Source: Branchiostoma lanceolatum
Lineage: Eukaryota; Chordata; Leptocardii; Amphioxiformes; Branchiostomatidae
Length of the DNA stretch: 64,000 nucleotides
Assembly: GCF_035083965.1 (NCBI RefSeq)
Contig: NC_089736.1
Coordinates: 7,753,501 to 7,817,500 of the forward strand
Direction of reading: 5' to 3'
Positions within the stretch are counted from its first letter, which is position 1, and the number at the start of each line of letters is the position of its first letter. Positions 1 through 64,000 of this stretch are shown here, one piece after another. The position numbers and the translations under genes were made by a program. The notes under the pieces are model-generated. The model did no database searches. It was not told the DNA's origin and worked only from the letters and a program-made list of their open reading frames with translations.

Positions 1-1126
1 ATTTTAACCCTATCTTAACTGGACTCATTCGCCCAATCATAGCGTCCAAATGGTATGGTGCATGATCAAATTTGCAGGGGGTGATAGGCACGTAAATATA
101 AATCACTTTCCACAATAAGCCTTGATTATTTGGCGAAGATAATGTGTTTGTGGAACTCTAGTTTTTTAATGAAATTGTCATGTAACTCGCCTAAACATTT
201 ACATGTATACAGGCACAATGATATGCTATTATTGATTTGTTTATCTCCACAATTATGAATTACCCAAATTTCTCTTAAGATTGGCTTCTCGCCTTGCTGC
301 AATTGTCTCCAAGCAGGCTTGGGCAAAAAAAGTTTCTTAAAGTACAGGCTAAGAGACTTAGCAATGTCTGGCAATGAGACTAAATGAACTGGGGCATCCT
401 TTCACCTTTACTGTCCGTGGAGACTTTGGTAACGACTTATGTGCGCTGATCTTTTCGTGTCAAGTTCAGACGTACGGTACCAAATACTGTCATAGCTAGG
501 CCTTGTTCCTTTTTCTTTCAGGGTTTGAAATCTCCTACAGAAAGAATGTGCCTTTTGCCTCTTAATTGTGCACTACCTTGTACCGAGTTACTAACCGAAC
601 GGATTGTTCAGTCAAGCTAGTGGTGTGTGTAGTAGTAAACACGACCCGTACCTCTTCCCTTATAATCTCGGTGAAAAGCGGCCTGCAGGCTTGAGCTTCT
701 CATGAAAAAATAAAGAAACAAACAGATTTGATTTCTCCAACCTCCATCAGGAGATTTCTTTTCAAAGATAATATGATTCTACATATGGCATTTACCTAGT
801 GCTCAAGATATAGAACCATAAGATATAGAAATCATTAATGACTGGATAATATTTTAACAAAACTTGCCGTTCTCTGCTTTAAGTTGGTTTTGAATCGCAT
901 GTTTGAAGATTTTATCAAGTTGTGATACCAGGTCACAATCGAGGAGAGAGAAGCGCGTAACTCTATATAACTGGTTCCTCATTATATAACATCTGTTCTT
1001 GTGATCATAAAGATACTTGAGGAGTAGTCAAACAACACACCCAAAGTTTTATCTTTATATTCTCGTCTCTTTTATTCCATGTTTTCACGGAACTACCTTC
1101 GTCATAACGACATCATAAAGACGTTA
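1..1126. other. AT-rich non-coding DNA, no gene seen
   Basis: No exon with convincing splice sites or recognisable protein was found on either strand; the short ORFs here have no domain-like composition. Confidence 0.4.
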
Positions 1127-1200
1127 TTATTCAAATGTCGTTCTTGCTTGCTGATCTGCTCCAGTACTGGTTGCCCTGTCCCCGTGCCGCTCCATCGGTT

Positions 1201-1313
1201 CTACCGCTGATCCATGGCGGCGCGATGCTGTATTAACGCCGGCGGCTGTTTCACCAGGGTCACTCCCCGACCAGAGCTCGGCCACAGTCGTGAAGCTTTC
1301 GTCAACGATTTCT
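1201..1313 (-). CDS. possible terminal exon (minus strand), reading frame uncertain
   Basis: A minus-strand acceptor (ttgatgtcacag) precedes GC-richer, coding-looking sequence. In the phase left by the exon at 3167-3234 it encodes 37 residues beginning EKSLTKASRLW and stops at 1203-1201. A second frame stays open further, to a TAA at 1129-1127, and reads EIVDESFTTVAELW onwards, which looks more protein-like but does not fit that phase. One of these may end the orexin-like precursor, or the block belongs to a different transcript running out of the window. Confidence 0.25.
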
Positions 1314-3166
1314 CTGTGACATCAACGAGAAAATATGTTACAAGATAAACCTTTAAGGCATGTGAAATCGCTGAAGCAGCACTAGCTAGTGCAACATTTA
1401 CACGTTTCCCCTACTAGCTGTATTAGCTTGTAATATAGCTCTTAAGTCGTTGAGCGACGCCATACTCGGTCCTAGCACACTTAGACTCAAGACTCTGCCA
1501 AAGGCTAATGCAGCCACTAGAAACCATCGTGACGGGAAGCCAGCGTTTCCCATATCACAGGAAGTGATTTGGATACAGATCTTTGAACGAGGTTGTCGTG
1601 TCTTCTGGCGTTTCTGCCTCTCTGTGACCTATCCAGACTGCCACAGACGGTAGCGGCCTTCTCTGGGTGCCAGCATGTCTGTTTGTTTCCGCGGTTTGCA
1701 GCACGATACAGATCTCTCTGGCACGGAGTGAGTCAGGCGCGGAAGGGTTGATGAATGGTGCGATTAAGGGATAAGTGTACGGAGGCACCCCCATGTCTTA
1801 CTTAATGCTGAGTCTGCCTGTTAGGTGGGGCTGATCCACCTGTTGGATCATCATCTAAACTCAGCACAAAAAGTTCGTAAACTTGATTTTGGTCGATCGC
1901 ATCAGCACGTTCCCTTGCTGTTTCAGTAGCAGGGTATATTTGTACAGGGAGGGGTTGCTAGGCCGTCCCCTTTAACGTGCTCGAGGCACCTCCTGGAACA
2001 TGAGGCCCCATTTTACCTCCCTTCCGAAAGACGGGTGCAGCCCCAACTGTGATGCCCTGCCCAGGATTAAACAGGGTCTACCAGTTGCCAACTAATTGGA
2101 ATCAGGAGCTCAACTGTGAGGCTGCTACCGTTTGAGCTGCATGGACGTCTGTGCAAGATGGATAACCGGATGAAAACTCTGAAGCTAAGTCTAAGTCTTC
2201 CACCCCCATCGCTATGATGCTGGCGTCAAGAGCTGAGACTTTTCCTCATCTTTCGAAGCGCTGGTTGTTTATGAATGGAGTAAAACATAAGCTACGCATT
2301 AAGAGCCTGACAATATGATGACTTTTTCATCTCTCTATCACATCTTTATGATCCCCGCAAATTACTTGCCATTGGCGTGTCTTACAGTCTAATTGTTTCA
2401 GGATCATCGCTCCTAAAGTCATGGATTAACGTAAGCCTTTTCCATCTACGTTAAAAGAAAATAAAATCTCGATTATTTTGTTAGCCACCTCCTCAAGTAA
2501 CCTATTCAATCCCCCCTGTTTCATTGCTAATTTTTCTCCTGAGGCGTTGGATAGAAGGCTGTCGTTTGTTGATCAATCCTTTCATCCTTCTGAAGAAATT
2601 TTATCAGTTTTCGTAGAGATGAACTGTGAACGACCACTTTGCATTTCACACTTATGAAACTGCCCTCTAGTACTATACTGGTACCTAACCATGCTACATA
2701 ATTCTGCTGCTGTTGTTGACAACCTAATATCTTTCCCGGATGCCACTAGCCGGTAACAGAGTTGTTTGCTGTTCAAACTTCGATTTTTTTTGTTGCTTTT
2801 CAGTGCTTAGATGGTAAGAGACAAAGTCTTTCGTCTTTTCATGATGTCCATATGCCATTCTTGTATTTTGAGGTCCATAAAAGTTCATCGCTCTATAAGT
2901 ACTGGGAGCCGTATAAGAGACAAAGTCAATGAACCTTTCTTGCTTTGTAATCTTACTCATGCTGTTAACATGCTGCAATAAAATAGGGCTCATTCCAAGG
3001 GCGTGAATATCATCCAACTTTCACGGGAAAATAAACACTACAATTGTAGACTTACACAAAGACTGAGTTCTGATTGCATATCACTCGTTAAGTGTCGTCG
3101 AAATGGAAGAAAACTTTATTTTCAAAATTGCCAAAGTCATATAAGAGACTGCAACGGTGTACGTAC
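1314..3166. other. non-coding DNA, probable intron if the 3' exons are real
   Basis: No supported gene. Sequence is a mixture of AT-rich DNA and short GC-richer patches (for example 1960-2110) that look like decayed dispersed elements. If the minus-strand exons at 3167-3234 and 1201-1313 belong to one transcript, this is its intron. Confidence 0.35.
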
Positions 3167-3234
3167 CTCTGAGGTTATGGAGTCGCTCAGCAAGGCGGTG
3201 CAGTCTGACACGGACACTGATGACGGGGTCATCT
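3167..3234 (-). CDS. possible downstream exon of the orexin-like precursor
   Basis: On the minus strand a stretch of 68 nt is bounded by a good acceptor (cttctgcttcag) and a consensus donor (gtacgt). Joined to the donor that overlaps the TAG of the peptide exon, the phase fits (two carried bases plus one), replacing the stop by Arg and adding DDPVISVRVRLHRLAERLHN and a short remainder, with one base carried over. This is inference from splice signals and phase only; I see no homology. The alternative is that the precursor stops at 5185 and this is a chance exon or part of another transcript. Confidence 0.3.
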
Positions 3235-4973
3235 CTGAAGCAGAAGATATGAATATAATATCATTTCTGGGGATTCCTCTTTTTATTTTGTGATTATATA
3301 ACTTGTCGCAAGACACGATGTCTTGTTATTGAACAAGACAGATGGACCACGACGTGAGGAAACACATCAGCGTATGTCCGTGAATGGTTTCATCAGGTTA
3401 CGTTTGGGACCGCATCTGTATGCAGCGACACCTATAGCTGCAGTTCAAAGTGAACAGGCCAGAATTGCCCTGAGGAATGTTGAATAAAACACTTGGTTGT
3501 GTGCATAGAGTATTTTTACTCACATCGGCTTATGGCATAGGTCACTGGCAATCAATGGTTATCTCACGAGAGAAACAATTAAAACTTACGGTTTTTACCA
3601 AAGGTTATTGATGTGCATAGTTACATGCCGATGCACAGTTTCATCTCGCGTTGAGGATTATTCTATCCTACTTAGAATAAGTAAAAGATTATCAGCTGAT
3701 GACGACGTCCACCATCACCACCACCAGTTCCATAGCTATAATGACGACATCACTACATCTATTTTGATCGTTATTTTCCTACAGTTAAAGCTGGTTTCAC
3801 TTTGATAGTTATCAATGTGCCTGTAGAACAACACGTCCTGTGAGATATTTTATAAGATCAAACGAAGTTCCGACAATCATCCATCACACTGGCAACGGTG
3901 TCGTATAGAACCAGAGCCGGCATCTCTCGAGGAATGCCGGGTCATTATTGAGTCTAGGACGTAATTGCACACATGGCTCTCAGCGAGCATTTTGGTCGAC
4001 TTGTGGGCGCCTCTGCATCACCAGGAGGACCAGACTTAACCATTCGATATCAAACGTAGAGCGAGTATTGTTAATTTAAACTCCAAAAACTAGCCTACAT
4101 CTCAAGAATTCTCTATAAACAGTTGTGCAACTCATCGAGTTTTACAGTAGGACCAGTCGCACAGATTACATTGCAGCAGATGATCGCTTGCTGTGCTTTT
4201 CTAAAAGCTTAGCCCTCCGAGGCTTCCGTCTGGTACTAAGCTTACCTTTCCGTCTCAAGCTCCTATGTTGACACGTCTTTGCCGGGAGACCTGGCAACCT
4301 TATTCAATTGAGAGCACAGTACCCTCCCTGATCATAGTGTGTGGGTAGGCACGAATGTATTACATTTACTTTGGGGTCCTGAAGTTACATTTCACTTCAC
4401 TAAAGCCATTATGCACCTTTAAGTTGCAGACTCAGTGGCTCCTGCTCTAAACCAAATGAGTAAAAAGCTTTAGGATGAACGTATACCTATGGATTCGTGT
4501 CAGTATAAATCCCCCAAAACATTCTCCAAGCGAAAGCGTCTTTCAGTAGTTCTCGTTTCACGAAGCCTTTGATAGAAATGACAATGCGTCGGATAAATCA
4601 CAGGAAGTGTATTGGGAAGTGCATTTCTTCCTTGCTGGTGCCGGATCACGGTATTCAAAAAGTATATACATTAACTGTATACAAGTGATTGTTAAGCATA
4701 GCTATGATAAATCACATGTCCTGTACATATAGCTGTGATATATTGCATTACTTTTCTAGATATAGCTAACACTAGTAATTGAATCGGTCTCTTTTTACAA
4801 TATTTTCAATCACTGTCCTTGTCACATATATGTTTCCTATTGTCCACATACTTACAATTGGTGGTTCAGGCACAAGTTGCAAAATTAACTATTATCATAA
4901 GCATATTTCATGTTGAAATTCAAATCAAGTTCAGTTATTTCACTTTATTTCCCGGTCACCTTTGACCCTTCGC

Positions 4974-5003
4974 TGACGTCACACTTTCGTTCAGGTCACG
5001 TGA
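4974..5003. promoter_or_regulatory. consensus CRE and E-box cluster
   Basis: A perfect palindromic cAMP-response element TGACGTCA lies at 4974-4981 and a perfect E-box palindrome TCACGTGA at 4996-5003, in a short stretch rich in TGACC/GGTCA half-sites (4954-5040). It sits 180 bp downstream of the orexin-like exon, in what would be its intron. A consensus donor (gtgagt) follows at 5063, so this could also be the start of a plus-strand transcript. Binding is inferred from motif identity only. Confidence 0.35.
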
Positions 5004-5184
5004 CATAGGCGTCGGGTCATTTCAACTTGAGAAGGGTCAGAGGACTGGCCGAAAGCTTGTTGGTGAGTGCTTTATATTCTGTGCGGATTTATTGTGTACG
5101 AAAATAACGTGTAAAACTTTAATTATGTCGATTACCGTCACAGATGATAATTCTTCCTTCATATGAATATGAATATATGATATT

Positions 5185-5448
5185 TTACCTATCTGTGTGA
5201 CCCGGTATCGGCGCCCCCTCTCCGTGAGAAGTTGTCAGAAGTTGGTTCGGTGAGAGCGTGGCCGGCCCGTGTCTCCACTGTCGCTTCCCGGTGGTTAGAA
5301 TGCCGTACCCATGATTCCCCGGGCTGTGCAGACGGCTGACGTACGGACAGACGCACGAACCGGACTCACAGCACGCCGGCTTCTGCGCGCGACAGCGGAA
5401 CAGCATCGCCACGACCAGCACCGCGACAGCAACCTGTCTCACGGCCAT
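5185..5448 (-). CDS. orexin/hypocretin-like neuropeptide precursor, peptide-bearing exon
   Basis: Secreted neuropeptide precursor; orexins act on class A GPCRs. Read from ATG at 5448 to TAG at 5185 it gives 87 aa. Residues 1-21 form a signal peptide with a hydrophobic core ending RCRA. The mature peptide would start at Gln22 (QKPACC, able to form pyroglutamate), carries four cysteines in the orexin-A pattern CC-x4-C-x-C (C26, C27, C32, C34), and ends GNHGYGILTT followed by Gly-Lys-Arg (54-56), an amidation plus dibasic cleavage site. Human orexin-A shares the leading Gln, the four Cys, GNH, GILT and GKR; predicted length is 32 residues against 33. No second (orexin-B) peptide follows. A pyrimidine-rich tract ending in cag lies 5 nt before the ATG, so the 5'UTR is probably spliced. 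A donor (GATAG^GTAAAA) overlaps the apparent stop, so the coding region may continue into 3167-3234. The family call is strong; the exact C-terminus is open. Confidence 0.8.
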   Translation of the reverse strand: MAVRQVAVAVLVVAMLFRCRAQKPACCESGSCVCPYVSRLHSPGNHGYGILTTGKRQWRHGPATLSPNQLLTTSHGEGAPIPGHTDR

Positions 5449-7069
5449 TGAACTGTGAAGATAGAGAGAAAAAAACAGAATCAAGTTCCCCTTGATAACG
5501 ATCGAGCACACATCTAACATCATCATCATCATCATGATCTTCATTCGCGAGCATAGCGACTACAGACATGCGTAGTTAGGTCATCTAACTGATGAAGAAA
5601 TTCTCTAGTTTGTCCATCACCTCCTAAGGATCCCCATATGCAACTATACCAGTCATCCGATTGAATTGAACCTCTCAGTGTTCTCACGATTAGCTTACAG
5701 CGTCTATTTGTTACCGGGTCCCAGGTAGATTTTAACTCCGAGTTAAGAATATCCCGGGGCCCGACCATGCCCAAAACTAGCGTAAACTATACCCGGTGGT
5801 ACCCCTTTTTCTAATTGTGACCGAAGCATTACGTGTATTTTTATCAAATACAGATTCAACAGAGTAACACAGGTGGTTGAAGAAGAATCGTATTTTATCA
5901 TCACATTCGCTATAGACCTTAGATTCTCAATTAGGAAGAATGTTTCAAAGATTTGCCTCGGTAATGTAATACTTGAAGGATAGCATGATTAAGACTTTAA
6001 TGACTACTTAGCCGTGACATTGATGTGTCACATGTAGTCCATCACGCAAAAATGTCTGCTGTACTCCTTGAGTATCGTCACGACTCACGCGTATAAGATA
6101 AAGTGAAACCACGCTACACATATACAAAGTGGACATCTATTCTACAGAACGCTGGGGTCATGATACCCACATTCATTGTCCAGTACTCACTGACGTCACA
6201 GGCTGCATTTGCATAAGTGCCCACGGCGGTAATGATGTAATATCTGAGATATGATCTCCTGCCACTAACTGCCTTCCACAAGAGCAAATTGAGGTGACCA
6301 AAGTGGCTCACCACAATGCCAAAGGGCCCCGTACAGTAAACCATGTGTAATCAGAGTAAAATTAGTTTGGCTGTTGGCACCACTCAGATGACAACGATAA
6401 AGAACTTAGATTACTTGTTTGACAAACTGTGGCATTATTGCAATCAGCAGTAGATTGCGTAGCCCTCGATAACATTGCAATTTTAACTTAGATCATTATG
6501 AATAAAAAGTGTTAAAGTTTAGTAAAATAATCATAGTCTGCGGGTATATGTGTAACAAAACTACTGGTGAAATACTGTGAACCTCGGGTGCCGATATATG
6601 ACTATATTGACTGTGCTCTTTGTTTATCTACCTACGTTTGGAAAGCAACACCATACATCAAATGATTGCTTGGCCCATCGGCCATCTCAGAAACGTGGCG
6701 CCCTCTGCCGATTATAACCAGTAGGACAGCGCATGTCTTCTGTCATGAATTTTTCCATGATAAATGTTCTGCCTGCATATCTCTTTTGCTGCATGTATAA
6801 GCGGCGCTACCTATCGACTCTTCTCAATATTACAGACGCTGTAGGGTCCAACTACAGATGAGGGGAATAGGTCTTAGCGGGCATGTCGTCACTACCATTT
6901 ACCACACATATCATTTTCATAAATTTATCTCTTTAGAAACAGGTAATTTGGTTGGCGATCGTGAGCGAATAGTGTTCTTGGACGCAAATTGTCTGCAATT
7001 TTACTGTACTGTTTGCAATTTCAATACATCAAATCAAATTCCCAGTCCCAGAACTACAACTAACTGGTA

Positions 7070-7205
7070 TTCCATGCATTCTTGGGATACATGTGTCGCA
7101 CAAAATTCAGCTGTCGTGTTACAGAAAAGGGCTGTCTTCGATCCTTGTCGGTGGTTGGTTCTGTCACAGCCTGCTTTGAAATGCTGCGACATCAAAATCG
7201 TACGG
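7070..7205. repeat. dispersed repeat, copy 1
   Basis: Shares an ordered series of words (ttcagctgtc, ttacagaaaagg, ttggttctg, atcaaaatc) with 23990-24100 inside an SGPL1 intron, in the same orientation. It is probably a fragment of an interspersed element; class not recognised. A 138-codon ORF over it is therefore not trusted. Confidence 0.55.
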
Positions 7206-7235
7206 CGACCTCCGACGAATTTCACCGTGCCGTTA

Positions 7236-7480
7236 GGGCCCTGTCACACTTGTGTGTATATCATGTCCGTGTGAGTTGCAGTTTTGTCATACGCAGGCGT
7301 ACGCACAATACGCACCTAATGCGTATCTCAATCGTTTTGTGAAAGTTTTAGGTACGCAGGCATACGCAAGGTACGGCCCAGTACGCCTGATAATTTTGGA
7401 ACTACCCAAAACTTTCCGTGCGAACGCTGTTACGCAGCTCAGACGTTTATAACTACGCAGTGCATCCGTCCGACATAGGT
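7236..7480. repeat. interspersed element with internal inverted tacgca motifs
   Basis: Begins GGGCCCTGTCACACTTGTG and contains multiple alternating tacgca/tgcgta motifs able to pair with one another. This is the style of short non-autonomous DNA elements in invertebrate chordates. The right boundary is not clear. Confidence 0.4.
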
Positions 7481-10400
7481 CGAGTGTGGGACGACTTGAA
7501 GTCGCATAAGGGAAGTGTTCACACCGCTTTTCTCTGACTAGTACCGCACAAACCTTACTCACGGGACCCTTCTTTCAAACTCCGAAGATCATACATAAGC
7601 TTTGTATCACAATTGCTGAATAGAAGTGACTAAGAATTTCATTCATAACTGGCTTGTATGATTGATAGATTTGAGCATAATCCGCATACAGGCCTGTCTT
7701 TGGCCGCTGGGGGTGCTTTTCTAACCGAATGACTTATGTGACTGGTTTATATGATTGGTTTATTCAGTACTAGTAGAGCGCTTATATGCATGGCTTAAAT
7801 GTATTGTATGTTATCTCGTCCACAAACTGTGTAAAATCTTCCCCCACAGATTTGAGAGATATGAAAAGACCGCACGTTTAATAGCATTACCAAAACCCAC
7901 GTAAGAATTACAGCACTTCAAACATACGATGGTTTCGTTTCCACCTGTCAGCCGCAGACAACTTCTACACGCGTTTCTGTTAAAAGATCTACTTTTACAG
8001 AAAAGGTGATTTCTCTTTTGAGAGAGCCATCCATAGCGTATAACTATTCTGTTGTGTACGATACAAACAGTTGAATAAGGAGGATATGGTTTACACGAAT
8101 CTTTCAACTCGAGAAAGTGTTAAGTGCGTGGGATCGGACCAGATTTCCTTCAGAAGTTGCTTTAACTTTTAGAATCTCTTAGATTTGTACAAAGATCAAT
8201 TCTACCTAAACGGGCTTTGATGACGTCTGTGTGATAGTATCATTAAAGCCGTTCTTCGCCCACATTCTTATCTGTTACTTGACGAAATATGAAAAGTTTC
8301 AAATACTTTCATGCTCTAACAGGAACTTTATAGTGTCTATAAGCATGTTAGGTTTATATCGATGTGGCTTGCAGCACTTTTGAGCCGTTATGGAGTTGCT
8401 GTAAACGCCCCGCATATGCACAGTATAGATAATGACGGAGTCAGTAGTAGTGCTGAAACACTACTTGTAATCTATCCAGCCGTTCGTTCCGTGCCATTAC
8501 TACGGTTTATTTCCCTTGGGCCTTTATCGAAGGTTTTTCACCGCTTTGTTTAATGGAATCGTTTTCTATAATGTTAGTGTTTTCAGTATGGCTCTTTCGT
8601 GACGTGGATTTGCGCGGTGCTTAATTTGGTTTTTCATGGCGACGAAGTTTAGCAGCTGTTTTCCTCAAAGAACGTCTCTATTTTGAATTAAACAGTTAAC
8701 CAACAAGAATGCTTGTCGCGTAGAGTTTTTGTAAACTTCGCGATCGTTTTTGGCAAGACGCGATCAAAAGTACGTTGACAAATGTCTTAAAAAGCTTTTC
8801 GTCCCCGCGTATTCTTTCCAACATCATTGAAGAATGGACGCGCCGTTTAAAGATGTTACGATGAGTGCCTGTAATGATGTACTTTTACTAAGCCGCTGAT
8901 TCCCAGTCTCTATCATCCTCGCGCTTTATACGGTGCTAATTGAAAGGCAATATGTACTAACGACTCTTCAGAGTGAGAGAACACGTTACAGTAAAGACGT
9001 GCTCATTTGGGGTGCTATTTTCAAAGTGGTTGAAGTCGACTCTTCAATCGTTTTTTATGGGTCAACGTTTTTCATTTCTGAATCTGTTGTTCTTTCTATT
9101 TCACTACTGTGTATTACCCTTCCTTTCACTTGCGTTATGGCTGTAGCTGGATTGTAAAACCTGCGCTTGACAGAAATTTGTCAACATTGGCCACTTTTAA
9201 GATAAATTAGACAGACAAAATCAATTTGATTTTTAAAAAACCTCGTATTCGTCACTTGATCTTGACTTTCATCTTAGATAAGAAAACGCGTTTTCTTTCA
9301 TGTTATTCCATTTCTATTTCTTTCATGTAGAAATTAAATGTATCTGCCAAGAAAAATGTAGATACACGGTCTAACATGTCCATGCATCTGTGCCTGCATT
9401 GTTTAGCCGGTATGAACAAACTAGCTTCTCAGACACATCGCGGCGGTATTATACGACCTGTTATACCTAACCCATGCATACCTAACCTCCAAACGTTGTT
9501 TAAAGCTAGTGAGGATACCCCTACTGCGCTTTCTAACGCTTCATAGCGTCCTCTCGTTCATTTGGGCTTGTCCGGAATAACTTTATCTGTTATATACCAT
9601 GTGACAGAGTAGATGAAATAAAAAGATGAATAAAAGGAAGTTAGCTTATTGGAACAATGGGCAACTTTCTGTCAAGACTATTGAAAACGCCATTGTAACT
9701 GAATTGTTAAAAAAAAACATTTTAACTTAATATGCACTAGAGTCACCGTAGCCACAACCATCTTCTAATTCTACTAACGATTTACGTCCAACAACAATTC
9801 TACGAGGTAAAGATATGCTTTAGTGGTTTGAAAGTTGTAAAATGTACTCACGTTTTCCGTCCAGTTGTTGTATGCCGACCAGTTGCCTTGTTCTAGTACG
9901 TTGTTCTGTTTCCTAGCTGCACGGGCAGTGTTGAAGAGATGTGGAATAAAAGTGTCTCTCATTGGCCAGTTCCGCAGCCGTTATGTTAATTTGTAGACCC
10001 TGCCTGGCTTTGCCGACATGGAGGCTCCACGCGCCAATTACCCCACAGATCCCCGTGGACTTGTCAGCAGATTACCCCTCAGACAATGCATTAAGGAGGA
10101 TCTGAGAATCTCAATAGAAATCCCTGTCGGCGTGTGGAACTATAAATGTGTAAAATCGCCCGACTTACAATAGTCGAATCAAATCTACAGTGACGTAAAA
10201 GTTTTTAAACGCGTCATGCTTTGCCTTAGATGGCCGCTTTACGTTTTTTAAAGCTAACCAGCCTTAATTACTTTCAAGAAGACTGAAAAGTTATAGAAAG
10301 AAACCGAAGGAGTAACCTGGGGAAAGCTTTTAAAGACGTAAGAAGTAGTGATACTTTTTTCCGATGACCACTTGTGACTAGGCTTTTCTGTGAGAAGAAA

Positions 10401-11589
10401 CCCATTATAGCTTGGGTAAATTTATGGCCCTTTTTTTCAGATAATTCCTCGGGCTAGTGTCTTCTCACAGCTCTAAAAGCACCTATCAGTCTTTATCATC
10501 TAACTAAATCCTTTGATAGATTTTTCCAAATCTCTGAAAACACTGTTTGGCAAGTTTGATGAATCAACATAATCCTAGTATTCATCTTATACTTATTTTG
10601 TTTTAACAATTACGCTAATACACCAGTGTCTATTATTGCCACATAATAAGATAAACGTGGTAACTATTGAATGCGTGAACTGTGTGACTCTAGATTATCA
10701 AGTACAGAAACAACTAGAATAATAAAGACCGGAGACCGAGTTCGCAAAAAGTACAGTACAAATTGGTCACAGAGTGAGATACATTTTCCACCGTTGTGAA
10801 CTTTGATTGGTAGTAAATTCAATCTACCGCTAGCTGCCGACATCGTTTTTGGTATAAGTCTTTATAGCCCCACATACTAAGATGAGAAAAAAGACGACGG
10901 GCTATTTCTAGCCCATGCATGATAATGTCTTCATATTTGTTCCCTACATGACACTTGCATTAGATGAAAGCATCATACTAGTAAATTTAACTTGCATTAG
11001 CTATTAACCAGGCCTTACTTAGTTTGCGTAAAAGTTGTGTCGTGTGCCAGCAGAACGAATGGGGCCAGAAGCAATTATCTTTTAACGCTCTAATTTTAAC
11101 CGTTAAAAGTCAATAAGAACGGTAATAGCGACCACAGAGAATTTATCATCGCATGTAGACTTAGCCTCCGGCTTGTCTCTGTCAAACCAGCAATGTAGGA
11201 AGTGGCTGAGCCCTCAACAAACTATAGCCATCTGAAAACTACCACATTCTACAAGAAGTTTTTCACGAACACGACGCCTCTAATCGTGGACATTGGAAAC
11301 GGTGCTCAAAACACTTTCGTCTAAGTATGGCAAAGAACAAAAGTAAGGCTGAAGACTCTAAAACACCTGCTGGACTCGATAAGAGAGTTTAAAACGAGAT
11401 TGTAGCCGTGCCATACATAAAGCGCAACTGATTTGCAGTATTCATACTCATGTTTGCTGGTTTACTTGGATTATTGGACAAGGTCAGAGTTAGTGTGTGC
11501 AGCCATGCAGAGGTGTTTAGAACCAAATCACTACATCCACGAATGTTTCTGGTGGAATGATTCTGTGTTAACATCAATGAGTTTGAGCT

Positions 11590-11701
11590 TGCGCGCGTGT
11601 GTTTGTGTGTGCGTGTTTGTGTGTGCGTGAGTGTGTGTGTGTATGTGTGTGCGTGTGCGTATGTGTATGTGTATGGGTATGGGTATGTGTGCGTGTGTGC
11701 A
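11590..11701. repeat. imperfect (GT)n microsatellite
   Basis: Alternating GT with interspersed GC and AT steps over about 110 bp. It produces spurious ORFs rich in Val-Cys on plus and Thr-His on minus. Confidence 0.9.
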
Positions 11702-13410
11702 TGCCGTAGATGTATCTGTGCGTGCTTAGAAGTATTACTCGGTAACTTTCCAATGATGAAACATTGTGAAATCAGGTACAGATAGCTAGGGACGTCGATT
11801 GACTTTGTATTCCACTGCTTTTCAGAAGACACATAACCGTGGGTGTTTATTCTAATTTTGCATCTGTATGCATAGACGTTATGAAAGTCCAGTACTATAC
11901 AGAAGGAGGTTTATGCATTCATAAACGTCTGCTTTTATAAGCAAAACAATTACGTTACAAAATCGCCCTATTTCAAGAGAAATCCGACATTTCTCGTTTC
12001 GATGCATTCTAAATCCAAAATCTCCACAATTTAAATCGAAGCAATGGGAAACGTCTGGACAGCGATACTATCTGTATCAGTGTGTAAATATAGTCTATAT
12101 AACCGCCCTTCGGCGTGACATGCCAGCTTTGCAGGCACGCGGAGTGGTAACAGCTTGTTATATTACACTGAGCGACCTGCCATACCTAACCTTGAACATC
12201 TAGCCACAAGCGCCGTTTAAAATGAGGACGTCCCTATAGTACTTGGTGGCAGTAGGGGCATACTCATGTACAGTGCATCAGTACAAGCTATAATTGCCTG
12301 CCTATGGGCGCTGCCACTCTGTCTGATTCCAGCTGACTTCCCCATAGACGTAGATGCTGTGGTGTGGGAGAGTAGATCATTGCACTTCATCCCTGTAATC
12401 TGAAATCTGAATTGTGTGAAATCTTCCACACTGAGTTCACATCAACAGGCAAATCGACGAACCGTTCGTCACTTCTTTAACTTCTAAGTATGCCGTCACG
12501 ACTTCTGTAAGGTCTCGGCTTTGTAAGAATCCAACTTATTACCTCCTATTGTCAGAGAACCTAACACGACGCCCGGCGGGTTTTGTACGTGGCGCGAAGA
12601 TTTGTGGAAAGACTTATCCATTTACTGTAAACTAAGACGTCTCAATGAGTATCATCAATGTGTGGAGTGCTAGATAACACAGACTAGCGTATTGAGCCGT
12701 TTGCAAAATTACAGTGAATATGCCTCTTGTCAAGTTGAAGTTTGTTGAACATACGTTACCGCACATGTTACGTGTTGAATGATTACACGTTTTGAAAGAC
12801 CGTCACGAAGACTTTACATATCAAGTGTCAACATATGGGTTTGGTGCAATTTTTCCATTTATCACAATAGAAGATACCGATTCGGAATTAGTGTACTCTT
12901 TGGCAAACGATGTGCCGTCTTTGGTAACACTGTACTCTTATCCATGCTTGTTTCCAGCGCATTTTGTTAAGCGTCGGCTGTGAGAAAAGTCTATTCGTAC
13001 GAAAAGGAATAAATCTAAATATATCAGAATGCCGTCAGACCACGTGAAAGACCTGAGCTATTCTCTACCACGAAACTTCTCTTTGCAAACTTTTGGGAAC
13101 ATTGATAAGGGAATAGATTGACAACTAATATCTAATTCCTGATATTTGATTGCCTTGTTCAGATATGACTTATATTCCTTGACTTTAGTTCCCTGAAGGA
13201 AACTTTGTACGCTTCTAGCTAAACAGATAAACTGTCTGTCCGACTTTCTTTACTCACGGCGTTTTTGTGACAGCCAGCCGAAGGGAGAAGTGACATTGTA
13301 AATGCGGGGTGGTCCCCACACGTTGGGAGGTGTTGATTATAATCAATACAACCTGGGAGGGAAACAAATCGGCGCCACAGATTTCTCGTTCAGCACCAAG
13401 GCCAGACATA

Positions 13411-13600
13411 GGTGCAGCAGCCTAGTGGGTAGAGTGCTCGCTTTGTATTCAAGGATCACGGGTTCGAACCCCGTCCGCGCCATACCAAAGACCTTAGACA
13501 CAATTCTCTCTCTGCGTGGTACCTAGCACTTACGTTTTTGTGAATTATTGCTGCCCCGTGTTGTAGTGCTTGTACACTGTGCGGCCCAAGGGCTTTAGAA
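13411..13600 (+). mobile_element. tRNA-derived SINE
   Basis: The head (13411-13482) resembles a tRNA: a partial A box (tagtgggtagag), a perfect B box core (GGTTCGAACCC at 13460-13470), a 7-bp acceptor stem with one mismatch and one G-T pair, and a terminal cca. The anticodon stem does not fold properly, so it is not a functional tRNA gene. Downstream, tctctctgcgtggtacctag and following sequence resemble the bodies of tRNA-derived SINEs of marine invertebrates. The 3' boundary is approximate. Confidence 0.6.
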
Positions 13601-13989
13601 AAGGAGACGGTCACAGTCCTATACACGCAAAAGTGTGGGAAGACCTTTAACTTTTCTTTTAACCAGTAGATAACTACATGTACCACAGGTGGCCAAAACT
13701 GGAGACTTTTAGTAAATCTGTACAGAGTTATGCCATTCTGATTTGATTACATGGATGACGTCCGCGCGCGCATCAATTTTCGTCTATTTCCTAAATAGAT
13801 ATACTAACATACTGTAGACCATGCAAAGCAGCTACAAAATTAGCAAATAAATGCCGTAAATTGCAAAAACATATTTCAGAAAACGGATACTAATGTCTAG
13901 AATGCCAAAATCATTTTCTGTGTGTTTTGTCATTAATTCAACCTTCCTCAACACGTAGATTTCATATTGAATTCAACTTTTTTTTTTAG

Positions 13990-14110
13990 ATTTGTTTCTT
14001 ATTTTCATTCGCACGCTCGCATCAATTTTGGGGTTTCCAAAGGATGGCATCCATATAATCAAATCAACATGGCCGTATCATAAATTCCGTGGCTTCTATA
14101 ATGGTTAGCA
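13990..14110. repeat. dispersed repeat copy, shared with 62.65 kb
   Basis: The words cgcatc, ttttggggtttcc, atcaacatggcc occur in the same order at 14016-14085 and at 62655-62715, on the same strand. This marks an interspersed element of unknown class. Confidence 0.5.
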
Positions 14111-14814
14111 CAGGCGATCACGAAATGGTGGTGTATATGTGCACCTACCATCTTAGTCGTCTCAGAGGCTCGTCAAGTTTATATTTCAGCATAGCCACTT
14201 CAGCAGGTAGACATTTCTAGATCTTCAATCAATGGGGATTTTGTAGCAGACGACAGATGCACGCGACGTTCTGTATATCTACATACCTGACAAGGAAAAA
14301 CATCTTTGACGCGTTCAAACGCATTCTAAACGTCTTCACAATAAGAAAATTACCACTTCTATTCTTGGATCATCGACATTCACAACAAGAGAGCCGTTTT
14401 TCCATGTATTGCAATAGCTAGCTACCGCTATCCTTCGCCGTGCCCTTCAATCGGACCAAGACAAGCCACGGAGCTGTTCTGGAGGACAAAGATCGCACCG
14501 AACAATAAAGAAACTAAAAATTCCCACGTAGAGTTGCATCCAACCGCGAAGAACCTTTGTAGACGGTAAAAGTATTCTTTCACAATAGAAGATGCACTCG
14601 ATGGCGTGTGTAGTTAATTGTTCAAACTTATACCAACGCGTTGTTGGTATCAATTATTTACGCAGTGGAAGCGATACGTTAGGCATTCGGTAAAGAATGG
14701 CGTGATCTGTTTTGACAATATTTCTTTTGTTGTCGGCTGCCTATTGTTTGAGAGCAAACGTTGCAGTGCACTGATCTAGAAGCAGGTTTTGTTCATTTCT
14801 CTGCAACGACCATC

Positions 14815-16275
14815 ATGGCACTGAAGACGTTTTCACTGTGGCTGTTTGTCGTCTGTCTGGTAAAAACAGGTAGGAAACTTCTTATTAATTATTCTCTTTA
14901 CTCGTTTTATACTTAAGCTGAATATCTAGCCATTAAATGATTGGAATGATCTTTATATGCCAAAGACAATGATCCTACAAGGAAAATACATGTAAGTGAA
15001 ACTTGAAGACTCAGGTTTCTTGTGTATGCCTGTTCTCATGTTCCGTGTTTTTTTTTCGTGATCTTTTCTCCTAGGCCTGAGTCTGAAATGTTATTCCTGC
15101 GAACAAACGCACGACAACCGTCTGTGTAACACGGAAAAGTGGGTGGTGGACTGTCCTCAGCCTGAGATGGACACCTGTATGACAACCATCGATTACGACA
15201 GTGAGTTTTCCTTGCCAGTTCATGTATAAGTCCTCTTAAAGGTGCTCAATGTAAGATTTTGGGCCGCGTATCTTCAGTTTTCTAAATCTTCATTTCTTCT
15301 ATAACGAAATCTTCCCATGTTGAATTCCTTCTACATAACTGAATACACTAGTCGGAATGGCAAATAGCGTAGATGACGCAGCTACTTCTAGACTTAATGA
15401 AAATGACAGATTGTGAATAATTTTATCTCTGACGTCATAGCTTGTTCAGATAGATCAACAACTCGCGTGCAACTACATGGAAACCGTCAGAAACAATTAA
15501 GACACCAATCAACATCCTGCGTCAGGTTATTGGATACCAACAATCAGAGATCACAGTTGCCAAACAGAAGGATTGATTATCTATGACTGTTACATATGAC
15601 TGAAGAAAGAAGCTTTAAGGCTCCACATACAGATAAGACAACATTTTCAAAGAACAACACTTTTGTTGGCCAATATTGTTGGCATTTGATCAGCAGAGTT
15701 AGTCAGCTAGGAGGGCTAGATATCCACAACAAGTGTCATGCAAAGGCTCTACGAAGAAATGAGAGAATAACTGACTGAATGAATGAATCAATCAATCAGT
15801 CAATCAATCGATTGATCAATCGATCAATCGATCATAGAATGAATCAATTGACGATGAATCAATCAATGAACCAATCAAGGATCGGTGACTGGATGAATGA
15901 AACGATGAATGAAGCAATGAATGAGGCAATTAATCGGCCAATCAAACAATCAATAAATCAATAAATCAATCAATCAATCGATGAATCAGTCAATGAATGA
16001 CGCCAATGAATGATCTTTCCCCAGAAACCCGAGAGCCGTGGCACCAGAAGATGAAGATAGAGAAGACGTGTTCTGTGAAGTCTGCCTGTGAGCTGGAACA
16101 GGAGAGCGGGCTGCCGTGCTGGCGCGCCGACATGACCGGCGACCTGTACGCATGCGTCGACTGCTGCTCCGAGGACAAGTGTAACGTCGCTGGGGCCGTT
16201 GCCATGGCACCGCAGACGACACTGCTGTGGGGGCTGGTGGTGGCGGTGGTAGCCGGGCTGGTTACAATGAAATAA
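14815..16275 (+). CDS. Ly6/uPAR-family GPI-anchored protein, three exons
   Basis: Exons 14815-14869, 15075-15200 and 16025-16275 join in phase to 143 aa. Residues 1-18 are a signal peptide (MALKTFSLWLFVVCLVKT). The mature part has the three-finger Ly6/uPAR cysteine framework: LKCYSC at the start, internal cysteines, and the diagnostic closing CC-x4-CN (CCSEDKCN). After it, a hydrophobic tail (TTLLWGLVVAVVAGLVTMK) with no cytoplasmic segment suggests replacement by a GPI anchor, placing it on the outer cell surface. The exon layout (signal exon, then two finger exons) is the usual one for the family. The intron before the last exon ends in a tetranucleotide microsatellite. Partner and function cannot be told from sequence: the family covers complement inhibitors, nicotinic receptor modulators and others. 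Confidence 0.85.
15772..15998. repeat. imperfect (AATC/GAAT)n microsatellite in Ly6 intron 2
   Basis: About 225 bp of tetranucleotide units (aatc, gaat, aatg) ending about 25 bp before the acceptor of the last Ly6 exon. It gives a spurious Asn-Gln-Ser-Ile-rich ORF. Confidence 0.9.
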
Positions 16276-18093
16276 GTACTCCGTGTTTGAAGATGGTCTA
16301 TTTTACTCGAAGAACACACGTGCATTCATGTACTAGTCAGATGGAATTAGAATTGTAGTCACTATAGGAAAGATAAATGTAGTTACGTAATAACTGATAT
16401 TAGCTCACTGCTACTGCTACAACCACACATTTCCACTGGACTGAAACTGTTGGTAGCCAATGTACAACCAAAATACTTTCTAATTGCAAAATACAAAACA
16501 AAACGGTACAAAATGGAAAACAAACGATTGGTCTCTTAGGTCATTGAAATGCCATTGATCATAGAAATATCATTAAGAGATTATTGGAAGACTATGTTCT
16601 AGTTCGATAAAAATAAACATCATACAAAGCATGGCTATGCAAATACTAGTGCCACACATATTAACCACCATGCATACCACTGTCTTTTTGTTTAAAAGAC
16701 CATGTAGTGAAATGTCACAACGACACCATGCGGCAAGGAGCAGTAGGGCCCATTACACCCTGAAAAAACAAACTAAGTAGGTAGAAAATGCTCTTTGGTA
16801 TAGAAAAAGAACTGTACCTTCATATGTATAGTACTTACCATAAAAAGATGTCAAATAGTCAACGATCATATGACTAAGCTCACTCACTCAGTATGTAATG
16901 GTGACTGATAATTGTTTCTGATGTGTATCACTTGTCGTAGATATATGTTATTCATTGATATGGTTGATAAAATAAACAGGACGCTCACAAATTACACTGA
17001 TTGTCAATACCACTGTTGACTTCGTGTCCTGTCTAGCCTGTATTTACACAAGCTCTCAGCCGGAGGTTACTGACCCCTACCCAAGAGGTTAAAGGCGGTT
17101 ACGGAAACCGGCTGGACACTAGGAGCGCGATTCGTCAGGCTAGTGTCCTGTCTTATGTTGAATTTTATCCGAAAAAGGAAAAGTAAAGTAGCACCAACTG
17201 AGCCGTAGCCTTTTTTTACTAGCACTGTGTTCCGGCGATTATCCTCTCTCTGTCTCTCAGAGATTTACAATGGGTTCATGGTGCGTGCCTTATGCGTCAC
17301 TAACTTCTGAGTCAACTTTAAACACAGTGACCTTTGCACTCGTTACGGGTCAACTAACAACGGTGGACAATGGTGGAAAGTACAAGGTACAATGCATGAA
17401 CCTTTCCCGGTAAGTAACAGATCATGAGGTTTTAGTCAGAGCTTGAGCGAGGCGAGTGTCAACCCGCTGTCCTATGAAGTCGGAACCAAGGTAATTATAT
17501 AAGATATCCGTATAGTACTTTCAAAAGCATTAGGAAATGGTGTTGCCGCGATATTCAAGTAACAACTTTCATGTAACTTTCCGGAAGGAAAACATACTTT
17601 TTTTTTCTTCTTTTTGCTCGTTTCCTTCTTCTCCAAACACAACTCAGAACTGTTACTGGAGGTGTAAGCACCTGGCACCATGCAGTTGGTGTTTATTGAT
17701 TACACTGAATTTCTTGAATACTATACAAAGTTGTTGGACTAAGTTCTGGAGGTTATCTTCCCGTTCGGGGCCATAATACTGTGAATGCCATGTAACGTTG
17801 CGTAAGGTCACCGGGGTACAACGTAGGTAGCGGTCGCATATAAACAAACACAGACTTTGGAACTGAGATTATAGTAGTATAGGAGGCGCGGGGTATATGA
17901 TATTACTTTGGTGGTAATGTAGAACTTCTCGAAAAACAATGCTAATGTTTAATACTTAGTTGAATATGTTAAAACACTTTGATTTTCGTTATTCATCACT
18001 CTTTGCATGCGCCTGTGTATTTGGGGAGTAGCAGACTGAATAGCTAGCCTCTACGATAATGCCTTTGGGAATTTCTATATCAATCTTCCCAGC
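16276..18093. other. intergenic DNA between the Ly6 gene and SGPL1
   Basis: Contains the Ly6 3'UTR (several AATAAA-like words, for example near 16610 and 16970), a 109-bp inverted-repeat element at 17034-17142, and the presumed SGPL1 promoter region. No additional gene seen. Confidence 0.5.
17034..17142. mobile_element. 109-bp MITE with TAGCCTG termini and 10-bp target duplication
   Basis: Termini are TAGCCTG and CAGGCTA; the element is flanked by identical 10-bp direct repeats gtgtcctgtc at 17024-17033 and 17143-17152. Internal inverted words (cagccgg and ccggctg) show partial foldback. The termini match those of elements at 32116-32228 and 21858-22177. Target duplications of 9-10 bp fit Mutator-like elements; that class is inference. 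Confidence 0.75.
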
Positions 18094-19752
18094 ATGGAGT
18101 TTCTGTACTGGACGGAACACGTCCTCGTTTCTCTCCTCCTGGCCGCGCTGGTGCGACTAGCGGTGACGGAGGGATGGCAGGGGGTTCTACGGGCGGTGCT
18201 GGTCGTCCTGCGCTACGTCCCTGGGATCGGGGAACTGATCAACTGGATCATCCACATGATGGCCCTGCAGTTCGCACCACAACTGACAGGGGGCAGTGCC
18301 AGCAGTAAGAAGGACAAGAAGCCTCCTCGTGTTGCTCTGCCCAAGAAAGGTCAGGTCAATGGTAGAAAACCCGTGAATATTTTACCAGCAAATGTAGACT
18401 GCTTTACTTTCCTTTTTTGTAACGATTGCTTCACCACAGTATTGTTATATATGCCGTTTAGCAGTGCCTCATAGCTTAGAGAGGCACTTAGTACTGCAGT
18501 CTGTTTATGAGGATACCAAGTAAATTTATCTCATAAATAAATCAACTGAAAGAAAAATATTTTCTCTCTATTATAGGATAAGATAGAAATATGAAAATCA
18601 GTCAACCACAATGCCCAACACCAGTGGCCATTTTTGCTATTTTAGTATATTAATAAGTCAGTTTGATCTGATCATTTCATATGGAAGTGCTCAGATACAT
18701 TCTGATACACAGGATTAGTTGGTTAAAATTATTCAATTACAATTTAAACTACATATACTACAGTCAGTTTGCTTTTTACTAATGATAATGACAATGGTAT
18801 TTGAAATTTTTGTAACTGAGAAGTAAACACTCTGCCTTAAAATTTTTATTTCCAGCTGTCTGTCCAAGGGAATTGCATCATACGGTACCGGTAACAATCT
18901 TTTATTGTTTTTTTTTCATGTTCTGATGATGAGGAGGAGCAAACAATAGACAATGAAAATAATTTATTGTCATCATTGCAGGTCTGTCCTGTGATGACAT
19001 ACTTCAGGAGATGAAGAAGTTACAGAAGGAGAAGGATACAGACCCCCATGCTGGGAAGATGTTTGCCTATGTCTACACTCTACAAGACGATGCATCCAAA
19101 GTACAGAAGGTGATGGTTTTATATGTTATAATGATAATGATTCACACAGTATCTGCAAATTCCACCATAAACAAGGTTTGTGTTATATCACAACCTAAAT
19201 GACTTTAACTTGGCTAACACAGATCAGTCCAAACTGCCTGAAGAAGTAACGAAGTTCATAAGCCTTGGGGAGGTGTCAAAACAATGGACAGGCATAAGTT
19301 GGTTGCACAGACTGCCCATGACACTCTTCCTCCACCTTTCTTTAAAGTCAGGTCAATGCTAGAAACCCTGTAAACCAACGAATGCAGACTATTTTACTTT
19401 ATATTAGCCAATAAACCCCTATATTTAGCCTATCTGCATGTAGGCTACTGTGTTTTTCCTAGCTGATTCCTATACTGTTTTTTTGTCTGTTCAGGAGGCG
19501 GTAGACATGTTTATGGAGCAGACAGGACTGGGGGACCATCACGACCGGTTTGTACGAGAAGTCTTCCAGTCCTTCATCCATACCAACGTCCTCAACCCTT
19601 TTGTATTCCCTGCTCTCAGGTAGGGACTTGTAACAGGTCCAGACACTATCGTTACAAAACTGGTGTGTGTGCGTGTTACAGTGTGTGTGTGTATGTGTGC
19701 GTGTGCATGTGTGTGAGTGTTTGTATGGGTTTTGTGTGTGGTTATGTGTGTG

Positions 19753-19792
<40 letters not shown>

Positions 19793-22700
19793 GATTGGGC
19801 ATGAAGACTTAGATGTAACCTCCAATTATGACCATCATACATTATGACAGATATAGAGGGAATTCTGTTCTTCCAAAGGACATGTAAACATCGCTTTACT
19901 GCACATCCAGTAACTGGTGAAATATTAAATCTAGAGCTTCTGACTAGGACTGCTGCTTAAGTTAAGTATCAAAGATTATGTAATTCAGGTGCAGTAATTT
20001 TACATTGAAGTGGGACGTTTTTAATACAATGCTGCTTCAAATGACCTTCAAGTTTGAAACACAGCAGATCCAGTAACAAGATTATACGTAAGGGTTTTTA
20101 GTGATGCCCTTTGTGATTTCCTTTATTCTGTTTACTTTTACTGTAGGCGGTTTGAGATAGAGACGGTGAGCATGGTGGCATCATTTCTCCATGGCGACGA
20201 CCAGGTGGTGGGGTCGCTGACCTCGGGTGGAACAGAGAGTATCCTGATGGCTGTGAAGACGTACCGAGACAGGGCCAGGAAACTCTACCCACAGATCACC
20301 CAGCCGGAGATGGTAGATACATTTGTGTACATTATATAACAGATATGGAATCTACATATAGAATACCACATGTCGGGGGGTCTGCACAAATTGCCAATTT
20401 GTGCCAGCTATAGTGTAATTCCTAAGGCAGACTATTTAGCGACACCCCCTATTTGGACACTTTTTACTATTTTCTCAGCAAAGACTGGCTCAGAGACTGG
20501 TATGTACCGCAGACAATCTGCCTCTTAACTGGTACTTTTTTTAATGATGGTTAAGTCAAACTTTCAGCCAATCAGAGGTCTGCAGTTTGTTGTTCAGTGC
20601 ACTTTGATGGGTGTTTGATGGCCAACATATGCATGTGTATGTGAGGTGAAGTAGAAGATAAGGTTACACCAGGTAAGGCAATCTCATTGAAGTTGTCCGG
20701 AAATCTGTGTTGTTCCAGATAAGACAAGGTAATGAATATATACTACTGATAAAACCTGCTTAACGCTGATAGGGCTCGGGCAGTAGCCAAAATTGTTACT
20801 GGCAGTTACAGTGTAAGTTGTACAACCCAAAGTGAGAAGGTCTTGGTATATTTGGCCACTAATTTATCTTCTTTTGGATTTTTCCTATTAAAACTTGCCT
20901 CTTCTCTTTGGCAATGCTGCTTGTCTATTGTGGGCACAGTTGTGAGGTCCCTTGAGTAAGTTGAGTTTGGTTTGTGTCAAAATTTGAAATTTATTGTAAC
21001 ACTAAAACTTTGTTACAATGTTTCCTTTTCATTTCAGTGCAGACAGTCAGTTTCATTATAGTTTCATGTTCCTTAGAATCTTTTTAAAAAAAGAATGGAA
21101 TGAATGTCTCCTTTTGATATTGCAAAAAGCTTTACTTTCTGAATCTGAATTGGGCAGCCAGTACAACTGCCCTATGGCATAACACACCAGCTTTGCAATG
21201 GTGTGACAGCAGCTGGTGTCCTAAGTTGTCTGATACTTTTTTCCCACAGGTTGCTCCCATCACCATCCACCCTGCGTTTGAGAAGGCTGCGTCATACTTC
21301 TGCGTGAAGATGGTTCATGTTCCTGTCGGGCCAGACTTCAGGGCAGACGTCACCGCTATGGAACAGGTGCACCCAGCATTCTTAACCCTCAACATACTAA
21401 CTTCTGGCCACGCAAATGTCAGGGTTAACCTTTAGCACACTGAAGTAGCCATTTGGCACCCCATTCTGTATAGCTATTGGTTACAGAGTCAGGCAGAAGG
21501 GAGATTGTTAACTCAAATATATGGTTTTTTTTCAAATGGAAGTTCATCTATGAAGGTAATTTGAATTATGAACCTGAAAAACTAAAATGAGAATGAAATA
21601 AATCACCTTGAGTGGTTAGCGCTTTACTTCTTGTACAGAAATGCCGTATCAATTCTTTATACTAACTATATATTGTTTTGTTTCTTTTACGTATTAACCA
21701 GTAAAGCACCTCAAGGCATAACACATTCAGTTTTGCTCAGTAAGTGCTAGCTGAATAACACTGGACTGATAGTTTTGTTCTACTCAAGCAATTATGGACC
21801 TGTGCTGTTATCAACAGTAGTGGTATGCTTAATAAATGGCTGAGACCCCTAAAACAGTAACCGGGTATCCAAACCTATTTTACCTTCTGAGTCTGCCTTC
21901 AGGTGTGCGGCCTGACAAGCGTAAACCCCCTGGACAGAGCCGCGTGGAAGAGCGGTGTGACGACTAGCCTACTACTGCCCACCCCTGTGTCAGGGACCCC
22001 GGCAGCAGTATAATCAAATAATAGATACTACTACTACTACTACTACTAGTCTCTTTTGTCCTCTTCTGCAAATAGGTCTGACCTTGTTTGGTTTGAAACC
22101 GTTTCCCCTAAGTAGCTGGATATTGCAGAGAGGACAGAAGATACTTGGGAGCTATAATAGGTTTGGATACCAGGCTACTCAAACACAGGATCTCTGACTT
22201 AGCATCCTTAAGTAGTGTGCATAGCTACCATATTTATTCCTGCTGATCTTTTCTGTAGGCCATCACAGGAAACACCATCCTGCTGTGTGCCTCAGCCCCT
22301 CAGTACCCCCATGGCGTTGTGGACCCCATCTCTGACATATCAGCCATGGCACTGAGGAGGAAGCTGCCGCTACATGTGGACGCCTGCTTTGGAGGATTCA
22401 TGTTACCATGGTGAAATAATCATAAGACAGTCAAGCCACTCTTTCACATAAAATACTAGCATTGTAGGCACATTATCATCCCTTTCCTTGGTGCTGAAAG
22501 ACCGCCCCCACTCTGTTCTAAACTGTACCATCCCTTTCCTTAGTGCTGAAAGACCTTCCCCACCATGTACTATCCTGTACCAACCCTTTCCTTAGTGCTG
22601 AAGGGCCTTTCCCCACCCTGTACTATCATGTACCCTCTAATGCCATAGTGCTGAAGGACCTTCCGCACCCTGTACTATCCTGTACCATCCCTTTCCTTAG

Positions 22701-25700
22701 TGCTGAAAGACCTTCCCCCACCCTGTACTAGCCAGTGTGTTATGTCAAAAGGCGGTTATTCCGGCTATAGAGATACAGATAGGGATACAGATACTATTCT
22801 GTACCATCCCTTTCCTTAGTGCTGAAGGACCATCCCCACCATGTACTATTCTGTACCATCCCTTTCCTTAGTGCTGAAGGACCCTCCCCCGCCTTTTACT
22901 TTCCTCTTCCAACTTTTGTACTGGTGATTTTTGTCCATACAATGAAAAGCGGTTTATTGATAATGATAACCCATCCACAGTAGCTTGAGTGAAGAAGTTC
23001 TAAAAACACTGTCCTTTTTTGACACTTAACTGTTGATTTTGATCTCCAGATGAGATACATACATTGCATACTTTAGAGCTGATTTTATAGACTTCACTCT
23101 TCTCTACACTTCCCAGGATTGAGAAGCTGGGCTATCCTGTCCCAACCTTTGACTTCAGGAATCCTGGAGTGACCTCCATGTCAGCAGATATTCACAAGTA
23201 TGGATATTCGGTGAAGGTAGGCTTCCTTCAACTATGTGATATCATTATGTTATAGGTATGGATTAGATTGATAGTTTGAAACATCTACAAGAAAACATTT
23301 TAGAACATTGTTTTTACTTTCTTGTTCATATTGAGACCACGATCTGTGTTTTAAAACTCTGTCAACTTTAAAGAATATGTAATGGTTTGTATTATAAAAT
23401 TTTCCCTCTTAGCCACAATGAGCAACTATTCAAACTGAAGTGTCCGACTGTCTGTAAAATTGAAAATGTAGTTCTATTTGGAACTTGTAGAAAAAAAGAA
23501 TATCTGTTTTCATTCCCCAGTCATTGCAAGCACAGCTTTTCTGTAACCCATGCATGCCTCTGTGGTAACACAATGTTTGATACTCTTCCTGTGTGTAATA
23601 GGGTGCAAGTGTAATTCTGTACAAGTCGACGGACTACTGGCGGTACCAGCTGTTCTCCTACTCTGGCTGGCCTGGGGGGATATTTGGGTCGTGCTCCATG
23701 GCAGGGTCCAGGCCAGGTAAGGGGCATTTGACTGCCTGACTTGGGTTGGGGAAAGTCGTATTGAGGTCACCTGGTGGCGCCGAATGGCAGCCGCCCAGAC
23801 CCTTGCGACAGTTCCACAAAATGCAAGTGTGGATAAGATATTATATGTTGTGTATTATGTGAAACCTGTAAAACCCTGCATCAATTCAGCGCTAGAAAGG
23901 CTGCCAATGCGGGTAATTTCTGACCAATAAAAACCATTATTATTTGTTGTACGATCACTAACTGAGAGCATCGCTGGGATAGTCATACATGTGTAGTACA
24001 CAGTTCAGCTGTCTGGTTACAGAAAAGGCTGTTTTAGATCATTCTCAGCATTTGGTTCTGGCACAGGTAGCCTAAAGATTTTATGATATCAAAATCATAT
24101 GAGGGCCTACAAACTATGTGGCCACTCCCTAAGCCATATCACTTTTGTAGTTACAACTTTTGTTCCAAGCGTGAAAGTGGTTGATGGAATATATGTTGTC
24201 AACTCTTCCTTTGGAAACTGTTTTGAAAAGAGGCTAATTCTTTGCCTTTGTGCCCTTGACAGGAGGAAACATTGCGGCGGCCTGGGCAGTGATGAAGGCT
24301 CTGGGTGAAGATGGTTACATGAAAACAGCCAAGGAAGTCATGGAAACAACAGAGTTCATGATCAACAGCATCAGGAACATCCCAGTATGTATAACATCAT
24401 AACTGATGAGTCTTAAGTTTTTTCTTTAAGAATTTGTTTCGTCCTCTGTTTTTTTTATAAAATGGGACCTCTGGGGAAATCTCCTAGAGCATCGGTCTTC
24501 ATAACGTTACATGCAGGAAATCATTTGTGACTTAAGTTGTTAATTACATGATAATAAGGCTGCCTTGCTCCTTGGTTCTGAACATTTTCTGAATAAATCT
24601 CAGCTTCATTTTTTATTTGTTTTCTTCCATATTAAATCTTCACCAAGAAATGAGAAGCGATAAATGTGTAGTTATAGTAGAAAGTGCATACAAGTCAGTA
24701 AAGAATGATAAAGGACAATTATAAAGAAGTCATACAAATATTGTGCAAGACTATCAAAAAGTGTATACCCAGGATAGTTAGTTATGATAATAAGCTACAT
24801 TATTGTTGTCTTCTACTACAGGGCCTGTGTATCCTTGGGGAGCCTCATATGACGGCGTTTGCAATTGGCTCCAGGGGCATCAACATTCTGGCCCTGGCTG
24901 ATGAGATGGAGAGTAAAGGTAGGGAGGATCAAGTCTTATCTGTGTGTCTGTGAGAATAAACAAGTAAGCAGCAATGATGGAATGTGATGTTAGCTTCTTG
25001 TTTTTCTATGCATAAGCCCCAGTCCTCAGCTTAGCGGCTGGGCTGTCAGTTATTACTTGACAGGACGCTGTCGTACGGCACTGAGGGGGGCGTTATTGAG
25101 TTGGCTGACTACTACCCGTCGGGGCAGAATTGCAATGGTCTGAAGGCTGTCATTTAGCACCAAGGTGACCTCAATATGACAATTGCCTCTGGTGAGGTCT
25201 GAGAACTGTACAGTTATGAACCACTCACACCGGGAAGGACCTCTACTCTGTTATAATCTCTGATGGCTAGATAAGTTGAAAGCCTTTAGAGACATGAGCT
25301 CGAGAGAAATTAAAGGTAACAAAGCTAACAACCTCAGAACCTTTCCAACTACATTTGCACCAAGTGTGGTCATTACCACCATGGAAGGATATGGCTTCTG
25401 AGTCACAGCTGATGCTGCCCATATCCCAGAGTGCTACTATCATCTCCAGAGATGGAGGCATTCCTCTTCCTACTACTACAGTTAGAGACTGACAGTCTGC
25501 AGGTGCATGTATTAATGCAGACAGCCAACATTACAAGAACGGAAATAGACTGGCTTTGTCTTTGAAAGTCGAAATCAGATGGTCCAACTCGAAGGTGAAT
25601 AAAGGAATTGTAAGAAACAAAATAAAACTGCAGAAAAAGTTTAACCTTCTTCCATCAAGGGGTTCCCACTGGGTTTTAAAGTGTTTCAATGGGTTATTAA

Positions 25701-27020
25701 GTTAGGCAGGAGGTTAAGTTAATCTATCATTCCCTTTTAAACCTGAAATCGAGGAAGATAATGCAAAGGTGAGACAGTGGAGTCAGTACCTTGACTGTGA
25801 ACTGAACTAATTTGGAAGGACAGGAACTCCTTTCTGCAATGAATGACAAGAAATTCTGGAGAACGAACTTAACTTGCTTCACCTCGTAAGAGGAAGACCG
25901 ATAATGATGATGATAATGATGGATATGGCTTAAACAAACAGATGTCCCACTGCTGAAAACCAAGTCTTTCAGCAGGGCTCGAGAATTCTTGGGAATAGGT
26001 GCACTGGTACACCTAACCAAAAAAGTTAGGTGCACAACAAGAATTTTGGGTGCACAGCTTAAAATAAAGTAGAATGTCAGCAAACGGCACTACAAAGTTT
26101 AACCCTACTGCCTCTCTTAAGAACCTCAATCTGTTATTCTATATAGGTAACTTCAAAACTTAAAACAAGCCATTGTACAATAGTACCTTAACCCTGTAGC
26201 CTACCAAAATATCTTCGTGCACCAGTGCACCCACAGTTAAGAATTAGGTGCACAGCTCCAATTTTGGGTGCACAAAGGTGCACATGCACCTAGTATTTCA
26301 GAACAACCCTTCACATACCCTGATGACAGATACTATTTTCCAGGATGGAGGATGGAGAGAATCCAGGATCCTAACGGCCTCCACTGCTCTGTCATGCCGA
26401 GCCACACCAAGGTTCGCCAGAAGTTTGTGGAGGATCTCAGGACCGCAGCAGAGTATGTGAAGGTACGGATACATGGATACACTCAATCTGAGTATATAGG
26501 TAGTCTATAGGTTATATAGTGTGTAGAAGTTATGATGGCAACATCTACCAAAAGTGAAAGTGAAAACAAAAATGAAATTTACACGTGATTGAATCAAATG
26601 AAGTATTAACTAAATAATATGAAAACGAGACTGGTATCCACTTAAACTATTTCAATTATTTTGTAGAGATTTTGGTAGTAGCAATTGGCACAGTAAACAG
26701 AAATCTACATACATTATTTAATATACCCAGTACAGGGCTATTGCAGGTAAGGTGTAGGTAAACATCAGAAAAAACTGCACAACGCCAGTTTTACGTACCT
26801 ACAATATGCAGGTCACCAGGTCTTTTGAGCCCAGTGTATTGTTTCTGGAATACCTCACTTGCCTTCTACAAAATGCCTGTTCCTTTTACTTCAGATTCAC
26901 AAGAAAGCTTCAGAGGAAGGAGCATCTATGGCTTATGGTCTGGCTGGAAAAGTCCCAGACAAATCTCTTGTGGACGACTTCATTAAGGAGTTGTACATGG
27001 AGTTCTACACAAAGTGCTGA
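18094..27020 (+). CDS. SGPL1: sphingosine-1-phosphate lyase, twelve exons, complete
   Basis: PLP enzyme of the ER membrane that cleaves sphingosine-1-phosphate to hexadecenal and phosphoethanolamine, the exit step of sphingolipid degradation. Exons: 18094-18349, 18982-19109, 19495-19619, 20147-20312, 21250-21366, 22259-22410, 23117-23216, 23602-23716, 24263-24384, 24822-24918, 26344-26462, 26895-27020. All phases agree and give 540 aa (human 568). An N-terminal hydrophobic segment (about residues 10-50) is the lumenal/TM anchor. The group II decarboxylase-like fold follows, with [16 protein letters not shown] (cofactor phosphate binding), HVDACFGGF (Asp contacting the pyridine ring) and [10 protein letters not shown] with Schiff-base Lys342. 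The C-terminus ends [14 protein letters not shown], shorter than in vertebrates. Introns carry a GT microsatellite, a roughly 50-bp minisatellite and inverted-repeat elements. The 3'UTR probably runs to an AATAAA near 28370 and so enters the left arm of the palindrome. Confidence 0.95.
19664..19792. repeat. (GT)n microsatellite in SGPL1 intron 3
   Basis: Starts as an interrupted GT tract and ends with a purer run at 19757-19789, just after the donor of exon 3. It causes His-Thr-rich ORFs on the minus strand. Confidence 0.9.
21858..22177. mobile_element. 320-bp inverted-repeat element, TAGCCTGG family
   Basis: The terminal inverted repeats share GGTATCCAAACCTATT and its complement. The right end is CCAGGCTA and the left end is the degraded TAACCGGG. 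Flanks ctaaaacag and ctcaaacac are a plausible decayed 9-bp target duplication (7 of 9). The interior holds a short (ACT)n run (22027-22049). It lies in SGPL1 intron 5. Confidence 0.65.
22478..22900. repeat. minisatellite of roughly 50 bp units in SGPL1 intron 6
   Basis: The unit contains ccctttccttagtgctgaa, gaccttcccc and a form of tgtactatcctgtacc. About seven or eight imperfect copies are visible, interrupted at about 22725-22795 by unrelated sequence. Confidence 0.85.
23990..24100. repeat. dispersed repeat, copy 2 (see 7.1 kb)
   Basis: Shares ordered words with 7070-7205 (ttcagctgtc, ttacagaaaagg, ttggttctg, atcaaaatca), in the same orientation, within SGPL1 intron 8. Confidence 0.55.
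25970..26300. repeat. repeat with many GTGCAC motifs in SGPL1 intron 10
   Basis: The motifs ggtgcac and gtgcacc recur about ten times in both orientations (25999-26290), with taggtgcactggtacacc near the left end and ggtgcacatgcaccta near the right end. It looks like an inverted-repeat element or a decayed tandem array; class unknown. Confidence 0.5.
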
Positions 27021-27558
27021 AGACAGATTGATTCATCTCATGGTCACTGCCATACTGTAGAAATTTGTAGAACCGCAAACCTAACAAAGCGCTTAATGTT
27101 TGACACACTTTTGTTCACAATAACTCAACATTTGTGTCGAAGAACTACAGCGTCTGTTTTGAATATGATTTTCCTTCTCTCATCGCATAATGGTTCACAA
27201 ATGGAAATACAACACGAAATAAGACAAAACTACATTTTCAATTGCTATCTTGAATATCATGTGTCGAATCTATTAGCCATTATAATCAAATAATGGATAC
27301 TTCTAAAGCTGTTGTAGTTGAAACCTTCCGTTTGTCAGTTTCTAGGGGAAATGATTTCCAGCATAATTGATATTTGTGATTTTTAAGAAACCTATTATGT
27401 GTTGACCATATTGTGTAATCATCATAAGTATCTTCAGATTTGTCAAGTCCAAATTAGCTTTTAAAAGAATATCTTAAGATATTAAGTTAACTTAAGTTAA
27501 TTAACTTAGAGTTAGATTAAGATAGATTTACTAATTTGAAATGTGTATGTATTTCCAA

Positions 27559-28200
27559 ATTCAAAGTGGCAAGTGTTATTTTGACCTTATCAACAACTTG
27601 CAATGTATATGATAATTCATTTATCAACAAAGTCTATGCAGGTGAAATCTATGAGTGAACAATAGTAGAGAGTAAGGTTTTTGGAATCTTAAATTCACTG
27701 CAGAATCTGTTGTGGAATTACCTATATGAAAGTGTTTTGTTAACATTATCAGTAACTTGCCATGTAATGTCTTCCCTGGGATGTTAGGTTATTTATTTGA
27801 CAACAAAGTCTATACAGGTGAAATTTATAAGTTAACAATAGTAGAGCGCAAGTTATTTTTAATCTTAGATTCAATGCAGTTTCTGGTGTAGAAATGCCCA
27901 TTTGAAAGTGTTACATTGATATTATGGTAACTTGCCATGTGATGTCTTTCCTAGGATGTTAGATATGCGAGCAAAATCTTACAATCACTGCAGTTTTTTG
28001 TTGTGGAAATGCCCATCTGAAAGTGTTTTTAACATTATCAGTAACTTGCCATGTGATGTCTTTCCTAGGATGTAGTTGATTTATTTGTCAACAAAGTCTA
28101 TGTGAGCAAACTTTGTACATGAACAATCATAGAAAGCAATTTTTTGGGATCTTAGATTCACTTCAGTCTTCAGGTCAACAATTCTTTGATTTTGTCACAG
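27559..28200. repeat. degenerate tandem repeat, units about 115-175 bp, SGPL1 3'UTR
   Basis: Four imperfect units each contain gtgttnnnnttnacattatc, aacttgccatgt, gatgtctttcctaggatgt, caacaaagtctat and a closing cactgcag block. An inverted copy of the array is at 40480-41050 in the other palindrome arm. Confidence 0.75.
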
Positions 28201-28490
28201 TAATTAACTTCAAGATCATTCCAACATGTTATTGTGGGAAAGCTGATATGTTAGTAGTTCTATGCAGCTCTCATTGGCTATTCTATTACAGAGGAAGGAC
28301 AGGGTCGAATAAGAGTTGACTTTCTCCAGACAGTAGACCATGTAGACTAAGCTATGTGACCAAAAAATAAATATTCCAAACAATCACTATGTTTCTCATC
28401 TTCTTTCCCATGTCAAGACAGGAACTAAGTAATGATTAGCCTTAAAGGAAATGGCTAAGAGGAGGGGGATTCAATATTAGTACACATACC

Positions 28491-28515
28491 TGTGTGTGTG
28501 TGTGTGTGTGTGTGA
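28491..28515. repeat. (GT)n microsatellite
   Basis: Pure run of about 12 GT units just after the probable SGPL1 polyadenylation region; the other palindrome arm has a short CA-rich equivalent near 40165. Confidence 0.9.
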
Positions 28516-28651
28516 CATGTTTTTATATAGAATAAAATCTAAATTAGAAGTGATCATTTTACACTAACATCATAGTTCTTGAATAAATAAGGCAACGTTA
28601 ATTTCAAAAGAATTTTGCCCCAAATTCTGACCATCAAACGGCTCTCCCCAG

Positions 28652-29678
28652 CGCCCAATGTTTTATGGCACCCTCAGTGATCCACACACCTCACAATACT
28701 TCCATGTCCATGTGTGCGATACAAGCTATATGTGGATGGCGCTCAGCACCAAGGACGGGAATGTTAAATGTGAGTTACTCCAAAGCGCCGACTAACGGCT
28801 GAAAATATCATTGCAGAAAAACTGCACCGAACAGCGGCAAATATTACATAAATCGCTAGGGGGCCTCACTGACACGTGCAGATGTTACGGATAACTGACA
28901 TACCTTGACGTTATTTATACAATAAGGCACGATTGGGACAAAAGGTCAGAGGTCAATAAGCATACAAACATCCTGACCGCCTGGGTTGACGGTAAATTTC
29001 TGTTTGTTCATTTTCAAGTTCATCTCTAAAGGAGGCAGAGACTGTAGCGGGAGACCGACTCAGTGCCTAGAGGAGGCAGTACTTGTAGCAGCAAGGGAGT
29101 ACCCAAAAGCCAGGTGAGTTATGTACCTAAAGTCTTCGCGTGACGCCGTCACAGGCAGTGTAAACGTTAGGCTAGCTGTATCCGGGAGCATTGTTGTGAA
29201 AACCGGTATTGATTCTGTGCAGGCCAGCGTTGACATAACATGTTTTATGTGGCTTACTGTGAAAGACATAGGAGTAAGGGGCATGTCTGATGAGGTTTCT
29301 TGATTCATCCCCTAATGACCATATTTCATGGTTTCATAAAGATATCTAAAGAGTTGAGAGACCTTAAGAGACAAACCATGAACCAAGGCCAGTCATTCCT
29401 AGTTTCCTTCATGAATGTTTCGGCTGGTATCTCAGCGTGTTTCTTCCTTTTCGTTCCCAATATTTGTGTGTCTATAACTCGTCGTAGCGGTATTTGAATG
29501 TGACCTTTATCTTGTTCAAATGTGTGAAGTTATGACAACGACCTGCTTCCTCCCCCTCCTGTTTCTCAGCGCAGGTTGCCAAGCTTGTCTACTTGAACCC
29601 CTGATGGTCAGGGCTGACATCTTACCTCTGCTGAAGGGACTGGTGCAGAAGTTCATGATCCACGTTCAGCCTGGCTGA
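28652..29678 (+). pseudogene. 3' exons of an unrecognised gene, arm 1 copy, decayed
   Basis: Exon-like blocks at 28652-28769 (acceptor ctctccccag, donor gtgagt), about 29030-29115 and 29575-29678. The last encodes 33 residues ending LLKGLVQKFMIHVQPG before TGA and is in frame with the arm 2 copy despite a 12-bp insertion. The middle block is frameshifted by 5 bp relative to arm 2 and has TAG codons where arm 2 reads SAWYLW, so this copy looks inactive. The likely transcript end is an AATAAAG at about 31228. I do not recognise the family. The phases of the three blocks do not join cleanly, so additional exons or frame damage must be assumed. Confidence 0.4.
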
Positions 29679-29918
29679 AGGAGAGAGGCTGCCCAAACTC
29701 ACCCCATATATATATCTTTAATGATTTAATGATGGTATGTATTTCTACTAGTAGTAGATGTTTGTCTTTCATACACTTGACTACTGATTCCATCTATGTT
29801 TTGCAACTGAATGTAGATACTAGGGCAGGGGAAAGGTTGTGTTTTTATGTGGGAAACAAATCAAGAGTTTTAAGTTCAAATTTAAATTCAAAGTGCATAC
29901 GACGCTAAAAGACAACAT

Positions 29919-30010
29919 AGTGTTCTATATGTAACAATAGTCTTCTCTATGTAACAATAGTCTTCTATATGTAACAGTAGTCTTCTATATGTAACAATAG
30001 TCTTCTATAT
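29919..30010. repeat. 20-bp tandem repeat, about five copies
   Basis: The unit ttctatatgtaacaatagtc is repeated with single-base changes. The right arm keeps only about one unit at 38775-38800, so the expansion (or contraction) happened after the arms separated. Confidence 0.85.
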
Positions 30011-32115
30011 GTAGCAAAAGTATTTTCATTCAGAAACGTTTAGGAAATGAAGAAGTCATTCTCCCATTGATTTCTATTCAAAATTCACTGAATAATCTAC
30101 AAATCATACTTCCAGTTCTTGATTGCTTCTGCCAGGTAATCAAGTTAATTTCCAGCTTGGGACATCATAGTAAACATGGCAGTCAATTCAGAACCTGGTA
30201 CTGAGACTCAAAGAAAACGTTCTTTTGAGAGGCAGAAAAGCAAACATTTATGACCACTTTCAATCTCATGCCCTTTGTGATGACTATTATGTACTGTTTG
30301 CTTCTAAAAAGAATGTTTTTGCAAAACACGGTACTAGGCTCTGAACCGGCTACCCTCGTGATTGCCTGGTGGCAGGATTGAAGAGCTGGAAATATTATAG
30401 AAGGGTGTATATTTTGTACAACTGTCTTTGTTCACTTAAGAACACAACAATATATGGTGGTTGCTTGTTATCAGGAACTGATGTCCAGAAGCTTGGTGTC
30501 ATTGGTGACACAAGCACTCAGTAAATTTTGGCTTAATACAGTGTTGATTGAACAAAATGGATTTAAACTGAGGAGGTATCCATGTATGTTATCATCTTAT
30601 GTACTTCATGTTTTAGAATGGAAAGTCTCAAGTGTGATAATGTAGTTTACTTTATACTTAACATAGGGTTTGCATATGTTACCAATGGGAAATTAATTGA
30701 TTTTTCATTGATAAATCATACAGCTTTCATTAGAAGGACGACATGATTAACTTTTCTTTGTACTTTTCTTTCCCCATGTTTTCATCAAAATTGATGGACC
30801 AGAAAAGGAGTTGTGTTCATGTTACGTTACGGGTAATGTTACAAATATGTTGTTTTGTTATTTATGACTCTTGGATGCTGTCTATTTTACACAGCCTGTT
30901 TTGATATCATTCTAGCCTTATAACCTTTCACATATATATATTCATATTGATATCATTAATAGTTCTCAACAGGATTTCTTGTCTAGAATTATTGTGATGC
31001 AGCAGAAATTTAAGAGTGAACAGTATTTGAGCAGAGTAAAGAACATCTGTGTATTTGAAATTGTCCAAACACTACAGTACGTAGATAGAACTTTTTAGGT
31101 TCAAGTCATAAGACTATTCCACCATTTTATCAATGATCATTCGCTACAGCTCTCTGCAGCTGTTTTGTACTGTATTCCATGAAGGGGTGACAGGAGTTAA
31201 CTTGTGTTGTTCTATGTGTTGATCAAAATAAAGTTTTGGACCAATAAGCATGTGTTTGTCTTCATTTCAACCCAACCAAGTAGAACATTCAAGCAGATAT
31301 GTTTTAAGTTTAAGGAAAGGGGAATACTTTCAAGAAAGCAAGATTTAACTTGGAATATAGAGGGGGTATAATTTCATGGCTGAACATCACACAAGCCATT
31401 AGTTCATCTTGAAAATGTCTGAGATGCACCTGAAAATAGGTAAACAGAGAATGAAACTATCTGAATTGGAGTTACAAGCGTTATATGGTAATGATGTTAC
31501 CTTTTTTCAGGGATAATTGACTTTGTAGAAAAGACATGTTTTGACAAAAAAGCTCCCTATTTAACAACTTGTAAAGGACGTTCTGGAAATAGTTGCATCA
31601 AAATTAGCAAATACAGGAGTGAAACGGTTAATTGCTGGTAGATTCGTGATATTTAGATAGTAGGGATGAGCCTCAATGTCAAGAACAAGAGCAAGAAAGA
31701 ACAGGAGTGAAACCCCCATAAGAGCCCATCTCGTTTCCCAAGTCGCGAAATGGCCAAATCTGGGAATGGGCAACGTTTCGTTAGCGAGATACGGGCCTTT
31801 TCGGAACGGGGGCTCCAAAATGGGGGTGTGATAGGGGATGAATTTCCGCTTTCTCAATTTCAGAAAAAGCACACTTATGACATTCTTGGGCTTCCTCATT
31901 GTCACAGTGTACTCCTTACGATCTCCATTCTATTCCTACTCAATGCCTTTGACTAAAATTGATTCATTCTTGAGTTATACGTCAAAAAGTGAACTGAACG
32001 CTTGCAGCTCGTGGTCAGAGCGTTGCAAAAAGTGGAATTTTAGGTCGATTTTCATTACCATATGAATCGAAACCAAGCAGATGGTGGGAGGAAAATCGTA
32101 ACGCTTATACATGTC

Positions 32116-32228
32116 TAGCCTGGAATCCCGACCTATTTATAGCTGCCGGGTCTCTTCTCTCCCTCCGCAAAATTTGCGGAGGGAGAGAAGAGACCCGGCA
32201 GCTATAAATAGGTCGGGATTCCAGGCTA
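32116..32228. mobile_element. perfect 113-bp hairpin element with 9-bp target duplication
   Basis: 56-bp arms are perfectly complementary around a single central base (32172). Termini are TAGCCTGG and CCAGGCTA. Identical 9-bp flanks atacatgtc lie at 32107-32115 and 32229-32237. The corresponding site in the other palindrome arm (about 35865-35875) is empty with one copy of the target word. This is a recent insertion of a palindromic MITE of the TAGCCTGG family. Confidence 0.9.
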
Positions 32229-33967
32229 ATACATGTCCAAATCTATGACCATGTTTATATTCATTTAGATACGGCTGCAAGATATGTACATGTAGTTGTT
32301 TTGCCGGGAATCGCATTTTATATGTTATATGTTGTACGTCATTATGTACTTATGCGATAAAAGTAGTTTATCACGGTAGTTTAGAGACTTTTGTTGCAGG
32401 AATACTGATGTTGCACTGAATTTTCATAAATAATGCGCCATATCAGACCACAAACAAAATTACACTGTCACAGAAATAAGACAGAGCTACTCGAAACCTG
32501 AGGTGGGACAATTCCTAGGTACGTTGTGCCATGTGGCGACAGTCTAGTGTGTCTGGAGTACTGTAATCCAGACAAGATAGCTACTGTTGTCCTTTGCATC
32601 GACGATCGCTAGCAGCACTAGTACCACAAGAGCGAAAAAATGATATCGTTTTATTATCATCACACACAAATATCACAAAACGTTCTTTTCTTGTTTATCT
32701 TTCATAACATTTTTCTTTAATTAAGGAAACCACCAATCTTAAAGCATAGCCATCTCATAATGGGCTGGTACACTTTGTAGCTGAAATTCTGAAAGAACAA
32801 CATACCCTAACGTTATCACGACTTACGACCGAAATAGCTTTCTATCCTTAAGCTCTGTGACTCTGAAACTTTTGTTTGTGGTCTGATATGGTGCCTTGTT
32901 TATGAAACATAAGTGCAACATCAGTATTCCAGCAACAAAAGTCACTGAATTTCACCAATAAACTATCTTTATGTTATCGGTATATCATGACGTACAATAT
33001 TCCACATGTAAAATGCATTTTCCCGATAAAGCAACTTCATGCCTTAGCTACCAGCATATCACATGAATAAATTATCATAATAACCACAATAGTATTCACC
33101 GTTGCCAACCATTTCACAGCATTTTGAAAAGAAATTGGTTCTATTGATTAATAAACAGACATGAACACCGTTGCATTTATTCAACGTCTTCTTGTTTCAT
33201 AGATTACGATTGAACTTGAATGTGGTAGCCTTTTAGAAAGTGACCATTTACAGGAAATGCACACTTTACTACTTCTACTGGTAAAATACAAAGAAAACAT
33301 GTAATTCATGACCTTATGTCCCATTGTATTTTTGCGAAATGTCTTAAACATCACATTACTTTGTTTTGCGTGCTCGTAGTTTCAAGTTCAAGGTCAAATA
33401 AGCCTCAAAACGTCAAACCCCTTTGCGAGTCTTTAGCGATTTCCCCATTCCCGAAAAGACCGAAATTTGGCAATTTGACGGTCTCCTTTATCACTTTTCG
33501 TGATACGGTCGGGAGCGGTACTGCAGATTAGGCTATGATAGGGTATGTGATCCCCACTTGGAATATGTGAAAATGAAGAAGACGTTAGGCTCAAGGCCAG
33601 TGGAAACTTTCCTAAATGGTTCCAGACATCTTTGCATACATCTAGAATGACGAGTTGACATGAAAAGGATCGATTTGTAGGCGCCGCGCGAGGAGCCCAT
33701 GAAACACCGTGTCCGCCGTCGAAGCGCCACCTACATCTATGTTTTCATCATATCTTGCGGGTAATTAGTAGGTTAAGGATATATATGCACATCATCCGTT
33801 TTCCCTTAATCACTTTTGCGTTTCACCCAACTGCTCATCTGCTTATATGGCGTAGGGGACTGTCAGAGAGGCCCGGCTGTCACTCAGAAAACATGACGAT
33901 CCTTCACCTCCAACATCTGCTTTGAGACCTCAGGCGAAATCTCCAAGCAGATGTAAGGATGATGTGT

Positions 33968-34062
33968 AAAAGATGGTCCTTGTCAAATCATTTTGTAATC
34001 TGGTATCTTGGTGTCACAGTTGAAGCGTAACTGTCACCTGTTCCTAAGTATCATTACAAGTC
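33968..34062. other. hinge (spacer) of the palindrome
   Basis: About 95 bp that do not pair with each other, between arm ends carrying ctccaagcagatgtaagga and its complement tccttacatctgcttggag. Each arm end itself has a small inverted pair (catctgctt...aagcagatg), so the centre is a hairpin within the larger hairpin. Confidence 0.8.
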
Positions 34063-37000
34063 CTTACATCTGCTTGGAGATTTCGCCTAAGGTCTCAAAG
34101 CAGATGTTACGGTGGAAGATCGTCATGTTTTCTGAGTGACAGCCGGGCCTCTCTGACAGCCCCGTACCCCAAATCGCAGGTGAGAAGTTGGTTGAAACGC
34201 AAAAATTACTAAGGGAAAACGGATGATGTGCACATATATCCTTAAACTACTAATTACGTACAAGATATGATGAAAACTAAGATGTAGGGGGCGCTTCGAC
34301 CGGCGGACACGGTGTTACATGGGCTCCTCGCGCGGCACCTACAAATCGATCCTTTTCATGTCAACTCGTCATTCTAGATGTATGTAAAGATGTCTGGAAC
34401 CATTTAGGAAAGCTTTCACTGGCCTTGAGCCTAACGTCTTCTTCATTTTCACATGTTACAAGTGGGGATCACATACCCTATCATAGCCTAATCTGCAGTA
34501 CCGCTCCCGACCGTATCACGAAAAGTGATAAAGGAGACCGTCAAATTGCCAAATTTCGGTCTTTTCGGGAATGGGGAAATCGCGAAAGACTCGCAAAGGG
34601 GTTTGTCGTTTTGAGGCTTATTTGACCTTGAACTTGAAGCTGCGAGCACGCAAAACAAAGTAATTTGATATTTCAGACATTTGGCCAAAATACAATGGAC
34701 ATTAGGTCATAAATTACATGCTTCCTTTGTATTTTACCAGTAGAAAAAGTAAAGTGTGCATTTCCTGTAAATGGTCGCTTTCTGAAAGGCTACCACATTC
34801 AAGTTCAATCGTAATCTATGAAACAAGAAGACGTTGACCAAATGCTGCGGTGTTCATGTCTGTTTATTAATCGATAGATCCAATATATCCTTTCAAAATG
34901 ACGTAAGGTGTTTTGGTTACATAACACCGCTGCAACGGTGAATGCTATGGTGGTTATTATGATAATCTATTCATATGATATGCTGGTAGCTAAGACATGC
35001 ATCGCTTTATCGGGAAAATGCATTTTACATGTGAAATGTTGTACCTCATGATATACCGATAACATAGATACAGTTTGTTGGTGTAATTCAATGACTTTTG
35101 TTATACTGGAATACTGATGTTGCGCTGGTGTTTCATAAACAAGGCACCATATCAGACCACAAACAAAACTTTCAGAGCCATAGATCTTAAGGATAGAAAG
35201 CTAATCCGGTCGTCAGGCGTGATCACTCTTGCGTATGTTGTTCTTTCAGAATTTCAGCTGCAAAGTGTAGTCTACAAAGCCTAGTGCAAGATGGCTATGG
35301 TGGTTTCTTTGATTTAGGAAACACGTTGTCTTTAAACTAACGTCCCTATGACGGGAGGTATATGAAAGATCAACAGGAAAGGAACGTTTTGTGACATCTC
35401 TTTATGATGATAGTAAAACTATAAAGTTTTATATACATGTAGTTATGTTTTTATTCTTCGCACTTATGGAACTAGTGATCTTCCTTAAAGGTGCTACCGA
35501 TCTTCGAGAGAAAGAACAGCAGTGAGCGTCTTGTCTGGATTACAGTACTCCAGACACACTATACTGTCAACACTTGGAAGCTGTACCTAGAAATTGTCAT
35601 ACCTCAGGCCTCGAGTAGCTCTGTATTAGTTCTGTGACTCTGAACGTTTTGTTCGTGGTCTGATATGGCGCATTGTTTATGAAACATCGGTGCAACATAA
35701 GTATTCCAGCAACAAAAGTCACTGAACTACCGTGATAAACTATTTCTATCGCATAAGTACATAATGAAGTCAACATATAACATATAAAATGCAATTCCTG
35801 GCAAAACAACTACATATCTTCGCTAGCAGCCATATTCAAATGGTTATATGGTCATAGATTTGGACATGTTTTAATGTTACGATTTCCCTCATACCATCTG
35901 CTTGGTTTTGATTCATATGGTAATGAAAATACACCTAAAATTTCACTTTTTGCAACTCTCTGACCACGAGCTGCAAACGTTCAGTTCAATTTTTGACGTA
36001 TAACTCAAGAATGAAGCAACTTTAATCAAAGACATTCAGCAGGAATAGAATGGAGATCATAAGGAGTACACTGTGACAATAAGGAAGCCGAAGAATGTCA
36101 TAAGTGTGCTTTTTCTGAAATTGAGAAAGCGGAAATTCATCCCCTATCACACCCCCGTTTTAGAGCCCCCGTTCCGAAAAGGCCCGTATCTCGCTAACGA
36201 AGCATCGCCCATTCCCAGATTTGGCCATTTCGCGACTTGGGAAACGAGATGGGCTCTTATGGGGGTTTCACTCCAGTTCTTTCTTGCCCTTGTTCTTGAC
36301 ATTGAGGCTCATTCCGACTATCTAGATATCATGAACCTATAAGGAATGAACCGTATGACCCCTGCATGTGCTCATTTTGACAGAAAAATGTCCTGAACGT
36401 CCTGTACAAATTGTTAAATAGGGAGCTTTTTTGTCAAAACGTCTGACATTTCTGTTTCTACAAATTCCTGAAAAAATGTAAAATCATAACTATATAACAT
36501 TATATTGGAAGTTAAAATTTATTTTATAACTTCTGCTTTCTTGAAAGCATTGCCCTTTCCTTATAGTCAAGACATATCTGCCCATTCTACGTTGGCTTTC
36601 AAAAAAGACAAACACATACACATTGGTCCAAAACTTTATTTTCTCATTGATCAGCACAAAGAAAACAAGATACATTAACTCATATGTAATCGTGTCACCC
36701 CTTCATAGATATAGAATACTGTACAAAACAGCTGAAGGGAACTGTAGCAAATTGTACTATTATCATTTTTAAAATGGTAGAACAGTCTTATGACTTGAAC
36801 CTAAAAAGTTCTACCTGAGTATTGGACAATTTCAAATACACAGATGTTTTCTACTCTGCTCAAATACCGTTCATTCTTAAATGTCTGCTACATCACAATA
36901 ATCATACACATGAAATCCTGTTGAGAACCATGAATAATATCAGTATGAATGGTTAGTGATATAATAATCTTTTAAAGGTTAAGGCTAGAACAATATCACA

Positions 37001-37395
37001 AAAGGTTGAACTCATCACCTATCAAACAGGCTGTAGAATAGTGAGCATCCAAGAGTCACAAACATGAAAACAACACATTTGTAACATTACTTGTATGTAG
37101 CAACATAAATACAACAGCTTTTCTGGGCCATCAATTCTGATGAAAACAGTGGAGAGAAAAGTACAAAGAAAAGTTAATCAGGTTGTCCTTCTCATGAAAG
37201 CTGTGTGATTTATCAATGAAAAAAATTAATTACTTTTCCATTGGTTACATGCCAATACTATATAAAGTATTGATTATTACATGCTGGTACATTAACTACA
37301 TTATCATACTTGAGACTTTCCATTCTAAAACATGAAGTACATGTACATATCTTGACATGTCCCTCACAATATGTTATCATTTGGACAAATCCTGG

Positions 37396-37917
37396 CTCAT
37401 TAATTCAGCTTTTTTCACGGTCATATTTTAGCGCCCTCTGTCTCTCAGTCCGCCAACTGCAGCATTGCGAACCGCCATTAACCGCACCGTTGCCAGGATA
37501 GGATACACCAAGGACAAAGCAGGTCGTGTACAGCCTCCTTGCGTAAAACCAAATCAAAATGGCATCAGAAAGGAGACACACCAGGACTCGGAGCACTTTT
37601 GAAAACCGATGGTTGGTAAAGAATTTCCCAAAGCAAAGGAGCAATATCTGTAACAGTCATGGTCAACACACCGTTTGCAGGCATCATCGGTTTTCAGTCT
37701 ATATAACCTCCTTGGTTTTCAAAAGTATTTCGAGCCCTGGTGTGTCTCCTTTCAAATATCATTTTGATTTGGTTTACCCAAGGAGGCTCTACAATACCTG
37801 CTTGGTGCATCCTATCCTTGCAATGGTGCGGTTGATTACGGTTCACAATGCTGCAGTTGACAGGCTGAGAGTTAGAGGGCGCTAAAACATGACCATGAAA
37901 TAAGCTGAATTAATGAG
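37396..37917. mobile_element. 522-bp foldback element, right arm only
   Basis: Begins ctcattaattcagctt and ends with its exact complement. The inverted arms continue inward about 200 bp (for example gcgccctctgtctctcag against ctgagagttagagggcgc) to a loop near 37620-37700. No counterpart is present at the homologous site of the left arm (about 30590). It is probably a non-autonomous foldback DNA element. Confidence 0.8.
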
Positions 37918-39024
37918 GCACACGGACGCGTGTAGTGGTGCTTTACATCAACATGCATGTAAAGCTGGAGAGTTGCCAGCACAGTTTGGCAATTCCAAAA
38001 GATATGGACGCAACAGCACCACACATATGCCAAGTTATAACACTATATAAGTTAATTATTATAAGACTCCCTGTTTGTAAATGACAGTGTCCATCATGTC
38101 ATTTATCTAAATGCTCTTCTCGAAGATTCTCGAACTTGCCGCGCGCGGTACAATGATGCTACACAAGATGATAACATACATGGATATCTCTTCAGCTTAA
38201 ATCCATTTTGTTCAATCAACACTGTATTTAGCCAACAATTTAAGTGCTTGTGTCACCAATGACACTAAACTCCTGAAGAACAGTTCCTGATTACAAGCAA
38301 CCACTATAAGTGTTATGTAATGAACAAAGACCTTTGCACAAAATATGCACCCTTCTATAATACATCCACAGTTCCAGTTCTTAAAACCTGCCACCAGGCA
38401 ATCATGAGGGAAGCCGGTTCAGAGCCTGGTACCGCGACTCGATTTTTAGAAGCAAACATTGCATAATCATCGCAAAGGGCATGAGATTGCAACTTGTCTC
38501 AATGTTTGCTCCTGCTTCTCAAAAGAACGTTTCCTTTGAGTCGCAGTACCAGGTTCCAAACCGACTGCCATGTTTACTATGACGTCACAAGCTGGAAATG
38601 AACTTGACTAGCTGGCGGTATACTTCAAATTCAACTTCAACTTCAACTACCCCCAGATAACCCCGCTTGGTAGGAATCAAGAACTGGAAGTATGATCTGT
38701 AGATTTTTCAGTGAACTTTGAATAGAAATCAATGGGACAACCAATTTCCTAAACATGTCGAGTTTCTGGATAATAATACTATTGTTACATACTATTGTGT
38801 CTTCAAGTGTCGTATGCACTTTAGATTTTAAACTTAAAACTCTTGCTTTGTTTCCCATACAAAAACACAACCTTTCCCCTTCCTATCTACATTCAGTTGC
38901 AAAACATAGATGGAATCAGTAGTCAAGTGTATGAAAGACAAACATCTACCACCAGTAGAAATACATACAATCATTAAATCATTAAAGATATATATATGGG
39001 GTGAGGTTGGGCAGCCTCTCTCCT

Positions 39025-40018
39025 TCAGCCAGGCTGAACGTGGATCATGAACTTCTGCACCAGTCCCTTCAGCAGAGGCAAGATGTCAGCCCTGTCAAGT
39101 AGACAAGCTCGGCAACCTGCACTGAGAAACAGGAGGGGAAGGAAGCAGGTTGGTTTATAACTTCACATTTCAACAAGATAAAAACGCACTTAGACACAGC
39201 CATGCATGATTCAAATATTGACACACAAATGTTAAACAGGGAACAAAAAGGAAGAAACACACTGAGCTACCAGTCGAAACATTCGTGGTATTAAGATTAA
39301 ATTATTGGCCTTGGTTATGTCTTGACTCTTCAACGTTAGGTCTCTCAACTCAAGTTCAGCTTCTTTATCAAACCGTGAAATGTGGTCATGTGGGGATAAA
39401 CCAACAAACACGATCGGACACGCTCCCTTTCTCCTCTGTCTTCCACAGTAAAGGCACATAAAATTGCACAGAATCAATACGGGATTTCATAACAATGTTC
39501 CCGAATACAGCTAACGTAACACTGCCGGCGCCTGTGACGTGAATATTCTAGATTCAGCACTCACCTGGCTTTGAGGTACTGGTTCCCTGCTGCCCACAAG
39601 TACCAGGCACTGAGCCGGTCTCCCGCTACAGTCTCTGCCTCCTTCAGACTAAAGAAAAACATGAAAATGAACAAACAAAAATTCACCGTCAACGCAGGAC
39701 GTCAAGGTTATTGACCTCTGACCCTTTTGTCCCAATCGTGCCTTATTACATAAATAACGTCAAGGTATGTCAGTTATCCATAATATCTGCACCTGTCAGT
39801 GAGGCCCCCTAGCGATTAATTCAATAATTGTCGCTGTTCGGTGCAGGTGATTCCTGCAATGATATTTTCAGCCGTTAGTCGGCGCTTTGGATGTACTTAC
39901 ATATAGCATTCCTGTCCTTGGTGCTGAACGCCATCCATACATAGCTTATATCGCACACATGGACATGGAAGTATTGTGAGGTGTGTGGATAACTGATGGT
40001 GCAATATAACATTGGGTG
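39025..40018 (-). pseudogene. 3' exons of the same unrecognised gene, arm 2 copy
   Basis: Inverted counterpart of the arm 1 blocks. The middle exon 39565-39648 is open (acceptor tttctttag, donor gtgagt) and encodes LKEAETVAGDRLSAWYLWAA and about eight more residues. The last exon 39025-39116 encodes 29 residues ending LLKGLVQKFMIHVQPG. The first block (39901-40018, donor gtaagt) has lost the cccag acceptor present in arm 1. Each arm is thus damaged in a different place. It may be a pseudogene, or a live gene with another first exon; no upstream exons were found up to the LRR gene. Confidence 0.4.
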
Positions 40019-40224
40019 TCATGGAGAGTCGTCTAATGGACAGAACTTGGGGCAAAATCCTTTTGTTATTAACGTTAACTGATTTATTCGGGGACTGTAA
40101 TGTTAGTGTAAAATGGTCACTTCTTATTCAGATTTTATTCTATACAAAAACTTGACGTGGCACACATACACACACGCACACGCAAACACACACAGAGAGA
40201 AATGTGTACTAATATTGAACCAAC

Positions 40225-40241
40225 ACCCCCCCCCCCCCCCT
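40225..40241. repeat. poly(C) run
   Basis: Uninterrupted run of C after caacacc, next to the CA-rich remnant of the microsatellite in the right arm. Confidence 0.9.
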
Positions 40242-41070
40242 CCCCTTGGCCTTTCCCTTTAAGGTAGATTGTTGCTCAGATCCTGTCCTGATATGGGAAA
40301 GAAGAAGAGAGAAACGGTGCTTGGTTGCAATCTTTATATTTTGTCACATAGCTTAGTCTACATGGTGCACTGTCTGGAGAAAGTCAACTCTTATTCAACC
40401 CTGTCCTTCCTCTGTCACAGAATAGCCAAAGAGAACTGCACAGAATTACTAATATGTCAGCTTTACCTCAATAACATGCAGGAATGATCTTAAAGTTAAT
40501 AACTTTGCCAAAATCAAAGAACTGTTGATCATTTCCACCAAAAAGACTGCAGTGAATTTAAGATTTAAAAAAAACTTGCTTTCTACGATTGTTCACCTAC
40601 ACATTTTTCCTGCATAGATTGTGTTGACCTATGAATCATCTAACATCTGAGGAAAGACATCACATGGCAAGTTACTGATAGTGTTAACAAAACACTTTCA
40701 GGTGGGCATTTCCACAACAGAAACTGCAATAAATTTAAGATTTGAAAACCTTACATTCTACGATTGTTCACCTACAAATTTTGCTCGCATATCTAACATC
40801 CTAGAAAATACATCACATGGCAAGCTACCATACTATCAATGTAACACTTTCAAATGGGCATTTCTACACCAGAAACTGGATTGAAGTTAAGACTAAAAAC
40901 AACTTGCTCTCTACTATTGTTAACTTATAAATTTCACCTGTATAGACTTCGTTGACAAATAAATGGTACGGCATCACATTGCAAGTTATTGATAATGTCA
41001 ACATAACTCTTGCCACTTTGAATTTGGAAATACATGCACACTTCAAAAGAGTAGATCTAATATACTGCTT

Positions 41071-42384
41071 GAAAAAAAGATGGATACAATCATGTGGAAC
41101 ATGCTACATGAGTAACGTTAACATATTTGCCAGTACAGGGCAATACTGAATATTCTCTGCGCAGTTATTGGGCCAGCAGAACTGTCTTGAATCCCAGGAA
41201 AACTTTTCATCCAGTTAAAGCTTTACTTCAAAATATACTTTTAGAACTTCACGGGGGAACGTAAACCAAAACCGTGATCCGTACGGAGCATTCAAATGAT
41301 AATCTGCTCTGCTAAAGCTTCTTGGTCAATCTCAGGATTTCTTGGGGCTAGAGACTTACTTTGATCCTGCTGCTTTTAAGAGTTTCCAATCATCTGCTAA
41401 ACCAGGTAGAAGGAAATAACTTTTCCGCGGCCACAAACAGAGCTTCCGTCATGATTAACTTTCTTCTTTGCCATATGTGACACGTTTTGTTATTGGTTGT
41501 TTTTCAGGCACGTTTGAGCTGATAGGTCAATCCGGGATTTATTATAATTGTCCCCGACCCTGGCGCGAAGTCCCTTCCGCTACCGGCTTTCTTTGTACGT
41601 TAGCGGAGAGATGCCAGACAATTGACCGATCACGTAGGCATAGCCCCGAACACCTCCGTCAAAACGTAGACATGCAAAATAAAACATTTTAAAAATGCAG
41701 CCATTCTCTCATTGGTCTAACTGTAAAGTTTCGTGCTATCATTGGTTGAACTGCTAATTGTGATGGACAGTCAGGATCGTTCTATATCTGACGAGCAGCC
41801 AGTATAACCAACCAGTCTTGTGTATGCGATGAGAGTGCCCCGCATCGCTGATTTTCAGTCCAGTTTTCTATAGTACGTATAGCTAAGTAAGACCAGATTG
41901 ATAAGTTTGATCCACTCACATCGGCATGGGCTCCTACTGCTACTCCTGTGGATAAGTGTGGTGGGTTCTTTAACGCGCTCCAGGTGTGGCTTTCCTCAAA
42001 CCCGCGACCTCCCGACATCCGACTGTCGGGCTTGAGCCTCGGTGCGCTGCGTCACTACTACCTAGACGACAGGGCCGATATCTTCAAACTTTACGATAAA
42101 CAGGTATCAAGCATGTACTGTTTCAAACTGCAGTAGTTCAGAATGAACGCTCAGAAGAACTGTTAGCATTTAGGACTGTTCGCGGTCGTCCTTGTAGGGC
42201 TGCAATATCCATCAGTAACACTGCGCCAAAACAAAAAGACTCGCATTGTCGTAACGTCTTAATGTACAGTCCTCTATTTACTGGTGGTGCACAAGTTGTA
42301 TCGACTTTACTTTCCAGTGAATCGGCTTCTTAAAGCTACATTTGGTGAGATTGTAAAAGTTGTGTTTCGCCACGCTTGTAAAGG
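41071..42384. other. intergenic DNA and presumed 5' region of the LRR gene
   Basis: No coding exon recognised. The sequence just before 42385 shows no clear acceptor, so the LRR gene may have an unspliced 5'UTR here. Confidence 0.4.
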
Positions 42385-45003
42385 ATGGGGTATGCGATGA
42401 TGACTGTTTTTGCTTTAGCGGTGGCTTCTACAATATTTGTCCAATCCTGCTTCCCGGGTTGCAAGGTGACAGACATAAAGCTCTGTATTCCCAATAAGGA
42501 GCCCTGGCTTCCCGGTTACTTAAAGGATAGGGCGCCATACAATAAGAATCCTATGACAGAGGGGTCTTGTATTTTATGCGGAGAAAATGCAAAGCGTTCG
42601 TTACAGGAAAGCACCGTTTTGTACCCATTAACGAGCCCCTTGTTAGCTGTGAGAGGTCATCCCTTTGGCGTGCTATCAGCACAGTCATTTCAATCGTGTA
42701 ACAACTCGGGAGTTAACTACCTTCGTCTCGTAGAGGGAGGCATAACGGACATAGAATCCAGCAGTTTCGGCGTGTTTCTGAACTTACAGCTTTTGTATCT
42801 GGATTACAACAGCTTGACTCACGCCAAGAAAGATTGGTTCACCGAGTTGGGTTCTCCCGATAAGCTGTTAGTTCTGGCTTTGTCGCACAACAAGATCGTA
42901 GACATTGAATCGGGAAGCTTTGCACGACTCCGTATGCTGAAAGACCTGTCTCTCAAACATAACCTTCTCCGACATGTTCGTTCTGACTGGTTTTACGGCT
43001 TGACACACTTATCGGGACTGAACTTATTCTCAAACCGGCTCGAAACCTTACCAAAGGATGCGTTTGTGTTTCTGACCGAATTGAAGCGACTGGACATGAG
43101 AAACAACGATTTGATGAGCCTCCCCAAGGAATTTCGTTGGCCACACAAAAATACAATATTCATGGACATTGCCGGAAATGGATTGCGCGGTGTGTATGAT
43201 CGTACAGTTGGATGGACAGCCACGCTGTTGTCTGATTTGTCTTTCGTACAATTGAGAGTCACCCGTCTGAACATCCGCCCCAGTTTGGGTTCATACTTCA
43301 AACAGGATCACAAGAGGCTGATCTATGTTACACATACAGAAGACGCTACTCGAACGACATCTTATGACTACGGATACAAAAAGGCCCGGCATATCAGAGG
43401 CCGCATAATGAAAAGCCAGAACTATCCCCGTCCTTTCTTGATCATAGCTGTCATGGAGGGCGAAGACACCAAACCCGAAGACACATTAAACCAATGGTGT
43501 AAACGGTTTTGGTCAGGGGAAGATACAGCTAGTACAAACTTAGGAGCGAGCGAAGGAACAACCCTACAGCTGGCTGCCATTGTGACGAAGAAGAACAACA
43601 GAACAGTTAGTCTGTTTTCCGTTTTATTCGACCCCACCTCGTCAGCTGAAGAAAAAAGCCCGTACAACAGCAACCGGACACAGGTCGACAGTACGCCGGC
43701 GGAGGAAGGCACGGGGGCCGTGAAGTGCGTCCTAGTTAGCGGGGAGAAAACATTCGAGTTCTCCTTCCTTGCGAAGAAACGTGAACAGTCAGACACCACC
43801 ACTGTGCGCAACAATACCACGTCCACGGTGCGCTACAATACCACCACAGTACGCTACAATACCACGTCCACTGTGTGCTACAATACCACCACAGTACGCT
43901 ACAATACCAGCGAGCAAGGTCGCGACAACACGACATATGTTGTATTTGGGGAGAGCAAATCAACAGAGAACAGCACGGCTTCCCTCCCTTCAGCCGATGT
44001 GCACGGGGAACTGACGCCTACCCTGATGGACATAACTATAACGATGCGACCAGACCAAAATCAAGACCAACCGACGATCTCTGCAGGTAAGATGTTCATG
44101 TTCTCAGCGGCAACATTTTTAGGCCTGGTGGTTGTCATCTACCTAGTCAGTATGCTGGGAAAGACACCGTGCCCCTCCCGTCGCCATGGCGACCAGGACG
44201 CCAGTGATGATCCGAATACCTACTGTGAGATAACTGACGTTACGCCAATAGCCTCCACACAGGTGTTCAACACACAGGTTGGTCAGGCCCCCACGGCGGT
44301 AACAGCCGAGGATGACATGCCAACCTATAGTGAAATCCCCACCGAGTACTTCAGCTTCAATAACCCTGGGTATCGGCGTGCTTCGCTTCCAACAGACGAC
44401 CACATCTATTGTCAGATACCGGACAAGTACTACCGCTATCAGAACACCCGGCCATCCTCACTGCCTCTGACCTTTGATATGACGTATGAAAACGTCCAAT
44501 ACGAGAACGTTGGGCGCTGCCAGCGACAACCTTCTGACAATAATGTACAAGACGCGGAGGTGTCCCCTCCTTCTGTGTCAAGGTTGGGCACCATGCATCC
44601 ACAATACGTGAATCACGCTGATATGTCCAAATCTCCGGACTACACAACGATGACTGGGGAGATAGAGAAGGAGGCAGACGTCATTGCCCACGGAAAACCC
44701 AAAGCAAAGAATCTAAAGTCTCGTGACATGATTCGAAGAGGGGCATATGGTACAACGCGGCGGTCTGCAGGTGTAGCCTGGAGAGCCAGGCCTCAGGATG
44801 AAGACAACACATCGTACCGGCCCGCAGACCAAGTTGTGGCTAGGGACCGGCGGACGGACGTCAATCAACCGCCGAGGAGTATTCCCGTCCCGAGGCCTAC
44901 CAGTGTCCCAATTCACAAGTCTTGGAGCCAAGAGATACCGTTGTCAGAACTAAGAACAACAGGTTCTGGAAAAATGACACTTAGGTCCCGTCATAGTCTG
45001 TAA
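42385..45003 (+). CDS. single-exon leucine-rich-repeat transmembrane receptor with tyrosine-motif tail
   Basis: 872-aa type I membrane protein encoded without introns. Residues 1-20 are a signal peptide; a Cys-rich cap follows (C22, C26, C34, C62, C65, C105). Five to six leucine-rich repeats lie at about 110-270 (LLVLALSHNKI, LSGLNLFSNRL, LKRLDMRNNDL). A long Thr/Ser-rich stalk has an array of TTTVRYNTT-type sequons (about 470-511). A single TM segment lies at about 570-592 (FLGLVVVIYLVSML), then a tail of 280 residues. The tail has tyrosines in SH2-type contexts: Y613 (YCEI), Y648 (YSEI), Y675 (YCQI), Y701 (YENV), Y706 (VQYENV, an ITIM match), Y741 (YVNH, Grb2-type YxN) and Y753 (YTTM, YxxM). 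A signalling role in recognition or adhesion is inferred; no ortholog is recognised. The ATG is preceded by aaagg; the lack of introns may reflect retroposition or the compact LRR receptors common in lancelets. Confidence 0.88.
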   Translation: MGYAMMTVFALAVASTIFVQSCFPGCKVTDIKLCIPNKEPWLPGYLKDRAPYNKNPMTEGSCILCGENAKRSLQESTVLYPLTSPLLAVRGHPFGVLSAQSFQSCNNSGVNYLRLVEGGITDIESSSFGVFLNLQLLYLDYNSLTHAKKDWFTELGSPDKLLVLALSHNKIVDIESGSFARLRMLKDLSLKHNLLRHVRSDWFYGLTHLSGLNLFSNRLETLPKDAFVFLTELKRLDMRNNDLMSLPKEFRWPHKNTIFMDIAGNGLRGVYDRTVGWTATLLSDLSFVQLRVTRLNIRPSLGSYFKQDHKRLIYVTHTEDATRTTSYDYGYKKARHIRGRIMKSQNYPRPFLIIAVMEGEDTKPEDTLNQWCKRFWSGEDTASTNLGASEGTTLQLAAIVTKKNNRTVSLFSVLFDPTSSAEEKSPYNSNRTQVDSTPAEEGTGAVKCVLVSGEKTFEFSFLAKKREQSDTTTVRNNTTSTVRYNTTTVRYNTTSTVCYNTTTVRYNTSEQGRDNTTYVVFGESKSTENSTASLPSADVHGELTPTLMDITITMRPDQNQDQPTISAGKMFMFSAATFLGLVVVIYLVSMLGKTPCPSRRHGDQDASDDPNTYCEITDVTPIASTQVFNTQVGQAPTAVTAEDDMPTYSEIPTEYFSFNNPGYRRASLPTDDHIYCQIPDKYYRYQNTRPSSLPLTFDMTYENVQYENVGRCQRQPSDNNVQDAEVSPPSVSRLGTMHPQYVNHADMSKSPDYTTMTGEIEKEADVIAHGKPKAKNLKSRDMIRRGAYGTTRRSAGVAWRARPQDEDNTSYRPADQVVARDRRTDVNQPPRSIPVPRPTSVPIHKSWSQEIPLSELRTTGSGKMTLRSRHSL

Positions 45004-45062
45004 AAACGGAAGTGTGTACTTGTGTTTAAACCGCGACCCGATCCTAATTTGCCAGCAAAAAA

Positions 45063-45500
45063 CAACTGATAGCCTGGAAAAGACCTTACCATGTGGCCAC
45101 TCAAATATAGACTGAAACAGACCTGACTGTGTGGCTATTCAAAAATAACTGCTAGCCTTGAACAGGCTTCGCCATGTGGCCAATAAAAAGAAACTGATAG
45201 ATCGAAGCAGACTTTGCCCTGCGGACATTAAAAGGGAACTGCTAGCCTTGAACAGGCTTCACTATGTGGATATTCAAAATATACTGATAGACTAGAACAG
45301 GCCTGACCACGTGGCCAAATACAATGAACTTACTTAGTATATATAATCTTGAACAAGCTTCGCCATGACTGGTAGCTTTGAACAGCTTGTCCGTGTGGCC
45401 ATCAAAGAGAACTGCTAGCCTTGAACAGACTTCACCATGTGGCCATTCAAAAGGACTGATGGACTGAAATAGACCTAGCTACATGTATGTGACCATTAAA
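45063..45500. repeat. degenerate tandem repeat of about 45 bp after the LRR gene
   Basis: About nine imperfect units built on aactgctagccttgaacagg, cttcgccatgtggccattca and a few A. It starts about 60 bp after the LRR stop and is therefore probably within its 3'UTR. Confidence 0.8.
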
Positions 45501-45784
45501 AAGGAATTGATTTTTTTCATTCATCGTGAACGCATTGTCTTGAATGGGTAGCAGACCCTCACTCCAGAAAGCTGCAAATTTCAGAAATGAAAATATAAAA
45601 TCTGGGAAACAGCAGGCTACTACTAGAGCTACCATGAACGTGAAAGTCACTTGGTGTTAGATTGTAGAAAACAACTTCAAATAGATTTGATTTTGTGATA
45701 TTTTAGGCACAAAGTAATAAATCTGAATCAGTGTAAACTTTCTAGTGTTGATATTTCTTTCATGACTCCATAACATGGTACCAC

Positions 45785-45930
45785 TGAATGAATGAATGAA
45801 TGAATGAATGGCTGAATGAATGAATGAATGAATGAATGGATGGATGGATGGGTGGGTGGATGGATGGATGGGTGGATGGATGGATGGATGGATGGATGGA
45901 TGGATAAATAAATGAATGAATCGATCGATC
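45785..45930. repeat. (GAAT)n/(GGAT)n microsatellite
   Basis: A block of tgaa units passes into a block of tgga units and ends in gatc units. It produces the His-Pro-Ser-Ile repeats seen in minus-strand ORFs. Confidence 0.92.
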
Positions 45931-47997
45931 GATCAATATCAATACTCAATATGAACGATATTCTAAACGTCCTTGGTCTAAAAGTAATGTAAACCATGTA
46001 CGTTTGTATTACTTTCACCTCTTGTTCGATCTAGTCTATCCAAGCGGTGTAACAAATGCATAACAGTTAGTCGTCTCTTGTTCACTGATATGATGTGAAT
46101 GTGGTATGAGTCCTGACGTGGCAAACGTCTATCGGCTGGTCAACTCCTCTGGTGTCTTATCTGTCTATTTGGCCTATTTCTACTCTTCCCGGCCACGTCT
46201 GGAGTCTGGTAGAGGCTACCGCAACCCTGCAGTACGTATAAACGACAGAGACTACACATACCGTTCCGGGTCAGAGAGAGGTGCAGTACCCTCACGTAAC
46301 ACTAGGGGCAGAAAGTTTCCTCACTTTGAATCAATGACTAGTGCTAAAAAAAAAACATTTTTCTGTCGCCCTTTCACCATGCGATGTTAAACAAACCAAT
46401 CTTAACCTACATTCACCAAGAGACAAAAAGAAGCTGAACCTATATATTAGAGTAGTTTTATAACGCATGTTTGTAGATTAGCATTAGCTTAGAAGTCCTG
46501 TCACTTTATGTACGTTATTACGACTTTTAGATTTGTATGCATGTACAAATAGTGCATGAATGTATACTCAAGACTATCATTCAATAAAGTAGGTCACCAG
46601 TAAAGGAAGGTCTTGGTCCAGAGACGGGGACACCTGTAGAACTCTGGTTGACTGAGTTCTTATCCATACCGATGCCTCAGATATGTTTGCTTTGTCTAGT
46701 GAGATAGGAGCTCGAGAACAGTGCTGTGCATTTAGCAGCAGTAGGGTGAAAGCACGCAGTCGCAGACCTAAAAGGGGTTGTGGGATAGGGGCTCAGCGAA
46801 TGTCGTGCTTGAATAAGATTCAAACTTAGAAGGCTGAGAACTGACAGAAACACTCTGTAGAATTGTTTGATCGTCTTATCCAAGCCTCATCATAAGTTTG
46901 TGTAAGATTGTGAGGTGCTTTACTCAGATTGTTCATTCAGTGTATTTTTCGTAGGAGAATGATAAAATTCTATTGAATGCTGAGCACAAGTCAGTTGCTT
47001 TTATACAAAAAGGAAAAAAAACGGAACGCGCGCCCTAGACGATGGTTTTCTGTCAATCTATGAGGACAACATGTGAACAGTACTCATGCATTACACACAC
47101 AAAATTAGATACTTCATTCCATTTTTGTCTCAGTCGTAGGTTTTATAACTATGAAAGCCTAATACGAGGCGTTCATCAAACCCCTGACACGCCCTCTACT
47201 GCCCTGTGAATACTGCAGAACCGATGTCCACACATGTAGACTGGGTGTGGCTCTATTTTTTTTGTCCGGTCCGTCCGTTTGGAGCACCGTTATGCGCACT
47301 CAAGGTAAGGCTGGACGATTGTGCTTCTATCTGTGAATGTTTAGTAGATATGAGACATTTTACATTCACAAAAAATTCCCCTTTTTGCTGTTTTATAGTC
47401 GTCTGTTGTTTTGTGACCTATATTCTATCGATTTTGCCCCATGTATTTGTAGAATGTGTATATGTGCTCAGTAAGTTGAAATTATCCTGGTAGTTGTGCT
47501 GCTCTTCAGTCACGTTTTGTGTGTATATTTTGTCTGATATTTCTACAAAATGTACATGTACGTTTTCCTAATATCCTTTTCCTCTACGAGTTGTGGACGA
47601 GGATTCGATACATTTTTAAAATATCTTTTGTTTTTCCGCTCCTATAAATTTGCAAATTATACTTTCACTTAACTAATACACGGCCCTTTCTATTGCTTTG
47701 TTGTTAGGTAAATCGTTGTTAAACTCTTGAATATTGTTCCTCCTCCAACAGACAAGAGTGTCAGTATGACCAGACACGGGATACTCGAGTTCATCAGAAC
47801 AATGACTTGACCTAAAACCTTAAGAACACAGAATGACAAGAGTATAACTTAAGGTGAAAAGACTCCAACTACCGACGTGTACTTTGCGTCTAGAGACCTC
47901 GTTGAGCTTTTGAAGAAGCGATCGGGACAAAAATAAAGAGTGGACCAATTATTTGCCTGACTAAACGTCGAACTAACAGAAGAAACGACTCATCAGG
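45931..47997. other. intergenic DNA upstream of the large mucin
   Basis: No supported coding exon on either strand; AT-rich with short polypurine and polypyrimidine tracts. The promoter of the mucin gene should lie near its right end, with ATG at 47998 in aggATG context. Confidence 0.4.
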
Positions 47998-50900
47998 ATG
48001 CGTCACTTGAAAGGTCAGCAGAGACCACTGATGGTGCTACTGTTCGTTGGTTTGTTAGGTAAGCAATCATTTTTTTGCGACGCCTCAGGGGCGGAGTCAT
48101 TTATTATTGCCATTTCTTTTGAACTTTGTACGAGGGCGTTGCTTAAAACGTGAATGCGTGGACTGTGACGAAACTCAAACATAATTCTATGTCTCCATAG
48201 CTATCATCTCTTGAGAAGGTACAAAAATTCATAACACTTACAACTTTTAAGCCTGGACTAATATCAGCTCTAGTCGTCCACCTATGTATATATTAATTTA
48301 CTTACTTTGATATTTTTCCTTATTTCAGGTTTTACCGTTGCTACATCTGGAGAGACGTCTGCTCCGACACCCGTGTCAAACCCAGGCACCCTCACACCAA
48401 CTGAACTCTCCCCAACGTTACTCCCCACAGCCACTCTTACAAGCTTCCACACGTCGGTTAGTGCGACCCCTCAACTCACCTTACCACCGGGTACCGTTTA
48501 TCCTACTGAGACTTACACCCAGACGGCGCTTCCCTTAACAGATGGGTCTTTAGTATCCCCTTCTGCTACAAGATCTCTCTTTCTGGAATCTGGAGACGTT
48601 TCTTCTACTGTGACGATTTCTGAGTCCCCAGTCGGAAGTCTAAGTCCGTCGTTTTTATTAGAATACAGCACTAACGAAGCCCCCTTCACACCCATCACTA
48701 TTCCCACCGCAACAATGTCTCTCCTAACCCCCTTTGAGCCCTCTATGGTAACATCTGTTCTAACCGATACAACTCAAAAACTCCCAACCATATCTACAGA
48801 TCTACTACCATCCACAATATTCACATCTGAGGATTTCAATTCTACTTTGATGCCATCCGTTGCTGAAAGTCCAGAGACTACCACTCCCAATGAAATGTTG
48901 TCTTCCCTTTCTATGTCTTACAATTCCATTGTCATGACATCATTTTCGGAGGTTATAGACACTACGGCAAGTATCGAACCATCGATAACTTTGGTCACAT
49001 CCGTTGCTTTAGAATATGTTTCCATGGAAACGTCAAGCCCGTCAGCCTTCAGCATCAATGGCGTGACGTCACTGCCACCAGCTGGCACCCCCACAATGGG
49101 CTACTTCTCTTCCTTTATCGTATCTGCCACTATGATACCTGACGGAATCATTCTTACCGAAACGTCTAGCTTTCTCATTGAACCTAGCATTACAATGACG
49201 CCTAGCTTATTCAATGAATCTAGCATCACTGAGACGTCTAGCTTTTTCCTTGAACCTAGCATTACAATGACGCCTAGCTTATTCAATGAATCTAGCATTA
49301 CTGAAACGTCAAGCTTTCTCCTTGAACCTAGCATTACAATGACGCCTAGCTTATTCAATGAATCTAGTATTACTGAGACGTCTAGCTTTCTCATTGAACC
49401 TAGCATTACAATGACGCCTAGCTTTTTCATTGAATCTACCATTACTGAGACGTCTAGCTTTCTCATTGAACCTAGCATTACAATGACGCCTAGCTTATTC
49501 AATGAATCAAGTATTACCGAGACGTCTAGCTTTCTCATTGAACCTAGCATTCCAATGACACCTAGCTCATTCAATGAATCTAGTATTACCGAGACGTCTA
49601 GCTTTCTCATTGAACCTAGCATTACAATGACGCCTAGCTTGTTCAATGAATCTAGCATCACTGAGACGTCTATCTTTCTCATTGAACCTAGCATTACAAT
49701 GACGCCTAGCTTGTTCAATGAATCTAGCATTACCGAGACGTCTAGCTTTCTCATTGAACCTAGCATTACAATGACGCCTAGCTTTTTCATTGAACCTACC
49801 ATTACTGAGACGTCTAGCTTTCTCATTGAACCTAGCATTACAATGACGCCTAGCTTATTCAATGAATCTAGCATCACTGTGACGTCTAGCTTTCTCATTG
49901 AACCTAGCATTACAATGACGCCTAGCTCATTCAATGAATCTAACATTACTGAGACGTCTAGCTTTCTCATTGAACCTAGCATTACAATGACGCCTAGCTT
50001 ATTCAATGAATCTAGCATCACTGTGACGTCTAGCTTTCTCATTGAACCTAGCATTACAATGACGCCTAGCTCATTCAATGAATCTAACATTACTGAGACG
50101 TCTAGCTTTCTCATTGAACCTAGCATTACAATGACGCCTAGCTTGTTCAATGAATCTAGCATCACTGAGACGTCTAGCTTTCTCATTGAACCTAGCATTA
50201 CAATGACGCCTAGCTTATTCAATGAATCTAGCATTACTGAGGCGTCTATCTTTCTCCTTGAACCTAGCATTATGACCGACACGTCTAGCATTCTGGCTTT
50301 GCTAGAAACAAGCACGTATTTGGTAACACCAAGCCCCGCAAACCTTACTTCTGAAACAGTGACAGTCACAATTTTACCTAGCTCATTTCCGTCGCCCTTT
50401 GTCCCTCTGCAAAGTACTCCCTTACTTGCAGATACAGTCTTCCCCTCTTTCAGTCTCACGGTGTCTGAGGGCATCGAAGAGACGTTTCTCTCTACACTAC
50501 CTTTCACTTCCATGGCGGTGGAACTGGAACCCACTTTTCTTGTAACTACACCACTTTTGCAGACATCTTCTAGTCCAATAACAATGACATCTTTCCCAGA
50601 AGCTAACTTTATAACAGTCACGTCTATACTTACATCCCCCAATCCTATAACCGATCTCCCCATCACATTTGACTTCACTGTGTCTACTTTACTTGCTACG
50701 AGCTTTCCTTTTATTTCATCTACTGCAATAGCAAACACTCCTGAACTTACATCTTTTACCATGGATGGTACGCCACTATCAAACTCGACAGCCATTCTTT
50801 CCTCCTTGTTTCCGACGTCTATCCTAGAATTTTCCAGCTTCATTGAAGAGACATCTATTCTAGAGAGTGATTTCGTCTCTTCCATTGACATATCTAGTGG

Positions 50901-53900
50901 CATATCTGCATTGTCTACTGAGCCCCCAGACTCCATCCTTGTCGACACTGTTGCGGTTACATCCTTTGAACTTTTGCCATCGGCTTCGTCCTTCCGAGAA
51001 ACTGTTTCCCTCACACCGTCTTTTGTAACAGTTGATGTTACAACATTTCCTTCCTTCTATCAAGACGCATCTTCTACAGTCACTCCTGGACTTATGGACG
51101 TATCCACTCTCGAAACCACTTTCATGCCTGTAACTACAGAGATGATTTCTCTTACTGAGACCGTCGACATTGGAGATACTCCTTTGTCCACTTTCATCAT
51201 GCAAACTATAGATACCAGTCCTTTCGCTTCTACTGTCTTTGCCACGTCAGTGACAGAAGAAGAAAGATTCACCACAACATTTACGTTAGAAGCCTCCCCT
51301 ACTCAATTTATGAGTACTTCCTTGGAGATGTTTTCTTCAGCTACACTTCTTTTGTCCCCAGCTTCCGTCATCTCTTCTGAGCCCATTACTCCCACATCTG
51401 TTATCTTCACAGACTTTGTTTCTACTATCGTTGACTCTTCTGTCCAACCTATTTCAACGGCAACTATTTCCCCGTCGTTATCTGACAGTGGCACATCTAC
51501 ATTAGAAGCTATTGCTTCCACACTTGAACTAACGGCTGTGACTCCAACAGCAAGCGCTATCGAAGAAGTTTCCGCCTCTTTAGCTATTTCCCTGCCTCAG
51601 ACTTATAGTGACACACTCAGTACAACAATGTCCTTTCCGACCGACCCGGTAACGACAGCCCTCAGTTCCGTTGTCGTTACAACTCTTATGGAAACAACAA
51701 CAACATCAGAAATTACATCTGCGACGGCTAACATTACAACCGATTCACCAACAAGCACGGCCGTTGTAACAACAAGCCCCCCGACACAGGCAACAACCAA
51801 TGGCACAACAGAAGAAGAGTCCACGATGTTAACCACGACAGTTACGTTTGAAACAGTCTTCACCACAGAAGAAGTGATGACAGAGATAGCAAGCGTTACA
51901 GCGACACCGCCAACGGCTACGACAACAACAATGTTATCTGCCACATCAACCGCAAATGCTACATCAGAGGCAAATACAACTTCCACGCTGACAACACAAA
52001 CCTCAGAGGCACTAACACTGACATCAAAGGCACCGACGACTGCAAGTTCGACATCAGTAGCACCTACAACATCTCAAGCGACAGCGCCAACGTCTACGGC
52101 AGCATCAACAACAGTGGTGAACAGAACAGAAAATGTTACAACACTGGCGGCCACCAATGGGACCACACCAGCGCCAACCACCGCGACAACTGTCGTCACG
52201 ACTGCACTTCCTACAACTCCCGCAAGACCAGGTACAGATTTGCTGCTATTCTTGCTTTTAAAATAGTACGTTGAATAGACCTTTAGGAGTCAAATTTATC
52301 TCTTACCCTGGTGTCCACCAGACAACAGTTAAACTTGTTTGTACTTACGTGGTGTTACAGAGTCCCCACGGAAGGTTGTGCCGGCCGGACTCACGATGCA
52401 ACTGGACTTCAACTCAAACTACGATGACAGGAATTCTGTTGAATTTACCACCCTCGCCACACAAGTGGTAGAATCGGTAAGTACTATATATTTGTAAGGC
52501 ATCCATATTCTTTACACTGTAGTTGAGCTCAATACCAAATGCTGTCTTGCTGAATGGTGTTATAGGTTGTATAGTTAATTCAGAACTAATTAAGAACGGC
52601 ATTTGAATGCATGTTGACTTCATAGATTTCTTTTGGTTCATACAGCTTACAGCTGTCTACGAGGGAATCCCAGGATTCATTGAGGTTGTTATCATCAAAT
52701 TCGTGTAAGTGCATCTCTTTTTATCAATATTTTTATAATCCTGTCCCATTCGTTTCATCTTCCATCCATGAGTCGTTGCCACAGCATGTGCAGAACATGA
52801 GGTTCTTTTGCTTCAGTACCAAGGACAGTGTCATGCGCCCCAAAACATAATCATTTCTTTGATAGATCAAGACCTAACCATGACAAAACTCCTCCTATCC
52901 CCAGACCGGGCAGTGTTGTTGCCAGGTACGCCGCCGTGTTTGCCTCGGACCAGGCGGAGTCGGACAGCGCGATCCAGCAGCAGGTGCAGGCCAACCTGGC
53001 GGTGGCCATCAGCAACGGCACCTTCAACGGGACACTGAACGTCACCGACAGTCAGGCAGTGCAGCCCATAACACTCACAACGGACGGTACGTGATGGATG
53101 GATGGATGGATGGATGGATGTATGGATAGATGGATGGATGGATGGATGGATGGATGGATGGATGGATGGATGGATGGATGGGTGGGTGGATGGATGGATG
53201 GATGGATGGATGGATGGGTGGATGGATGGATGGATGGATGGGTCTGGGTGGATGGATGGATGGATGGATGGATTTGTAAGAGCGGTAGATACTAGTAGTT
53301 ATGCACAGGTATAGAGAAAGGTAGATAAATGAATGAGTGGATGGATTTACTCGCAAAGATTTCGTCTCAGCAGTTTGCATCTTCTAAGAGATGAGTTCGC
53401 TGATTTTGTTCCAGAGTTGGAGCTGGTTTCCACAGACTCGTCCTTCTGTACCCTGACGTGTGGGGAGGGGGGCGTGTGTCAGCTGGGTGAGAAGTTCCCC
53501 GGGGTGGTGATAGCGGAGTGCGTGTGTGTGGAAAACTACTGCTACACCGGCACGTGTGACATCATAGTGGACCAGGGCCCGAGATGCAGGTCAGCTATGC
53601 TTCTTCGATTATCAATTCTACTTCCACGTCCCCCTTTTGATGTATTGTTAATGGATATGAACCCACCGCTAGCCGTTTCTAGGGCTTCACTTTATGCAGA
53701 TTAGACACGAGCACGTAGTGAATAAATGGAAAAGATAATCTGTAGCGTCCTCCGTCTCCATATCCCAATTACAGACACGTGACTGGGACGTAGTGGATCG
53801 AATGAAGCAGATAATCTGTAGCGTCCCCCGTCTCTATTTCTCTATTCAGAGCTAGCTACGTCTATTGTTATAGCTGCTAAGTGTATTTGTTGTAGTTGCC

Positions 53901-56298
53901 CAGCAGACACCCTGTCCTGGTACCGGGGAGACCGGTGTGAAGTCACTTTGACCCAGGCTGAGATTATCGGGTTTGCCGTGGGCTGTACCGCCGGAGTCTT
54001 GGTGTTCATCGTCCTGTTGGTGGTTTGTATGGCCAAACGGGCTAAGAACATGCTGAAGGCACAAAGAGCCAGGCGGTAGGTCTATTGTATATCGGTCTGT
54101 TATGTCACCAAGTAGTGTTCAAGTAGTGCGCAGAATTAGAAGAACTGTCACAAATGATATTGTTTGCTTGCAGAATACTTTCTAACATACAATGTAACTT
54201 TTGTAAACAGATATTTCGAAGCTCAATTCTGTAAATGTTGTCATCGGTATGAGTGAAAGCTTGCAGTTCTCAATTGAGACAAAATCCTACTCTTACTTTG
54301 CATTGCATTGACTGCATTGTCAACCAAAAATAAAATCTACAGCAAGCGATTGATTGGTTACTACATCTATTAATTCCTAACCCAATGCACTGGCTAATTG
54401 TATTGTCTTTATCATTCAGTTTTGTTGATTCTTATTGGGGGATGTCTACAACAACACAACAACAGTTGTTTTATGTTTACCTACTTGTTTGTTTATTTTG
54501 CCTGCTTGTATATTTGCAGGTATAGATACGACAATGGTGGCTTCATACTGGGGAATGGATACAGTGCACATCATGTACGTAAGGGTTTTTTGTTTCTAAG
54601 TCATTGATAAACGCTGTAATACATTGTATCATATTATCTAGTCCCTCATCGCTTCCACGGAAATAAAGTCGGTTCTTAGTTCACAACCAGGATCTATTTG
54701 CAATCAACAGCCAACGTTTCGGTAACCGTCTGTCACCTTCAAAAAGGCAATACTGACGTTGTGTTTCAGACCGCATTGTAAGCAGCGACATCTAGCTGTG
54801 GTGTGTGGAATAGCACCAGTCAGATCCTGGTTGTGAATAAAGAGCCTGGTTATTTAATGCTTCACCTGATGAAACTGTTTACGAATTCCTGTACCGTTTC
54901 GCCCTCCCCACCAGCTGGCAGATACAGGGTTCTTCTCCCGGACGGGCAGGTACACCATCCCGCACACAAACAGCACGGCGTCCAGCCGGCTCTACACGTG
55001 GAACCCCACGGTGAAGAACGTACCGGGGGGAGAGGTGAAGGTTTTCATGGCCTTGATATACTCATGTTCCTTCTGTTTCAGAAAACATGGCACACAGAAC
55101 AGAAGCAATGCAACTCAGGCCATGTTGATTCGATTGTATGGATGACATACCCTGGTAACCCCAACACTGATGCGAGTGTGCATGAAAAAAAAAGTTTGGT
55201 AAAAAAAAAAGTGCATTCATTATAAAATCTAAGTGGTGAGGGAGATTGAACAAATGACTCAACATACAGATTGATATACCGAAGAATAGATTATTCATTT
55301 TTGTTCTTTCACATCTTCGTCTTTGACTTTGACTGTACTGCACTAGAGATCCCTCAAACACACTGTTTTTCAAAGTGGCGAATTTATAACCCAGCGAATT
55401 AATGTTAATTGAGGTTAGTGTTCAGCGGAAACACACTCTACTATTCTGCGATTTTCTACGTGAATTAAGGAAAATGGAAAATGTCACTTACAGCTCTATC
55501 TTCACGTACATGTTCTAACTCAGATCTGTTTGTGTTTTAGGTAAGAATCCCTCGTGCGCATGCGCATGGAAAGGTATTCCCGAGACAAGAGCAGATATAC
55601 GCACAGGTACCGTCTAGTACTCTCATCACAGAGATCTTTCAATGGTGTCTTGTGTGTTATTTGATTAGGTATGAATGTAATGTATAACAACGAGAGAGGT
55701 ACAAGCATGAGAGTTCCTATGAGTCGGTAAATTACATTATGGAACACAGTTAACTGTCGTCTAACTAAAAGAAATGGACTCACCTGAATCTTCCACTGGA
55801 TCACTCAGTCCTTTTTAGATTGCTCTAGATACGAGACTTTATGCACGCGTGACGTCAGCAATAAGTCAATGCTTGTTGAAATCTATATCGCCCCCCGTCC
55901 CGGTTACTAGTCATGCTTAGGTCCCAACGGGAAAAGGGGGCCCCGCCGGGTAGTTCACGGGCTGTTTTTTGGGCACTTTCGGTCGTGACCCCTACGTGGC
56001 CCCGTGGGATACCCTGCGGCTACCGGGCTATTTTTGGACCCAGCCTTAAAAGCCAGCCTTAAAATCAACGCGGGACACGGTAACGAATAGACGCCGTGAG
56101 GTAATCGTGCGAGCACCGGGAGGTACCCCCCCCCCCCGTACCCGGGACAAATTTGTTGCTTCGGGGCCCGGCCAGGACTACACCGCCGACGGGCACCGGT
56201 GCAATTGTGACCGTAGCATAAGCGAGGTAAACAGCTAGTGATGGAAAAGTTATTAACGTATCCACCTTTTTTTACAGACCATAGAGATGCGGTTCTGA
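47998..56298 (+). CDS. large transmembrane mucin with SEA and EGF-like domains, eleven exons
   Basis: Exons 47998-48058, 48329-52231, 52361-52476, 52646-52704, 52905-53086, 53415-53589, 53896-54075, 54520-54574, 54915-55034, 55541-55606, 56278-56298; phases agree and give about 1645 aa. The signal peptide ends near residue 22 ([11 protein letters not shown]). Exon 2 alone encodes some 1300 residues rich in Ser/Thr/Pro with 15 full 24-aa repeats (residues 297-656). Exons 3-5 form a SEA domain, with GSVVA at 1382-1386 matching the G/SVVV autocleavage site of MUC1-type SEA domains. Exons 6-7 give an EGF-like module (C1452-C1513), then a TM helix (about 1522-1545) and a tail of 100 residues with several tyrosines (YRYDN, EQIYAQ). 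The order matches membrane mucins of epithelia (MUC1/MUC13/MUC17-like), acting as a shed, glycosylated surface barrier. Orthology to a particular vertebrate mucin cannot be claimed. The last exon adds only TIEMRF. Confidence 0.9.
49156..50235 (+). repeat. 72-bp coding tandem repeat, 15 full copies
   Basis: 15 x 72 bp fit exactly between 49156 and 50235, followed by a partial copy. The 24-aa unit consists of two related 12-aa halves, [12 protein letters not shown] and [12 protein letters not shown], so an older 36-bp duplication preceded the array. Each unit has an N-glycan sequon (NES) plus Ser/Thr. Variants (SFFIES, SSFNES, TVTS) recur in blocks, indicating multi-unit duplications. Confidence 0.95.
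53091..53273. repeat. (GGAT)n microsatellite in mucin intron 5
   Basis: Begins within 5 bp of the donor of exon 5 and runs about 180 bp. It generates Met-Asp-Gly-Trp ORFs on plus and Ile-His-Pro-Ser on minus, neither genuine. Confidence 0.95.
53715..53850. repeat. two-copy tandem duplication in mucin intron 6
   Basis: The block agataatctgtagcgtcc, ccgtctc, tat occurs twice about 78 bp apart, each preceded by a gacac and acgtagtg segment. Confidence 0.75.
55880..56230. repeat. GC-rich interspersed element in mucin intron 10
   Basis: A sharp rise in GC content (ccccgccgggtagttcacgg, a poly(C) run at 56126-56138) against AT-rich surroundings. Its right end, ttgtgaccgtagcat, resembles ttgtgaccgaagcat at 5815-5829, where cccggtggtacc also occurs, so both belong to one dispersed family. 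Class unknown. Confidence 0.5.
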
Positions 56299-57353
56299 GG
56301 GTGTCTGCTACCAAGAGTGACTATATCCTGGAAACCGAACCGACAACGTCTTCCTCCCTATAGCTCAAATCTTATTTTTATAATATAAACATTATATATC
56401 AGGAATGATAAAGCATATAGATTTGTTATAAAAGTATATCAAATATAACTTTTCAAACGTGTGTATACATTGAACTGCGAGGACAAGTGGCGTATTTGTT
56501 ATCCCTCTATTTGAGTTTTTATTATGAATATGTAGTGTCCGCAGCTATGTATAAGCATTCCCCAGTGTAACTTGCCTGTATACCACTACCAAACATAAAG
56601 TGCTAAAAACTGAAAATATTTTAGGTCGAAGTCTATACATGAAATTACATTTGAAATTGTGATTGAAAGTATGATGCCTTTTGTAATGTATAGTACAGCT
56701 ATACTTATAGAGCGATGTTTTACATTGTCTCTCGAGCTCTGTTATATAGAGTTATAACTATCTATATAACTATATGTTTTTTCTTTGTATTTGCCTTTGA
56801 CCACGTTTCTTTCACCTCAATAGAATGTTAATTTTATCAATCATACCCATAACCGTTATGTGCATTCTTTTCACAATATTTGGGACAGATTTACAAGTTT
56901 GGTTATAGTGCTGAAATTGACGTTCGAGGTTCGACTTTGTACATGTGTAAGAACTATGGTAAAATCTGCATAAACCTCTTACAGCATCTTACATATCGAT
57001 TCTAGAGATCCGCACAACTTTGGCAGTGTTTTATAGTCACCTGGTAAAGACTAGCGTAAAGTGGTCGATATATATGCATCCGACGGCCTTATACGCGCAC
57101 AGAACTAATTTTGAGGGGTTTTTTGGCGACATCTCAGGGGCAGAGCATTTGGTGACGTGCTGTAATCGAGAAATACTAGTATTCTGAAATTACAGGAATT
57201 CATTCCCTATGGAGTTTGTTTTTGATCGAACTTATCGATCGTGGAGTTTGAACGTCGATGACAGTTGCTTTGTGGGTTACAGATCAGGGGCAGTTCAGGA
57301 AACTATGTGCATGTACTGTCAACTAAGGAAAAGGAAATTCAATACTCTGTCAT
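56299..57353. other. intergenic region between the two convergent mucin genes
   Basis: Holds the 3'UTRs of both convergent genes. AT-rich; no additional exon seen. Confidence 0.5.
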
Positions 57354-60300
57354 TCATTCTGTTGCATCCTCTTCAATCACAGACGGTCGGTTGGTCTCGT
57401 TTGTGGCGGAAAATGCAGCGAGGCTCGGTCGGAATGTGGACTTTTCGTCTGCACCGGCTGATCCTGCTTCTTTAGTCTCCGCCCCCACAGGCTGAGGACA
57501 CAATGTATGAAATATAAGGAAATACACATGTCAGACATGTTCTAAGCCTAACACTTTCGGTCGATCTATTTTGCCACCTTTCTTTTTGCGACCCACTCAC
57601 AGAAGCATATGCACAAGCCTTGTTACACGACTCGTGAATGTACGATCATAGCAAACGATATATAATATGATAATATACAATAAAAAGTACTGTTCAATGA
57701 ATGAAAATTCCCTGCGACATTACCGTGAAACTGTACGTGTTCCCGTCAATCTCAATCCTACTGAGTCGGACGGACGGGCCCAGGCCGGTGGACGGACGGC
57801 CATACGTGACGTCATCCATCCACAGGTCGGACTGGGAGGCTCTGTGGGGGAGAACAAACAGTATTGCATCATCGTGCTCTGGGACGTCATATTGGTGCGG
57901 TTTGTATTTGAGGGAATTAAATTTCAAACATAATCACTGTTTTGTGTGAACACTTTTAGATACCTTCGACTGTTCCTGGACTTTTCCATACTTACTGATT
58001 TGGTTCGGAAGATCTTTAAATGTCCGAAAACGCTCGAGCTACATGAATGGATAGAGGCACCAATATGGCGGCGGACGCATCAATGACGTCACCTGAATGT
58101 ACTAACCGCCATCCTCGATCTCAGCTTTGAAAGAGACTCGATGTCACAATTGTTCTACCTTGTTGTGAACTAAAACTATCTTTTGGATATCCGGTTCTCT
58201 AGCATTACAGTAATCAGCTTATGATTCTCTCTGGTAAGGAAACCGATGAAAGCAAACACAGGAAGGACTTCTATAAACTCACACATGGGTTGACATTTCT
58301 TCCTGTTGTCGTTTTCTTCTCCACAAGACGATGGGCACAGCGATCAACACCAGGAGAGCGCATGCGCATCCAACGCCAATGCCGATCATTGCTCCCATGG
58401 AAAGTCCTCCTGTTAATGACAAAGGGTATTTTCATGGCAAATCAACATGGAATTGATTATTCATCTTATTATGGAAATCCCAGAGTGATACAATATTCTA
58501 GTTATGGATAGCGGCAGTTCAGACTCACCAGGCTTGGGCGTGGGTGCCGCTATTGATACATTAGGCGAACTTGACACCTCTCTCGATGTAGAAGTCTGTA
58601 CTTCTGGTGTAGATGCTTCAGACACAGCAGCGCTGCTTTGCTCCTCGGGTGTTCTTGATGCTGCTGTAGGCTGAGAACTTGACATTGTAGTTGAAGATGA
58701 CTGCTGGCCCATCGGGGTGGTCGGGGTGCTCAGGGGCTGTGACGTCGGTGTTGCAGGGGAACTACCAGGTGTCACTATGGTAATCGAGACCATAGATGCG
58801 GTTGAACTCCCAGGTATCATGGCAACCGTCGAGTTTCCGGGAGTCATAGCAACAGTGGAACTCCCAGGTGCCATGGCAACCGTAGAATTTCCAGGCATCA
58901 TGGCAACTGTGGAACTCCCTGCTGTCATGGCAACCATAGATGATGGTTTCTCTGACGTCGAGGAATTTGTCGTTCTATCACCCATTCTGGTTGTCGTGAC
59001 ATTGACAGATATTAATGCCGTTGTTGTGTTAGCCTTGCTGCTAGTGACGTCGTTGGTAATGTTGGTGACGTCAGCAAAACCGGGGCTTGCTGTGTTTGAC
59101 GGTGTTGCACCCGAACTAACCATAACCTGCTGTGACGTTTTCATCGAAGTTGACATTGTTGTGCCTCTTGTCGTGGCGTTCGTGACGTCAGAAACAGAAA
59201 ATGTCAGGTTCATCGTCTGCATCGTCATGGTAACGGGAGCTGGAGTAGTACTGCTACCATTGGTTACCGTCTGGGCTGACGTCATTTGGCTGGTGATATT
59301 CTGGGCACGAGAGTCTGGGAAGAACACAAGAGACAGAATCTTTATCATTTTAATCTGACAGTATCCCTACCTAAGTTACACGAGTATCCGCTGTGGTACA
59401 GCTAGGCTCAGTCATGTTTGGAACCGCACGCTTGCCTATGCGCCATCTAGCGGCAAGACGTAGTACTTACAGTCCATTTTGACCCCAAAATGAAGGTAGA
59501 TGAGGTATTACCGAAACATTAACATGTATTATACATGTTGTGTTATGATAACCCTATTTCCCCCTCAAAATCATCAAAATCCACAAAGAATTGTTAGAGA
59601 AACCACAACACCATTCGAGGAGGTAGACAGTTACAACTCGGCACTCCAAGTTGGACAACTGGATATGTATTTTGGGCAGGTTAGTTCTGTATCCGCGGGA
59701 CATATGACGTGTGAAATAGGTCAGAGAAAGAATGGGAATTCCCAACGAGGTCTTGTACGCGGATAATAATAGATAATTGTGTTCCGGGGAACTCCACTTC
59801 CTCGTTATAGCTATGAAACACTGTATGTGTACAGCTTCGATATTATAGCTACGGCGGAAGCAGAATTTTGCGGCGGAACTATACAAATATATGTCTAAAA
59901 ATCACAAATAAACAGGTTAAGTCAAGAGCTTCCTACTCAAGTATACTAGTACTTAAGCCCCGCATATCGCATTGCATTGATCACTTTGTGATTGTCAAGG
60001 CATTACAACACTTGGATATTTTGTAATTACGCGTTACGTTTGAGTAGCCAACATGTGGCTCGGACGCTGGCGTACTGAGGTGCAAAATGGTTGTTGAATT
60101 CTAGATCAATCCGTTACAGACTGTTCTTGAACCGCAAGCGTTTATGATTAAACTTCTTAATTTTATAATGCAACATGTTGATAGTTCCCGTGACCTCAAG
60201 AAACAAATCTTGCTTTTCAGCCAACAAGTGTACGACCAATACCCACGCATCTCAACATTACAAAGGTAACATTTGTCTCGGGTTTCATTTCCGGGTTCGG

Positions 60301-60823
60301 TCTTAAAACCTGTCCCTCAAAATCTACACGGTTAAACTCCTGTTGTGGTTTTACGAACATGTCACAACGTTGTGTACTTATTACTGATTACCAAGGACAT
60401 AATGTCCTTGTGATTACTTAGCATGAAGTACATTGATACCAGAGTTCTGTCTATCACATTATCAATGCGTATGTTAAGGAATTGTTTGGGGGCGTTGAGA
60501 AATGTAGTCAAGTTGCATATCATATACATGTACTACTAGTACTACCCAAATACCTGTACATGTAAGTTCTGGCTTCTATGTAGCAGGTATCATAACTTGG
60601 TACGCGTTTTACGTCCGAAAATATATGAATTCCTTAGAATACTGCCCCAGTACATGAAACGTTGTGTACTACGTTGTTGACCTTTGATTTGACAGGTGTA
60701 CAATTCAACGAACAAGTTTAGACACTTACCTTTAACATGTACGGCCAGAAGCAACAAGCCAAGAACTGTCCACATTTTAACAGTCTGCATGACGAAGGGT
60801 TCCTCAAACGAAACCCTGTTCAC
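57354..60823 (-). CDS. small mucin-like single-pass membrane protein, five exons
   Basis: Minus-strand exons 60730-60790 (ATG at 60790; an in-frame ATG at 60823 would add 11 residues), 58529-59314, 58283-58409, 57724-57841 and 57354-57491 join in phase to about 409 aa. A signal peptide (TVLGLLLLAVHVK) precedes about 260 residues rich in Ser/Thr with many N-x-S/T sequons and a 9-aa repeat STVAMxPGN (about 58799-58935). One TM helix (289-312, GIGVGCACALLVLIAVPIVL) is followed by WRRKRQQ and a tail of about 95 residues containing DLWMDDVTYG and ending EEDATE. There is no SEA or EGF module. Heavily O-glycosylated surface protein of the mucin/sialomucin type is the best description; no ortholog is recognised. 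It is convergent with the large mucin 1 kb away. Confidence 0.82.
58799..58935 (-). repeat. 27-bp coding tandem repeat, five copies
   Basis: Units encode STVAMMPGN, STVAMAPGS, STVAMTPGN, STVAMIPGS and flanking variants. A dense Ser/Thr/Pro pattern with alternating NS sequons is typical of mucin stalks. Confidence 0.85.
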
Positions 60824-61985
60824 TGTTCCTTGTCCGTAAGTAAGATTTGACCCCCGTCTGCAAGTGTTTCAGCGCCAATGTAACTACGAGCCACCGCCTA
60901 GCAATATGTTGTTGGCCGAAATCTGTTTGTAAATGCAGAACCGAACCTTGGACCGAACGTACACAAGTGAAAACCACGCGGTGTAATATTAACACTGACA
61001 ACAAAAGAATGATAACGTATACATTACAACATAGCAGCACGACCAAAGTCAGTTTGAGTAATGCCTGTCTGACAACTTTTTGAGGTTATAAACTCGGATG
61101 CGGGTCAATGCCCAATTTTTGTGCGTCACTCAGCAAATTTAGAGGAAGGGGAAGTTTTGAAATCTGATAGTTATAGAACGGAACTACTTATGCAAATCAC
61201 GTTTGGGAAAAAATCGCAGACATATCGTGGTCAAAACAAAATTCTATACAAACTTTTTAAAATGAATTTTCGATTGTTGTACCCAACACACACAAAACGC
61301 CTCCGAGGCATGTTATGACTGAGCTGATTGTGCCATCGACAACCCAACACAACAATCCTCCTTTGTCATACAACTCGGGCGTCAGTTGCTTCATTGCTAA
61401 TTCATACAGTCCTATAACAATGAACCTGCACTTGTACAGCGGATGCTGTCTGAAACGTCTGTTTCAAAATTTTATCCAGTTGCTTGAGTAACTATTTTTG
61501 GCGTAATGAACCTGACATTACAAACTTTCAGTTAATGTCCCGTATTTACACCATTGTACAAGTGTGGATTGATACAGGGTCAGAAACCGTACAAGTACAG
61601 AGTCCAATAATATACTGCAGGACAACATGTAGGACTTTGGCCTCCAGCTCTCAACCATGTAAATAGACTTTGCGCTCCTGAAGCGCTTCCTCATAGCCTC
61701 AAACCAGGGTTCCTAAACGTACTCATTGTAACAGTGATTTAGGGTTCTTGATGTAGAACAATTCATCAATGTAGACCTGCCCACGTTTATAAAATGCCAG
61801 TTTGTGTTCTAAAACAGAGGCTATAGTACAAAGATAGCCTGATGCCTGGAAGCCAGCCTATCATTCCAACATACCCATTGTCTACAGACCTATTCATGAA
61901 TCCCATTGCAGGCTGGGAGATGCAGGGCACTATAGGAAGGGTAGCTCAGAATGCAAATGTCATTAGAAAGTACGATGTCCATAAC

Positions 61986-62089
61986 CTCCAAGCAGATCTA
62001 CGGGGGCAAGACAGTATCAAATTAGAGGGCCAAAACACAACCCAACTGGCCCCGTTTGATACTGTCTTGCTGGGTAGATCTGCTTGGAG
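61986..62089. repeat. 104-bp hairpin with 35-bp arms
   Basis: ctccaagcagatctac and caagacagtatcaaa on the left pair with tttgatactgtcttg and gtagatctgcttggag on the right, with a loop of about 32 nt. It looks like a short foldback element. The word ctccaagcagat also marks the hinge ends of the giant palindrome. Confidence 0.8.
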
Positions 62090-62654
62090 ATTACATCGCA
62101 GTCCTGTCTGTTATGGTAATAACTCTCGTTTGCCCAGAGAAACCCACAGTGCCCCATGTCTCCACACATGTAGTAGGATCCATAAAACGGTCTATGGTGT
62201 TTGCACCCTATAGTACATTCCAAAGACATGAACTGTAGTGATCCCATAGTCTGCCCTATGCTTGGAGATTGCTTCTGCTCTCATTTCAAGGTCTTGGCCA
62301 CCTTCATGACACCAACTCACTCTGGATGGCGCGTTAATATAAGTTGCATTAACTTGAGTGCGTTGCCATCTTGTCTGTATTTGTGATTATGTTGTTTGAT
62401 TAAAAAAAAAACTCACTCTTGTGTATTTGCTGTTGTTTTCAATCGGGCAAAACTTTTTTGTGTCAACTTGTCTCTGGGGCTAGCTTGTGCGATTACTACA
62501 GTAATCTGTCTAAAGGAGCAGGATATCAAGGCTTTCTGTTGGCAAACAAGCCATTGCCGAGAAGAAGTTTAATTACTCTACTTGATTTGTTTCTTTAGTT
62601 TGACATACTGTTACAGATACTGTACAACGAACTTATAGGGGGAGGGTGTTGGTC

Positions 62655-62715
62655 GCATCGTTTTGGGGTTTCCATGTCATCCACATAATTGAATCAACAT
62701 GGCCTTATATACAAG
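62655..62715. repeat. dispersed repeat copy, shared with 14.0 kb
   Basis: Same ordered words (ttttggggtttcc, atcaacatggcc) as at 14016-14085, same strand. Confidence 0.5.
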
Positions 62716-62789
62716 TTGAGCAACATAATTTAAAGGCATTGACAGCAGGTGTCAACACCAGGAAAGAATGCACAGTCCAGTTGATCTGA

Positions 62790-62812
62790 TGTTACAGGTT
62801 TATTGTGTTTAT
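62790..62812 (-). terminator. polyadenylation signals of RPS26
   Basis: On the minus strand two AATAAA words occur within 20 bp, about 45-60 bp after the RPS26 stop codon, consistent with the very short 3'UTR of ribosomal protein genes. Confidence 0.7.
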
Positions 62813-62851
62813 TCCTGTGTTATCTGCTGGGACATGTAGACAGCCTCCGCT

Positions 62852-63716
62852 CTAAGTCCTGGGGGGTCCGCCGCCACCACCTCCTTGCCCACCACCACCT
62901 GGGCCACCACCGCCGCCCTGGCCACCTTGGCCGCCTGGACCTCTCTGGCCCATCTGTAAAATAGACAAAGGGGATGAGTTGGGGTAGAAATACAAAATCA
63001 CAAGTTGTGTGAACATCCATTTCCAAAATCATATCCTTTGCGTAACTGCTTATTACATGGATGTCTAACCTTCATTGATGTATGCATGAACATTCCGTTG
63101 TGAGTGGAAATGGTATGAACAATGTCATGAAAGTAGGTTTCACCAGCACTTGCTTGCATCAGTTTTGTAAGGCCTTTCTACCATCTTTGTTGACTGTCCC
63201 ACTAATATATTACTCACTGAACAATACATCTTTTAGAATATTTGTCAATCAAAGATGGATTTCTTTTAGACAATCAAGAGAAGACAATACAAATATGTCA
63301 ATCCACTTCTGCCAAAAACCTAGGACACACACATGAACATTCCATGCACATGCTCTAGTTAAGGTCTGGTCATATTTGTTTCACAATTCTATTGTTGTAG
63401 GATTTTTAGAAAGGACAAACTGTCAACAGTTATCTACTGCAACCTTTTTTAGAACAAGACAGCTGAATTTTGTATGACACAGCCAAGAATGACCTTAATT
63501 TACATTGTAAACCTATTATACAACATGTGGCCAGGCATCAAATTATAAATCCAGACTGTGGACTAATCAGTGGTTTACTCACTCCTGGTGGGCGGAACCT
63601 GGGTGGGGGGGTGCGGTCCTTACGAGCCTCGCGTGACCGGTTCCTCACCACCTTGCTATGGATGGCGCAGCTCACACAGTAGTGGAGCTTGGCATACAGC
63701 TTGGGGAGGGCGTACA
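62852..63716 (-). CDS. RPS26: ribosomal protein S26 (eS26), last two coding exons, 5' part beyond window
   Basis: Component of the small ribosomal subunit near the mRNA exit channel. Exon 63583-63716 encodes [20 protein letters not shown] and on through [20 protein letters not shown], nearly identical to vertebrate and insect eS26, including the zinc-ribbon pair C-V-S-C. It then splices (donor gtgagt, acceptor tctattttacag) to 62852-62953, which encodes a 33-residue tail of mostly Gly with Gln/Pro ([12 protein letters not shown]...) ending GPPRT. Vertebrate eS26 ends instead in a short Ala/Pro tail, so this glycine-rich extension is unusual. The N-terminal exons (about 70 residues) lie beyond the right edge. 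The rest of the window (63717-64000) is intron. Confidence 0.9.
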
Positions 63717-64000
63717 CTGGGGAAGGATAGAAGATCAGCCATTAGTAAAACAGATGATATGCTTCACATGCAACATAAGTTACATCTCACAACACAATTT
63801 GGACCCTAGAAAACACAGGAAGGAAAAACAATGTCGAACATTTCCCCAGGCAACTTCTGAAGGGTGCACACTAGATGATGGGAGACCAACAATTGCTAAA
63901 AGTAAAACATATCTTTCACAAACAGTAGACAGAAATTATGGCCCAGAAAATAAAACTCTTTTAACAAAACACTGTAGAGACACCTTGGACACTGGAGAAC

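Follow-up and report, generated by a model that had tools for sequence, protein, structure and literature searches.

The stretch of Branchiostoma lanceolatum DNA analysed here (the window, 64,000 nucleotides) contains at 27520-41060 two arms pairing in reverse complement over their full length, with a spacer of 99 bp between them. We consider it probable that an inverted segmental duplication, a single and ancient one that may have arisen through template switching, gave rise to them and is now decaying. The palindrome, having two long collinear reverse-complement arms and a short spacer, qualifies as a large imperfect palindrome or inverted segmental duplication; it is a further case of an already known type and otherwise an ordinary genomic duplication. 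In a literature search no title on this palindrome was found among the matches listed.

Structure of the palindrome

The window was compared with itself by blastn. Inverted (minus-strand) matches were obtained between 27523-27964 and 41059-40638 (75.8%), between 27730-30609 and 41011-38153 (77.7%, E 0.0) and between 30599-32115 and 37342-35863 (75.6%), and the segment 32227-35873 matches itself across the hinge (83.1%); all these percentages include gap columns. Aligning one half to the other with MAFFT, tips and part of the flank included, gave an identity of 84.5% over 6091 aligned sites. As a control, 20 block-shuffles of the right arm were searched at E 1e-3 with default scoring and gave no matches, while the real arms scored in the same way matched 8 times on the minus strand and once on the plus strand, the latter match falling at the probably older palindrome nested in each arm. 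A giant imperfect palindrome of 13.5 kb, as proposed in the first-pass annotation, is thus borne out by a collinear inverted match in both programs and by 0 of 20 shuffles, and the coordinates given there were correct to about 10 bp. The hinge had been put at 33968-34062 with a size of about 95 bp; its place was about right, but the size is revised here to 99 bp, because the innermost pairing stops at about 33962/34062. No further copy of an arm was found within the 64-kb window, which holds only short matches, the best two (E 3e-6) being to the 113-bp hairpin element of the left arm. The parts of the palindrome are collected in Table 1.

Table 1. Coordinates of the palindrome and of the features inside it, numbered from the first letter of the window.
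Feature	Position	Strand	Description	Counterpart or method
Left arm	27520-33962	+	6443 bp	blastn, MAFFT
Hinge spacer	33963-34061		99 bp	Shuffle and DNA-fold tests
Right arm	34062-41060	-	6999 bp, reverse complement of left arm	blastn, MAFFT
Tandem repeats, outer tip of left arm	27609-28167		114-176 bp spacing	40530-40989
Last-exon-like frame, left arm	29568-29678	+	Acceptor AG, in-frame stop
High-identity tract	29577-29860		9 mismatches in 268 sites
AATAAA downstream of gene tail	31227-31232	+		36635-36640, right arm, minus strand
High-identity tract	31655-31960		17 mismatches in 306 sites, gap-free
Hairpin element, left arm only	32116-32228		113 bp, 99% self-complementary
Nested palindrome, left arm	32258-33069		63.8%	34958-35856, right arm, 64.3%
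High-identity tract	33340-33740		17 mismatches in 401 sites; arms identical over 125 bp, 33436-33560
Quasi-palindrome adjoining spacer	33913-33954		42 bp, identical 10 bp inverted at each end	34066-34107, right arm
Insertion, right arm only	37343-38152		810 bp (blastn) or 822 gap columns (MAFFT); contains an inverted repeat
Last-exon-like frame, right arm	39025-39123	-	32 residues, acceptor, stop
Upstream exon-like frame, right arm	39567-39650	-	Open, 28 residues, acceptor and donor

Outer edges and flanking genes

Arm homology begins 500 bp beyond the stop codon of SGPL1 (27018-27020), possibly within the 3'UTR, where the first-pass annotation puts it, and a perfect 16-bp AT-rich palindrome at 27493-27508 lies directly outside this left edge. 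Between 27440-27560 and 41030-41150 there is no direct repeat of at least 7 bp, and therefore no visible target duplication; the longest direct word common to both outer-end regions measures 6 bp and lies away from the edges. Tandem units occupy only the outermost 0.6 kb or so of either arm. Between the first two blastn matches the outer register moves by about 159 bp, near the period of the tip repeats.

The name SGPL1 rests on a peptide joined from two exon pieces, which matched sphingosine-1-phosphate lyases in PDB; a PDB search with another joined peptide, a C-terminal one, gave 0 matches, and Pfam, run on all three plus-strand frames of the region, gave 0 families. The two exon pieces, from 20058-21435 and at 93 residues too short a query for a firm conclusion, matched structures of putative bacterial sphingosine-1-phosphate lyases, of the Symbiobacterium type or other (E 4.5e-22), better than human SGPL1 (E 2.5e-16). 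On the other side of the palindrome, one open frame of 873 residues at 42382-45003 resembles, by reading of the sequence, a leucine-rich-repeat (LRR) membrane protein.

Divergence between the arms

Divergence was measured on a core made up of the alignment columns of left-arm positions 27730-33962 only, leaving out the tandem tips. The core contains 770 mismatches in 5765 sites (13.4%; identity 86.6%), namely 407 transitions and 363 transversions, giving a K2P distance of 0.148. The left arm has 38 gap events, totalling 1187 bp with a largest gap of 822, and the right arm has 37, totalling 464 bp. The many substitutions, indels and arm-specific insertions described in the first-pass annotation are therefore real, and with 13.4% substitutions and insertions peculiar to each arm its conclusion of an old inverted duplication, as opposed to a sequencing fold-back, holds.

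The same annotation had asked for identity to be followed along the arms, taking uniform divergence as support for one event and patches of near-identity as support for ongoing conversion. The profile is patchy, which fits ongoing conversion but fits local constraint equally well. Window variance of divergence exceeds that of all 1000 permutations (variance-to-mean ratio 3.7 versus at most 1.35), and the longest identical run between the arms is 125 bp versus at most 98 bp in the permutations. Three high-identity tracts, chosen after the profile had been seen, stand at 94-97% identity, and outside them 727 of 4790 sites mismatch (15.2%). One tract spans the last exon of the gene tail described below and sequence 3' of its stop; in the other two, mismatches fall on the three codon positions as 7/5/5 and 11/4/4, which shows no clear codon pattern. 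These figures suggest conversion or constraint in the three tracts. With regard to GC-biased conversion, identity correlated with GC content at a Spearman coefficient of 0.25 (p 0.06, n=57 blocks).

It is conceivable, yet on balance doubtful, that this is a very old palindrome still exchanging sequence, in which arm-to-arm gene conversion would hold the three tracts of 270-400 bp at 94-97% while the rest has diverged by about 15%. Arms maintained by conversion would be more than 99% identical throughout, whereas here 13.4% of core sites mismatch and only the three tracts rise to 94-97%. Mammalian X-chromosome palindromes with arm-to-arm conversion likewise have large inverted arms carrying gene sequence, but the arm identity given for them in the relevant part of PMC8981503 exceeds 99%. 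If such exchange were real, an invertebrate chordate would have in this hairpin a locus that is still active and homogenised in patches.

Layers within the arms

The arms probably contain elements of different relative age. On either side of the 113-bp hairpin of the left arm stands one copy of a target duplication of 9 bp (32107-32115 and 32229-32237), and the right arm has the unoccupied site, a single copy of the 9-bp word with 8 of 9 letters identical. The insertion of the right arm contains its own inverted repeat of 528 bp (37393-37920, 75.6%). Since the hairpin with its target duplication is found on the left only, facing an empty site, and the 0.8-kb insertion on the right only, both arrived after the duplication. 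A stretch in the SGPL1 region, 22120-22198, resembles the hairpin (73-80% over 59-77 bp, E 3e-6), so the hairpin is likely a dispersed mobile element. The nested 0.8-kb palindrome lies at the corresponding place in both arms and is more diverged, and for this reason probably predates the duplication.

To judge from their reading frames and splice sites, the arms appear to carry a spliced gene tail, with the frame intact on the right and disrupted on the left. The left-arm upstream exon (29023 onward) is interrupted by stops, and the left last exon differs from the right one by 12 bp in frame. The tail peptides and four conserved reading frames gave nothing convincing against Pfam and PDB (best PDB E 1.4). 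When the tail peptide was searched against the window, the matches outside the arms were weak (best E 0.15), and upstream exons were therefore not recognised; different upstream exons are beyond the reach of a query made from the tail. Pfam was also run on 26501-34002 in its three plus frames and on 34001-42502 in its three minus frames, with stops written as X, and no convincing domain was found. One match to SEO_N (E 0.0049, 16.5 bits versus a cut-off of 27) was below threshold and judged to be chance. Rfam and ARAGORN gave no RNA family within the palindrome.

The spacer and its borders

The inverted self-similarity of the spacer is not beyond chance, as 225 of 300 shuffled versions reach its score, and the idea that pairing carries on into the spacer was rejected on this count. 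Folded as DNA, the spacer has a z of -1.39, and 18 of 200 shuffles fold equally well. The 42-bp quasi-palindrome bordering it could be the site of a switch, or, being present in both arms, it may be plain duplicated sequence.

Origin of the palindrome

A single inverted duplication is the simplest account because of the collinearity of the arms, their equal extent and the small spacer. The starting point would have been a segment of 6.4-7 kb between SGPL1 and the LRR gene, already holding a small foldback element and the gene tail. This segment would have been copied once, in reverse, beside the original, leaving the 99-bp spacer. For the copying itself we infer a template switch at a replication fork or a fold-back of a DNA end, at the short inverted repeats adjoining the spacer. 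Separate insertions and substitutions would later have accumulated in each arm, and in one of the arms the gene tail would have broken. We counted in favour of a single duplication that outer target duplication is absent and that the scanned frames hold no convincing domain. Against it we counted that divergence is uneven along the arms, that the spacer of 99 bp lies beyond the preferred 40-80 bp and that its inverted similarity is not above chance.

The preferred range comes from yeast, where template-switch (ODIRA) junctions favour inverted repeats 40-80 bp apart, according to the account of these junctions in PMC10766183. Those amplicons are similar to the present structure in that inverted copies meet over a short spacer, and the short inverted repeats at their junctions may have a parallel here; as far as that account goes, they differ in being mostly inverted triplications under selection, where we have a simple duplication. 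Human fold-back inverted duplications also surround an unduplicated spacer, but the spacers tabulated in PMC3907307 measure 766-70,466 bp (median 3,428), and the arms described there are Mb-sized and accompanied by terminal deletions, unlike the interstitial arms of 6.5-7 kb found here. The spacer lies closer to the yeast fork-switch than to the human fold-back range. Its small size, together with the 42-bp quasi-palindrome at either border, would fit a fork template switch better than the kb-sized loops of the human fold-backs.

Within the genus, extended inverted repeats (palindromes) are reported from the VCBP2/5 locus of Branchiostoma floridae (PMC2632668). Some of these are oppositely oriented gene fragments with a short spacer, for instance a ribonucleotide reductase fragment, and resemble the present case in this. 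By the description of that locus in PMC2632668 they are haplotype-specific and situated within a cluster of immune genes, and the two members of the gene-fragment pair have hardly diverged, in contrast to the 13% measured here.

Two other origins involve mobile or dispersed sequence. Inverted ends containing tandem subrepeats are a hallmark of foldback transposons, and a giant element of this type, with inverted ends of 6.5 kb and a captured gene fragment, would explain the tandem repeats at the tips of both arms, a gene tail lacking its upstream exons and the further foldback sequences nearby. We regard it as unlikely, given that no word longer than 6 bp is common to the outer ends, that the arms have no second copy in the window and that no transposase domain was seen in the plus frames of the left half or the minus frames of the right half. 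Instead, one long repeat or segmental duplication may have inserted here twice, in separate events that left its copies tail to tail. The 13.4% divergence is compatible with two members of a dispersed family, and the rest of the gene tail is not evident in either flank, the peptide search of the window having returned weak matches only; copies of the same length ending 99 bp apart nevertheless make this distinctly unlikely, as two insertions are more often unequal in extent, and here too another copy in the window is lacking.

That two alleles were joined head to head in assembly seems very improbable to us. An inverted allele would place SGPL1 on the right, yet the blastn self-comparison of the window gave no inverted SGPL1 match on that flank, homology ending at 27520/41060, and the window contains no N run. 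Divergence alone does not settle the matter, since amphioxus haplotypes can differ strongly, at 7.6% of aligned bases in the VCBP locus, and misassemblies are mentioned for the first amphioxus assembly (both from the VCBP locus report, PMC2632668, as far as it bears on this point); the 15.2% found outside the three tracts is twice that haplotype figure. Least credible of all is that the locus is maintained as a hairpin, its read-through RNA forming long dsRNA for small-RNA regulation. The core offers 55 perfect pairing runs of at least 21 bp, covering 1852 of 5765 sites with the longest at 125 bp, but the 13% divergence, the insertions and the broken exon resemble drift, and the tracts with the highest conservation lack a clear codon pattern. 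Of these origins, the single inverted duplication remains the one we prefer.

Other features of the window

A Ser/Thr-rich frame of 1330 residues at 48274-52266 is mucin-like in appearance and includes a 72-bp tandem repeat (49154-50272, 15.5 copies, 93% matches). Related sequences of 150 bp at 13917-14074 and 55118-55270 form an inverted pair with 78% identity. Rfam matched a tRNA at 13411-13482 with 35.1 bits, above the gathering score; it is absent from the ARAGORN output.

Implications

Instability is expected of long palindromes, together with loss or central breakage. Judged from its sequence, instability is possible for the present one, and so is the formation of dsRNA; the gene conversion, double-strand breaks, copy-number change and dsRNA from transcripts across the hinge that the first-pass annotation put forward would be examples. 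As an old palindrome with datable layers, the nested foldback probably being earlier and the arm-specific insertions later than the duplication, it provides a modest test case for the lifespan of such structures and for whether or not conversion persists at 13-15% divergence.
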